From NCBI GenBank assembly GCA_030017475.1, contig JASEIO010000007.1, forward strand, positions 1 through 51,736: a DNA stretch of 51,736 nt. The letters run 5' to 3'. The notes under the pieces were generated by a model. The model was given only the letters and a program-made list of their open reading frames with translations, was not told the DNA's origin and did not search any database. A program made the position numbers and the translations under genes. Within the stretch, counting starts at the first letter, position 1, and the number at the start of each line of letters is the position of its first letter. Shown here piece after piece: positions 1 through 51,736 of the stretch. Source of the DNA: a bacterium (GTDB taxonomy: Bacteria; UBA9089; JASEIO01).

Positions 1-371
1 AGTACAATTCCAGGAGGTGGAGAAAACTCCACTGGATGAGAAAAACCTAATTGCAATATCAGGTGATGCTCACCTTTCATTTGGGCCCTATACCCAACAC
101 CAGTGATGATTAAGGTCTTTTGAAACCCCGAAGTTACACCTTTGACCATATTGTTTATCAAACTACGAACTAGTCCATGTAAAGATTTGTATAATCTATT
201 ATCGCTCTTTCGTTCAACAATAATCTCCTTGTTCTTAACATTTACAGATATACCTTTTGGGGAGATATAATCTAATTTACCTTTAGGTCCTTCCACCGTA
301 ACTCTTCCATCCGAAACTTCTACCACAACTCCATCAGGAATCGGTATAGGTTTTTTTCCAATATGAGACAT
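1..371 (-). CDS. rplF: 50S ribosomal protein L6 (partial, C-terminus outside window)
   Basis: The reading frame starts at ATG 371 with MSHIGKKPIPIPDGV and runs off the left edge after 123 codons of an expected 180 or so. The L6 N-terminal pattern is clear: the VTVEGPKGKL segment, then SLINNMVKGVTSGF and GVGYRA. L6 binds 23S rRNA near the factor-binding site of the 50S subunit. A GAAAGAG ribosome-binding site precedes the start. It follows rpsH in transcription order, as in the usual spc operon. The truncation is only the window edge. Confidence 0.95.
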   Translation of the reverse strand, partial: MSHIGKKPIPIPDGVVVEVSDGRVTVEGPKGKLDYISPKGISVNVKNKEIIVERKSDNRLYKSLHGLVRSLINNMVKGVTSGFQKTLIITGVGYRAQMKGEHHLILQLGFSHPVEFSPPPGIV

Positions 372-404
372 CTCTTTCCTCAATGGTTTTTAGTTTTCAA
401 ATGA

Positions 405-430
405 TCTAACAACCAATAACTAACAACTAT
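405..430. repeat. Intergenic repeat, GTTGTTAGTT family, copy 1
   Basis: Just past the rpsH stop lies a low-complexity stretch reading TAGTTGTTAGTTATTGGTTG on the minus strand. Related stretches lie at 4731-4753, 11981-12000 and 20492-20510, each at the 3' end of a ribosomal protein gene and in either orientation. Function unknown. Confidence 0.5.
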
Positions 431-433
431 AAT

Positions 434-832
434 TTACCATACATAACAGATAACCTCTCCTCCCACACCAAGTTTCTTTGCAAGCCTTCCTGTCATAACC
501 CCATTTGATGTAGATAAGATAGCTATTCCTAATCCAGACAAAACGCTTGGTATTTCATCATTCTTTACATAAATCCGACATCCTGGTTTTGATACTCGAC
601 GTAAATCTGTAATCACCCTTTCTTTATTCTCACTATACTTAAAATATATCCTTAAAATCCCTTGTTTTCTGTCCGCAATAAACTTATAATTTTTAATAAA
701 TCCTTCTTGTTTAAGAATTTTTGCAATTTCAATCTTTATCTTCGATGATGGAATGTCTACTTTTTCATGACCCCTTGTTGTGGCATTTCGAATCCTTGTC
801 AACATATCTGAGATAGGATCTGTCATACCCAT
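434..832 (-). CDS. rpsH: 30S ribosomal protein S8
   Basis: The 132-aa product matches S8 in length and pattern: [15 protein letters not shown] at the N-terminus, and the C-terminal signature [20 protein letters not shown]8 binds the central domain of 16S rRNA and in many bacteria represses the spc operon. ATG 832 is favoured by a GGGAG ribosome-binding site six bases upstream, inside the last codons of pgsA. ATG 826 is the alternative. The three-base gap after pgsA suggests translational coupling. Confidence 0.96.
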
Positions 833-835
833 TTT

Positions 836-1390
836 TTACTCCCTAAGTAATTCCCTATTCCTAATTAAGTGAGAAAATCCAGAAAATATAGTAATAAGGG
901 TTACAATCGTCATTAGCATAAATGGTATAGATTCTAAAATACGCGGATTTTTTGTCCCTCTCCGTATAGCTAAAATAAGTAAGATAATTATAATTGCTAT
1001 CATCTGGCAACAGGTCTTTAACTTACCAGAAAAAGATGCTGAAATAATTACCCCTTTCTGAGAGGCCAAGGTCCGAAATCCTGTAACTACGAACTCTCTG
1101 GAAATAATCAAGATTACCATCCATGAAGGAATTCTTAAATGTGGTATCCCCACGAAACAGATTAGGGCTGATGAGACAAGCAACTTATCTGCTAATGGAT
1201 CAATAATCTCTCCAAAATGGGTAGTAACATTACCTCTTGCGATCTTCCCATCGTATAGATCAGTTAAACAGGCTATAAAAAAGGTAACGGTAGCTAAACC
1301 ATATGTATAAACATTCTCATATGATAAAAAGATAACGAATATAGGAATAAAAAGGATTCTTATAAGTGTCAAGATATTAGCAAGGTTCAT
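836..1390 (-). CDS. pgsA: CDP-diacylglycerol--glycerol-3-phosphate 3-phosphatidyltransferase
   Basis: The 184-aa integral membrane protein carries the CDP-alcohol phosphotransferase signature (about residues 42-68): DLYDGKIAR, then G, IID and PLAD with the conserved Asp residues. It would make phosphatidylglycerophosphate, the first step to phosphatidylglycerol. Only seven residues separate AR from the following Gly, where E. coli and B. subtilis PgsA have eight as I remember them. The start ATG directly abuts the rpsN stop codon and the gene ends three bases before rpsH, so it is embedded in the spc operon, an unusual place. Another CDP-alcohol transferase is possible, but length and motif favour PgsA. 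Confidence 0.88.
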   Translation of the reverse strand: MNLANILTLIRILFIPIFVIFLSYENVYTYGLATVTFFIACLTDLYDGKIARGNVTTHFGEIIDPLADKLLVSSALICFVGIPHLRIPSWMVILIISREFVVTGFRTLASQKGVIISASFSGKLKTCCQMIAIIIILLILAIRRGTKNPRILESIPFMLMTIVTLITIFSGFSHLIRNRELLRE

Positions 1391-1576
1391 TTACCAACTT
1401 GCCTTAATAACTCCAGGGATTTTCCCTTCCAAGGCTAACCTTCTAAAACATATCCTGCACATTCCAAAACGCCGCAAATAACCACGAGGTCTTCCACAAA
1501 GGGAACACCTATTGTATTTACGAACCTTATACTTAGGTGTTTGCTTTGCCTTTTCAATCAATGCCTTCTTCGCCAT
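1391..1576 (-). CDS. rpsN: 30S ribosomal protein S14, zinc-binding short type
   Basis: The 61-aa protein is the short C+ form of S14, with CSLCGRP and CRICFRR providing a four-cysteine zinc site. It ends in the typical GVIKASW. S14 is a late-binding protein of the 30S head. It lies between rplE and pgsA, and the stop codon is immediately followed by the pgsA ATG. Confidence 0.97.
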
Positions 1577-1584
1577 CTTCCTAT

Positions 1585-2124
1585 TTAGCCACTAAACGGC
1601 ATTCCAAAAAGTGAAAGTAATTCTCTTGCTTTATCATCTGAACGTGATGTAGTAACAATACAGATATTCATCCCCATTACCTTACTAACGTTATCATAAT
1701 CAATTTCTGGAAATATAATCTGTTCCTTTATTCCCAGTGTATAATTCCCAAATCCATCGAATGAGTTTGGAGGAACCCCACGGAAGTCTCTAACCCGCGG
1801 TAAGGAGACATTGATCAACTTATTCAGAAATTCATACATCCTTTCCCTACGTAAAGTAACCTTACATCCAATAGGCATACCTTTCTTTAGTTTAAAACCA
1901 GCAACAGACTTCTTGGCATAGGTCTTAACAGGCCTTTGACCTGTTATAAGAGTCAACTCTTCCATTGCCTTATCCAACAGTTTTATATCTTGGGTTGCAT
2001 CCCCTATTCCCATATTTATTACTATCTTCTCTATCCGTGGACAGGCCAATTCATTTTTATAACCAAACCTTTCTCGAAGTTTTGGCCTAATTTCAGATTT
2101 ATACCTCTCTTCCAATTTAACCAT
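1585..2124 (-). CDS. rplE: 50S ribosomal protein L5
   Basis: The product (179 aa from ATG 2124) has the L5 features [31 protein letters not shown], the PRVRDFRG motif and a C-terminal [19 protein letters not shown]5 binds 5S rRNA in the central protuberance. The frame is open to GTG 2133, but a GGAG site spaced eight bases from ATG 2124 makes that the better start ([11 protein letters not shown]). It sits between rplX and rpsN. Confidence 0.96.
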
Positions 2125-2144
2125 TTCCATCACTCCAATTAAAG

Positions 2145-2163
2145 AAGCTGTAAGTAGTAAGCC
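2145..2163. repeat. Intergenic repeat, CTGTAAGTAG family, copy 1
   Basis: The plus strand reads AAGCTGTAAGTAGTAAGCC in the gap between rplX and rplE. The same words recur at 46669-46701, and the related AAGCTATAGGC form occurs at 2498-2530 and 11453-11487. Confidence 0.45.
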
Positions 2164-2484
2164 TTACTTATCAATTATCTCTCCACACCTCACACATGCC
2201 CTAACCTTTTTCCCTTCTTCTAAAAACACCTTTCTTATCCTTGTTGGCCTATCACAATTTAAACAAAATAACATTACATTTGATGAATGGATTGGACCTT
2301 CACGCTCAATAATTCCTCCTTGACTTTTTTGTGTAGCTCGAGTAGCCCTTTTTATTTTATTTATCCCTTCAACAATTACCCTATTCCTTTTCGGAAAGGT
2401 AATTAAAACCTTTCCTGTTTCCCCTTTATTCTTTCCCGCTATAACCATTACTTGATCTCCTTTTTTAACATGTAATTTTGCCAT
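2164..2484 (-). CDS. rplX: 50S ribosomal protein L24
   Basis: This 106-aa protein has the KOW start KKGDQVMVIAGKNKGETGKV and a C-terminal zinc-ribbon-like part with CLNC and CVRC pairs, a known variant of bacterial L24. L24 starts 50S assembly by binding the 5' end of 23S rRNA. GAGG five bases before the ATG serves as ribosome-binding site. It lies between rplN and rplE, flanked on both sides by repeat fragments. Confidence 0.96.
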   Translation of the reverse strand: MAKLHVKKGDQVMVIAGKNKGETGKVLITFPKRNRVIVEGINKIKRATRATQKSQGGIIEREGPIHSSNVMLFCLNCDRPTRIRKVFLEEGKKVRACVRCGEIIDK

Positions 2485-2497
2485 AATGTCCTCGACC

Positions 2498-2530
2498 GTA
2501 AGCTATAGGCTGTAAGGATTAAGCACTAAA
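2498..2530. repeat. Intergenic repeat, AAGCTATAGGC family, copy 1
   Basis: The rplN-rplX gap contains GTAAGCTATAGGCTGTAAGG followed by ATTAAGCACTAAA. The 3' half matches the 46669-46701 copy (TAAGGATTAAG). No hairpin-plus-T-run terminator is seen. Confidence 0.45.
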
Positions 2531-2567
2531 CCCTTCATTATTTAGAGTTAATACTTATAGCTATTGA

Positions 2568-2933
2568 TTAGATTACCTCTGGGGCTAAAGTAATAATCTT
2601 TAAAAAATCCTTCCTTAATTCACTAGCAACCGGACCAAATATTCTTGTTCCTTTTGGGTCTTTTTGCTCATCTATAATTACAACACTATTTTTATCAAAT
2701 CTAATATAAGATCCATCGTTTCTCCTTACCCCTTTTTTGGTTCGAACCACTACTGCTTTTACTACATCTCCTTTCTTTATCTGTGAATGCGGTGTAGCCT
2801 CTTTAACAGATGCTACAATAATATCACCTAAAGATGCATAGCGTGCATTTGATGATTTTAGGACCCTTATACACATAACCTCCCTAGCCCCAGAATTATC
2901 TGCTACTTCTAAATAAGTTTGTGGCTGGATCAT
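2568..2933 (-). CDS. rplN: 50S ribosomal protein L14
   Basis: The 121-aa product begins [19 protein letters not shown] and has the L14 signature around [14 protein letters not shown] and the C-terminus [11 protein letters not shown]14 contacts 16S rRNA in the inter-subunit bridge and binds L19. The order rpsQ, rplN, rplX is canonical for the spc operon. Confidence 0.97.
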
Positions 2934-2946
2934 TTCACCCTCGTAT

Positions 2947-2963
2947 TTAGATGTTAGATGTCA
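2947..2963. repeat. Intergenic repeat, GATGTTAGATGTCA type
   Basis: The plus strand reads TTAGATGTTAGATGTCA in the rpsQ-rplN gap. The same words occur in the rpoC-rpoB gap at 16541-16570 (CAGATGTTAACCAGATGTCA). Confidence 0.4.
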
Positions 2964-2971
2964 CAAAGGTG

Positions 2972-3217
2972 TTATAAGATCTCTAATAACCGCCATCTTT
3001 TCAACTTGGATAAAGGCCTTGTTTCCATAATTCGAACCTTTTCCCCAATCTTGCAAACATTATCTTCGTCATGTACGTAGAATTTAGTTTTTCTTTTTAC
3101 TATCTTTTTGTAGAGTGGGTGTCTAACTCGGGTAGTGGATACAACAACTGCGGTCTTATCCATCTTGTTTGAAACGACCTCTCCAATTCTAATCTTCCTT
3201 CTTCCTCTCTTTTTCAT
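2972..3217 (-). CDS. rpsQ: 30S ribosomal protein S17
   Basis: The 81-aa OB-fold protein has the S17 pattern [27 protein letters not shown] and the C-terminal [16 protein letters not shown]. It is a primary 16S rRNA binder. It overlaps rpmC by four bases (ATGA), so the two are translationally coupled. Confidence 0.97.
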
Positions 3218-3417
3218 CTTTTCTTTATATTTAAATCTTTCTCCCTTTTGATGGTGAGTATTCTTGCAATTTCACGCTTTGCTTCCCTAATCCTTTTTGG
3301 ATTTTCTAATTTCTTAATTGCCTCCTGATGCCGCAAATTCAATAATTCCATTTCTAATTCATCCTGTCTTTTTGCCAATTCATCCTGGGTTAATTCCCTT
3401 AACTCGTGCGCCTTCAT
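3214..3417 (-). CDS. rpmC: 50S ribosomal protein L29
   Basis: The 67-aa, highly charged helical protein starts [17 protein letters not shown] and contains the L29 core [17 protein letters not shown]. It lies at the peptide exit tunnel. It overlaps rplP by four bases and rpsQ by four bases, in the canonical L16-L29-S17 order. Confidence 0.96.
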
Positions 3418-3827
3418 CCTTCTTTCCTTTCCAAAAACCTTGCCTTTACTGGTAGCTTATGTGAAGTTATCCTTATTGCTTCCCGAGCTATGGTCCGGTC
3501 TACTCCTGACAATTCAAAAAGGACCCTTCCTGGTTTTACCACAGCTACCCAGTACTCAGGTGAACCCTTTCCTTTTCCCATTCTCGTTTCTGCTGGTTTT
3601 TTAGTTACTGGCTTGTCTGGAAAGATCCTTATCCATATCTTTCCTTCTCGTTTTATGTATCTAGTTAAGGCAATTCTTGCTGCTTCAATCTGACGATCTG
3701 TTATCCATGAACCTTCTAATGATTGAAGCCCGTATTCTCCAAAGCTTAAGGTGTTTCCACGACTTGCCTTCCCTTTAATTTTCCCCCTTTGGGCCTTTCT
3801 ATATTTTACCCTCTTTGGCATCAGCAT
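3414..3827 (-). CDS. rplP: 50S ribosomal protein L16
   Basis: The 137-aa protein shows the L16 signatures [34 protein letters not shown] and [18 protein letters not shown]16 organises the 50S A-site region. ATG 3827 has AGGG five bases upstream; ATG 3821 (MPKRV) is the conserved start in other bacteria. Either way the gene overlaps the 3' end of rpsC, by 29 or 23 bases, more than the usual few. Confidence 0.96.
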
Positions 3828-4461
3828 CTTTTCCCTCTCCTATTATCTCTCCATTAAATATCCATACCTTTACTCCAATCTTTCCATATTGGGTTACTGC
3901 CTCCGAAAATCCATAATCAATATCCGCACACAATGTATGTAAAGGTACCCTCCCCTCTCTATACCATTCAGTTCTAGCTAGTTCTTGCCCTCCTAACCGA
4001 CCTGAACAAACTACCTTAATTCCTAAAATACCTGCATTCCGTGCTTGGGAAACTGCCTGTTTCATTGCCCTTCTATAGGAGATTCTCTTTGATAACTGAC
4101 TGGTAATTGATTTGGCTAAAAGGCGAGCGTCCCTTTCTGGAACCTTTATCTCATGGATATCTATTTGAAGTTGAGATTTACTTAATTTTTGCAACTCATC
4201 TCTCAAATTGTCTACCTCTTTTCCACCTTTTCCAATAACAATTCCGGGTCGCGAGGTATGAATATTCACTCTTACCTTTTGTCCAAATCTTTCTATAATT
4301 ATCTTAGATATTCCTGCATAGGGTAGTCTGCGCTCAATAAATTCTCTAATTTTCAAATCTTCATGAAGGACTTCTGGATAGTTTCTCTTGGCAAACCACT
4401 TTGCTTCCCAATCCTTCGTATACCCAAGCCTGAACCCTATTGGATGAACCTTCTGACCCAT
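3799..4461 (-). CDS. rpsC: 30S ribosomal protein S3
   Basis: The 220-aa protein begins [13 protein letters not shown] and contains the KH-domain motif [14 protein letters not shown] and the C-terminal domain motif [20 protein letters not shown]. It helps form the mRNA entry tunnel. Its C-terminal tail ([11 protein letters not shown]) is encoded by DNA that also carries the start of rplP. Confidence 0.97.
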
Positions 4462-4514
4462 TTATATAGCCCCAATAACTTTGAAGTTCCGATATTAAAA
4501 TCTTTGGTGCCTAT

Positions 4515-4715
4515 TTAGGAAGGAGTTATCTCTATAATTGCATTAATTGTCCATACAAATAAAATTATAAGGATTATCAAAACTATAACCTTTATGCCGA
4601 ATCTTGTTAAGTACTTTCTTCCTCCACTCTTACTATACTCTCTGTAGAAACTAATTGTCTCATAGATTGCAAGTAGACAAACCAAACCCATTAAAATTAA
4701 ATACCAAATACCCAC
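4515..4715 (-). CDS. Small membrane protein inside the S10 operon, unknown function
   Basis: The 66-aa product has two hydrophobic segments, about residues 3-20 and 44-62. A polar basic loop (YREYSKSGGRKYLTRFG) separates them. The start is GTG 4715, preceded by a strong AGGAGGAGG ribosome-binding site at about 4719-4729. That site is the main reason to believe the gene is real. It lies between rplV and rpsC, which are normally adjacent, and is on the same strand with short gaps, so it should be co-transcribed. I do not recognise a family. The dense ribosomal context suggests high expression. Confidence 0.7.
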   Translation of the reverse strand: MGIWYLILMGLVCLLAIYETISFYREYSKSGGRKYLTRFGIKVIVLIILIILFVWTINAIIEITPS

Positions 4716-4730
4716 CTTCCTCCTCCTTTT

Positions 4731-4753
4731 TAGTTGTTGGTTGTCATGTTAGA
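4731..4753. repeat. Intergenic repeat, GTTGTTAGTT family, copy 2
   Basis: The plus strand reads TAGTTGTTGGTTGTCATGTT. It overlaps the last codons and stop of rplV, whose C-terminal residues NNYLT come partly from it. The orientation is opposite to copy 1. Confidence 0.45.
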
Positions 4754-5109
4754 TAATTATTAAAAAACCAGACATCCGTCGTTCCTACAACAACAGCAAT
4801 GTGACTGGTTTTCTTTCTGATCCAACTTGCCCTTCCTCTTGATCTGGGTCTAATTCTTTTGAATACCGGCCCTTCGTCAACATACGCCTTTTTAACATAA
4901 AGTTTTTCTTCTCGTACATTTGGCTCAATCTGTGTTACATTTGCCTTTGCTGATTTTAATACCTTTTGGATTATTCGGGCCCCCTTTTTAGGAGTTAATT
5001 TAAGAATATTCTCTGCTTCTAAAACACTCTTTCCACGGATTAGATCTATTACTTGCCTTGTTTTTCTTGGAGATATCCTCATATATCTGGCTATTGCCCT
5101 GGCTTCCAT
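4744..5109 (-). CDS. rplV: 50S ribosomal protein L22
   Basis: The 121-aa protein has the L22 pattern ARYMRISPRKTRQVIDLIRGK and the beta-hairpin region VDEGPVFKRIRPRSRGRA that reaches the exit tunnel. The tail after HIAVVVGTTD (VWFFNNYLT) is extra compared with typical L22, and its end is encoded by the intergenic repeat at 4731-4753. It lies downstream of rpsS as usual; the next gene is the small membrane protein rather than rpsC. Confidence 0.96.
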   Translation of the reverse strand: MEARAIARYMRISPRKTRQVIDLIRGKSVLEAENILKLTPKKGARIIQKVLKSAKANVTQIEPNVREEKLYVKKAYVDEGPVFKRIRPRSRGRASWIRKKTSHIAVVVGTTDVWFFNNYLT

Positions 5110-5138
5110 CTTCTCCTCTCTACAACTGAAAATTACAG

Positions 5139-5426
5139 CTATTTGAGGCCAGTTGCCTTTTCTGTATGAGCACCGTGTCCGCGAAATGTACGAGTCATCG
5201 AAAATTCACCCAGTTTATGTCCTACCATCGATTCTGTAATATAAACTGGAATAAACTTCTTTCCATTATGGATAGCAATTGTATGTCCTACAAATTCTGG
5301 AGATATGGTTGAACGTCTAGACCAAGTTTTTATAACCCCTTTTTTTCCTCCAAGCTTATCACCTTCTTTCATCTTTTTTAATAATTTCTCATCAATATAT
5401 GGACCTTTTTTTACCGACCTACCCAT
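5139..5426 (-). CDS. rpsS: 30S ribosomal protein S19
   Basis: The 95-aa product begins [18 protein letters not shown] and has the S19 signature [22 protein letters not shown] and the [13 protein letters not shown] segment. It binds 16S rRNA in the 30S head. It starts two bases after the rplB stop, in the canonical L2-S19-L22 order. Confidence 0.97.
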
Positions 5427-5428
5427 CT

Positions 5429-6253
5429 CTACCTTCTCCTTTTTATAATCATTTTTTCGGTGTCTTTTCTCCTCCTTGTTTTATAACCCTTACTCAATTG
5501 TCCAGTGGGAGATACTGGATGCCTTCCTCCACCTGATTTTCCTTCCCCTCCACCTAAAGGGTGATCCACTGGATTCATAGCTACACCTCGGGTTTTAGGA
5601 CGTCTTCCCTTCCATCTTGCCTTTCCTGCCTTTCCTAAAGAGATATTCTCCCAATCTAAATTTCCTACTTGTCCAATAGTAGCAAAACAGGCTTTATGAA
5701 TCAACCTTATTTCCCCTGAAGGAAGTCTAATGTGACAAAAGTCGCCTTCTTTAGCCACATTTTGAGCTACCGCACCTGCTGATCTAACCAACTGACCTCC
5801 TTTTCCCCTTTTTATTTCAATATTGTGAATATTTGTCCCAAGGGGGATATGCTGAAGAGGTAATGAATTACCAGGTTTTATCTCCGCACCCTCACCAGAA
5901 ATCACCTTATCTCCTACCTTCAAACCGAGTGGTGCAAGGATATATCTTTTTTCACCGTCTTTGTAAACCAGTAAGGCAATATTACATGACCTATTTGGGT
6001 CATATGAAATAGCTTGAACCTTTGCAGGGATACCAATCTTATCTCTTTTAAAGTCTATGACTCTATACTTTCGTTTATGCCCCCCTCCTCTTCTTCTAAT
6101 AGATATTCTCCCTTTATTATTCCTTCCCCCAGTGTGTTTAAGAGGTCGCAATAAAGACTTCACCGGTTTTAAACCATCTGTAATTTGGGAATCGATAATT
6201 ACACTCCCACCTCTTCTTCCTGAAGTCACTGGTTTATATTTCCTTATCCCCAT
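5429..6253 (-). CDS. rplB: 50S ribosomal protein L2
   Basis: At 274 aa this has the normal length of L2. The C-terminal signature [19 protein letters not shown] is intact, including the conserved His near the peptidyl-transferase centre, as are [19 protein letters not shown] and the Arg/Lys-rich tail. Its start adjoins the rplW stop without a gap. Confidence 0.98.
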
Positions 6254-6544
6254 TTACACCCCTTCAAAGAAAGAGATTGTATCCCCTTCTTTTAATGTAA
6301 CTATTGCCTTTTTCCTCCTCGGCGTCATCCCCCATTTATATCGTACCCTTCTCAATTTCCCTTTCTTCCTCATAGTATTAACATCTATTACCTTTACTTG
6401 AAAAAAGTCTTCCACAGCTTTCTTTATTTCACGTTTATTGGCCTTTATATCTATCTCAAATACATATTGATTATTTTTTAATAAATCCTGAGTTTTCTCA
6501 GTAATTATTGGTTTTTTTATCACTTTATATGGTTTATTAAGCAA
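6254..6544 (-). CDS. rplW: 50S ribosomal protein L23
   Basis: The 96-aa protein carries KPIITEKTQDLL and VIDVNTMRKKGKLRR, typical of L23, which sits at the tunnel exit and docks trigger factor and SRP. It overlaps the 3' end of rplD by eight bases and directly abuts rplB. Confidence 0.96.
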   Translation of the reverse strand: MLNKPYKVIKKPIITEKTQDLLKNNQYVFEIDIKANKREIKKAVEDFFQVKVIDVNTMRKKGKLRRVRYKWGMTPRRKKAIVTLKEGDTISFFEGV

Positions 6545-7160
6545 AAGATGCCTCCTCTAGACGTGACAGTGCCTCCTTGGTCATAATTAGGCTTTCATGA
6601 TGTAGTATATCATAAACCCCGAGAGTTTTCACATCCACTACTTTGGTTCCTTTTATGTTCCTAAGGGAGAGAATTATATTTTCATCTTTTTTATCCAAAA
6701 CAAATAGGGGGGATTTCGCTTGTAAATTCTTTAACACATGCACCATTTTAGAGGTCTTTATTTCTTCTAACTTCAGGGAGTCCAAAATAATTAGATTATT
6801 AGTTCGGACCTTCGTAGCTAAAGCAGAAAGCAGTGCCTTTCTCTTAACCTGGGAAGAGATACGAATTTTATAACTTTTAGGCTTAGGGCCAAACACTATA
6901 CCTCCACCTCTCCAAATTGGAGATCTAATTGAACCCACCCTTGCCCTTCCAGTTCCTTTCTGTCTCCATGGCTTTCTGCCACCACCCGAAACCTCTCCTC
7001 TTGTCTTAGTAGAAGCACATCCTCTCCGTAAATTGGCAAGGTGTGATTTTACTACCTCATATATACAAGCCATAGAAACCTTTTGTCCAAAGATATCCGG
7101 CTTAAGGACGATCTTCCCTACAACCTCACCTTCTGTATTATATAAATTGGTTTCAAGCAT
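6537..7160 (-). CDS. rplD: 50S ribosomal protein L4
   Basis: The 207-aa protein has the long tunnel loop of L4: RRGCASTKTRGEVSGGGRKP, then QKGTGRARVGSIRSPIWRGG. In some bacteria L4 represses the S10 operon. I see no obvious S10-leader structure, since rpsJ is preceded directly by tuf. It abuts rplC and overlaps rplW by eight bases. Confidence 0.97.
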   Translation of the reverse strand: MLETNLYNTEGEVVGKIVLKPDIFGQKVSMACIYEVVKSHLANLRRGCASTKTRGEVSGGGRKPWRQKGTGRARVGSIRSPIWRGGGIVFGPKPKSYKIRISSQVKRKALLSALATKVRTNNLIILDSLKLEEIKTSKMVHVLKNLQAKSPLFVLDKKDENIILSLRNIKGTKVVDVKTLGVYDILHHESLIMTKEALSRLEEASFA

Positions 7161-7787
7161 TTACTCTCTCTTTTTAATGATTACTAAACCTCCTCTATGA
7201 CCAGGTATTGCACCTTTCAACAGAAGAACCTGATTCGTAGAATCTATCTTTACAATTTGAATATTCTTTATGGTTACCTTCCTTCCCCCCATCCGGCCGG
7301 GTAATTTCTTACCTTTAAGTACCCGAGATGGATCAGTTGATGTACCTATTGAACCAGGTGCTCTATGAAACATAGAACCATGACTAGCCTTTCCTCCCCG
7401 GAATCCGTGTCTTTTTATTACCCCTTGGAATCCCTTTCCTTTAGAAGTAGAAGAGACAGATACCTTCTCACCTTCTTGAAACAACTCCTCTGTCCGAAGT
7501 TCTTTACCAATCTCAAATGAAGAGGCATCCGCTACCCTAAATTCTCTCAAGTATCGTTTAGGGGAGACTTCGGCTTTTTCAAAATGTCCCAAGATTGGTT
7601 TGTTTAACCGGGACTTCTTAATATCATCAAATCCAACCTGAATGGCATCATACCCGTCTTTTTCCTTAATCTTCTTCTGAACAATTAGGCAGGCACCGGT
7701 TTTTATTGCAGTAACTGGTACAATCTCTCCCTTTTCGTCAAAAACCTGTGTCATCCCCAATTTCTTCCCTAAAATTCCTAATCCCAT
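7161..7787 (-). CDS. rplC: 50S ribosomal protein L3
   Basis: The 208-aa protein begins MGLGILGKKLGMTQVFDEKG and contains the L3 core SKGKGFQGVIKRHGFRGG and SIGTSTDPSRVLKGKKLPG with the conserved central W-finger/GRMGG region. It is an early 50S assembly protein. It lies ten bases after rpsJ. Confidence 0.98.
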   Translation of the reverse strand: MGLGILGKKLGMTQVFDEKGEIVPVTAIKTGACLIVQKKIKEKDGYDAIQVGFDDIKKSRLNKPILGHFEKAEVSPKRYLREFRVADASSFEIGKELRTEELFQEGEKVSVSSTSKGKGFQGVIKRHGFRGGKASHGSMFHRAPGSIGTSTDPSRVLKGKKLPGRMGGRKVTIKNIQIVKIDSTNQVLLLKGAIPGHRGGLVIIKKRE

Positions 7788-7797
7788 CCTCTACTCC

Positions 7798-8109
7798 TTA
7801 GAGTTTTATCTCCACATCTATCCCTGCTGGTAAATCTAACTTCATTAAGGCATTTACCGTATCCTGGGAAGGTTCTAAGATATCCAATAATCTTTTATGC
7901 ACCCTTATCTCAAACTGCTCCCGAGATTTTTTATCCACATGAGGAGAGCGTAAAACTGTATATCTACTTATCTTTGTTGGCAAAGGTATAGGACCTGAAA
8001 TCTTTACTCCAGTCCTTTTACATGTTTCCACAATCTCCTTTGCTGACCGATCTATTACTCTATGATCATACGAAGAAAGTCTAATTCTAATCCTTTGTGA
8101 AATCGCCAT
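7798..8109 (-). CDS. rpsJ: 30S ribosomal protein S10
   Basis: The 103-aa product has the S10/NusE pattern [20 protein letters not shown] and the loop [20 protein letters not shown]. Besides its ribosomal role, S10 binds NusB in antitermination. It starts nine bases after the tuf stop, so the str and S10 groups are joined into one transcription unit here. Confidence 0.97.
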
Positions 8110-8118
8110 AAAAGCCTC

Positions 8119-9318
8119 TTATTCGAGTATCTCTGTTATAACCCCTGCTCCAATAGTTTTTCCACCTTCTCGTACAGCAAATCTCAATTTCTGCTCCAAG
8201 GCAATAGAGGTTATTAAATCAACTTCAATATTTACGTTATCTCCTGGCATAACCATTTCTACCCCTTCAGGTAGTTTCATTACTCCTGTGACATCTGTAG
8301 TTCTAAAGTAAAATTGAGGTCTATAGCCATTAAAGAATGGGGTGTGTCTTCCCCCTTCTTCCTTAGTCAAGATATAGATTTCAGCATTAAACCTAGTATG
8401 TGGGGTTATGGTTTTAGGGTGAGCTATAACTTGACCTCTATAAACCTCATCCTTGTCAATCCCTCTTAATAAAATTCCAATATTATCACCTGCCTGTCCT
8501 TCATCTAAGGTCTTTCTAAACATCTCAACCCCTGTCACTACCGATTCCTTTGTCTCTTCAAAACCAATTATTTCAACCTTATCTCCAACCTTAACCTTCC
8601 CTCTCTCTACCCTTCCAGTAGCTACAGTACCACGTCCTGTAATTGAAAACACATCCTCAACTGCCAATAAAAATGGTTTATCAATATCTCTCTCGGGTAG
8701 TGGGATGTAAGTATCAACTGCATCCATTAACTCAAAAATAGGACCGCAATTTTTACATTCCCTTTTTCCACATCCACAATCCCTCGAAAGTAGAGCTGAT
8801 CCTTTTATTACTGGGACCTCATCTCCTGGAAATTTATATTCAGTCAATAACTCTCTTACTTCTATTTCCACTAAATCCAATAATTCAGGATCATCTACTT
8901 GATCTATCTTATTTAAAAATACCACAATACAAGGTACACCAACCTGACGGGCAAGGAGAATGTGTTCCCTTGTTTGCGGCATTACTCCATCAGACGCTGC
9001 CACAACAAGTATTGCCCCATCCATCTGGGCTGCACCTGTTATCATATTCTTTACATAATCGGCATGTCCTGGACAATCAATATGGGCGTAGTGGCGGTTT
9101 TCAGTCTCGTATTCTATATGAGAAATAGCAATGGTTATTCCTCTTTCTTTCTCTTCTGGCGCCTTATCAATCTCATCAAATGGAACATATTGCGTATTTG
9201 TATGATGTGATAGCGCCTTGGTTATAGCGGTGGTTAACATTGTCTTTCCATGATCAATATGTCCAATTGTACCTATGTTTAGATGTGGTTTTGTCCTCTC
9301 AAACTTTTTTCTAGCCAT
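8119..9318 (-). CDS. tuf: Elongation factor Tu
   Basis: ATG 9318 follows a perfect AAGGAGG, giving a 399-aa EF-Tu. The frame is open further upstream but without EF-Tu homology. The GTPase motifs are GHIDHGKT (19-26), DCPGHADY (81-88) and NKID (136-139). Switch I (EKERGITI) is intact. Domains 2 and 3 follow with [13 protein letters not shown] and the C-terminal [10 protein letters not shown]. Odd feature: after GSALL, where many EF-Tus have a charged helix, there is a short cysteine-rich insert with Cys at 181, 183, 188 and 191 that could bind a metal. The gene lies between fusA and rpsJ. Confidence 0.97.
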
Positions 9319-9332
9319 TTTTACCTCCTTTT

Positions 9333-11390
9333 TTAGAATATTATCTTTTCTGAAATACCCTTTGGGATTTCCGAAAATTTTATGAACTCCATTGTATAAG
9401 TAGCCCTTCCTTGAGTTAATGAACGGATACGGGTAGCATAACCAAACATCTCTCGTAATGGTACTAAACACCTTATAATTTGAATCTCTCCCCTTCTTTC
9501 TATTTCTGTGATATCACCTCTTCTTTTCGAAATATCACTTATGACCTCTCCCATATAGTATGTTGGAACTACCGCCTCCATTCTCATTATTGGTTCTAAC
9601 AAAACACACCTTCCTTTCCTTAATCCTTCTTGAAAAGCAATATAGGCTGCATTTTTAAAGGCAAGCGGACTTGAGTCTACCTCATGAAATGAACCAGAAA
9701 GAAGTGTAACCTTTACATTAACCACTTTATATCCAGCCAAGATTCCGCATTCTCTTGCCTCCTCAATACCTTGTTTTATCGAAGGGATGTATTCCTTTGG
9801 TATAATCCCCAAAGTGATTTCATTCACAAATTCAAAACCTTCTCCTGGTTCTATTCTTAAAACCACATGTCCATATTGACCCCTTCCACCTGTTTGTTTT
9901 ATATACCTCCCTTCTGCTTCCACCGTCTCTTTAATTGTTTCCCGATAGGACACTTGAGGTTTACTTACCTTAACCCTTGCATTAAATTCTCGAACCATCC
10001 TTTCAACCATAACCTCCAAATGTAGTTCTCCCATCCCTGAAATAACCCTTTGACCTGTCTCTTGATTTAAAGAAACCCGAAAGGTGGGATCTTCTTGCTG
10101 TAAGCTTCGTAAAGCAAGATTTAACCTATCCTCATCTTCCGCACTTTCCGCCTCCACTGCTACAGAGATCACTGGCTCCTGAAAAGAAATAGATTCTAAA
10201 AGAATAGGAGCCTTTTCATCACATAAGGTATTTCCTGTTGTAAGATTCTTTGGTCCTAAAATTACAGCAATATCTCCTGCATGAACCCAGTCTTTTGGTT
10301 CTCTTTTATTCGCATGCATTTGTAAGATCTTTGAAACCCTTTCTCTTTTTTGTATATTAACATTATAAACATAGGACCCCTCTTCAATCCATCCAGAATA
10401 CACCCTAAGGTAATTTAGGTTTCCTATGTATGGATCTGCAACAACCTTAAAGATTAAACCAGAAAATGGTTCTTTAACGGATGCAATCTTTTCTTCTTCA
10501 TGTAAGGTTAAGGGATTGATCCCTTTTATTGGAGGAATATCCAGTGGAGAAGGTAAATAGTTACATATAGCATCTAAAAGTGGTTGGATTCCTTTATTTC
10601 TTAATGCAGCTCCACATAATACTGGAACATATCCATCCTTTAGAACCCCACGTCTTATTGCCTTTTTAATATCTGCCGAATTTATAATCTCATCATTGAT
10701 ATATTTCTCCATCAAATCTACGTCAAATTCTGCTAAGGTTTCTATCAAAGAGTGATGAAAATAGATAGATTCTTCCTGCATATCTCGGGGGATATCTATT
10801 TCTTGAAACTGGGTTCCAAAACCCTCTTCTTCCCAAATAATAGCCTTCATATTTATTAAATCAATAACTCCACGGAATGACTCCTCCTTTCCAAGTGGCA
10901 ATTGAATTGGAAATGCTCGTCCACCAAGTCTTTCTTTAATCATCTTTATAACTCGTTCGTAATTAGCTCCAATCTTATCCATCTTATTGACAAAGGCAAT
11001 TCTTGGCACCCTATATTTATTTGCCTGTCTCCAAACAGTCTCTGATTGAGGCTCGACCCCACCTACCGAGCAAAATACACAAATTACTCCATCTAACACC
11101 CTTAAGGACCGCTCCACCTCAACTGTAAAATCTACATGTCCTGGTGTATCAATAATATTTATCTGACAATCTCTCCAAAAGCATGTAGTAGCAGCTGAAG
11201 TAATAGTGATACCACGATCCTTTTCCTCTTTCATCCAATCCATTACTGCTGTCCCTTCATCAACCTCTCCTAACCTATGAGTCTTTCCAGTATAATAAAG
11301 TATCCTCTCAGTTATAGTAGTTTTTCCAGCATCGATATGAGCTGCTATTCCAATATTTCGTATTTTTTCTAATTGGGCCTGTCTTTCCAT
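9333..11390 (-). CDS. fusA: Elongation factor G
   Basis: From ATG 11390 ([14 protein letters not shown]) the product is 685 aa, typical of EF-G. It has AHIDAGKTT (17-25), DTPGHVDF and NKMDK, followed by domains II-V including [14 protein letters not shown] and the C-terminal [17 protein letters not shown]. It catalyses translocation and, with RRF, ribosome recycling. The start is uncertain. A strong AGGAGG overlapping the rpsG stop precedes an in-frame ATG at 11483, which would add 31 residues encoded by a repeat. ATG 11390 has only a modest AAAGG site. Confidence 0.96.
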
Positions 11391-11452
11391 AAGAATTACC
11401 TTTACTAATAGTCTATAGTTTATAGCATTTAGGATATAATGAATTATATCTC

Positions 11453-11487
11453 TATAGGCTATAAGCCATAGGCTATAAGCCATAAGC
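11453..11487. repeat. Tandem 14-bp repeat between rpsG and fusA
   Basis: Two perfect direct copies of ATAGGCTATAAGCC (11454-11467 and 11468-11481) are followed by a partial ATAAGC. The unit is itself partly palindromic. It separates the rpsG-linked ribosome-binding site from the conserved fusA start and belongs to the AAGCTATAGGC word family at 2498-2530 and 46669-46701. Confidence 0.75.
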
Positions 11488-11496
11488 AAATTCCTC

Positions 11497-11967
11497 CTAC
11501 CATCTATAATGTATAAAAGCCTTGTTTGCCTCTGCCATCTTATGGGTATCACTCTTTTTTTTAACCGATGCCCCAGTATTTCGCGATGCATCTAACAGTT
11601 CACTGGCCAATCTTTCGTACATTGGCTTTCCTTTATTTTCCTTGGCATAAGAGATTATCCACCTAATGGCTATGGAAATTCCTCTTTTCTTTGGTACTTC
11701 TACTGGAACTTGATAGGTTGCCCCTCCAACCCTTCTTGGTTTAACTGAAAGTTGGGGACGGACATTCTCGATCGCCTTTTTAAAAATATCTAAAGGTGGA
11801 GTGCCAGTCTTTTGCTGAATAACTTCCATAGCTTGATAGAATATCCTTTCTGCCAAACTTTTCTTCCCTTTTCTCATTATCCCATTTATAAAGCGAGTTA
11901 CCAATTTACTATGATATACCGGATCAGGTTGAACCTCTCTTCCTACTTTATATCTCCGTCTAGGCAT
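11497..11967 (-). CDS. rpsG: 30S ribosomal protein S7
   Basis: The 156-aa protein begins [20 protein letters not shown] and has the S7 motif [14 protein letters not shown] and the C-terminal [16 protein letters not shown]7 nucleates the 30S head and is the usual autoregulator of the str operon. An AGGAGG overlaps its stop codon, which would be a normal coupled site for fusA if the repeat had not intervened. Confidence 0.97.
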
Positions 11968-11995
11968 TAGAAAACCTCACTCTCTAAACTAACAA

Positions 11996-12367
11996 CTATT
12001 TTGGTCTTTTTGCCCCATACTTTGACCTTGCCTTTTTTCTATCTTCAACACCAATAGTGTCTAATGTCCCCCGAATGATATGATATCGAACACCTGGCAA
12101 ATCCTTAACCCTTCCACCTCTTATCAACACCACAGAATGCTCTTGTAAGTTATGTCCAATCCCTGGAATATAGGCAGATACCTCGAAACCAGATGTCAGT
12201 CTAACCCTTGCTACTTTGCGTAGAGCTGAATTTGGCTTCTTAGGTGTAGTAGTATAAACCCTTACGCAAACCCCTTTCCTTTGAGGAGATAAGGCTAAGG
12301 CAGGAGTTTTTGTCTTACCCCTCACTCCTTTTCTTCCTTTCCTTACAAGTTGATTAATTGTCGGCAT
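11996..12367 (-). CDS. rpsL: 30S ribosomal protein S12
   Basis: The 123-aa product starts at ATG 12367 ([14 protein letters not shown]) with GGGAG upstream; upstream in-frame codons belong to rpoC sequence and are not S12-like. The decoding-site segments [13 protein letters not shown] and the [20 protein letters not shown] loop are present. Both streptomycin-relevant lysines (in KKPNS and RVKDLP) are wild type. It overlaps the rpoC 3' end by 14 bases. A GTTGTTAGTT repeat fragment at 11981-12000 covers its stop. Confidence 0.97.
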
Positions 12368-15300
12368 CTTCTCCCACAGGTTCCTCCTTAGAATATATTG
12401 AAATTCTTCTCCTTTTAGCCAATCCTGTTCCTGCTGGAATAAGGGAGCCAATTATCACATTTTCCTTTAGACCCCTCAGTTTATCTACCTTGCCTTTAAT
12501 AGCTGCTTCAGATAAGACACGTGTCGTTTCTTGGAATGACGCAGCAGATATAAAACTTTCTGTAGATAGGCTGGCTTTGGTTATTCCTAAAAGAATTGGC
12601 CTTGCTTTAGCAGGCCTCCCTGAAGACTTGATAACCCTTTCATTCTCTTCCTGGAATCGAGTTTTATTCACTTTCTCTCCCAATAAAAAGTTTGTATCTC
12701 CCACATCTGTTATTTGAACCTTTTTAAGCATTTGTCTTATAATTGCTTCTATATGTTTATCATTAATAATTACACCTTGCAATCTATAAACCTCTTGAAT
12801 CTCATTTACTAAATACTCTTGAAGTTTCTTATCCCCTTTTATTCTTAAAATATCATGTGGATCTACTGGCCCTTCTGTTAATTGATCCCCAGCTAAAACC
12901 TCATCTCCTTCATGGACCTTTAAATGTTTTCCAACAGAGACATGATACTCTTTCTCGTCTCCCGTAGCTTCATTCTTGACTTGGATTATTCTTATACCTC
13001 CTGAGGTTCCTTTAAAATGAACTCTTCCATCGATCTCTGTGACCACAGCTTTATCTTTTAGATGTCTTGCTTCAAAAAGCTCTGCTACTCTCGGTAAACC
13101 ACCTGTTATATCCTTTGTTTTTAAAAACTCTTGAGGAAACTTTGCCAAGACGTCTCCGGCTGAAACCTTTGCCTCGTCATTAACTACAATGCGAGCTCCA
13201 TGAGGAAGGATGTAACTGGCGGAATGTTTCCCATCCTCTGCAACCACTATAATCTCAGGTTGAAACTTCCCTTCTCTATCTTCAATAATTACCCTTTTAA
13301 AAAGCCCTGTGTTTTCATCAACCTCCTCTCTCATTGTCTTTCCTTTAATAATATCTTTAAACTTAATCTTCCCACTTACCTCAGTCAAGATTGGTTCATT
13401 GTAAGGATCAAATTCGGCAATTATATCTCCCGGGGAAACAATATCTCCCTGTTTTACTCTAATTTGAGTTCCAATCTTAATTGGTATAGTGCGCTCCTTA
13501 GCCATAATGTAAATTATACCTTTTTCTTCGTCTATCCTTGCTACACCTGATACTTGAGAGGTGACCCCTTCCACAATCTCATCTCCTGAATTCACCCAAA
13601 GTCCATCAAATACCCTTATCTTTTCAGGAGAGGAAACATTGTATTCTGCCAAAACCCTTCTTACCTTCAATTCTCCTGATCTTACAGCAATGGATGCTTT
13701 ATCCGATAGATTGATTAAGTGCTTTGGGGTCTCTATTATTTCATATTTATATGGAAGTTTTATCTCTCGCTCTTCAACCTGCCGGAAAGCAGTTCCTCCA
13801 ATATGAAAGGTTCTCATGGTTAATTGAGTTCCAGGTTCTCCAATGGATTGTGCAGCAATAATCCCCACAGTTTCTCCTATATTAACCAGTTTGCCTGTAG
13901 CTAAATCCCAACCATAACATTTACTACATACACCATATTTCGCCTCACAGGTTAAGACAGTTCTAATCTTTACCTTTTCAATCTCTGCACGTTCAATCTT
14001 CGAAACCTCCTCTTCTGTAATCTCTGAATTTGCCTTAACCAACACTTCCCCTGTCATTAAATCTACCACATCCTCTAAGGCAACTCTTCCTAAGATTCTG
14101 TCTCTTAATGGTTCAATTACCTCATCTCCTTCTTTGATTGCCTCTACCACTATACCATTTATGGTTCCACAATCATATTCTCTAACTACAATCTCTTGAG
14201 CTACGTCAACCAATCTCCGGGTTAGATACCCAGCATCAGCAGTTTTTAAGGCAGTGTCAGCTAATCCTTTTCTTGCTCCATGGGTAGAGATAAAATACTC
14301 TAAAACACTCAAACCTTCCCGGAAATTAGAGGTAATTGGAAGTTCAATTATTTCTCCTGAGGGGCGAGCCATTAAGCCACGCATACCTGCAAGCTGGCGT
14401 GTTTGTTGTTTTGATCCACGAGCTCCTGAGATAACCATAAGATAGAGAGGATTAAATCCATCCGAATCTTGAGATAACTCTTCAAACATAACCTCAGAGA
14501 TCTCTTCTCCCACATGGGTCCATAAATCAACCAGTCTATTGTATCTTTCCTCATTGGTAATTATACCTTGTTGGTATTGTCGAGTAATCTCTTCTGCCTC
14601 ACGCTGGCTTTCTTTCAACAATTCCTCTTTTTTTCTCGGTATCTTCATATCATCAATTCCGATAGAAGCGCCAAATCGGGTGGCATATTCAAACCCTAAT
14701 CTTTTAATATTATCTAACAAAGTTACTGTTTTACAAACTCCATATTTTCTATAACACGTAGAGATCATTTTACTAATTGCCTTTTTATCCATCATTTCGT
14801 TGATAAACTCCATCTCTTCAAGTAACGTATTATTAAAGATTATCCTGCCAATTGTAGTTTCTGTCTTCTTTCCATCTATAGGTACTATAACACGGGCATG
14901 CAAATCGACAAAACCACTATCATAAGCTGCTAATGCCTCGTCTATAGATGAAAATCTTTTACCTTCTCCCTTTGCCCCTTTCTTCTCTTTAGTCAAATAA
15001 CAAATACCTAAATCCATATCCTGAGTTGGAGTAACTAAGGGTTCTCCATGAGCAGGCGATAGTAGATTATGAGAGGAGAGCATAAGTAATCTTGATTCTA
15101 ACTGGGATTCAATGGATAAAGGTACATGAGCAGCCATTTGGTCACCATCAAAATCGGCATTAAAGGCGGTACAGACTAAGGGATGAATATGTATTGCATC
15201 CCCTTCCACAAGGACTGGTTCAAACGCCTGAATCCCAGCACGGTGTAAAGTTGGGGCCCTATTTAATAAAATTGGATGTTCTGATATTACCTCTTCTAAT

Positions 15301-16523
15301 ATATCCCAAATTTCCACATCTCCCCTTTCCACCATCCTTTTAGCTGACTTTATATTATGCACACGCCCGCTCATAACCAATTTTTGCATAATAAATGGCT
15401 TAAATAATTCTAAGGCCATCCTTTTTGGCAATCCACATTGATGAAGTCGGAGTTCAGGTCCAACTACTATAACAGATCTACCAGAATAGTCAACCCTTTT
15501 TCCGAGTAAATTCTGCCTGAATCTTCCCTGTTTTCCCTTAAGCATATCTGACAATGACTTTAAAGGACGATTACCTGCTCCTTTAACCACCCTACCTCTT
15601 CGTCCATTATCAAAAAGGGCATCTACTGCTTCCTGTAACATCCTTTTTTCATTCCTAATTATTATCTCAGGGGCATGCAATTCCATCAATCTTTGCAATC
15701 GGTTGTTTCTATTGATCACCCTTCTATATAAATCATTTAGGTCCGAGGTTGCAAATCTACCTCCATCCAATTGAACCATAGGACGCAATTCTGGAGGAAT
15801 AACTGGGATTACATCTAAGATCATCCAGGAAGGGTCGGTTCCGGAATTCAAAAAGCTTTCCACAATTTGAAGGTGTCTTATGTACTTCCTTCTTTTTTGA
15901 TTTGAGTCCTCTTTTTTTATCTGTGAAGATAAATCCCTCTGTAACTTATGCAGATCGATCGATTTCAACAATTCTTTAACTGCCTCTGCACCCATTCCAG
16001 CCTTAAAACCTTCTTTATAGTTTTCTTTATATTCCTCATATTCTTTTTCAGTTAATATCTGTCCAGGGGATAGACCGGTATTTCCCGGAGATATAACTAC
16101 ATAATTTTCATAATAGAGAATCTTTTCTAAGTCACTGATAGACATATCCAATAGAATTGCCATAGGACTTGGGATTCTTTTAAAGTACCAGATATGGGAT
16201 ACAGGAGATACTAAATTAATATGACCCATACGATGCCTTCTTACCTCTGACCTTGTTACCTCTACTCCACATCGATCACAAACTACTCCCTTATATCTAA
16301 TGCTTTTAAACTTGCCACAAAAACATTCCCAATCGCGAGTTGGTCCAAAAATACGCTCACAGAACAATCCTCCCCTTTCTGGTCTAAAGGTTCTATAATT
16401 AATCGTCTCGGGTTTCCGTATTTCACCATATGACCAACTTCTAATCTTTTCTGGACTGGCTAATGAGATAGAGATACCAGAAAATGAAAAGATATCATCA
16501 TCAGAAATATCATTATTATCCAA
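12354..16523 (-). CDS. rpoC: DNA-directed RNA polymerase subunit beta'
   Basis: The 1389-aa subunit has the N-terminal zinc-binding cysteines (CFCGKF and CDRCG, about residues 67-85), the lid and rudder regions, and the catalytic Mg-binding NADFDGDQ at about 455-462. Bridge helix, trigger loop and a second zinc cluster ([13 protein letters not shown]) follow. Start [10 protein letters not shown] is followed by the conserved [20 protein letters not shown]. The acidic extreme C-terminus overlaps rpsL. It lies downstream of rpoB with a 51-base gap containing a GATGTTA repeat (16541-16570). Confidence 0.98.
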
Positions 16524-16540
16524 AGAGACTCCCCCTTTCT

Positions 16541-16570
16541 CAGATGTTAACCAGATGTCAAAAGTTAGAT
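16541..16570. repeat. Intergenic repeat, GATGTTAGATGTCA type, copy 2
   Basis: The rpoB-rpoC gap contains CAGATGTTAACCAGATGTCA followed by AAAGTTAGAT, built from the same words as 2947-2963. Confidence 0.4.
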
Positions 16571-16574
16571 ATCT

Positions 16575-19500
16575 TTAATCTGTCTTCTTGTCCTCTTTTT
16601 TCTTTCTTAAAAACACGTTTTCTATCCCTATTTTATCTCTAATCCTCCTTCGTTCTTCCAATTCCTTTAAATCTATTGAATTTCCGTTTTTATCCAAAAT
16701 TCTCACATCTAAAGATAGCCCTTGAAGTTCATGGGCTAATACATTAAAGGATTCTGGAATTCCTGGAGTTTTAGCTATCTCTCCTTTGACAATTGACTCA
16801 TAAACCTTTGCCCTTCCAATTATATCATCAGATTTTACCGTTAACAATTCTTGCAAGGTATGTGATGCACCGTAAGCTTCTAAGGCCCAAACTTCCATTT
16901 CCCCTAACCTTTGTCCTCCAAATTGAGCCTTTCCTCCAAGAGGTTGTTGGGTTACCAGGGAATATGGTCCAGTGGACCGAGCATGGACTTTATCCTCAAC
17001 TAAATGGGCTAATTTCATCATATAAAGATAACCAACAGTTATCTTTTGATCAAACTTCTCTCCAGTTCTACCATCAAAAAGCTCCACTTTTCCATCTCTA
17101 GGCAAACCTGCCTTTTCTAAGAGATCTTTAATTTCCGATTCCTTCACTCCTGTAAATACTGGGGTAATAACCTTAATTCCTAACTCTTTGGCTGCCCAAC
17201 CTAAATGGGTTTCTAAAATTTGACCAATGTTCATTCTCGATGGAACAGATAAGGAGTCTAAAACCATCTCAACTGGTGTTCCATCTGGCAAATAAGGCAT
17301 ATCTTCTTCTGGTAAGATCTTTGCTATCACACCTTTGTTTCCATGTCGGCCTGCCACTTTATCCCCTACAGTTATCTTTCGTTTATTCGCCACTAAAACC
17401 TCTACCCTTTTTTCTACTCCAGGTGGCAATTCATCATGGGTAGAAGAAAATACCTTTACATCAATAACAATTCCTTGATTTCCGTAAGGAATCCTTAAAG
17501 ATGTATCTCTTACCTCGCGCGCCTTCTCTCCAAAGATAGAATGGAGTAATTTATATTCAGGGGTTAAATCGGTTTCTCCTTTAGGAGTAACCTTTCCAAC
17601 CAGTATATCTCCTGGTTTTACTTCTGCACCAATTCTAACAATACCCTGCTCATCTAGATTTTTTAAGGCCTCTTCTCCAACATTTGGTATATCTCTGGTT
17701 ATCATTTCAGGGCCCAATTGGGTATCTCTTGCCTCTACTTCAAACTTTTCAATATGAATGGAAGTAAGGATATCCTCTTTAACTAATTTTTCACTTATTA
17801 AGATAGCATCTTCAAAATTATATCCTTCCCATGGCATAAAGGCAACCAGGATATTTCGACCCAAGGCTAATTCACCCTGAGAAATAGCTGGACCATCAGA
17901 CAAGAGATCTCCTGGTTTAACATGCTCTCCCACACGTACAATTGGTTTTTGATTGATACAGGTATTTTGATTTGACCTTTTAAATTTAAGAAGTTTATAT
18001 TGGTGTTCTTTTCCCTCCGAATCAGTTATTACAATCTCACTTCCTGAAACCTTGGTTACAATTCCTGAAATATTAGATGTTATAGCTGCTCCAGAATTTT
18101 CAGCCACTTTCCGCTCTACCCCTGTTCCAACAATTGGTGCTTCAGGAGAAAGTAAAGGTACAGCTTGACGTTGCATATTACTACCCATCAAGGCTCGATT
18201 TGCATCATCGTGTTCCAAAAATGGAATCAAAGAGGTTGAGATTGAGATTAACTGCTTCGGAGAAACATCCATATAGGAAATCTTCTCAGGGGGAAGCAAA
18301 GGATAATCTTCTCCGAGGCGTGCAAAAATCCTCTTTTCTAACAAACGTCCATTTTTATCAGTTGGCGTAATTGCCTGACAGATACCATATTTTTTCTCTT
18401 CATCCGCAGTTAAATACTCGATTTTATCTGTAACCACACCGTCTTTTACCTTTCTATATGGTGTCTCTATAAAACCAAACTCATTTACTCTGCCATAAAT
18501 TCCCATAGAAACAATTAATCCAATGTTTGGACCTTCAGGGGTCTCAATAGGGCAAATTCTACCATAATGGGTAAAATGAACATCCCGCGCTTCAAATCCA
18601 GCCCGCTCTTTCGATAATCCTCCAATACCTAAGGCAGATAATCTCCGCTTATGTGTAAGTTCAGCCAAAGGATTTGTCTGATCCATAAATTGGGATAATT
18701 GTGAAGAGCCAAAGAATTCATTTATCACTGCAGTGAATGGTTTAATGTTCATCACTGTTTGAGGGGTTATAGTTTCTGGATCTTGAATAGTCATCCTCTC
18801 TCTTATTACACGTTCTAACCTTGCAAGGCCTACCCTTACACTATTTTGTAATAACTCCCCAACAGACCTCACTCGTCTATTCCCCAGGCTATCTATATCG
18901 TCTATTTCTCCAATACCTTCCTTTAATCTAATCAGATATTTTACCGCCTCCACAATATCTGTTTTTGTCAATGTTAAGGTATCCATTGGGACATCAATTT
19001 TTAATTTCTGATTAATTTTATATCTCCCTGTCCGACTTAGATTATATCTTTTGGGATCAAAGAAGAGCCTCTCAAAGGAAGCCTTTGCATTTTCAAAGGT
19101 TGATGGTTCTCCAGGTCGGATATTATTGTAGATTTTAATCAATGCCTCATTTTGAGATTTGGTATCCTCTCTTTCTAATGTAGTCAGTATTAAAGAGGCA
19201 CCAGGTACCAATTCGCGACCTAAGACCTCTATAGTCTCTACCTCTGCCTTATTTATCAAATCTAATATCTCCTTGGTAATCTTTTTGCCAGCCGAGACTA
19301 TAATCCCATTTTCCCCCTTTACCGAATCTGCAATTCTAAATCCTAATAGCTTATTCCCTTCCGTTTTGACTGAAACTTCCCGTTTCTTAAAAAAGAGCGA
19401 GAGAATATCTTCTGTTTTAGAATATCCTAAAGCACGAAGTAAACAGGTTACAGGTAATTTTCTCTTTCGGGCAATATGACAATAGATAACATTGGATCTA

Positions 19501-20024
19501 TCTATTTCAAACTCTATCCATGGTCCTTTGTAAGAGATAATCTTTCCTATAAATGACCTGGTATTTTTATCGTAATCAAAGAAGATTCCAGGGGATCTAT
19601 GTATTTGTGATACAACTACCCGTTCAGCTCCATTAATAATAAATGTACCTTTTTCAGTCATTAATGGTATATCTCGCATATAGATTTCTTGTTCTCTCAC
19701 CTCCCCTGTTTCTTTATAGATCAATCTGAATTTTCCCCATAACGGAGCAGCGTAAGTTGTACCTCTTTCTCTACACTCCTGCTCCGAATATCTTGGCTTC
19801 CCTAAGGTATACCCTATGTATTCTAAAACCAAGTTATTATTAAAATCAGTGATTGGAAAAACCTCCTGAAATGCTTCCTCTAACCCTTGATTTTTTCTCT
19901 TATCTGGTGGAACCTTTGATTGAATAAACCACTCATATGAATCCTTTTGCATTTCGATCAGGTTAGGAATGTCAAGCGCATCCTGAATTTTAGAAAAATC
20001 CACCCGTTTATTCTCGATAGGCAT
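16575..20024 (-). CDS. rpoB: DNA-directed RNA polymerase subunit beta
   Basis: The 1149-aa subunit has the rifampicin-pocket segment [19 protein letters not shown] and KRRLSALG, the catalytic-centre-adjacent [16 protein letters not shown], and the C-terminal [21 protein letters not shown]. It is compact, without large lineage inserts. The rifampicin-site residues appear wild type. Start codon ATG 20024 is preceded by GGGAGG. It lies between rplL and rpoC. Confidence 0.98.
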
Positions 20025-20042
20025 AAAATCGCCTCCCTAAAT

Positions 20043-20077
20043 ATGGAAATTGTAAATTACATCCTCCTAATTTCCAT
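20043..20077 (-). promoter_or_regulatory. Hairpin in the rplL-rpoB gap
   Basis: A perfect 9-bp inverted repeat (ATGGAAATT at 20043-20051 with AATTTCCAT at 20069-20077) encloses a 17-base loop. In transcripts from the minus strand it lies between the rplL stop and the rpoB start. No T-run follows, so it is not a plain terminator. By analogy with E. coli, where this gap holds an attenuator and an RNase III site, it may adjust rpoBC output relative to ribosomal proteins. That role is inference. Confidence 0.45.
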
Positions 20078-20080
20078 TTA

Positions 20081-20464
20081 TTATCTTAGTTCTATAGTGG
20101 CTCCAACTCCTTCTAACCTTTTCTTTATCTCTTCAGCTTCTTGTTTAGAGATCTTTTCCTTGATAGGTCTTGGGAGATTATCTGTTAATTCCTTAGCGTC
20201 TTTTAGTCCTAAATTTGTAATTGCCCGGATCTCTTTTATGACTTGAATCTTCTTATCTCCTACTCCGGTTAAGATAACATCAAATTCTGTCTTTTCCTCC
20301 TCTTTTTCTACTTCAGTTGGAGCTTCTGGAGAAACTTGAACTGCGGCTGGAGCAAATGGAGTTATTCCAAAACGTGACTCTAACTCCTTAACAAGTTCTG
20401 AAAGCTCTAAAACAGACATATGGGATATAGCATCAATTATCTCTTCTTTCGTAACTGTGGACAT
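20081..20464 (-). CDS. rplL: 50S ribosomal protein L7/L12
   Basis: The 127-aa protein has the N-terminal dimerisation helices (MSVLELSELVKELESRFGI), an Ala/Pro/Glu-rich hinge and the C-terminal domain EFDVILTGVGDKKIQVIKEI with GLKDAKELTDNLP. It recruits the GTPase factors to the ribosomal stalk. It follows rplJ, as usual. Confidence 0.97.
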   Translation of the reverse strand: MSTVTKEEIIDAISHMSVLELSELVKELESRFGITPFAPAAVQVSPEAPTEVEKEEEKTEFDVILTGVGDKKIQVIKEIRAITNLGLKDAKELTDNLPRPIKEKISKQEAEEIKKRLEGVGATIELR

Positions 20465-20491
20465 CTTCCACCTCCTGAAAAACCCTATAGG

Positions 20492-20510
20492 TTTTAGTTA
20501 TTAGTTGTCA
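20492..20510. repeat. GTTGTTAGTT-family repeat at the rplJ 3' end, copy 4
   Basis: The plus strand reads TTTTAGTTATTAGTTGTCA across the rplJ stop codon. Compare the copies at 405-430, 4731-4753 and 11981-12000. Confidence 0.4.
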
Positions 20511-21027
20511 GCCTCCTTTTTTGTTCTTTAATAGCGTTTAATGCATATAAGAGTTTTTGCAGTAAGCCATTTAGGTTATATACAAATATGCGTAAAGGAG
20601 CTTGCATTCCTATTAACAACTTACTCAATAAAACCTCACGTTCGGGCAAATTAGCTAATTCCATAACACGATTCTTATCAATAACCTCTTTATTTAGCAC
20701 TCCACCTTTAATCTGTGGTTTTTTGTACTCTTTACTAAATCTGACCAATATCTTGGCAGGCAAAACCTCCTCCTTGGAGGAAAAGGCAATTGCTGTTGGA
20801 CCAAAAAGATAATGAGATAAACCTTCAAACTCTGTATCTTTAACTGCTAAATAGGTTAAGGTATTTTTTACTACCTTATAATCTATACCTTCTTCTCTAA
20901 GACGTTGTCTCAATTCACCTATCTCTCGAACCGATAAACCACAAAAATCGGTTAGAATAGCACATCGCGAAAGCTGAAATCTATCCCTTAACTTTTTCAC
21001 TTTTAGTTCTTTAACCTCTCTCTTCAC
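20494..21027 (-). CDS. rplJ: 50S ribosomal protein L10
   Basis: The 177-aa product shows the L10 pattern [22 protein letters not shown] and [12 protein letters not shown], then a C-terminal helix that carries L7/L12 dimers. It overlaps rplA by four bases. Its final residues (LTTNN) come from a GTTGTTAGTT-family repeat at 20492-20510, suggesting that repeat has altered the 3' end. Confidence 0.95.
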
Positions 21028-21737
21028 AATCCCTCTCTTATCCTTTTGATAGAAGATATATGATCAATCTTTATTCCAGGACCCATGGTTGCGGAAATAG
21101 ATATACCTTTTATATATTGACCTTTTGAGGAAGCTGGTTTCGAAGAGATTATTGCCTGTAATACTGCATACAAGTTTTCCAAAAGACTTTTTTCTTCAAA
21201 ATCAGACTTTCCTATCGCAAGATGGACTATTCCAAACTTATCAGACCTGAATTCTACCCTTCCAGATTTTATCTCCTTTATTGCCTTTTCTAATTCAAAG
21301 GTTACGGTTCCAGACTTTGGATTAGGCATAAGGCCACGGGGTCCAAGAATACGACCAAGACGAGACACATCTTTCATCATATCTGGAGTTGATAAGGCAA
21401 TATCAAAATCTAAAAAGCCATGCTCTTGGATCTTAGTAATTAAATCCAAATCCCCAACGAAATCTGCCCCAGAGTCTTCTGCCTCCTTAGCATACTTTCC
21501 TTTAGCAAATACAAGGACCTTGACCTCTCGTCCAGTGCCATTTGGTAAAATTACATGCGATCTTACTTGTTGATCAGCCTTTCTTGGATCTATCCCAAGG
21601 CGCACAGCTATTTCAACAGTTTCATTAAAGCGAGCCTTTGCAGTCTTTTTCACTAAGGAGACAGCTTCTTCTAAATTATATAGCCTTTTTTTATCAATTA
21701 GCTTTTCTGCCTCCTTGTATCTTTTTCCTCTCTTCAT
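21024..21737 (-). CDS. rplA: 50S ribosomal protein L1
   Basis: The 237-aa protein has the L1 features [35 protein letters not shown] and the signature [17 protein letters not shown]1 forms the mobile stalk at the E site and often represses its own operon. It overlaps rplK by four bases and rplJ by four. Confidence 0.98.
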
Positions 21738-22159
21738 TCTATTTCAATCCCCATTGAGCGAGCAGTACCTTCTACCTGTTTTACCGCTGCTTCTAAATTG
21801 ATAGCATTTAAGTCAGGGAGTTTCAGTTCAGCAATTTCACGTATTTTATTGCGAGTTATCTTCCCCACTTTATTCTTATTTGGTTCACTTGATCCCTTCT
21901 CTATCTTGAGTGCTTCCTTTAAAAGAAAAGAACAAGGTGGAGTTTTTAGCTCAAAACTAAAAGACCTATCTTCATAAACGTATATTATGGTAGGGATAAT
22001 CTTCCCTTCTTGGTTTTGGGTTTTGGCATTAAAGGCCTTACAAAACTCCATAATATTTACTCCATGTTGACCTAAAGCAGGACCAACAGGTGGAGCAGGA
22101 TTTGCCCGAGCTCCTGGGATTTGCAGTTTGATTTCCTTTACAACCCTTTTCTTAGCCAT
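21734..22159 (-). CDS. rplK: 50S ribosomal protein L11
   Basis: The 141-aa protein has the proline-rich N-terminal switch [20 protein letters not shown] and the C-terminal rRNA-binding domain ending [13 protein letters not shown]. It is part of the GTPase-associated centre and the thiostrepton target. Its ATG overlaps the nusG stop by one base. Confidence 0.98.
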
Positions 22160-22686
22160 TATAGTTTTTCCACTTGGAGAAAATCTAATTCTACAGGTGT
22201 GGCTCTTCCCAAAATGGTTACTAAAACTCTTAACTTTCCCTTTTTCTCATTTATTTCATCTACAGCACCAATAAAATTGGTAAATGGACCATCGATAACC
22301 CTTACAGACTCTCCTGTAACAAAAGATTCCTTTGGCCTTGCCCTTTCACCAAGTTTCATTTGATTAAAGATATTCTCTATATCTTTTTCGGATAATGGTA
22401 TAGGTTTATCTTTATCTCCCACGAATCCAAATACCCCAGGGGTATTTCTAACTGCATACCAAGTCTCATCTACCATTTCCATTTCTACTAACACATACCC
22501 AGGGAGAGTACGACGAGATGAAATCTTCCTTTTTCCTCCTCTTATTTCTGTTACAGTTTCTGTAGGAATCACAACTTTTCGAATTTTCGAGCCCAAACCC
22601 ATAGTTTTTATACGCCTTTCTAAATTGGCCTTTACTTTATTCTCATACCCTGAATAGGTGTGGATTACATACCATTTTTTCTCCAT
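22159..22686 (-). CDS. nusG: Transcription termination/antitermination protein NusG
   Basis: The 175-aa factor has the NGN domain ([21 protein letters not shown], then LPGYVLVEM and [12 protein letters not shown]) and a C-terminal KOW domain ([20 protein letters not shown]). It binds the RNA polymerase clamp and links to S10 or Rho. There is no long insert between the two domains. It starts three bases after secE. Confidence 0.97.
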
Positions 22687-22689
22687 ATA

Positions 22690-22905
22690 TCATCTAACCC
22701 CGGAGAAAATAAACTCCATTAAAAAATTCAAAATGCCATCAATAATTCCTAAACAGATACTAACCAAACCTATAGTTACAAAAACAACAATGGTTGATCC
22801 AATAACTGTTTTCTTATCTGGCCAAGAAACTTTTGCCTTGGGAGGCGCTACCTCTATCAAAATCTCTTTTAAAAATTTCTTTACCCTCTCAAACAATCTC
22901 CTCAT
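22690..22905 (-). CDS. secE: Preprotein translocase subunit SecE
   Basis: The 71-aa protein has one long hydrophobic segment (about residues 33-65) preceded by the amphipathic, conserved KVSWPDKKTVIGST. This is the short single-helix form of SecE, the essential partner of SecY. It sits between tRNA-Trp and nusG, a common bacterial arrangement. Confidence 0.95.
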   Translation of the reverse strand: MRRLFERVKKFLKEILIEVAPPKAKVSWPDKKTVIGSTIVVFVTIGLVSICLGIIDGILNFLMEFIFSGVR

Positions 22906-22999
22906 AATATCACACTCGATACAGAAGTCAGGGATAAATCTTGAAAAATCTACGTTTTATCTACGTCCCTTTTTGAAATTCCGATACTCTGAAATATAG

Positions 23000-23074
23000 C
23001 AGGCCCGGCAGGATTCGAACCCGCATCCCCCGGATTTGGAGTCCGGTGCTCTGACCAGTTAGAGCTACGGACCT
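23000..23074 (-). tRNA. tRNA-Trp (anticodon CCA)
   Basis: On the minus strand the acceptor arm AGGTCCG pairs with CGGGCCT, followed by discriminator G at 23000. The D-arm is GCTC/GAGC, the anticodon stem CCGGA/TCCGG encloses loop CTCCAAA with anticodon CCA, and the T-arm is GCGGGTTCGAATCCTGC. The 3' CCA is not encoded. It lies between rpmG and secE and is probably excised from the same transcript. Confidence 0.96.
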
Positions 23075-23081
23075 ACCTTCA

Positions 23082-23231
23082 CTATTTGGTTTGTCGATGT
23101 AAGGTATGGGTTCTACAGAATTTACAAAATTTCCGTAAGCTTAACCCTTCTGTATGCTTCTTTTTATTCCAAGTAGTAGTATAATTACGTCTTTTACAAG
23201 TTGAACAAGCCAAGGTAATTATCTCTCTCAT
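23082..23231 (-). CDS. rpmG: 50S ribosomal protein L33, zinc-binding type
   Basis: A short gene encodes 49 aa: [20 protein letters not shown], then a basic middle and [15 protein letters not shown]. The two CxxC pairs form the zinc site of the C+ type of L33. It is the first gene of the large cluster, directly followed by tRNA-Trp, secE and nusG, a typical bacterial order. Confidence 0.95.
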
Positions 23232-23250
23232 AGGGTCTTATTTTCGGCAA

Positions 23251-23283
23251 GAAAGACTAACCACAGAAGACACAGAGAAAAGC
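23251..23283 (-). repeat. CTCTGTGTCTTCTGTGGTTA element in the rpmG leader
   Basis: On the minus strand the leader between promoter and rpmG contains TTTCTCTGTGTCTTCTGTGG followed by TTAGTCTTTC. Near-identical words are, to my recollection, scattered through intergenic regions of many unrelated bacteria. No function is known to me. Here it would lie within the untranslated leader RNA. Confidence 0.45.
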
Positions 23284-23316
23284 TTTAATATGGATTCAAA
23301 AATGTACAGAATGTAA

Positions 23317-23345
23317 AGTTTAACATATTATTAGATATATGTCAA
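23317..23345 (-). promoter_or_regulatory. Sigma70-type promoter of the rpmG-secE-rpo-ribosomal cluster
   Basis: The minus strand reads TTGACA (23345-23340), a 17-base spacer and TAAACT (23322-23317). This predicts transcription from about 23310, with a leader of about 80 bases before rpmG. It is the only strong promoter I see at the head of the 23-kb cluster. Confidence 0.75.
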
Positions 23346-23373
23346 GAATAAAAATTTCGATTTTTTAAAAAAT

Positions 23374-23556
23374 CTACTGCCTTTTCATTTTCGTCATAGA
23401 TAGTTCAACTAAGTTAATTGTCCTTTCTATAAGAAAACCTATAATATAAATTGATTGTAAAATTAAAAAATAGGTTAAGAGAAGACAGATAAAGGCAAAT
23501 ATAACCGCAAGAAGTGCTCCAAAAACAATTGAAGAGATATTTAGTAACATTTCCAT
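23374..23556 (-). CDS. Small hydrophobic membrane protein, unknown function
   Basis: The 60-aa product is mostly hydrophobic over residues 8-48, probably one long or two short membrane helices, with a basic C-terminus (SMTKMKRQ). It starts five bases after the stop of the large metallopeptidase/barrel gene, on the same strand, so it is probably co-transcribed. The ribosome-binding site is weak (AGGT). A 16-base AT-only palindrome lies right after the stop (23358-23373). I do not recognise a family. Confidence 0.5.
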   Translation of the reverse strand: MEMLLNISSIVFGALLAVIFAFICLLLTYFLILQSIYIIGFLIERTINLVELSMTKMKRQ

Positions 23557-23561
23557 ACTAC

Positions 23562-26342
23562 CTAAAAGGAGGTACCTATACCAATAATTGGCAATAACTT
23601 TTTGCCACCCTCATTGAAACCATAAGCAATTCCTGCCCTTAAAGTAATCGGAATATGATAAAAGATGTGTGTATCCACTCTCAGTTCAAGGCCTGTACTA
23701 ACTTTAACATGCACGTTTAATGCCAAATCAAGAAACACTGTATGGTGCACTCGATCGAAGAACAAGGGAAGAAAATCCAGTCCCCTTTCAATATTACAAA
23801 CAGGCGCCCGATATTCTAAATTGACCAAATAGATATTACTGCCTCTGTAAGATTTATACCCTCTTAGCAACCCAAATCCAGTATCTTCTCCAATCTTAAA
23901 TTGACGTTGAAAAACCGTATCTCCCGTAACTAAACCATATGCAAAACGTATTGCCAATACATGATGTTTAAAGGGTAATCCAATATATTCACTCCACGTG
24001 AATCTATATTTATTAATATTAAAATCACTTCCCAGGGATTTATCCATTATAGAATAGGAAATAGAAATGTGCCTTCCACCTACCTCGCTTATAGAAGATC
24101 CAAATTTTCGAGTGTTGGAAAATTCCCAGGAGATTGTTGAACCGCATAGTTCCCCTCGAGTATATTCTTTTGGAGGGGAAGTTATAGGTTTAAGTTTCTC
24201 TACACTATATCTAATGGAAAACCTTTGTTTTGAATTTATAGAATTAATTGGAAAGGACAAATCCAATATCCTTTCCTTTTCCTCTTCCCAGTAAAATTTA
24301 TCATTTACTAAATAAGGGACTATATTACTTGATACACCAATGGTAAAAGAAGGATAAAACTGATCATTTGTATACCTTAGATTATAGACTAATCTTTTAC
24401 TATTAAGACCATATCTTGCATTTATAGAATAGGAATGTTCATATAATACATCTTTTCCTCCGGATAAAAATCCAAGTTGTAGGCCTTCTTCATCTAAACC
24501 CAATGCAGGAAACCAAAATTTTGGCAGAAGTGTTGGCAATGGGTTATAATTTAGGGTATTGGGTATTGGGTATTGGGTATTGGGTGATGGGCGTTGGGTA
24601 ATGGGTGATGGGTGATGGGTGATGGGTACTTCTTGCCACGTGGCTTTATCTAAATCCATTAAGTGGATGTCAAATCCATCTGCGGAATAAGAGACAAAGG
24701 TCACCTTTCCTTCTTTTGATACACATGGAGAAAATGCCCCACTTATTACATTGGTAATACGATATAGTTTCCTTCCTTTAAGGGAATAGATGTACAGGTT
24801 ATATACCCCTGTTCTATCAGAACTAAAAATGATTCCACTTGAATCGGGTAGCCAGGATGGAGTAATGTCTTGAGCCTTGTCATGGGTTATTGGAATAATA
24901 TCTTTACTTTCTACATCCATCACAAAGATATCTTGATAACCTTTCTCCCAACATGTATAAACAATCTTCTTGCCATCCGAAGAGAAGCTTGGGTTAGAAT
25001 ATTGAACATGAGGTCTATCCGAAGTAAGAGGGCTGATGTCCCCACTATAAGTATCCATAACCATTAATCTGTTGCTCCCTAATTCATTAGTGACAAAAAC
25101 AATATACTTACCATCCGGTGAAAAACTTGGGTCTTTAGCCCTTTTTCCATAAGTCAATCTTTTTAGTTTTTTACTAACCAAATTAAAGATATATAAATCG
25201 CTATACGTAGAGAAACCTTTTTCAACTACCTTTTGCGAAAAAACCACCTCTTCTCCATCAGGGGAAAATGAAAATGAGAGGTGAGAGAAGTCACCATTTA
25301 CTAACTTGTGATCCTCCTTGCCATCTTCCCGCATGATTCTTAAGCAATCTTGGCCATCCATATTCCGCTCCATATAGGCGATATATCTCCCATCAGGAGA
25401 AAATGTTGGATTAGCGGCAATAAACCCACGATAGGTCAATCTTTTTGAAATAGTAATCCCTACTTTTTTAATCTCCATAAGCTGCTTATGATACCTCTCC
25501 TTCACCCATTTTATCCATTCATGATACAGGGTCTCAGAGCCAATACCTGTAGCGGTGCGTATTGCCCAACTTTCAGGCGAAATGGTGAAGAAATAACGAC
25601 TATAGCCATAATTTATCTCGGAAAACCTTTCCTCTCCATATTTCTCAGCCATATATTTGAACAAAGACCCGCCATAGACATAAGGGGTAGTTCTACTCGG
25701 CCAACTTTTAAGGTGATATCCCCTTATTTGATCTAAAGAATTGATTCTATCTTCTAAAACAGCTTGTCGTAATATCATATCATAAAAGGGGTCCGAAAGT
25801 CTTCCACCTGTATCCATTTTACTCTCGTTATACACTGCAAGTCCTTCTAATAACCAGATAGGCTGAATAGCATTGGGAATTATAATCCTGCCAAAGATAG
25901 ATCTTAAATAATGTGGAAATCCTGAAATTGTATCCATATGAAGTACGTGAGTATATTCATGAGAGATAACCAATCTTAACCAATCACCATATCTAATCGA
26001 AAGAAACTCTGGCGATGGGGGGGTAGGAGAGATATAAATTGCGTTGTTAGGAAAGGCCATAGCAAAACCATAACAATAATCGGTATTATCAGACAACACT
26101 ATTTGTGTTTTTCCTTTTGGTTTGTGCCTTAAGAAAGGTACTATCTCTTCCGCTACCTCCTCAGCAATCCTCGAAAGTTCTTTCGCTATTTCTTCTTCCC
26201 CATCATGGAAATGTATTATAAAGTGATCTGTTTCCAATACCTGCCATTTTAAACCCGGTGGGAAAAAAGAGGCTCCAAAAGAGATTATAGCGAGCAGTAA
26301 ATAGGGGATAGATAATAAAAAACCCTTGCATTTTTTGTTCAT
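23562..26342 (-). CDS. Metallopeptidase / TolB-like propeller / outer-membrane barrel protein
   Basis: From ATG 26342 (the frame is open to 26372) the 926-aa product starts with a signal peptide (MNKKCKGFLLSIPYLLLAII). A gluzincin-type peptidase domain follows, with HEYTH at 128-132 and the downstream Glu in WLLEGLAVY (166). Residues of about 300-560 form TolB/WD40-like repeats with recurrent FSPDGRYIAY, FSPDGKYIVF and FSSDGKKIVY. The last 300 residues look like an outer-membrane beta-barrel of the Omp85/surface-antigen kind, with GFGLLRGYKSYRGSN and a terminal Phe. A 7-bp tandem repeat encodes the linker. The ABC ATPase gene lies just upstream. Substrate and biological role are unknown. Confidence 0.8.
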   Translation of the reverse strand: MNKKCKGFLLSIPYLLLAIISFGASFFPPGLKWQVLETDHFIIHFHDGEEEIAKELSRIAEEVAEEIVPFLRHKPKGKTQIVLSDNTDYCYGFAMAFPNNAIYISPTPPSPEFLSIRYGDWLRLVISHEYTHVLHMDTISGFPHYLRSIFGRIIIPNAIQPIWLLEGLAVYNESKMDTGGRLSDPFYDMILRQAVLEDRINSLDQIRGYHLKSWPSRTTPYVYGGSLFKYMAEKYGEERFSEINYGYSRYFFTISPESWAIRTATGIGSETLYHEWIKWVKERYHKQLMEIKKVGITISKRLTYRGFIAANPTFSPDGRYIAYMERNMDGQDCLRIMREDGKEDHKLVNGDFSHLSFSFSPDGEEVVFSQKVVEKGFSTYSDLYIFNLVSKKLKRLTYGKRAKDPSFSPDGKYIVFVTNELGSNRLMVMDTYSGDISPLTSDRPHVQYSNPSFSSDGKKIVYTCWEKGYQDIFVMDVESKDIIPITHDKAQDITPSWLPDSSGIIFSSDRTGVYNLYIYSLKGRKLYRITNVISGAFSPCVSKEGKVTFVSYSADGFDIHLMDLDKATWQEVPITHHPSPITQRPSPNTQYPIPNTLNYNPLPTLLPKFWFPALGLDEEGLQLGFLSGGKDVLYEHSYSINARYGLNSKRLVYNLRYTNDQFYPSFTIGVSSNIVPYLVNDKFYWEEEKERILDLSFPINSINSKQRFSIRYSVEKLKPITSPPKEYTRGELCGSTISWEFSNTRKFGSSISEVGGRHISISYSIMDKSLGSDFNINKYRFTWSEYIGLPFKHHVLAIRFAYGLVTGDTVFQRQFKIGEDTGFGLLRGYKSYRGSNIYLVNLEYRAPVCNIERGLDFLPLFFDRVHHTVFLDLALNVHVKVSTGLELRVDTHIFYHIPITLRAGIAYGFNEGGKKLLPIIGIGTSF
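24554..24628. repeat. Tandem heptamer GGGTATT/GGGTGAT repeat inside a coding region
   Basis: Ten 7-base units run from 24554 to 24623 plus a partial one: GGGTATT four times, GGGTGAT, GGGCGTT, GGGTAAT, GGGTGAT three times. On the coding strand this gives a Pro/Thr/Ser/His-rich linker (PITHHPSPITQRPSPNTQYP) between propeller and barrel. Regularly spaced GGG runs on the plus strand could fold as a G-quadruplex. Confidence 0.9.
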
Positions 26343-26346
26343 AAGA

Positions 26347-27018
26347 TTATAATTCTTCCCAAATCTTCCCATCCAACATATAGATGATTCGATTAGCTGC
26401 TTTTGCTACTGACTCTGAGTGGGTAACTAAAACCAAGGTAACCTCTTCCTGTTTATTTATCAATTGAAGGAGCCGCAGGATTCTATCTCCAGATTGAACG
26501 TCAAGATTTCCAGTTGGTTCGTCAGCTAAGATAATTTGTGGTGAATTTGCTAAGGCACGGGCAATAGCTAACCTTTGTCTTTCTCCACTTGATAATTGAG
26601 GAACAAGGCTTTCCATTCTTTCCTCTAATCCTACCATTTCCAAAAGTCTATACGCCTTTCTCTTTGCTTCAGACTTTGTAAGCCGTGATCCAAACATTGG
26701 AATTTGAACATTCTCTAAGGCTGATAAAGTAGGAATAAGATTATGGAGTTGGAAGATAAAACCAACCCTTTGAGAGCGAAATCTAGCCAAATCTCGCTCT
26801 TTCAATAAGTCTTTACCAGCTACAAAAACCTCTCCACTATCTGGCATATCCAATCCGCCAATCATATTTAAAAGGGTGGATTTACCACATCCTGATGGTC
26901 CTATAATGGCCACAAATTCTCTTTCCTGGACTTCTAAATTAATCCCATTTAGGGCCTTTATTATTCCCCCATCAAATGTCTTTGTTAAATTTTTGATTTT
27001 GATGATTATATCATTCAT
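26347..27018 (-). CDS. ABC transporter ATP-binding protein, LolD/MacB type
   Basis: The 223-aa ATPase has Walker A GPSGCGKST, Q-loop QLHNLIPTLSALENV, signature LSSGERQRLAIARAL (one Ser where LSGGE is usual), and Walker B with ADEPTGNLD. Its partner permease overlaps by eight bases upstream and belongs to the FtsX/MacB family. Such pairs act in mechanotransmission, lipoprotein or peptide export. The substrate cannot be told; the neighbouring exported peptidase/barrel protein suggests envelope work. Confidence 0.92.
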   Translation of the reverse strand: MNDIIIKIKNLTKTFDGGIIKALNGINLEVQEREFVAIIGPSGCGKSTLLNMIGGLDMPDSGEVFVAGKDLLKERDLARFRSQRVGFIFQLHNLIPTLSALENVQIPMFGSRLTKSEAKRKAYRLLEMVGLEERMESLVPQLSSGERQRLAIARALANSPQIILADEPTGNLDVQSGDRILRLLQLINKQEEVTLVLVTHSESVAKAANRIIYMLDGKIWEEL

Positions 27019-28129
27019 ATCTTATAGCTATAGCAGGTAGGATCTTAGATGTCCTATAAGCTGGATATAATGCCCCTACGATACTTAGGACAAGCGAGAC
27101 CGATAAGGCAATTAGAAATGTCCCCAGATGGAATGATGCATTTATATGGGTACTTGTGCTTGCTATAATTAAAACACCCACTATTCCCAAGATTACACCG
27201 ATTACAAATCCTATAGCCCCTAGAATTAGAGATTCACCCCAAATCATTTTTAATATTCTACCCCTCCTCCAGCCTACAGCTATTAATATTCCAACTTCAC
27301 GGGTTCTTTCAAAGACTGACATAATAAGGGTATTCATTACCACAATTCCGCCAATCACAATGGCAAGTAGAGAGAATATCCAAGCAAACCTATTTATAGA
27401 CTTTACCTCCTTTTGGGTATTTATAAAATCCGAAGACCGAATTACCAATAGATCTGGAAAGGTGACTTCAATCATGGAAGAAAGCCTTCTTGTATCTGCA
27501 TCCATCTTTGAATCTATAACGATTGCAGAAACCCTACCTTTTAAATTAGCTATCTCTTGGGCATCGCGTAAGGTAACTATTCCCCCACTATCTAAGAAGG
27601 CATTTCCTGTTTCATAGATACCCGTAACCTTGAATCTCTTATTAGGTCCAAGCTCCATTAAATCTTCTACCTTTTTTCGGAAAGTATAACTAGCAATTTT
27701 CCCGATCATAATCTCTCCTTTATGTCTAATCTTTTTCCCTAAGGTAGGTTTTTCACTACCTAAGTATATATCTATATCTTCTGGGTCAATTCCAAAGATC
27801 AAAAAAGATGGTATATCTCGAAGGCTTATATTGGTAATAATTTGACCATATGCCTTTTCTACCTCTTTATATCTTTTTATCTCATGAATATAATCTTGGT
27901 CAATTGAACTCGATGTTATATCTTGAACAGCCTTTTGGCAGACAATTAGATCCCCCTTGCACCTATTAATAATGTCCATATAACTTTGATTAAGGTTAGT
28001 AGCAAAGGTTAGAAACGTTATAACTACAGCGATTCCAATTCCTATACCCACCGAAGTCAAGATGGAACGAATTTTATTACGTAATAGATTCTTAATAATT
28101 AAAGATAAAAATGACAAAAACTCCCTCAA
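27011..28129 (-). CDS. ABC transporter permease, FtsX/MacB family
   Basis: The product (372 aa from TTG 28129; TTG 28117 also possible next to GAGGGAG) has one N-terminal membrane helix (KIRSILTSVGIGIGIAVVIT), a periplasmic MacB-like domain of about 200 residues, and three C-terminal helices with the FtsX motif ERTREVGILIAVGWRRGRIL. This is the usual four-helix MacB/LolCE topology. It forms an operon with the ATPase and then the metallopeptidase/barrel gene. It has no adaptor protein of its own nearby. Confidence 0.9.
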   Translation of the reverse strand: MREFLSFLSLIIKNLLRNKIRSILTSVGIGIGIAVVITFLTFATNLNQSYMDIINRCKGDLIVCQKAVQDITSSSIDQDYIHEIKRYKEVEKAYGQIITNISLRDIPSFLIFGIDPEDIDIYLGSEKPTLGKKIRHKGEIMIGKIASYTFRKKVEDLMELGPNKRFKVTGIYETGNAFLDSGGIVTLRDAQEIANLKGRVSAIVIDSKMDADTRRLSSMIEVTFPDLLVIRSSDFINTQKEVKSINRFAWIFSLLAIVIGGIVVMNTLIMSVFERTREVGILIAVGWRRGRILKMIWGESLILGAIGFVIGVILGIVGVLIIASTSTHINASFHLGTFLIALSVSLVLSIVGALYPAYRTSKILPAIAIRYE

Positions 28130-28146
28130 GATTGAAGTTACTTAGA

Positions 28147-28175
28147 AGTATACAACTAAAAAAAGAAAAAATCAA
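28147..28175 (-). promoter_or_regulatory. Sigma70-type promoter upstream of the ABC permease
   Basis: The minus strand reads TTGATT (28175-28170), a 17-base T-rich spacer and TATACT (28152-28147). Start of transcription is expected at about 28140, only about 11-20 bases before the TTG start codons. Confidence 0.65.
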
Positions 28176-28242
28176 CAGAAAAGTTATATAAATTCAGGGA
28201 TTCCGCATAATCCTTTCCTCCAAATATAAACTGAAGCCCAAG

Positions 28243-28263
28243 CAGAGGAGGAAATTCCCTCTG
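28243..28263 (-). other. Hairpin downstream of the M23 peptidase gene
   Basis: CAGAGG (28243-28248) pairs with CCTCTG (28258-28263) around a nine-base loop, 24 bases after the peptidase stop codon at 28288 on the minus strand. No T-run follows, so rho-independent termination is not supported. It may mark a transcript end. Confidence 0.3.
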
Positions 28264-28287
28264 GCAAAAGATTTGTCAATGGATTTT

Positions 28288-29154
28288 CTAAAACTCAGTA
28301 AGGGATAACGAAAGAAGGGAAAGGGGGTCAACCCTTTTACCTTGAAGTCTAACCCCAAAATGTAGGTGTGGTCCAGAAGCCCTTCCAGTTTGACCTACCC
28401 GTCCTATAACCTCTCCTTTAGATACAATATCTCCTTCCTTTACAAGGATATCCGATAGATGGAAGTACATGGTGTATAATCCAAACCCGTGATCCAGGAT
28501 TATGGAATTTCCTGAAAAGAATAGATTATCGATAAATATAACCCTTCCTGAATTGGATGCCAAAACACTTGAACCTTCCTTTGCCTTAATATCTACTCCA
28601 GTATGAGGACTTCTTCTCTTTCCGTTTATAATTCTCCTTAAGCCAAATCTACTTCCAAATTCTCCCTCAACCGGAAGGATAAAATTACCCTTCCATAATC
28701 TTTCTTTAGTCTCTGTCTCCCAGATTTTATTTAATATTCCATTCTCCTCTCTAACCCTTTTTAAATTCCTTTTACTTAAAGTTACCATCTCCTTTGGAAG
28801 GTATAATCTTTCTGTTTCAAAGAATTTCTCAACTACCAAGATCTTCTCTCTAAATCTTCTGATTTTCCCTGAACGCTCAAGAAATTCTAAATCTAAAAAA
28901 TACTCCTTAGGCTCTGTATAAAGACCTGCTCCAATAAGACCAAAATATCCATCCCCTTCCAGGAAGAAGTGAATCTCTTTTCCAAATACCTCTCCTCGGA
29001 GTGATTCAATATCCTCTGTAACTTTGACTTTTACTAAACCCACATCCCCTATCTCAAGTTTTTCTGGCACCACTTCCAAAAGCACCTCTTCAGGTTCAGT
29101 CAATTCTCCTGTTAAACAGGTCATAATAAGGAGGCTAATCAGAAAGGTTTTCAT
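28288..29154 (-). CDS. M23-family (LytM-type) peptidoglycan endopeptidase, secreted
   Basis: The 288-aa protein has an N-terminal signal segment (MKTFLISLLIMTCLTG), a beta-rich middle domain and a C-terminal LytM domain with the zinc ligands in HTGVD (His184, Asp188) and GPHLHFG (His263, His265). It should cleave peptide cross-links of peptidoglycan or bind it. All catalytic residues are present, unlike degenerate NlpD/EnvC regulators. It starts 62 bases after the helicase stop and is probably transcribed with it. Confidence 0.93.
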   Translation of the reverse strand: MKTFLISLLIMTCLTGELTEPEEVLLEVVPEKLEIGDVGLVKVKVTEDIESLRGEVFGKEIHFFLEGDGYFGLIGAGLYTEPKEYFLDLEFLERSGKIRRFREKILVVEKFFETERLYLPKEMVTLSKRNLKRVREENGILNKIWETETKERLWKGNFILPVEGEFGSRFGLRRIINGKRRSPHTGVDIKAKEGSSVLASNSGRVIFIDNLFFSGNSIILDHGFGLYTMYFHLSDILVKEGDIVSKGEVIGRVGQTGRASGPHLHFGVRLQGKRVDPLSLLSLSLTEF

Positions 29155-29216
29155 TTTAATGGCTGTAGTGCTCCTCGAAAAATAGCTCTTCAGAAAATCC
29201 CACTATATCAATGTAG

Positions 29217-31205
29217 CTACCTCCATCCCAGAACAACAAGGGACGTAGCAGCGTAGGGAGTGGATCCTTTGATTAGACTATACATCCTTTCTATATCTAT
29301 TGCAGCCCTTACTGCTTCAAGTTTTAATCTATCTGGTAATAGCCAAAACCAGCTACCTAAATTTAAAAATTTGGATATCCCCTTATAGACCTTGTCAACA
29401 GTTAATTTTATCTCCTCTCGTGTTACATCCATTAAGTCCTCTATCTCTAAATCATGCGAAAGTAGATATATGCCTTCTACATCTAAAACTGAAAGCCCTT
29501 TCATTACCAAAGCTTCAGCCCATATGTATCCATAGATTAAACCTAAGAAGTGGAAAAGATAAATGGAGCCTTCCTTTTTTATATATGGAAGCTTATCTTC
29601 ACCTATTCCAGGAAATAGACTTAGCTTTAATCTCATTCCCAATCTCCAATCCCAAAGGGCTTGTCCTTTACCGTGAAATACCTTTTTTGAAGGTAGAAGC
29701 CCGCCTTTTTCTTTTACCCATACCTTAGAATCCCACACCTTTTGAACCATCCATAACTTCCCTTTTAGAACAAAGGAAGGAGATAAACCCTCTATCTTAC
29801 CTACTACCCCTCCAGTTGCTCCATCAATTACTTGATATTCTTCTCTTTTCTTCTCAATATTGGAATGGATAAGACCCCTTTCAACCAAATATTCGAGTTT
29901 CTCTCCTATAAAGAGAAGTCCCTGAACGCCACTTTTTAGATAATCCATATCTATAAGATGATCTATAATAATCTTTATCTCAACCTCATCCAGGGAGAGG
30001 GGTTGAAGGATATGTACAATGGAGGAAATTGGAGTACCAGTCCTTCTTTTTTGATAAACATAGGAGAAGATTTGCTGGCAGGCTACTGAAAGCCTTGGAG
30101 TATATATCTCCTCTTCTATCCAACCATGCTTTACTGAGCGAAACATGACCTCAAATAATATCCTTTCCCACTTATTGGAATATAGACCGAAGCTTGTAAT
30201 CTTATTTTCCCTTCTATTTCCCCTTCCCAATCGCTGAAGAAGCGAGAAACATGAGGAAGGGGGTGAAACGAAGACTACGGCATCTATATCTCCAATATCA
30301 ATTCCAAGTTCTAAGGTCATGGTTGCTGCTATTATACCGAGTTTTGCACGGTTAAATTCCTGCTCTACAACCTCCCTTTCTCGCTTGTTTAGGCTTGCAT
30401 GGTGTACCCATACAAAATGGGAATATGGCCACGCCTTCTTAATCTTTAATGCTATATCTTCTGCGCTCTTTCGGGTATTACAAAAGATCAAAACTTTACA
30501 CAAGCCTTTTTTCTTAAATTCAGAAAGAATGGATTTTATATCTCCAGAAAATTTGTGTAAGGTATAATCAATCTCTCGTGGAGTACGATCGACAATTATA
30601 TCAAAATCCGAAAAATACCTCCTACCTATTTTATAAGGATAGGAGATAGTAGCTGAAAGACCATAAAAATGTAGTGTCTTTTTTCTTAACAACTTAATCC
30701 TTTCAAGTAATACCCTTAATTCATCCCCTCGATAGGTATTATCATAAAGGTGAAGTTCATCAAGGCATATAACCCTTAAGTTCCGAAATACCTTTGGATG
30801 ACGAGAAAGGAGGGAATCAAAGGATTCAGGGGTAGTGAGTAAAACTTGTGACGGGGAACGAGGATCAAAATCTTGTCTATCCCCTGTTTTTCTTTTGATC
30901 TCAATCCCTAAATAATCCAATGGTGGTTTTAATCTTCTATACAGATCATTTACCAAGGCCCTTGTAGGAGTGATATATAAGACACTTAAACCTTGCCAGG
31001 TCTCATCCTGTAATAGCCTTGCTATAGGGGCACAAACCGCTTCTGTTTTGCCGGTTGCTGCTGGAGAAACAAGAAGGAGGTTCCTTTTAGATAGGATAGA
31101 AGGAATAGCCTCCCTTTGGATAGGGAGTAAGTGAGTATAATGCGAGAAGAAGGCATCCCAAACCCGGCCTAAACTCTCTTTTATTTCAAGATCCTTCTCT
31201 TTCAT
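29217..31205 (-). CDS. Lhr-like DEAD/DEAH superfamily 2 helicase (BrxHI-like)
   Basis: The 662-aa protein has helicase motif I SPAATGKT (47-54), Ia TPTRALVNDLYRRL, DELH (149-152), motif III SATIS, and motif VI QRLGRGNRR (324-332). A helical Lhr-type C-terminal part of about 300 residues of unclear function follows. ATG 31205 lies nine bases from a TATAAC -10 box, so the mRNA is nearly leaderless; TTG 31211 is also open. Family knowledge: Lhr-like helicases of this size accompany BrxC/BrxD-type ATPases in BREX (BrxHI) and TerB-linked operons. Two such ATPases lie at 35855-38508, beyond a GC-rich insert. It could also be a stand-alone repair helicase. Confidence 0.88.
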   Translation of the reverse strand: MKEKDLEIKESLGRVWDAFFSHYTHLLPIQREAIPSILSKRNLLLVSPAATGKTEAVCAPIARLLQDETWQGLSVLYITPTRALVNDLYRRLKPPLDYLGIEIKRKTGDRQDFDPRSPSQVLLTTPESFDSLLSRHPKVFRNLRVICLDELHLYDNTYRGDELRVLLERIKLLRKKTLHFYGLSATISYPYKIGRRYFSDFDIIVDRTPREIDYTLHKFSGDIKSILSEFKKKGLCKVLIFCNTRKSAEDIALKIKKAWPYSHFVWVHHASLNKREREVVEQEFNRAKLGIIAATMTLELGIDIGDIDAVVFVSPPSSCFSLLQRLGRGNRRENKITSFGLYSNKWERILFEVMFRSVKHGWIEEEIYTPRLSVACQQIFSYVYQKRRTGTPISSIVHILQPLSLDEVEIKIIIDHLIDMDYLKSGVQGLLFIGEKLEYLVERGLIHSNIEKKREEYQVIDGATGGVVGKIEGLSPSFVLKGKLWMVQKVWDSKVWVKEKGGLLPSKKVFHGKGQALWDWRLGMRLKLSLFPGIGEDKLPYIKKEGSIYLFHFLGLIYGYIWAEALVMKGLSVLDVEGIYLLSHDLEIEDLMDVTREEIKLTVDKVYKGISKFLNLGSWFWLLPDRLKLEAVRAAIDIERMYSLIKGSTPYAATSLVVLGWR

Positions 31206-31214
31206 TAACAATAT

Positions 31215-31242
31215 GTTATACCTTTTCCAAATAACATGTCAA
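31215..31242 (-). promoter_or_regulatory. Promoter of the helicase gene, near-leaderless
   Basis: The minus strand reads TTGACA (31242-31237), a 16-base spacer and TATAAC (31220-31215). The predicted start at about 31208 is only about three bases before ATG 31205, and no ribosome-binding site fits. Confidence 0.65.
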
Positions 31243-31475
31243 CTGTTTTTCTATAGATATAGGATCACCATACTAATACAGCAGTCTTAATCTCCTCAAG
31301 ATAATTTTTAATATAGTGAAGACCATGCCAGACTTTAGAATGAAGGTAGGCAAGCCGCTGAAGGTGGTGGATGATTATGATGGCCGAAGAACGATACATG
31401 CCTTTAAGGTAATGTGTATTTGACCTTCAAAATACCGAAAAAGTTTTTGACGGATACTTAGTGTGGTTGTTACGA
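31243..31475. other. Gap between helicase promoter and GC-rich cassette
   Basis: No gene is supported here. Base composition changes inside it: 31261-31320 has 18 G/C of 60, while 31321-31380 has 29 of 60. A plus-strand frame from ATG 31325 (MPDFRMKVGKPLKVVDDYDG) runs for only 32 codons and matches nothing I know. It may be a relic at the edge of the transferred block. Confidence 0.4.
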
Positions 31476-32717
31476 TCATTCATACCGCAGGGCTTCGACT
31501 GGATCGAGGCTGGCTGCCCGCAGGGCCGGATAGAGTCCGGAGAGGATACCTACCAGGATTGAGACAAATAGACCCAGGGTGATAAAATAGGTCGAAAGCA
31601 GATTGGGCATTGAGCTTACGGCCTCAATGATCAATGTCGCCGCAATGCCGAGTCCACACCCGAACATCCCCCCAATCAGACTTATGACTACTGCCTCAGT
31701 CAAAAATTGGAGGAATATATCCCTATTCCGTGCCCCAAGGGACTTACGGATACCGATCTCACGGGTACGCTCAACAACTGAGGAGACCATGATGTTCATA
31801 ATCCCAATTCCTCCAACCAAAAGGGAGATGATGGCCGAGATGACAGCTATCCAGCCGACCGTGCCTAAGATGGTATTCGTCGTCTCGATATGCTGCTGCA
31901 TGGTCTCAGATTCGTAATTGAATTTTCCCTTATGCCTCCTCTTTAGAATCTCTTTGATCTCTTCGGCCGCCTCATTGGCCACATCGGATGAAGTGGCCTG
32001 GGCTGCAATCAACCAGACCTCTTTGCTATTCAACTCTTTTTGGAGAACAGAGATGGGAATGATGAGCCTGCGGTTGTGCTCCATAACCTGACCGCTCACT
32101 CTGGCCAAAAGGGGTGTATCCTTTCGTTTGAGAACACCAACAATGGTATACTTTCTCGACTTCCCCCATCTTTTGGTAATATAGATCTCTTCTCCCACTG
32201 GCTCTGTTCCCTTGTCAAAGAGCCTCTCGGCAATCTCTGCCCCAACAACACAAACCCTGCGCCTGGTATCGATGTCTTGCTGACAAAGGAAACGGCCAGA
32301 GGTAATCTCCTCGTTACGAATCTCTTTATAGGAAGGTGTTGTCGCCTTTATCTGAACCCGGCAGTATTTCCCTTTGTAATGGGCCCACGCAATCGGAGAC
32401 TCATTCACCGGGGCAATCCGGGTAATCTTTTGGCACTTCCCTTTGATCGCCTCTAAGTCATCGAGGGTGATGGCCTCACCACTTCGGTCAAATCTGTTCG
32501 GATCCTCCTCTTTCCACCAGGGCCGCCAGACAAAGACCGACCTTAACCCCAGGGTCTCAAGCTCATCCAGAATGGCATCCCGGCCGCTCATCCCAATAGC
32601 CCCAACGATGACAACAGCACTCACGCCAATAATAACCCCCAACAAGGTTAAGGCGGTTCGCAGCTTGTTGGCCCCCATATTGGAGAGGGCAATCCTGACG
32701 TTGACAAAAAGGCTCAT
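31476..32717 (-). CDS. MacB-like ABC transporter permease
   Basis: The 413-aa protein begins [20 protein letters not shown], has the first helix ALTLLGVIIGVSAVVIVGA, a large periplasmic domain and three C-terminal helices with the FtsX motif VVERTREIGIRKSLGA. It overlaps the ATPase gene by four bases. With the adaptor and TolC genes upstream it completes a tripartite efflux set of the MacAB-TolC kind, exporting unknown substrates. Codon use is GC-richer than in the flanking genes. Confidence 0.93.
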   Translation of the reverse strand: MSLFVNVRIALSNMGANKLRTALTLLGVIIGVSAVVIVGAIGMSGRDAILDELETLGLRSVFVWRPWWKEEDPNRFDRSGEAITLDDLEAIKGKCQKITRIAPVNESPIAWAHYKGKYCRVQIKATTPSYKEIRNEEITSGRFLCQQDIDTRRRVCVVGAEIAERLFDKGTEPVGEEIYITKRWGKSRKYTIVGVLKRKDTPLLARVSGQVMEHNRRLIIPISVLQKELNSKEVWLIAAQATSSDVANEAAEEIKEILKRRHKGKFNYESETMQQHIETTNTILGTVGWIAVISAIISLLVGGIGIMNIMVSSVVERTREIGIRKSLGARNRDIFLQFLTEAVVISLIGGMFGCGLGIAATLIIEAVSSMPNLLSTYFITLGLFVSILVGILSGLYPALRAASLDPVEALRYE

Positions 32718-33376
32718 ACAACCCTTCCATCGCTCAGATGGACAATCCGGTCGGCCAACCCTGTCTTGGTCTCATCATGCGTGACCAGGATGATGGTCTT
32801 TCCTTGTCTGTGCATCTTATGAAAAATGGACATGATCTCCTGGCCTGTTTTGCTATCCAGGTTCCCGGTTGGCTCATCGGCCAGGATAATATCTGGATTA
32901 TTGACCAGGGCCCGGGCAATGGCCACCCGCTGCTGCTCCCCGCCAGAGAGCTTGTTTGGATGATGATTCATTCGGTCTGCCAGACCAAGAGTAGTCAGAA
33001 TTTGAGCAGAAACCTCCCGACGCCTTTTGGTTGTAACGCCAGCATAGATAAGGGGTAGACCAACATTCTCCAGGGCATCCATTCTGGGCAGGAGATTGAA
33101 GGACTGGAAGATGAATCCTACTTTTTTATTGCGGATCCTGGCCAGCTCATCATGTGATAGACGATTGACATCAAGCCCATCCAAAATATACCGACCAGAC
33201 GTTGGCCTCATCAGGCAGCCAATGATGGCCATCAGTGTGGACTTACCAGAGCCGGATGGCCCCATAATGGATATGAATTCCCCTCGCTCTATCTCTAAGC
33301 AGACATCCTCAAGGGCTTTCACTTTCCCCTCACCCATCGGATAGAACTTACTGATTCCATCAATCTGGATGATCAT
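32714..33376 (-). CDS. MacB-like ABC transporter ATP-binding protein
   Basis: The 220-aa ATPase has Walker [11 protein letters not shown]-loop [16 protein letters not shown], signature [15 protein letters not shown] and Walker [12 protein letters not shown], the standard pattern of the MacB/LolD group. In E. coli MacB, ATPase and permease are one chain; here they are separate genes overlapping by four bases. It belongs to the GC-rich block with the permease, adaptor and TolC genes. Confidence 0.95.
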
Positions 33377-33438
33377 TATACCTTCGTTCCCAACTTAACT
33401 TTACACCTTTGACAATGTCAATTCTGTAAGGTTAAAGG

Positions 33439-34418
33439 TCATTTGGTCTTCTTCCTGACCCTATCCTGATCCCTTAGGTTGAGTCCATGGGGAATGATGA
33501 TCTCATCGCCCTCTTTAAGGCCAGAGATGATCTCTATCTGGTCAATGCTGCTGATGCCGGTTGTTACCTCTTCTTTTTTTGCCATACCCCCAGAATAGAC
33601 AAAGACAAAACTCTTGCCCTCCTCCTCTATTAATGCCCCCAGGGGAAGGGTGAGGATATCGGATTTTCTATCGGTGATTATCTTGACATCGACCTGGTTG
33701 CCTATCTTAAGATTCCCGGATGAATTCAACCTAAGGGTTGTCTTAACCACAGTCGCATTCTCCTTGATCTCGGCCTGGGGGGCGATCTTTACTACCTTTG
33801 CCTTAAACTCACAATCCGGCAGTCCCTCGCTGGTAATAATGGCCGTCTGGCCCACCTTTACCTTGGGAATATCCACCTCGTCGATCTCTACCTCTATTTC
33901 TAAGCTGTCTATATCTGCCACGACAAAGAGGGGCTCCCCTAACCCCACCGCCTGGCCATCCTCTATCTTTTTGGCTATCACTACGCCGGATTGGGGGGAG
34001 ATGACCCGAAGCTTTGAGAGCTTGACCCTGGCAAGGGTCAACTCCTCCTGGGCCAAATTTACCTGGACAAGGGCCCGGTCGTATCTTGTCCGATCGTTAT
34101 CTGCCTAAGTCTATTCTCGGCCTGGGAGAGACTATTTTCGGCCTCTCTGAGGTCAAATCTGGCCAATTCCTCATTCTTCCTGACCCTATCCCCTTCATCG
34201 ACCAGGACCTTTTTGATTACACCACCTGTCTGGGCAAAGATGGTCGTCTTTGAAGAAGAGGTAATCCGGCCCACATCTGTGAGGCTTGAAGTAATTTCAC
34301 CCCTTTTGATTATAGTGGTCTCTACGATGGGAATACCGGGCTCTTCTCTCTGCCAGAGCCTGTATCCAACCAAAACTACCACTATCAATCCCATAAAGAT
34401 AAAGAGGGTCTTTTTCAT
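33439..34418 (-). pseudogene. MacA/HlyD-like periplasmic adaptor, interrupted by a frameshift
   Basis: The 5' part (ATG 34418 to stop 34059) encodes an N-terminal anchor, the biotinyl-lipoyl half-motif GGVIKKVLVDEGDRVRKNEE and the start of the coiled coil (AENSLSQAENRLR). The rest continues one frame back: DRTRYDRALVQVNLAQEELT, the second lipoyl half SPQSGVVIAKKIEDGQAVGL, and barrel domains to 33439. Homology switches frames between about 34105 and 34060. One extra base near the AGGC at about 34101 would restore a protein of about 325 aa. TTG 34056 could start the second piece, but that piece alone lacks the anchor. It is either a real mutation that breaks the pump or a sequencing error. Confidence 0.85.
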
Positions 34419-34468
34419 TGATTATTCTGATATTAGTGTTGGTATCCTTTACACGGGATATTGAGTAA

Positions 34469-35848
34469 TCACTGTGCCTCCATAGCAATTCCCACAGCCC
34501 AGTTGAACCTGGCCCTGGCTATCTGGTAGTCTATGATGGCCTCGATAAATCTTGTCTTGACCTTGCTCAGGGTAGTCTTGTATTCATTGACATCATTAGA
34601 GGTGATTGTTCCTACATTGAATTGGAGCTTGGCGATTCTCAAATTCTCTTGGGCAAGACCAACATTCTCTCTCATCGTTTCAATCCGCTCACTGGCTGAA
34701 GTCAACCGGTGGAAGGCCTCCCTGACCTCCTTTACGATCTCCTTCTCTTTCTCTGTGCGCCCATACTCGGCTCGCGCCAAACCAGATTCAGCCTCTTTTA
34801 TTCTACTCTGGGTCAGGCCCCCATCGAAAAGGGCATAATTTACGTTTAGCCCAATGCCCCAGCGTGTGGCCTTAAAATTCTGCAGGGCATCTGCATAGTC
34901 CTTGTCCATCCCGGCCCAACCATAATTGGCCACAACACTCACCTTGGGATATCTTCCGCTTTTGGCCGCCATGAGTGCGGCCTTTCTAGCCTGGACCTGG
35001 TGTCTGAACCTGGCAAGCTCAGGCCTTCTCTTTAGGGCACACTCGATGGCCTCATCCATATCTATTATCCTGGACAAGGGGGTGAAATCTGGCTTATCAG
35101 TGGGGACAATTCCTATCTTGAATCCAATATTAAGGAGGACCTTAAGTTCGTCCTCAACCTCACGCCTTCTGGTCCGGGCCTGAATCAATTCATCCCTTTG
35201 GTTGGCCAGGTCGACCTTCGCCTGCTCCACCTCTACTGGCGCAATAGTTCCCTGAGAGAGCCGAGAGGTAGCCAGCTCCAGTGTCTCCTGGTGGTAGGAA
35301 ACCATCTCCTCAGCGAGCCTTACCAGAAGATCGGCCCGAACAAGTTCCCAATAGGCCTTCATCACCTCAAGGATGAGTCCCCTTTTTGCGGTTTCATGGT
35401 CACACTCAGCTATTCTGAGGTTTGCCTCAGCCTCTCTAAGAGAACCTGTAAGCCTTCCGCCCGTATATATATTCTGGCTAAGCCCCAAACAGAGACTATT
35501 GCTCCATTGAGAGGTTAAGGGTGGGTGAATCTCATAGGTCTGGCCAAGAAATTCAAATGTCTGCGGCTCACCTGCCACACTGAGGGTCTCATCGAAACCC
35601 ATCCCAAGGCTCAAGTTAAGGCCAGGATACCATTCTGATCTAACCTCCCCGACTACGGCCTTGCTGCCAATAACCGCCTCCTGCGTCCTTTTTAAGCCCA
35701 GGTTATTCTCCAGGGCTGTCCTGATGGCCTCTTTTAGAGAGAGATTCTTTACCTCCTCACAGATGCCCCCAGCACAGAATACCACCACAAGGCCAAGTGC
35801 CAGGGTCCATATGGCTCTATTCAAAGACCTCCTTCCTGCAAGGCGCAT
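34469..35848 (-). CDS. TolC-family outer-membrane efflux protein
   Basis: The 459-aa product has a signal peptide (RAIWTLALGLVVVFCAG) and two long helical halves typical of TolC: LSLKEAIRTALENNLGLKRT, the repeated AxxxLxxAEANLRIAE pattern and LTQSRIKEAESGLARAEY. It would form the trimeric outer-membrane channel for the adjacent pump. ATG 35848 is only seven bases after the stop of the upstream P-loop ATPase gene. A TTG six to ten codons in, next to AAGGAGG, is an alternative start. GC content is high: 34981-35040 has 34 G/C of 60. Confidence 0.93.
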   Translation of the reverse strand: MRLAGRRSLNRAIWTLALGLVVVFCAGGICEEVKNLSLKEAIRTALENNLGLKRTQEAVIGSKAVVGEVRSEWYPGLNLSLGMGFDETLSVAGEPQTFEFLGQTYEIHPPLTSQWSNSLCLGLSQNIYTGGRLTGSLREAEANLRIAECDHETAKRGLILEVMKAYWELVRADLLVRLAEEMVSYHQETLELATSRLSQGTIAPVEVEQAKVDLANQRDELIQARTRRREVEDELKVLLNIGFKIGIVPTDKPDFTPLSRIIDMDEAIECALKRRPELARFRHQVQARKAALMAAKSGRYPKVSVVANYGWAGMDKDYADALQNFKATRWGIGLNVNYALFDGGLTQSRIKEAESGLARAEYGRTEKEKEIVKEVREAFHRLTSASERIETMRENVGLAQENLRIAKLQFNVGTITSNDVNEYKTTLSKVKTRFIEAIIDYQIARARFNWAVGIAMEAQ

Positions 35849-35854
35849 GAGACC

Positions 35855-37204
35855 TCATAGGTTTGTCTCTTCACCATAATGTCTATATAGATCCATCCAA
35901 TCTACACAACTTTTTACAAAAAATCGAATCTCCCGATCATCCGCAAGTATCAATTTATGGAAGATGTCTCTTTTTGATTTATCAACGAGACGGAAGGGAG
36001 AAAATGCCTGTTCGTATAATTCTATGAGTCTTTCAAACATTGCCTCTATATCTTTTCTTGAAAGGCGGGATAGTTGAATTACCTTATCCTCTGCTACAAG
36101 GGAACGGATTTTCTCATAATAATAATGAAAAGAAGGGGTTAAAGCAAAGATGAGAAAAATATGGTTTGGAAGTTCATATGAATAGGGTAAGGACCTCATA
36201 CCAGAGTGTATTAGTCCAAATCTATCAATCCTACCAACACCAGGGAAACCTTCACCTTTATTTTCCATGGCAAGTTGAGTTAAAGAAGGGTCATTTTGTG
36301 CCAACCTTATCAAGCCTTGGTAAAAGTAAAAACCATACTCTGCCCTATACCAAAGGCGAAAAAGGGTTTCGGCTTCATCTATAATAATTATAAACCCTTT
36401 TGCTCCAATCTCTTTTAATATATAACCCCACCCACTTAATAGATAACAATAGATATCTACTGCAGGGGTATGATTTAGAAGAACAGGAAGACGCCAGTAT
36501 TTACAAAAATTGAGATAATCACGGGATAGGATCTCACCTCCTATCCAGTTCCATAATATATCAAGCCCTTTATTATTTTTTAGAAGTGGAAGTGCCTTGG
36601 AGAAGAAGGTATGGAATTTTGGAAAAGAGATATCCCGGGCCTTAAAGATTATATCTTGAAAATTCAATTCTTCTTTATCAGTCCTTAGCCTTAAAGAACG
36701 AATGATCTCTCGATATACATGCTTTGGTCTGAAGGGCGAAACATCAAATGGATCAAGCTCCACTCTTGCGACTGCATATCCCGATCTTAATAAACTACAA
36801 TGGATATAATCAAGCAAATGGGTTTTACCTGATCCATATTCTCCTTCTAAGATTATAACCCCTCCTTTCTTTTCCCTAAAGAGCTCAAGTTCCTCTTTCA
36901 GCCTTTGTAATTCCTTTTCCCTTCCAAAGGTAAAGTCCTCTATAGCAAAATAAGGAACTATACCAAGCCGGAAGGCCTCAATCAGCTTTCTTGATTGGAA
37001 GTCTCCGTATTTGATAGGTCTGACCTTGATAGGAAGGGTTCCCCTTTTCTTCTTTTTTATTGGTTTGATAACACTTAGGGCATCTCTTCTAACCCATAAC
37101 ACAGGACCTTGATCAAACTCTATTTGCAATTGCATCCCTCTAAACCTTTGGTCAAGTACCCTTCCTTTACCTAAAAATGGGTGTAAAACCGAACTACCAA
37201 CCAC
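35855..37204 (-). CDS. P-loop ATPase, BrxC/BrxD-like, with N-terminal CarD/Tudor-like domain
   Basis: The 449-aa protein starts at GTG 37204, with GAGGAGG upstream. Residues 1-46 (SSVLHPFLGKGRVL, IEFDQGPVLWVRRDALSVI) resemble the small beta-barrel of CarD or the C-terminal tail of UvrD/PcrA, which bind polymerase or nucleic acid. An AAA-type core follows with Walker A GEYGSGKTH (121-129) and Walker B FIIIIDEAE (271-279). The GxYGxGKT form and EAE Walker B match the DUF2791 (BrxC/BrxD) group and its neighbour. It begins two bases after the upstream ATPase stop. The specific function is unknown; nucleic-acid remodelling is inferred. Confidence 0.75.
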   Translation of the reverse strand: MVGSSVLHPFLGKGRVLDQRFRGMQLQIEFDQGPVLWVRRDALSVIKPIKKKKRGTLPIKVRPIKYGDFQSRKLIEAFRLGIVPYFAIEDFTFGREKELQRLKEELELFREKKGGVIILEGEYGSGKTHLLDYIHCSLLRSGYAVARVELDPFDVSPFRPKHVYREIIRSLRLRTDKEELNFQDIIFKARDISFPKFHTFFSKALPLLKNNKGLDILWNWIGGEILSRDYLNFCKYWRLPVLLNHTPAVDIYCYLLSGWGYILKEIGAKGFIIIIDEAETLFRLWYRAEYGFYFYQGLIRLAQNDPSLTQLAMENKGEGFPGVGRIDRFGLIHSGMRSLPYSYELPNHIFLIFALTPSFHYYYEKIRSLVAEDKVIQLSRLSRKDIEAMFERLIELYEQAFSPFRLVDKSKRDIFHKLILADDREIRFFVKSCVDWMDLYRHYGEETNL

Positions 37205-37206
37205 CT

Positions 37207-38508
37207 TTAAAACTCCTCCTCTTCAGCCTCCGCTGTGATATCCCTTTCTAAATCCCTTATCTCATCCCTTATTATCCTTTGGGCATCTTTCTTACTGACA
37301 GTACTTCGAGGGTTCTCTTTTAGCATATGAAATCCCTGGATCACCGATTTTACAAAAACCCTCCTATAACCTACATCTGCATACCTCTCTTCAAAGGACC
37401 CCTCTGCAAATACTGAAATAGTTTTCTTTAGACTTGCTCGGTCAAAACTAAAAGGAGAATAAGCTATTTCATATATCCTTCCCAATCTTTCTCCAAGCTC
37501 TGTAAGAAAGCGAGGAGGTGACAATTCCAGATGCTCAAGTTGGATCCTTACACCTGATGGATTTACACGGCTAATCGTCCCACTCAATCGCTGTCTTAAG
37601 GCCTCATATACCTCTAATCTTTCCTCAAGCAATTGTCGCTCATCTGGGATGGCATAGAAGATCATAACCCCTGGTAACCTTACATTTCCACATTCATCTA
37701 TAAGTTGTCTTAAATTATCTAATGCCATTCGCTTCTCCCTGGATGTTGCTATGCTCATCCCCCGTTCTGCTTCATCAAAGAGTAGAATAATTCCAGAATA
37801 GCCAATTTCCCGAATGTATTGAGCCAGAGATCTTATCAACCTAAAGGCTGTTGTTTTATCAAGCTTCTCTGTTATCCCAAATCTATTTCTTATCTCCCGA
37901 TCCACCTCCTCACCCTTTAACCACTGAATTATCCCATTATAGGAAGAATTGTCTTCCTGCAAGGTTAAAAAGGCGTGCCTTACAGCATTTTCGAAACTCG
38001 AACTTTCTATTCCTGAGATGGATCTTACGTAACTTTCTATCATTTTACTTTCCTTGAGCTCCTCCATCTTGGTTACATACCAACTTCGTATAAAGGGGTC
38101 TATCCCTTTCTCATAATGTTTAGTCAATTCTTCTGAAACACGAGGATACATAAGGTTTGCCATTATGCTTTTATATACCAACTCAAGTCTATTGAAAGGA
38201 CACTCTGTTGGAGATAAAGGGACATAACTTACAACATAATTCATTTTCCAGGCAATATCCCTTACACAATAAAGAAAATGTGTTTTACCACCACCATAAT
38301 TTCCAATAACCAATTTAAATGCAGAACCCCCCATCTTTATAAAGCTCTCGAGGTATTCCTCTTCAAGTAACCTAAGATAAGGAGAAAGTCCAACAGTGAA
38401 ATGCTCCACTCCAAATTCAGGTGGTGTACCAGTTCCGCCAAGTTGATTGATTATTACCTTTCCATGCATGGGTTCTAAACCGCTATTTTGAGATGGATAA
38501 GTAGGCAT
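37207..38508 (-). CDS. BrxD-like P-loop ATPase (DUF2791 family)
   Basis: ATG 38508 has CAGGAGG with an eight-base spacing, giving 433 aa (the frame is open to 38577). The protein shows the BrxD pattern: HFTVGLSPYLRLLEEEYLES, Walker A GNYGGGKTH (69-77), YVPLSPTECPFNRLELVYK, the Walker B ILLFDEAE (241-248), LRQLIDECGNVRLPGVMIFY and a sensor-like region LRQRLSG. In BREX types that carry it, BrxD is an ATPase of unclear role partnered with a helicase. It overlaps the upstream unknown gene by 26 bases and is followed two bases later by a second ATPase. No PglX or PglZ gene is in the window. Confidence 0.82.
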   Translation of the reverse strand: MPTYPSQNSGLEPMHGKVIINQLGGTGTPPEFGVEHFTVGLSPYLRLLEEEYLESFIKMGGSAFKLVIGNYGGGKTHFLYCVRDIAWKMNYVVSYVPLSPTECPFNRLELVYKSIMANLMYPRVSEELTKHYEKGIDPFIRSWYVTKMEELKESKMIESYVRSISGIESSSFENAVRHAFLTLQEDNSSYNGIIQWLKGEEVDREIRNRFGITEKLDKTTAFRLIRSLAQYIREIGYSGIILLFDEAERGMSIATSREKRMALDNLRQLIDECGNVRLPGVMIFYAIPDERQLLEERLEVYEALRQRLSGTISRVNPSGVRIQLEHLELSPPRFLTELGERLGRIYEIAYSPFSFDRASLKKTISVFAEGSFEERYADVGYRRVFVKSVIQGFHMLKENPRSTVSKKDAQRIIRDEIRDLERDITAEAEEEEF

Positions 38509-39307
38509 ACCTCGTTCCTCCTGTAAGGCAGGAATCAGGGACAAAAATCGTCTGCTCCTTTGACCTTGTTGCATCATAGGTAGCTATAAAAAGAGAAAGT
38601 TTATCTTTCTCCTTGGATAGCTTTAATCTATAAAGGTCGTATCCGAAAGCAGCCCTTGAATATTCTCGGAAGTTTGCCTTAGTGGGAGAAGCCTTAAATT
38701 TCTTATCCTGCATAAGAAAAACAAGCTCCCTTAAGACTTCAATGATAGGTACCTTATCCTCTACCTTCTTTTCGTTAATTCGTAACACCCTTTTATATGC
38801 CTCAAAAAGGCGTGATTTGAAGTCTTCTGCCTTCCAATCCTTACATGTCAGTTCATTTTCAAACCTCGAAATAGCCTCTACGATCTGCGCAGGTTCTGGT
38901 TTCACCTTCTTTATAAACTCAGGACCCCAAAAAAGGGAAACTACACCTCTTTCAAATTCAGCCTTTATCAGATAAAGTCCAGCATAAAGATTGGGATATT
39001 GTCCATGTAATCTAAATCCTTTTTGACGTAAAAACTCCTCAAGCTCCTTGCCAAATTTAAACCTCACCTCCTGCTTTAATCTTTGGATTAACTCTTCCTC
39101 AGGTTTGATCCAATTTAGGACCTTATCCTTCACCTTCGAAATAGGATAATCTGATCTTATGGACTTTTTGATTTGAGAAAGCGTGGTCTCAAGTTTATAC
39201 ACATTATTCAACGGATCCTTTTTAAGTCCTTTGAACTCAGTAAAAAGCCTCAATAGACCCTTTATCTTTTTTTGTAAATCCTTAAGTTCACTGGTAATCT
39301 CCTCCAT
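38483..39307 (-). CDS. Protein of unknown function, first gene of the ATPase operon
   Basis: ATG 39307 is favoured by GAGGT six bases upstream (ATG 39313 is too close to it). The 274-aa product has a coiled-coil N-terminus (about residues 1-30), a basic helical middle and a C-terminal part with AAFGYDLYRLKLSKE and TIFVPDSCLTGGTRYAYL, predicted mixed alpha/beta. I recognise no domain, signal peptide or membrane segment. Position and overlap with the BrxD-like gene make it a likely adaptor or DNA-binding partner of the two ATPases; this is inference. Confidence 0.75.
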   Translation of the reverse strand: MEEITSELKDLQKKIKGLLRLFTEFKGLKKDPLNNVYKLETTLSQIKKSIRSDYPISKVKDKVLNWIKPEEELIQRLKQEVRFKFGKELEEFLRQKGFRLHGQYPNLYAGLYLIKAEFERGVVSLFWGPEFIKKVKPEPAQIVEAISRFENELTCKDWKAEDFKSRLFEAYKRVLRINEKKVEDKVPIIEVLRELVFLMQDKKFKASPTKANFREYSRAAFGYDLYRLKLSKEKDKLSLFIATYDATRSKEQTIFVPDSCLTGGTRYAYLSISK

Positions 39308-39346
39308 TTTCATACCTCGATTAGCAACTCCATCGGTATATATAGA

Positions 39347-39375
39347 TAGATACCATATTCCCCAACTTATGTCAA
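39347..39375 (-). promoter_or_regulatory. Promoter of the three-gene ATPase operon
   Basis: The minus strand reads TTGACA (39375-39370), a 17-base spacer and TATCTA (39352-39347), a weak -10. It faces away from the uvrA promoter in a 200-base divergent region. Confidence 0.5.
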
Positions 39376-39462
39376 CAATATTATTCTATTTTTACCCATA
39401 CCTCTTACTCCACTTAAAGGTAAAGCAAAGTAAAGGTTTCACAAATTTCTTACAAAACTTTA

Positions 39463-39491
39463 TTGAAATCTTTAACACCTTTCAATATACT
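39463..39491 (+). promoter_or_regulatory. Promoter of uvrA
   Basis: TTGAAA (39463-39468), a 17-base spacer and TATACT (39486-39491) predict transcription from about 39498, with AAAGGGTGAT as ribosome-binding site before ATG 39511. No LexA-type palindrome was obvious. Confidence 0.7.
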
Positions 39492-39510
39492 TAAGGAAAG
39501 GGTGATTATT

Positions 39511-42500
39511 ATGGAGAAGGGTTACATAACCATTGAAGGGGCAAGACAAAATAATCTAAAGGGAATAGATATCCGTCTGCCTTTAAATGAATTTACTGTA
39601 GTGACAGGTGTGAGCGGCTCAGGTAAATCAAGCTTAGCTTTTGATACTGTCTATGCCGAAGGTCAGAGGAGATATGTTGAAACATTCTCACCTTATGCCA
39701 GACAGTTTTTAGACCGCATGGATAAACCCAAAGTTTCGCGAATTGAAGGGATCCTTCCTGCTATTGCCATTAATCAGGTAAATCCAATAAAGACCTCCCG
39801 CTCTACTGTTGGTACGATGACCGAGATAAACGATTATATGAAGCTTCTATTTGCAAGAGCTGGCCAACTTCACTGTCGAAGATGTGGAAAGCATGTAACA
39901 AGGGACACCGAAGATACAATATACGAAAAGATGCTTCTTCAGGCTAATGGGCAATCAGTAATGATTACCTTTCCTGTATCTATTTCTAAAGACATGGATC
40001 CTACAATAATAGCAGATATTTTGAAAAGGCAGGGTTTCTCAAGGATTTACATTAATGGAGAGGTTTTGGATATAAGGGAAGATAGATTTGAGATAGGTAT
40101 TCCTCAGGAAATCAAGGTTATTTTTGACCGGATATTGCTTCAGAAGACGAACAAGACAAGAATAATTGATTCCTTAGAGGGTGCCTTAAGGTTTGGAAAA
40201 GGTCGTTTAAGTATTCTTTTTCGTGAAGGAGAGGAATTAAAATTTTCTACATATCTTCACTGCCCAGATTGCAATATAGATTACGAAGATCCCACTCCAA
40301 ATCTTTTCTCTTTCAATTCCCCTATTGGAGCCTGTCCAACATGCCATGGGTTTGGTCGAACTATAGAGATTGATTTAGACCTTGTCATACCAGATAAAAC
40401 GAAGTCACTTCGGGACGGCGCCATTAAACCATGGACAACTGAGTCTTATTTTGAAGAGTTTCAGGACCTACTCGAATTTTGTAAAAGATACCGCATCCCT
40501 GTTGACACACCATATTATCTTCTAACTTCAGAGCAGAAAAGGATGATTATTGAAGGGACTCCATCTTTTTATGGAATCAAGGGATTTTTTAATTGGCTTG
40601 AGCGGAAGACCTACAAGATGCATATTAGAATACTTCTCTCTAAATATAGGACCTATGTTACATGTCGTAGCTGCCATGGATCTCGATTCAAGGATGAGAC
40701 ACTACTTTACAGATTGGGAGGAAAGACCATCTCTCAGATATATGAATTACCTATTGCAGAATGTTACATGTTTTTCTGCAATCTTAAATTGACCTTCACC
40801 TTAGATGAAGCTACAAAACTTTTAGTAAATGAGATAAAATCGAGACTCCGTTACCTCGTGGATGTAGGGTTAGGTTATCTTACCCTTTCGCGTCAATCAA
40901 GAACTCTATCTGGTGGTGAAGTTGAGCGTGTTAGCTTGACATCTGCCCTTGGCTCATCCCTTGTCAATACCCTTTATGTTTTAGATGAACCATCGATTGG
41001 ACTACATCCAAGAGATACCTCACAGCTCATTCATGTTTTGCATAACTTAAGGGATAGGGGGAATACTATTCTTGTGGTTGAACATGATCGGGATATAATC
41101 CAATCATCAGATAATATCATAGATTTGGGTCCTGGTCCTGGAGAACAGGGAGGAGAGGTTATATTTTCTGGCAAACCGAAAGATTTTATAACTTGTAAAA
41201 GATCCTTAACCTCTCAATATCTTTCTTTTAAGGAACTGATCCCTGTTCCGAAAATGAGAAGGACAATAGATCCAAATAGGGTTTTAAAGATAAGGGGTGC
41301 TACGCACCACAATCTAAAAAATATCGATGTTACGATTCCCCTTGATGTTTTAGTATGTGTTACTGGGGTTTCTGGCTCTGGAAAAAGTACACTTATCGAG
41401 GAGGTTCTTTATAGAAATCTAAGACGAATTATGGGGGATGTGACACCTGAACCAGGTTCATGTAAAGAGATTATTGGTGCGGATTTGATAAATGGGGTGA
41501 TCCTTGTTTCGCAATCTCCGATTGGAAAAACACCAAGGTCAAATCCAGTAACCTATGTTAAGGCCTTTGATTCTATAAGGAGGTGTTTTGCATCCTCTGA
41601 TCTATCAAAACAGCGAGGTTATACCCCTTCGACCTTCTCTTTTAATGTCCCTGGCGGAAGATGTGAGGTATGTAATGGAGCTGGGTTTGAACAGGTTGAG
41701 ATGCAGTTTCTATCTACGGTCTTTATCTCTTGTCCTGAATGTTTGGGAAAGAGATACAACTCAGATGTCCTTCAGGTTAAGTATAATGGAGTGGATATTT
41801 CGCAAGTAATGGAGATGACAGTTCTTGAGGCAAGAGAATTCTTTGGATATACATCAGATATAGCTCATAGCTTACTTCCTCTTGAAGAGGTAGGTTTGGG
41901 TTACATTAGGTTAGGGCAGCCTATCAATACCCTAAGTGGAGGCGAAGCCCAAAGGTTAAAGCTTGCCTCACATATCGCTTCAGCTCGTAAGCAGAATCTT
42001 CTGTTTATATTTGATGAACCAACAACTGGTCTTCATCCTCATGATATCAAAACCTTATTGGCTTGTTTCAAACGATTAATTGATCATAAAAACACAGTCC
42101 TTGTGGTTGAGCACAATCTGGATGTGATAAAATGTGCCGATTACCTGATCGATCTTGGGCCAGAAGGGGGAGAGGAAGGAGGAGAGGTAGTTATAACCGG
42201 CCCCCCTGAAGAGATTATAAAGTGTCCTCGTTCTCATACAGGTCGTTTTCTTAAGTCCTATTTGTCTCCAAAAAAGTCCTTTCCTATCCAAAAGGGAGAG
42301 ATACCTATTAAGCTAAAAAAAGAATTTGATGGTAAAGAGATGAGCATTATAGGGGCAAAAGAGCATAATCTAAAGGACATAAACATTAGAATACCAAGAG
42401 ACAAAATTACAGTTATAACAGGAATATCAGGTTCGGGAAAGTCAACCCTTGCATTTGATATTCTCTTTGCAGAAGGACAAAGACGGTACCTGGATAGCCT

Positions 42501-44859
42501 TTCTGCTTATGCCAGACAGTATATTAAACAATTAAAAAGACCAGATGTTGCGTATGTAAAGGATATACCTCCTACTGTGGCTATTGAACAAAGGATTTCT
42601 CGTGGTGGAAGGAAGTCGACTGTTGCCACAATAACAGAAATCTATCATTTCTTGAGACTTATTTATGCAAAGATTGGAATTCAATATTGTCCAAGATGTA
42701 AGGTAAAGGTAGAGATGCAGACACAGAAAGAGATAGTTCGTCAGGTGTTAGATAATTTCAAAGGCGAAGATGTTTCCTTCTTCGTACCTATTGTGCGTTA
42801 CCAAAAAGGCTTTCATAAGGAGGTATTCTCCTGGGCAAGAAAGAAAGGGTTTGATCTAATAAGGGTTGATGGCACGCTCTTTAGTACTCAATCACCCCCT
42901 ACATTATCCCGATATCAGGAACATAATTTAGAGATATTATTAGGTAGATTAAAAGTAGAAGAGGGTATGAAATCAGATATCCAAGAGATGGTTGAGAGGG
43001 CCTTATCTTTTGGAAATGGAACCTTTTTACTTTCTACGCACCTACGACCCGATGTCATTTATAGTACAAGACGAGCCTGCCCTAAATGTAATAGAAGCTT
43101 CCCAGAACTTGATCCGAGGATGTTTTCTTTTAACTCCCGACTTGGTGCCTGTGAAACTTGCAATGGACTTGGTGTTGTAGGAGGGTATGATAAGGGATGG
43201 GAGGAAGAGACAGATGGATTAGAAGAGGTATGTCCGACATGCAATGGTCTTCGCTTAAAAGAGGATTCTCTTTGGGTAAAGGTTTCAGGACGATCCATTT
43301 CGGACTTTACTTCCTTGTCAGTGGATGAGATGCAAAATGCCATTTTTCAATTAAGGCTTTCAGAAAGAGAAAAGAGGCTTTCTTCCCAAGCTCTCGAAGA
43401 GATAGAAATGCGTCTTCGGTTTCTTAAAGGCGTTGGGCTTTCTTATATTACACTTTCAAGAAGTGCTGATACACTATCCTCAGGGGAAGCCCAGCGGCTA
43501 AGACTCGCAGCCCAGCTTGGCGGGAATTTAAGAGGTGTCTGCTATATACTGGATGAGCCAACAATTGGACTCCATCCCAGGGATAATGAGATGTTAATTG
43601 ATACACTCCATGAATTAAAAAGAAAGGGAAATACAGTTGTTATAGTTGAACATGATGAGTATACCATTAGGCGAGCTGATTGGATAATTGATCTTGGCCC
43701 AGGAGGAGGTGTACATGGAGGTTATGTTGTTTCATCTGGAACACTAAAAGATATCTTGGATAGTAAATCCTCTAAAACAGCAAAATTTCTTAAAAACCCT
43801 CTTAGTCATCGCCTTTTAAAGAAAAGAAGAGATTTAGAAGGGGTAGATTTTATTGAGGTTCTTGGGGCGAAGGAGAATAACCTAAAGGATATAGATGTAA
43901 AGATTCCCCTCTCCCGATTAGTTTGCGTAACAGGGGTCTCAGGGGCAGGAAAATCAACACTTGTTCGAGAAGTTCTCTATAAAGGATTGCTATCCCGCAT
44001 CACAAAACGACATATAAAACCTGGATCCCATAAAGCGCTTATTGGTGTAGAAAAGATAGAAAGGGTGCTTGAAGTTACCCAGTCACCCATTGGTCGAACA
44101 CCTCGTTCAATCCCTGCAACATACGTAGGATTCTTTGATGAGATTAGACGTATATTCTCTAAAACCCCTGAAGCAAGGATTCGGGGCTATTCCCCCAGTC
44201 GTTTCTCTTTTAATGTTCAGGGTGGGAGATGTGAAAGGTGTAAAGGTGAAGGGAGGCTAAAGATAGAGATGAGTTTTCTACCAAATGTCTATATTCAATG
44301 TGACGAATGTAGTGGGAAAAGATACAATCAAGAAACCTTAGCTATAACCTTTAAAGGAAAAAATATATCGGATGTCCTTTCAATGACAGTAGATGAAGCC
44401 TATATCTTTTTCAGTGCCATGCCTAAACTAAGACGACCCTTAGAGATCTTGCATGAGATAGGACTGGGTTACATCCAGCTTGGTCAGACAAGTCCAACCC
44501 TTTCTGGTGGAGAAGCCCAACGGATTAAACTTGTAGCGGAACTTGCAAAGGTATCCAAAGGTAGAACCCTCTATATCCTAGAAGAACCAACAACAGGTTT
44601 GCATACCGAAGATATAGATAAATTACTAAAGATACTCCATCGTTTAGTGGATAAAGGGAATACAGTCATAGTAATAGAACACAATTTAGATGTTATCTCT
44701 GAGGCAGATTACGTTATTGACTTAGGTCCAGAAGGAGGAATGAAAGGAGGTCAAGTAGTTGCTGAAGGTACTCCAGAGGATATAATAAAAAGCGTTAATG
44801 GCTCCTACACTGCCTGTTTTCTCAAAAGATTTCACAAAGAAAGGAAAAAGGAGGATTAA
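39511..44859 (+). CDS. uvrA: Excinuclease ABC subunit A, tandem-duplicated double-length form
   Basis: At 1782 aa this is two UvrA copies in one chain: residues 1 to about 940 and about 941-1782. Each half has two ABC modules, giving four Walker A motifs ([36 protein letters not shown]) and four signatures ([36 protein letters not shown]). Both halves keep the GGRCE-C...C-C zinc module used in DNA contact. Asymmetry: the last Walker B reads [11 protein letters not shown], with Glu for the usual Asp. UvrA finds DNA damage and loads UvrB. A normal UvrA is about 940 aa and dimerises, so one chain here could act as a pseudo-dimer. The same architecture is known in Chlamydia. The next gene overlaps its stop (TAATG). 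Confidence 0.95.
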
Positions 44860-45674
44860 TGGGACATATGGATAACCAAGATAAAGATTTGATTAAATTT
44901 TTAGGTACAGCGGGGGCCCGTTTTGTTGTAGCAAAACAACTTAGGTCATCCGCTGGAGTATTTATTAGATTTCTGGGGAAGAACATTATATTGGATCCAG
45001 GCCCTGGCACATTAGTGAAATGCGCAACATCAAAACCCCCTATTGATGTCTCAAAGATTGATTCCATTATTCTCACCCATGCACATATAGATCACTCAAC
45101 CGATGTGAACGTTATGATTGACGCTATGACCTCTGGAGGTCTCAAGAAACGAGGTATCTTGTTTGCGACAGGTGAGTCCTTAAGCGGCGATAATTCTGTT
45201 GTACTAAATTACCTACGCACATTTCTTGAAGACATCGTAACGTTACGAGAAAATGAAAGATATAATATTGGTGATCTGCAATTTGAAACCTCAATTAGAC
45301 ACAATCATCAAGCAGAAACATATGGTATAAGATTCAACCTTCCTAATCAGGATATATCCTTTATGGTGGATACTAAATACTTTCCAGGGTTGATTGAAAG
45401 CTACAAGAACTCGGACATCTTGATTATGAACGTTGTTCGATATACTCCACATGAAAAAGGGGAGGTGTTACATCTATGTGTGGAGGATGTAAAAGAGATA
45501 TTACGGAAGATAAAACCTAAGAAGGCTATAATGACCCACTTTGGTATGACAATGTTAAAGGCAAAACCATGGGAATTGGCGAAGAGGCTATCAGAAGAAT
45601 TCGATGTTGAGGTGGTGTGTGCCACAGATGGTATGAAGATAGAGGTGGGCAATAGATTCAAAAATAAAGGTTGA
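44859..45674 (+). CDS. Metallo-beta-lactamase-fold hydrolase
   Basis: The 271-aa protein has LDPGPGTLVKC, the metal motif HAHIDH (74-79) and later IRHNHQAETYGIRF, VDTKYFP and MTHFGMTML with further metal ligands. This resembles small RNase Z/YcbX-like or PhnP-like hydrolases more than beta-lactamases. It overlaps the uvrA stop codon by one base with GGAGG ahead of the ATG, so it is translationally coupled to uvrA. The substrate is unknown; a nucleotide or RNA phosphodiester is one possibility. Confidence 0.85.
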   Translation: MGHMDNQDKDLIKFLGTAGARFVVAKQLRSSAGVFIRFLGKNIILDPGPGTLVKCATSKPPIDVSKIDSIILTHAHIDHSTDVNVMIDAMTSGGLKKRGILFATGESLSGDNSVVLNYLRTFLEDIVTLRENERYNIGDLQFETSIRHNHQAETYGIRFNLPNQDISFMVDTKYFPGLIESYKNSDILIMNVVRYTPHEKGEVLHLCVEDVKEILRKIKPKKAIMTHFGMTMLKAKPWELAKRLSEEFDVEVVCATDGMKIEVGNRFKNKG

Positions 45675-45699
45675 CATCACAGCCTAAATATAATATAAT
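45671..45699 (+). promoter_or_regulatory. Consensus sigma70 promoter of the PAC2 gene
   Basis: A perfect TTGACA (45671-45676), a 17-base spacer and a perfect TATAAT (45694-45699). The -35 box overlaps the stop codon of the upstream hydrolase gene. Predicted start at about 45706, 24 bases before ATG 45730. Confidence 0.85.
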
Positions 45700-45729
45700 A
45701 ATAAATAGGTTTAAAAAATGGGTCAATAA

Positions 45730-46665
45730 ATGGGAATACAAGGTATAAAAATCTATCAAAGAATAAATGTCAAGGAACCAATTATGATAGCTGGATGGCC
45801 AGGGATGGGAAATGTAGCCTTGGAAAGTATCGACTATCTGCGTAGGAGATTAAATGCAGTTGCCTTTGCTGAGATTGATATGTGTCAGTTTTCAGCTCCA
45901 GATATGATTATTGTTGAAGATGGTGTAACGAAATTACCTGAACTGCCAAGGCAGGTATTTTATTATACTGCAAAACATCCAAATTTGATTATCTTTGAAT
46001 CGGAGGCTCAATTAGGGGGGATAGCAGGTGTAAATTTGATGGAAAGGATTTTAGATTTAGCCCAAGAACTCAAGGTCTGGCGTATCTATACTGGAGCAGC
46101 ATTCCCTTTGCCTATAAGTCATAAAGAGCCATCCACAGTTTTTGGGGTGGCAAATGAAAAACATTTAAAAGATTTTCTCATAGATTATAAAGTGAAGATA
46201 ATGGAGGAAGGCCAAATATCTGGCTTAAATGGATTGTTGTTAGGATTCGCAGCGAAAAGGGGTATAGAGGCTATTTGTTTGTTAGCTACTATGCCGCAAT
46301 ATGCCATAAACTTCCCTAATCCGAAGGCCTCTAAAGCCATAATTGAGGTTCTTGGGGAGATATTAGATATCAAAGTAGATATGATGAAAATAGACCTTTT
46401 AATTCAGGAGATAGACAAAAAAATGGATATGATTGAAGAGAAGATAAAGGGAATCTTTCCAGAGGTAGAGAAGAAGGATGTTGAAGAAGTGGATTTGGAA
46501 AGTGAAAAGGTTCCAAATTACATAATGGAAAAGATAGAAAAACTTTTTAAAGAAGCCAAGACAGACAAGAAAAAGGCTTATGCACTAAAAGAGGAACTTG
46601 ATAGATGGGATTTATATAAGTTGTATGAGGATAGATTTTTGGATCTGTTTAAAGAGCACCAATAA
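45730..46665 (+). CDS. PAC2-family protein (proteasome-assembly-chaperone-like)
   Basis: The 311-aa product has the PAC2 pattern: PIMIAGWPGMGNVALESIDY at the start, FSAPDMIIVEDG, NLIIFESEAQLGG, VWRIYTGAAFPLP, and GLNGLLLGFAAKRGIEAICL. A lysine/glutamate-rich helical C-terminus of about 90 residues follows. PAC2-type proteins are common in archaea and actinobacteria and rarer in other bacteria. Their role outside eukaryotic proteasome assembly is unknown. It has a consensus promoter but no clear ribosome-binding site. No proteasome gene is nearby. Confidence 0.85.
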   Translation: MGIQGIKIYQRINVKEPIMIAGWPGMGNVALESIDYLRRRLNAVAFAEIDMCQFSAPDMIIVEDGVTKLPELPRQVFYYTAKHPNLIIFESEAQLGGIAGVNLMERILDLAQELKVWRIYTGAAFPLPISHKEPSTVFGVANEKHLKDFLIDYKVKIMEEGQISGLNGLLLGFAAKRGIEAICLLATMPQYAINFPNPKASKAIIEVLGEILDIKVDMMKIDLLIQEIDKKMDMIEEKIKGIFPEVEKKDVEEVDLESEKVPNYIMEKIEKLFKEAKTDKKKAYALKEELDRWDLYKLYEDRFLDLFKEHQ

Positions 46666-46668
46666 AAA

Positions 46669-46701
46669 CTGTAAGTAGCAAGCTATAAGGATTAAGTCTA
46701 A
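46669..46701. repeat. Intergenic repeat, CTGTAAGTAG/AAGCTATA family
   Basis: CTGTAAGTAGCAAGCTATAA followed by GGATTAAGTCTAA fills the gap between the convergent PAC2 and ilvE genes. It combines words seen at 2145-2163 and 2498-2530. No clear bidirectional terminator hairpin is present. Confidence 0.45.
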
Positions 46702-46720
46702 ATGAAGGAAGACTTACTGC

Positions 46721-47638
46721 TTATATATACGTTAACCAATTATGTCGATCCTCTGTTTCCCCTCGGAGAATGCGTAAGAACTCGGCTTGAATCCTTTCTG
46801 TCATTGGTCCCCGTACCCCTTTTCCAATAGTGATATTATCTATTTTAGTAATTGGTGTTACCTCGGCAGCCGTTCCTGTAAAAAATACCTCATCGGCTAT
46901 ATATAATGCCTCTCGAGGAAGTAGATGTTGTTCGATCCTAATCTTCAAATCCCTTGCTAAGACAAAGATACTGTGCCGGGTTATTCCAGGTAAAATAGAA
47001 GAACTTGTTGGAGGGGTAAATATGACTCCATTTCTCACCATAAATATATTTTCACCTGAACCTTCAGAGACATAACCATAAGAATCCAATGCAATACCTT
47101 CATCAAAGCCATCCTGTATAGCCTCCATTTTAATAAGTTGGGAATTTAAATAGTTTCCACCTGCCTTGGCTAAAGAAGGAAAGGTGTTGGGTGCTGGACG
47201 ATTCCAAGAGGATATACGCACCGAAATCCCTTTCTTCAATACACCCTCGCCAAGATATTCTCCCCATTCCCAGGCAGCAATCGCACACAAGACAGGGTTA
47301 TCCAACGGATTTACACCCATCTTGCCATAACCACGAAACACAAAAGGTCGAATATAACATTCCTCAAGTTCATTCACTCGAACTGTTTCTAATATCGCAT
47401 TACAAAACTCCTCTTTAGAAAAAGGTATCTCCATACGGTATATCTTGGCTGAGTCATAAAGACGGTCTATATGGGCCTTCATTCGAAAAATAGCCGAGCC
47501 TTTGGGTGTCTTATAACATCTCATACCTTCAAAAACCGAAGACCCATAGTGAATTACATGGGAGAGGATATGCGTTGTAGCCTCGCTCCACTCTACAAAC
47601 TTACCATCATACCAGATCTTACCTTTGCCAAATGTCAT
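46721..47638 (-). CDS. ilvE: Branched-chain amino acid aminotransferase
   Basis: The 305-aa fold-type IV PLP enzyme has [16 protein letters not shown], the catalytic Lys158 in [28 protein letters not shown] and the C-terminal [14 protein letters not shown]. It transfers amino groups between Glu and the keto acids of Leu, Ile and Val. Length and motifs fit IlvE rather than D-amino acid transaminase or PabC. GGAGGTGA precedes the ATG. It is transcribed away from sepS and is the only minus-strand gene between uvrA and the DHH gene. Confidence 0.93.
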
Positions 47639-47677
47639 AAACTCACCTCCTCACAATTAAACAATACCTAAAATTTG

Positions 47678-47707
47678 AGTGTAACAGAAAGGCTGTATAT
47701 ATTGCAA
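47678..47707 (-). promoter_or_regulatory. Promoter of ilvE
   Basis: The minus strand reads TTGCAA (47707-47702), an 18-base spacer and TACACT (47683-47678). I see no leucine-leader or T-box-like structure in the short leader. Confidence 0.5.
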
Positions 47708-47749
47708 CTAAAAAAATAGTAATAAATTCTGACAAAGAGCAGAATCATC

Positions 47750-47778
47750 TTGACATGAACAGAAATATAGGTTATCCT
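47750..47778 (+). promoter_or_regulatory. Promoter of sepS
   Basis: TTGACA (47750-47755), a 17-base spacer and TATCCT (47773-47778). Predicted start at about 47785, giving a leader of about 11 bases that holds the AGGTGAG ribosome-binding site. Confidence 0.65.
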
Positions 47779-47795
47779 TAAATAGGTGAGGTTAG

Positions 47796-49271
47796 ATGGA
47801 ATTTGGAAGGGAACATCCTGTCTGCAATCTGATTCAAAGATTTCGGGAAATCTTTCTAAGGTTTGGGTTGAATGAGGTTATAAATCCTGTGATTATTGAT
47901 GAAAGGGATGTTTATTTACAATACGGTGAGGAAGCACCTTTAATCTTGGATAGGGTTTATTATTTGGCGGCCTTGGATAGGCCAGATATTGGTTTGTCAA
48001 AAGAGAGATTAGAAAGGATTAAAGAAATAATTCCAGATTTTGATATTAGGAAAAGGGAAATCCTCCAAGGGATATTCCGCAGGTTTAAAGAAGGGAAGAT
48101 TGAATCAGATGATTTTGTAGAGGTTTTAGTGCATGAACTTTCGATTATGGAATATCAAGCCTTGGATTTAATCGATATATTTCCAGAGTTTAGGGAACTA
48201 CGGCCTGTGCCAACGAAAAAGACCTTAAGGTCTCATATGACAGCTTTATGGTATAAGACTTTGGCCTCTTTGCAAGATAGGGATGAACTACCAATCAGAC
48301 TATTCTCAATAGGCTATAGATTTAGAAGAGAGCAAAGGCAGGATGCAAGACATCTTTTTGAATCAAATTCTTCTTCCATTGTAATCATGGATCCGAAATT
48401 TTCTCTTAAAGATGGATTTTCGCTTACCTCCAATATTCTAAAAGAGTTAGGATTTACTTGTAATTTCAAGCAAAAAGATGTTACCTCTCACTATTATCAA
48501 GAAGGCACAGATACAGAGGTCTACATAGATTATGAAGGAGAAGAGATCGAGGTGGCAAATCTTGGTTTTTATTCGAAGAGGTCTTTATCCAATTATGGAA
48601 TAAGATATCCTGTCTTTAATGTAGGATTTGGTGTGGAGAGATTAGCCATGGTATTATCTGGTATACATGATATAAGGGCCTTAGTTTATCCTCAATTTTG
48701 TAAAGAGGAGATATTGATGGATGAGGAGATAGCCAAAACGATTGGCTTGGAAAAAGAACCTAAGTCGACAGAAGGAAAGGAATTGGTAAATGACTTAATA
48801 GATTCTGCTATCTCAAATAGGAATAAGATTGGTCCAGTGGAAGTCCTCGGATTTGAAGGAAGGTTCTTAGAAAGGGATATTAAGGTATGGATCTATAATT
48901 GGGATGAAGGAAAGGAATTGTTAAGTAAGGCAACCTTCAATGAGGTATGGGTCTATAATGGAAGTATAGCTGGGCTTCCAAAAAAGGAAAAGGTGGATCA
49001 TATCCCAGAATCTTTCTTAAAGATTTATGAAAATGGGATAAATACACACCTTCGGTTTATTGACCTTATAATTAAAAGGTTTGTTAGTGAGTTAGAGATA
49101 AATATAAAAAAGGGTGAGAGATCTTGTGATCTGAGATTTAAGATGATAAAAGGACCCCGAGAGATCAATCTAAAAATTCCTGACAGGATTTATCAATATA
49201 TCTCAAGTCATAACAAAAAGATATTAATAGGTGGCCCCCTCTTCTTTGGTATTAAGGCAGAGCTTTTTTAA
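47796..49271 (+). CDS. sepS: O-phosphoserine--tRNA(Cys) ligase (SepRS), archaeal type
   Basis: The 491-aa class II synthetase aligns along its whole length with archaeal SepRS as I remember it: FGREHPV, EVINPVIIDERDV, KKTLRSHMTALWY (142-153), motif 2 FRREQ (176-180), SSSIVIMD (192-199), motif 3 FNVGFGVERLAMVL (274-287) and the C-terminal anticodon domain FNEVWVYNGSIAGLP (381-395). Residues thought to hold phosphoserine (His147, Thr149, Ser192, Ser194, Asn275) are kept. It charges tRNA-Cys with phosphoserine, which SepCysS then converts to Cys. About 40 N-terminal residues of archaeal forms are missing; the AGGTGAG site supports this start. No sepCysS (pscS) or cysS is in the window. Confidence 0.9.
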   Translation: MEFGREHPVCNLIQRFREIFLRFGLNEVINPVIIDERDVYLQYGEEAPLILDRVYYLAALDRPDIGLSKERLERIKEIIPDFDIRKREILQGIFRRFKEGKIESDDFVEVLVHELSIMEYQALDLIDIFPEFRELRPVPTKKTLRSHMTALWYKTLASLQDRDELPIRLFSIGYRFRREQRQDARHLFESNSSSIVIMDPKFSLKDGFSLTSNILKELGFTCNFKQKDVTSHYYQEGTDTEVYIDYEGEEIEVANLGFYSKRSLSNYGIRYPVFNVGFGVERLAMVLSGIHDIRALVYPQFCKEEILMDEEIAKTIGLEKEPKSTEGKELVNDLIDSAISNRNKIGPVEVLGFEGRFLERDIKVWIYNWDEGKELLSKATFNEVWVYNGSIAGLPKKEKVDHIPESFLKIYENGINTHLRFIDLIIKRFVSELEINIKKGERSCDLRFKMIKGPREINLKIPDRIYQYISSHNKKILIGGPLFFGIKAELF

Positions 49272-49273
49272 AG

Positions 49274-50251
49274 ATGAATGGAAGGATAATTACCCATTCA
49301 GATTTTGATGGAATTGTTTCAGCATCACTTTGTTCTTATGTTTTGAAGATTGAGCATATTATCTTTACTTCACCATTCGCTATAATAAGATCTTTGATTC
49401 CAATCACTGATCGAGATATTGTCTGCGACCTTCCATACCCTCTCAAATGCAGTATATGGTTTGACCATCACGAAGGAAACCTACAGGAATTAGAACATCG
49501 AAGGATTGATCCATCTACCATTAAAGGAAGGTTTGCCTTACTTGATAGTTGTAGTAGAGTAATATACGAATATTTCTCTGAAAAGACAAAGCTTCCAACC
49601 TATTTTGAAGAGACTGTTTCGGAGGCAGATTTGATTGATAGTTTCGGATACCAAAGTATAGAAGAATGGAAAAGGGAAACTCCGGGCAGTATAATAAATA
49701 ATTCTCTAAAGATAGGGAATGAAGACCAAAGAGAGGAAAGGCGTTACCTGAAAGAGTTGACCTTTCTCATTCGGGATAATCCTATAGGAGAGATTATATC
49801 CAATCCAAAGATTAAGGAAAGGTACAATAAATACAAAGATGAAGAAGATAGAATGCTACATATAATTTCGGATAGCTCCTATTTTCTACCTCAAGATGTA
49901 GGTCAGGAAATAGTAGTTATTGACCTAACAAGATACAATAGAAGACCCAATATCATCAAAAATTTGGCTTATCTATTATATCCAAATGCCCTTTCTGTGT
50001 TAGAGATTAATAACCTATTTGAAAAGGGGATAAAGACTAATAACCTGAGTTTTTCAATGTCTTTAGGTATCAATCTTAATAGTATAATGAAACATCGAAA
50101 GAATATAGGAGAGATAATGAGAACCTTAAATATGGGCGATGGTCATCCAGGTGCTGCCTCAGGAAGGATAATCTGTAAATCTAAACCGGAGATGTTAAGA
50201 ATGAAGAAAGAGATTATAGATAAGATTTATGAATTGTGGTCTTCACAATAG
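49274..50251 (+). CDS. DHH-family phosphoesterase
   Basis: The 325-aa protein has motif I ITHSDFDGIVSASL (Asp10, Asp12), motif II DIVCDLPY (Asp52), the DHH triad in IWFDHHEGN (64-66), motif IV SEADLIDSF and a C-terminal DHHA1-like GDGHPGAASGRI. DHH proteins cleave nanoRNA, pApA, cyclic dinucleotides or polyphosphate; the exact substrate is not determinable here. It starts two bases after the sepS stop with no good ribosome-binding site, so it is probably translated by coupling. A functional link to SepRS is unproven. Confidence 0.85.
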   Translation: MNGRIITHSDFDGIVSASLCSYVLKIEHIIFTSPFAIIRSLIPITDRDIVCDLPYPLKCSIWFDHHEGNLQELEHRRIDPSTIKGRFALLDSCSRVIYEYFSEKTKLPTYFEETVSEADLIDSFGYQSIEEWKRETPGSIINNSLKIGNEDQREERRYLKELTFLIRDNPIGEIISNPKIKERYNKYKDEEDRMLHIISDSSYFLPQDVGQEIVVIDLTRYNRRPNIIKNLAYLLYPNALSVLEINNLFEKGIKTNNLSFSMSLGINLNSIMKHRKNIGEIMRTLNMGDGHPGAASGRIICKSKPEMLRMKKEIIDKIYELWSSQ

Positions 50252-50258
50252 AACTTTT

Positions 50259-51410
50259 TTAAAATCCTCTGGCTTTTCTCCATGGGTTTTCAAGTTGAAT
50301 TGCTGGCGATTTTCCATTTAAGAGGATAAAAGGGGATGCACGCCGTAAAATTACACCAAATCTCTTCAACTCATTATAGCTTCGAATTCTGTTTTTTACC
50401 CTTCCTTTAATGATTCTATCTACGGTTTTTTTGCCAATTCCTGGAATCTTTAATAAAACCTCCTGCTCTGCGGAATTTATCTCTATTGGAAACCTTTCAG
50501 GATGATTTAATGCCCAAGCCATTTTTGGATCTAAGTCTAAAGGTAGATTCTGATCTTTATCAAATACTATCTCATTGAGTTGGAAGCCATACCTTCGCAG
50601 TAAGAAATCTACCTGATATAATCTATGTTCACGAAGTAAAGGTGTTGGTGGATGATTCTCTAATGGTGTATTGATAATGGGTTGGAAGGCAGAAAAATAT
50701 GTCCTAAAAAGCAGGTTTTCTTTATAAAGCCATTCTGTTGTATTTAATATCTCATAATCAGATTCACAAGAGGCACCCACTACAAATTGAGTAGTTTGAG
50801 TTTTGCTTCTAACCTTTCCATCAGAGATAAGCCTCTTTATCCATCTCATCCGAAGAAGTAGATCCTTTTCAAAATCCTTTTTAGTGATTGAAGAGAGCCT
50901 TTCTTTACTTGGCGCCTCTAAATTTAAGGAGACCCTATCTGCTAATTGTGTAGCCCTTTCTACATAAGAAAACTTTGCCCCTGGTAATATCTTAAGATGG
51001 ATATATCCAGGAAAACGGAATTTATACCTCAATATCTCAACGGTTTTTATCATTCCCTCCATAGTTTGATTAACCGAAGACGTAATAGCAGAACTTAAAA
51101 ATAGTCCATGAACCAAACGACTTCTATATAGATTTATAAATAGCTTTGCCAATTCCTCTGGTTGGAAACTCACCCTTTTAAAATCCCTATCCTTTCTATT
51201 TACACAATAAAAACAGTTATTCTCACATGCATTAGATAATAGGATCTTTAAAAGTAAGGTAATTCTTCCATCTGGAAGGGATGCAGGATATATCAATCTA
51301 TCTATAGGGTCTTTTGGGTTCATAGCCCGACCTCCTTCAATACATGGGTAGTAGCAAACATCGTACCTCGCAGATTGAGCCAATATGTCCGCCTTTTGAA
51401 AGGTATCCAT
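50259..51410 (-). CDS. Radical SAM protein with C-terminal helix-hairpin-helix (putative DNA modification/repair)
   Basis: The 383-aa enzyme has the [4Fe-4S] motif CENNCFYC (Cys62, 66, 69; CxxxCxxC), a TIM-barrel core and a C-terminal helix-hairpin-helix LLKIPGIGKKTVDRII, which suggests DNA contact. It fits the family named putative DNA modification/repair radical SAM protein, often paired with a uracil-DNA-glycosylase-like gene. That partner is not visible within the window; it could lie beyond the right edge. It converges on the DHH gene with a seven-base gap and has its own promoter. Confidence 0.88.
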   Translation of the reverse strand: MDTFQKADILAQSARYDVCYYPCIEGGRAMNPKDPIDRLIYPASLPDGRITLLLKILLSNACENNCFYCVNRKDRDFKRVSFQPEELAKLFINLYRSRLVHGLFLSSAITSSVNQTMEGMIKTVEILRYKFRFPGYIHLKILPGAKFSYVERATQLADRVSLNLEAPSKERLSSITKKDFEKDLLLRMRWIKRLISDGKVRSKTQTTQFVVGASCESDYEILNTTEWLYKENLLFRTYFSAFQPIINTPLENHPPTPLLREHRLYQVDFLLRRYGFQLNEIVFDKDQNLPLDLDPKMAWALNHPERFPIEINSAEQEVLLKIPGIGKKTVDRIIKGRVKNRIRSYNELKRFGVILRRASPFILLNGKSPAIQLENPWRKARGF

Positions 51411-51431
51411 TATCTTCTTCCTTCCCCTTGA

Positions 51432-51460
51432 ATTCTATCATATAATCCTCTATCTGTCAA
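51432..51460 (-). promoter_or_regulatory. Promoter of the radical SAM gene
   Basis: The minus strand reads TTGACA (51460-51455), a 17-base spacer and TAGAAT (51437-51432). The leader carries AAGGGGAAGGAAG before ATG 51410. Confidence 0.7.
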
Positions 51461-51736
51461 GAACCATGCCGAAACAGTTCTATACCTCCGATATAAGATT
51501 ACCATGCTAATTGCACAAATTTTACCCACATTTCTTTTGTTTCATTCAAGATTCTTAGAGTCACAACCAAGGGCTTCTCTGGGTGTGGAAAGACAGTGTG
51601 GAAGAAAGAGGTATGGAGCAAGAAGGCCAAAAAGGTAGTGGTCATTATAGAAGAAGTTTTATGGCTTTAAGGAAGCCTTTTTACCTTTTCAGTAGACACT
51701 AAGTAAAATTAAAATCCTATTTGCAGGGAAACCCTG
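51461..51736. other. Right-edge stretch without a supported gene; possible gene relic
   Basis: The plus-strand frame 51497-51675 is open without an ATG and encodes GFSGCGKTVWKKEV and KKVVVIIEEVLWL near its end, suggesting a decayed or truncated gene. It matches nothing I can name. No complete gene starts or ends here with support. Confidence 0.3.
51663..51682 (+). terminator. Possible rho-independent terminator
   Basis: GGCTT (51663-51667) pairs with AAGCC (51673-51677) around a five-base loop and is followed by TTTTT. The stop codon of the possible relic frame lies at the stem-loop junction. The stem is short, so support is moderate. Confidence 0.45.

Follow-up and report, generated by a model that had tools for sequence, protein, structure and literature searches.

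Two described systems, BREX and Shango, come closest to the locus analysed here, and Shango is as close an analogue of it as BREX. In BREX type 2, the ATPase BrxD is paired with the helicase BrxHI, and a survey of BREX systems proposed that BrxD may load or activate BrxHI (PMC12839542). Shango, which restricts phages (PMC10250203), is a compact operon in which an accessory first gene, encoding the TerB-type SngA, is accompanied by a PF10923 ATPase (SngB) and, immediately after it, a related SF2 helicase (SngC). Together with DruE and DpdJ, SngC and BrxHI make up one helicase clade linked to immunity (PMC12278908), and Lhr helicases are thought to work in DNA repair, with a preference for fork structures (PMC7437997). 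The module described here contains ATPase and helicase families homologous to BrxD and BrxHI in identical order, and it shares with Shango the compact operon and the accessory first gene. In contrast to BREX type 2, it adds a paralogous second ATPase (B, beside A) and a protein, U; in contrast to Shango, it has two ATPases instead of the single SngB, and U shows no detectable relation to TerB. The literature on these families, with defence catalogues covered to PADLOC 2023, yielded no description of the A–B pair.

In the 51,736-nucleotide stretch of DNA analysed here (the window), the four genes lie on the minus strand in the order U, A, B and H. U (39313–38483) is an ORF call of 276 aa with no known family, A (38577–37207) encodes a BrxD-like AAA+ ATPase of 456 aa in the longest ORF, B (37204–35855, GTG start) encodes a second AAA+ ATPase of 449 aa that is paralogous to A, and H (31211–29217; TTG start, or ATG at 31205) encodes an Lhr/BrxHI/SngC-like SF2 helicase of 664 aa. 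The initial annotation had described three overlapping genes for an unrecognised 274-aa protein and two different DUF2791-type ATPases, with an Lhr/BrxHI-like helicase on the same strand beyond a GC-rich insert. All of these components were recovered, with U measuring 274 aa from its second Met, but the overlap did not hold. The U–A overlap exists in the longest-ORF call only, and the homologues of A begin about 36 residues downstream of the longest-ORF start, so that the true start of A is likely the ATG at about 38469; U, A and B are therefore tightly packed and not truly overlapping. The insert is a MacA–MacB–TolC-type efflux block (31476–35848, minus strand; Pfam and GC profile) between B and H, with a GC content of 45–51% (about 31.45–35.85 kb) against a background of about 36–41%. 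The first ORF of the pump starts 6 bp past the end of B, and the pump operon lies within the 4.6 kb that separate B from H. A search for repeats flanking the insert returned short, chance-like ones only. Since B and H are full length against relatives without an intervening block, both are predicted to be intact. The interruption is not unique, as unrelated genes also separate B from H in two other loci (L053 and L074).

A PF10923 survey of 386 genomes revealed a repeated signature, in which a mid-scoring ATPase (A) is directly followed by a weaker-scoring one (B), in contrast to the lone high-scoring BrxD of BREX. Around these pairs, phmmer located U upstream and H downstream in constant order. 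In GTDB genomes, 224 relatives of A were recovered, and linkage was counted in the best 80 of these, with the denominators for U and H restricted to loci with room on the contig. B adjoins A in all 80, U is adjacent in 65/73 testable loci and H in 44/58, and the median intergenic gaps within the module are −4 to +16 bp. The identical order in dozens of unrelated genomes indicated that the U–A–B–H pattern is far from chance. Because B and H adjoin each other in those 44 relatives, the efflux block is no part of the module, and the co-occurrence with the helicase on which the initial annotation had staked its reading is recurrent, mostly without the GC-rich block. Moreover, U was found elsewhere in eight of the nine genomes where it is not beside A, and a strong H (>500 bits) was found elsewhere in 9 of the 15 genomes without H beside B; weaker H matches in those genomes (at least 890 aa) are Lhr-like paralogs. 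Furthermore, the pairwise identities of the four proteins across 49 loci correlate with one another (Mantel r 0.86–0.95, with no permutation above 0.19), and U, A, B and H have one common history.

Both ATPases match the PF10923 (BrxC_BrxD) profile (E = 2.7e-48 for A and 5.3e-27 for B) and carry the motifs GNYGGGKTH and LFDEAE (A) or GEYGSGKTH and IDEAE (B). They fall into the PF10923/ORC–Cdc6 clade, not into an unrelated STAND/MNS clan. In an unrooted tree of 72 sequences, which included B from variant loci, all B sequences lay on one side of a branch supported at 97/96 and all A, BrxD and SngB sequences on the other, and the main A clade (100/97) was apart from BrxD plus SngB (94/89). Judged from this tree, A and B are ancient paralogs, and BrxD and SngB may have arisen from a two-ATPase ancestor. 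The Walker A lysine, the Walker B DE, R330 and the sensor-2 R406 are invariant in 81 sequences of A. R330 precedes strand 5, which is the position expected for an arginine finger, and is a putative arginine finger of A; ten BrxD/SngB sequences have both arginines (finger and sensor-2). In 74 sequences of B, Walker A, Walker B and the sensor-2 R427 (73/74) are conserved, and there is no conserved arginine at the finger position. Such an asymmetry resembles that of hetero-oligomeric AAA+ assemblies, for example ORC. In addition, a variant locus (L037) carries a 768-aa ORF in which an A-like ATPase, without Walker A in its half, is fused to a B-like one; for that variant, the fusion suggested that A and B are in direct contact.

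The structural model of B (pLDDT 91.5) gave its best matches to archaeal Orc2 and Cdc6/Orc1, with VIA Z scores of 16.6 (1w5t, 249 residues, rmsd 3.1) and 16.2 (2qby), and matched ORC1 in Foldseek (E = 1.4e-4), and B accordingly has an ORC/Cdc6 AAA+ fold. ORC–Cdc6 proteins, the AAA+ initiators and helicase loaders of archaea and eukaryotes, also resemble A and B in having paralogous subunits of which only one retains the conserved arginine at the finger position. They differ in that A and B are without a fused winged helix, and in that the partner of ORC–Cdc6 is MCM, whereas the putative partner here is an Lhr-like SF2 helicase. Residues 1–50 of B (about 37055–37204, minus strand) are modelled as a five-strand barrel of the UvrD/PcrA Tudor-like type. 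The profile of this region found UvrD as its best PDB match (7egs, a modest E of 0.0011), followed by 6yi2 and 7egt and, more weakly, 5dma, and Pfam PF21196 matched one of 16 B-family members (E = 0.023). The Tudor domain of PcrA/UvrD, which is reported to bind RNA polymerase (PMC5397179, PMC8318588, PMC7585439), is the candidate counterpart by these sequence matches and by the predicted barrel; it is C-terminal on an SF1 helicase, and the putative domain of B is N-terminal on an AAA+ ATPase.

Searches against PADLOC profiles matched H to BrxHI (6e-79) and SngC (5e-67), and the H family profile matched the Lhr structure 5v9x (E = 9e-75). Whereas the helicase core of Lhr is strongly matched, H is shorter (520–690 aa vs. 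890–1500 aa) and misses the full-length Lhr equivalogs (168 vs. 849 bits for PRK13767 and 78 vs. 1496 for PRK09751). In a quick helicase tree with SH-aLRT support only, H came out as a single clade (98); BrxHI and SngC grouped together elsewhere (89), and the Lhr rows were separate as well, which places H as a probable third branch beside BrxHI and SngC.

Profile searches with U returned no significant Pfam or NCBIfam family, and the 78 members assembled in this analysis constitute a new protein family. Its AlphaFold model (pLDDT 94.4) predicts long N-terminal helices, a small alpha/beta core and a C-terminal part that may be winged-helix-like. Residues 160–276 gave a weak VIA match to the ORC1 winged helix (Z about 7–8, below the level of reliance), and Foldseek returned no structural relative below E 0.4. 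Two candidate relationships were considered, and neither was favoured. The first was a stand-alone version of the BrxC/SspC alpha+beta domain, described for BrxC in PMC12839542: the PADLOC SspC match was marginal (E = 1e-4) and occurred in 1/78 relatives, and an hhalign comparison with a thin, three-sequence BrxC profile gave no significant score. The second was TerB, for which no TerB_N or TerB_C match was obtained and hhalign to SngA-type proteins was not significant.

Bacterial hosts of the module include WOR-3/Stahlbacteria, Zixibacteria, Aminicenantes, Latescibacterota, Gemmatimonadota, Poribacteria, Brocadia and Ignavibacteria, and archaeal hosts include ANME-1/2, Methanoperedens and Thaumarchaeota; archaeal rows are nested among bacterial ones in the ATPase tree. 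Among 147 WOR-3 genomes, A/B are present in 61 and U in 58, all within those 61, and in at least two of the three A/B genomes without U (G464 and G496), A or B lies at a contig edge. A consecutive block of the WOR-3 listing (G386 and G458–G507, with four interleaved handles) is positive in 51 of 55 genomes, and the order of the listing is probably taxonomic, because known relatives group together in it. Up to ten WOR-3 loci have common flanking genes at similar distances, among them a PyrG-like gene and one for an LptB-like ABC protein, and this synteny is indicative of vertical inheritance. In WOR-3, the module is clade-wide and syntenic, and looks core-like, not mobile. Outside WOR-3, its distribution is patchy across phyla and domains. 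No module of the window's type was found among 18 other genomes of the window's own phylum; two of these (G003 and G016) hold divergent U–A–B relatives, and nothing closer was seen. A of the window is 64–68% identical to a Zixibacteria A, compared with about 52% for RpoB over most of its length. This suggests that the window's lineage acquired the module horizontally.

Based on these results, we propose, with a probability of about 0.48, that U, A, B and H constitute one four-protein DNA-processing machine, in which the ORC-like A/B pair with U loads or activates H, and which likely serves genome maintenance in WOR-3. This proposed loading or driving of H by an A/B ring together with U follows from the ORC fold, the arginine-finger asymmetry, the A–B fusion, the Lhr match and the suggestion that BrxD is a loader. 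A and B most likely assemble into a hetero-oligomer, to which A would contribute the arginine finger and in which B would bind ATP; the Tudor-like domain of B could anchor the complex to, for example, RNA polymerase, and U, as an invariant accessory subunit, may direct the ring to DNA or to a partner. H would then be loaded or activated by the ring at DNA that is damaged, stalled or foreign. In resident lineages such as WOR-3, the most likely role would be genome maintenance, for instance repair or the handling of replication/transcription conflicts, and sister modules with the U–A–B core may have been recruited beside restriction enzymes. Recurrent linkage, genome-wide co-retention, common history, domain folds and intact catalytic residues are directly supported; we infer that the proteins form a complex, that it loads the helicase and docks on RNA polymerase, and what its physiological role is. 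Against this proposal stand the anti-phage function of the nearest characterised relatives, the patchy, cross-phylum spread outside WOR-3, the U–A–B relatives beside restriction genes or on plasmids, the missing fold match for U and the modest score of the Tudor match (E about 1e-3).

A sizeable, somewhat smaller probability goes to anti-phage or anti-plasmid defence, in which the A/B ring with U would detect invading DNA and H would unwind or remodel it, making the module a two-ATPase sibling of Shango and BrxD–BrxHI. The nearest known proteins to H, A and B are BrxHI/SngC and BrxD/SngB, which are anti-phage parts, and the phage restriction by Shango and the immunity-linked clade of SngC and BrxHI favour the same role. 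In one relative of the U–A–B core (L021) the neighbours are a DNA methylase plus a small, putative nuclease, and in a second (L022) an EcoRV-type enzyme plus a D12 methylase; another core relative occurs with SNF2-Mrr (L023), and two are on plasmids (L043 and L044), one of them beside a BREX-2 set. Horizontal, cross-phylum spread outside WOR-3 points in the same direction. On the other hand, the main type carries no effector nuclease or methylase and was absent from the plasmids searched, where the full module occurred at two loci only, both of the divergent type, and no relative of A was found in the viral contig collection or in the phage collection. Neighbours outside WOR-3 are mixed and unconserved, mostly housekeeping with some OLD/GajA-, HsdR- or RT-like genes, and in the absence of a control set they weigh little either way. 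The clade-wide retention in WOR-3 with conserved housekeeping synteny, and the retention of components that are no longer linked, also speak against defence and for maintenance. Maintenance is placed slightly ahead of defence as the putative role. The initial annotation's suggestion of an independent system that serves either defence or the maintenance of the chromosome was a fair reading, and it is supported by the recurrence and by the clade placement.

It is improbable that the module is a decayed BREX type 2 or Shango locus from which the remaining components have disappeared. A PF10923 ATPase and a related helicase are indeed held in common, but A, B and H occupy their own well-supported clades, with SngB and SngC in clades separate from A and H, and the same four genes are intact in many lineages. 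PglZ (PF08665), reported missing at the outset and the one BREX core component for which the whole genome was covered, was not detected in the assembly from which the window comes (completeness 98.5%), with control genomes positive; PglX, BrxC/PglY and PglW were not seen among the listed window ORFs, and no BREX core genes lie beside the window module. Moreover, A (128 bits) and B (80 bits) are far below the BrxD equivalog cut-off of 350 bits. The absence of PglZ from the genome and the failed BrxD cut-off indicated that the module is not BREX, and the absence of a TerB gene and the presence of two ATPases indicated that it is not Shango, although in the TerB_C search of the window's own genome, which gave no match, the control was silent as well. 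U, too, is not TerB-like. The module is thus distinct from both systems. Coincidental neighbours without joint action, an impression that the window could give because an unrelated pump operon lies in the 4.6 kb between B and the helicase, are refuted by the recurrent order, the co-retention when unlinked and the congruent histories.

The module represents a third, unnamed branch of ATPase–helicase dyads beside BREX and Shango, adding the U family and a second paralogous ATPase. We tentatively suggest, as a possibility that carries less than even odds, that U–A–B–H is a heteromeric helicase loader of ORC-like type, new to the literature, which serves genome maintenance in both bacteria and archaea and is core to a WOR-3 clade, and that BrxD–BrxHI and SngB–SngC are defence-specialised offshoots of its lineage. 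Its housekeeping-like retention in one lineage offers a route to the function of the poorly understood BrxD/SngB ATPases, and the module could connect a bacterial and archaeal DNA-maintenance machine with the origin of phage-defence modules.

In the window, the gene for B, the second of the two PF10923 ATPases, is separated from that for H, the Lhr/BrxHI-like helicase, by a GC-rich efflux operon of the MacA-MacB-TolC type (31476-35848). The adaptor of this operon is broken in two, with one ORF at 34059-34418 and the other, in a different frame, at 33439-34056, which suggests a frameshift or an assembly error. On the other side of the module, a fused double UvrA of 1798 aa (39463-44859) is transcribed divergently from the gene for the unknown protein U, at a distance of approximately 150 bp.

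Two relatives from the phylum of the window lie beside restriction-type genes. In L021 of genome G003 (3981-9368), the genes downstream of a divergent U-A-B set encode, in the place of the helicase, a type II-like DNA methylase and a protein of 164 aa. The latter has no family match and, judged by eye, looks like a putative restriction nuclease. In L022 of genome G016 (11174-14282), a U-like gene and an ATPase truncated by the contig end are located directly downstream of an EcoRV-family nuclease and a D12 methylase, and a type III-like restriction set is also present upstream.

The ATPases and the helicase also vary. A single ORF in L037 (8391-10697) fuses A-like and B-like ATPases, the A half lacking the Walker A motif, with a U-like gene upstream and an SNF2-type helicase downstream. 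Variant A-B pairs in L023 and L039 are followed by a conserved-looking unknown protein of 180-190 aa (1678-2247 and 8286-8825, respectively) and then by an SNF2-type gene. The helicase is of very great length in both L026 (5966-10696) and L025 (1-5486), and that of L026 is fused C-terminally to an SF1 (AAA_11/AAA_12) helicase.

Moreover, divergent U-A-B-H sets are carried by plasmids. On the conjugative plasmid3 of Aulosira laxa (L043, 635-16509), an apparent BREX type 2 set (PglZ-like, BrxD, and BrxHI) lies immediately upstream of U-A-B-H, and on the 27-kb plasmid pDESTI.01 of Desulfomonile tiedjei (L044, 7117-12543), an AbiE toxin-antitoxin pair is found near the set.

Follow-up and report, generated by a model that had tools for sequence, protein, structure and literature searches.

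SepRS/SepCysS pairs have been described in bacteria from the Chloroflexi and Ca. Parcubacteria (Mukai 2017, PMC5424206); according to the same paper, such pairs are active in vitro on bacterial tRNA-Cys with A37, and bacterial SepCysS is without the 8-residue insertion. SepRS carrying an N-terminal ThrRS editing domain has been reported from Desantisbacteria-like bacteria and the Nitrospirae HyVt-268, and degenerate SepRS-like homologues, in which the Asn-x-Gly motif is lost, from some Thermoplasmata (PMC8762117). Bacterial SepRS and its editing-domain fusion are thus already published (2017 and 2022, respectively), and the gene presented here adds a member. These reports also agree with the statement, in an initial sequence-only reading of this DNA, that SepRS has been reported from few bacterial lineages: Chloroflexi, Ca. 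Parcubacteria, Desantisbacteria-like bacteria and HyVt-268 are named in the two papers.

The gene lies in a 51,736-nucleotide stretch of a bacterial genome, here called the window (Table 1). As in the systems of PMC5424206, SepRS and SepCysS occur together in a bacterium whose tRNA-Cys has A37, the SepCysS is of a type lacking the 8-residue insertion and methanogen-type homocysteine genes co-occur. Unlike the systems described there, the SepRS and SepCysS genes do not form a single operon and are found on separate contigs; the SepRS also retains most of the anticodon-domain stretch at the m1G37 motif, with a 3-residue gap relative to M. jannaschii, and the genome probably belongs to another phylum. 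This phylum may be the Desantisbacteria-like/HyVt-268 group of PMC8762117, because the editing-domain fusion is reported from that group and also occurs among the genomes analysed here. The methanogen enzymes (M. jannaschii, 2du7; M. maripaludis, 2odr) share the family and the catalytic and phosphoserine-pocket motifs with the window SepRS, but identity to them is 38-41%, the archaeal N-terminal extension is absent and the tRNA-Cys has A37 rather than G37.

Table 1. Positions of the SepRS gene, its surroundings and related genes of the same genome (G000); entries without a prefix are window positions.
Feature	Position	Strand	Evidence
SepRS (O-phosphoseryl-tRNA synthetase, sepS), 491 aa, without N-terminal extension	47796..49271	+	TIGR00470, PDB 2du7/2odr/2du3, invariant pocket residues
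Shine-Dalgarno-like AGGTGAGG	47784..47791	+	read directly from sequence
Sigma-70-like promoter match TTGACA-17-TATCCT (weak evidence)	47750..47778	+	10/12 match
DHH-like phosphoesterase ORF, 2 bp 3' of sepS	49274..50251	+	DFDG and DHH motifs; PF01368 E 0.0026, below cut-off
SepCysS	G000:C47:4448-5554		523 bits vs cut-off 365.25
tRNA-Cys, single, anticodon GCA, U73, A37, bacterial-type	G000:C11:17944-18016		
SerC	L134 1465-2547		530.7 bits

The TIGR00470 (sepS) profile matched the window ORF with 452.7 bits against a curated cut-off of 380.65, and the match ran from profile position 42 to 532 of 533, indicating that the C-terminal anticodon-binding domain is present. PheS and PylS scored 80.8 and 36.4 bits, each far under its own cut-off, and these scores rule out assignment to PheRS alpha or to a different class II family. 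The class II core was matched by PF01409, while PF18006, the SepRS C-terminal domain, fell slightly below its cut-off (E 1.1e-05; 25.8 bits against 26.9). Every solved SepRS structure in the PDB matched residues 2-490, with E-values of 1e-98 to 1e-107. In an alignment of the phylum proteins with two methanogen sequences, the class II motifs, RSHMT (145-149), S194 and N275-x-G277 are invariant and S192 is nearly so; the RSHMT, the Ser pair and the Asn-x-Gly are the phosphoserine-binding residues of SepRS according to the literature. Foldseek, searched with an AlphaFold model (pLDDT 78.9, pTM 0.59), placed SepRS entries top at TM-scores of just ~0.38 and added little. Judged by profiles and alignment, the ORF is a genuine and complete SepRS, as the sequence-only reading had proposed from the class II motifs and pocket residues.

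The start of sepS is fixed, because an in-frame TAG (47793-47795) immediately abuts the ATG and AGGTGAGG lies just upstream. Therefore the ~40 N-terminal residues of the archaeal forms, noted as missing at the outset, are truly absent. Of the two signals first cited for this start, the ribosome-binding site stands and the 'good promoter' does not: promoter-like sites in the region number 14 against 10.9 +/- 3.9 in shuffles, which is chance level, and the TTGACA-17-TATCCT match would leave a leader of only ~10 nt, so the promoter is given no weight. Three N-terminal forms of SepRS exist within the phylum, namely an archaeal-like extension in family f8, a fusion to the ThrRS editing domain PF08915 in G001, G006 and G008, and a form bearing neither addition in the window genome, f3, f7 and G003. 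The window protein resembles the editing-domain SepRS of PMC8762117 in lacking the N-terminal extension, and differs from that fusion in having no editing domain. PF08915 had no match in the window's own genome, in SepRS or elsewhere, and a separately encoded ThrRS editing domain is accordingly rejected. The suggestion that the gene represents a distinct bacterial clade is borne out by the tree described below, but with three N-terminal forms in one phylum the short N-terminus is not the mark of that clade.

The partner enzyme is encoded elsewhere in the same genome: a SepCysS above its cut-off, with the CxxC and a third conserved Cys retained. Upstream of it and in the same direction lie genes for a NIL-ferredoxin protein, HcyBio/DUF39, LarE, a sulfide-dependent Thi4, a ferredoxin, SufB and SufC, with MnmA on the 3' side, and parts of this cluster reappear beside SepCysS in G012, G008, G018 and G003. 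HcyBio/DUF39-type genes are treated for acetivorans and Desulfovibrio in PMC5764234, and in Chloroflexi such methanogen-type homocysteine genes co-occur with SepCysS, as described in PMC5424206. No SepCysE adjoins SepCysS within a 12-kb stretch. In the search for a tRNA-Cys with SepRS identity elements a single GCA species with U73 was recovered, and the tRNA-Cys genes recovered from relatives are likewise U73/A37. The sequence-only reading had linked cysteine synthesis on tRNA to the presence of SepCysS and the lack of CysRS; the former is present, whereas an intact CysRS (571.9 bits, 486 aa) follows gltX in a gltX-cysS pair, so the genome is not a CysRS-less one. No cysK-, cysM- or CBS-type gene was detected at E <= 1e-20 in this genome or in any SepRS-bearing genome of the phylum. 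SerC is encoded, as is a cysteine desulfurase-family protein. SerA was not detected at E <= 1e-30 in the own genome; among the other 18 genomes of the phylum, 14 encode one above cut-off. Phosphoserine supply is therefore only partly accounted for: it may come from elsewhere, or the SerA gene may fall in a gap of the assembly.

SepRS, SepCysS and CysRS were compared across 19 genomes of the phylum, own genome included. SepRS exceeds the TIGR00470 cut-off in 12 of them (the own genome and 11 others), with a further partial match below cut-off at a contig end in G012; sampled genomes from outside the phylum gave weak, PheRS-like matches below cut-off that are limited to the catalytic core. The window SepRS is 51-58% identical to the other phylum proteins, against 41% for M. 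jannaschii and 38% for M. maripaludis. In a tree of the 12 phylum proteins and two archaeal sequences, the former make up one clade opposite the two methanogens (support 100/100), within which every family represented more than once is monophyletic. Two of the genomes correspond to public MAGs: G006 shares its locus with JASEGY01 isolate Yes70-08, and G017 with SBAY01, which carries the label Nitrospira sp. Bin_21_1.

All three genes, SepRS, SepCysS and CysRS, are present in the own genome, G017 and G001. Six genomes (G003, G006, G007, G008, G010 and G018) have SepRS and SepCysS with CysRS not found, and G002 has SepRS without either of the other two. At the other end, the four genomes of family f6 have CysRS alone and no SepRS, and three of the four contain the only cysKM matches in the phylum. 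CysRS was not detected in 10 of the 19 genomes at E <= 1e-20, a threshold that would hide weaker fragments. The seven SepRS genomes without CysRS are 95-100% complete, and the chance that gaps alone explain its absence from all seven is ~1e-11 under independence. This distribution suggests obligate indirect cysteine coding in bacteria, and it is fairly likely that several lineages have lost CysRS and read all cysteine codons via SepRS-SepCysS, while the window genome keeps both routes. SepRS appears to have been long established in the phylum, with loss of CysRS following in several lineages. SepCysS itself comes in two types. The own-genome type lacks the 8-residue insertion; the other, divergent type carries it, occurs in G001, G007 and G010 (L072, L067 and L073), is 36-42% identical to the own-genome protein and possibly reflects a separate origin or a replacement. 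The insertion-bearing proteins add to the statement in PMC5424206 that bacterial SepCysS is without the insertion. No statement that some bacteria lack CysRS was found in the literature covered.

The best explanation is that working SepRS and SepCysS would supply Cys-tRNA-Cys, probably as the main or only cysteine synthesis in this organism, while CysRS would charge free cysteine (probability about 0.86). SepRS would charge the single tRNA-Cys(GCA) with O-phosphoserine, and SepCysS, encoded in the sulfide-assimilation cluster, would replace the phosphate by sulfur. The resulting Cys-tRNA would feed translation, protein turnover or deacylation would yield free cysteine, and CysRS would recharge cysteine from turnover or uptake. 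These steps are transferred by analogy from characterised enzymes, including the bacterial ones reported in PMC5424206 to act on A37 tRNA-Cys; it is inferred that the enzymes are active, that the two synthetases use the same tRNA and that sulfide supplies the sulfur. Neither a cysteine synthase nor a cystathionine beta-synthase homologue was detected, which makes the tRNA-dependent route the likely cysteine source.

The strongest rival holds that SepRS is redundant, with CysRS charging tRNA-Cys with imported cysteine and SepRS-SepCysS being minor or conditional. CysRS is intact, so tRNA-Cys can be charged even without SepRS-SepCysS; the undetected SerA, which makes phosphoserine supply uncertain, also fits. 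The missing cysteine synthase speaks against redundancy, however, as do the conservation of the pocket in SepRS and of the catalytic Cys in SepCysS, the retention of the sulfide-assimilation cluster and the apparently CysRS-less relatives, which must depend on SepRS-SepCysS, and redundancy is considered unlikely. Repurposing, in which a SepRS-like protein has changed its amino acid specificity, has a precedent in the degenerate Thermoplasmata homologues of PMC8762117, but the window protein keeps N275-V-G277, the motif reported lost there, along with H147, M148, T149 and S194, and SepCysS is encoded in the same genome, so repurposing is decidedly improbable. Least probable of all is misassembled or contaminant archaeal DNA: SepRS does occur mostly in archaea, but here the same 51.7-kb contig also carries rpoBC and ribosomal genes of bacterial type, the GC of the SepRS gene, 0.35-0.38 (0.353 at 48-50 kb), matches most of that contig, and genome contamination is 0.18%. 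A chimeric contig is also very unlikely because the twelve phylum SepRS, clade mates in 11 other genomes included, stand apart from the two methanogen proteins. Together these points answer the early concern over misassembly and uphold the description of the contig as clearly bacterial, with RpoB, RpoC, L1, L7/L12, L10, L11 and NusG all of bacterial type and the genome (1.64 Mb) 98.5% complete.

To our knowledge, CysRS is considered near-universal in bacteria, and the unexpected part is the apparent patchwork of its presence and absence within one bacterial phylum. With both routes, CysRS only and SepRS-SepCysS only represented, the swap of aminoacylation route could be followed in this phylum, as could the timing of cysteine synthase loss. 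If the reading of the distribution is right, the CysRS-less relatives would be bacteria with obligate indirect cysteine coding. A methanogen-like cluster of genes for sulfide assimilation would furthermore be linked to tRNA-dependent cysteine synthesis in bacteria, and the varied N-terminal forms of SepRS may serve genetic code expansion.

The DHH-like ORF downstream of sepS, probably co-transcribed with it, had no Pfam match above cut-off, and no homologue was found in the sepS neighbourhoods of the relatives examined. On the other side of sepS, 45730-46665 encodes a PAC2-family protein (proteasome assembly chaperone-like) with NCBIfam matches below cut-off. Further away, GC rises to 0.42-0.50 at 31000-36000 against 0.35-0.40 for the rest of the contig; this patch holds MacB-type ABC exporter, HlyD-like and TolC genes and is possibly a transferred segment. 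Two adjoining ORFs at 35855-38577 have BrxC/BrxD-type ATPase domains, under the BREX BrxD cut-off, with no further BREX genes identified adjoining them, and the ORF beside them (38483-39313, 276 aa) gave a weak SspC match. Finally, 39463-44859 encodes a double-length UvrA of 1798 aa, in which two tandem UvrA units form a single ORF; UvrA models match it more than once, and its length is like that of the 1809-aa model PRK00635.
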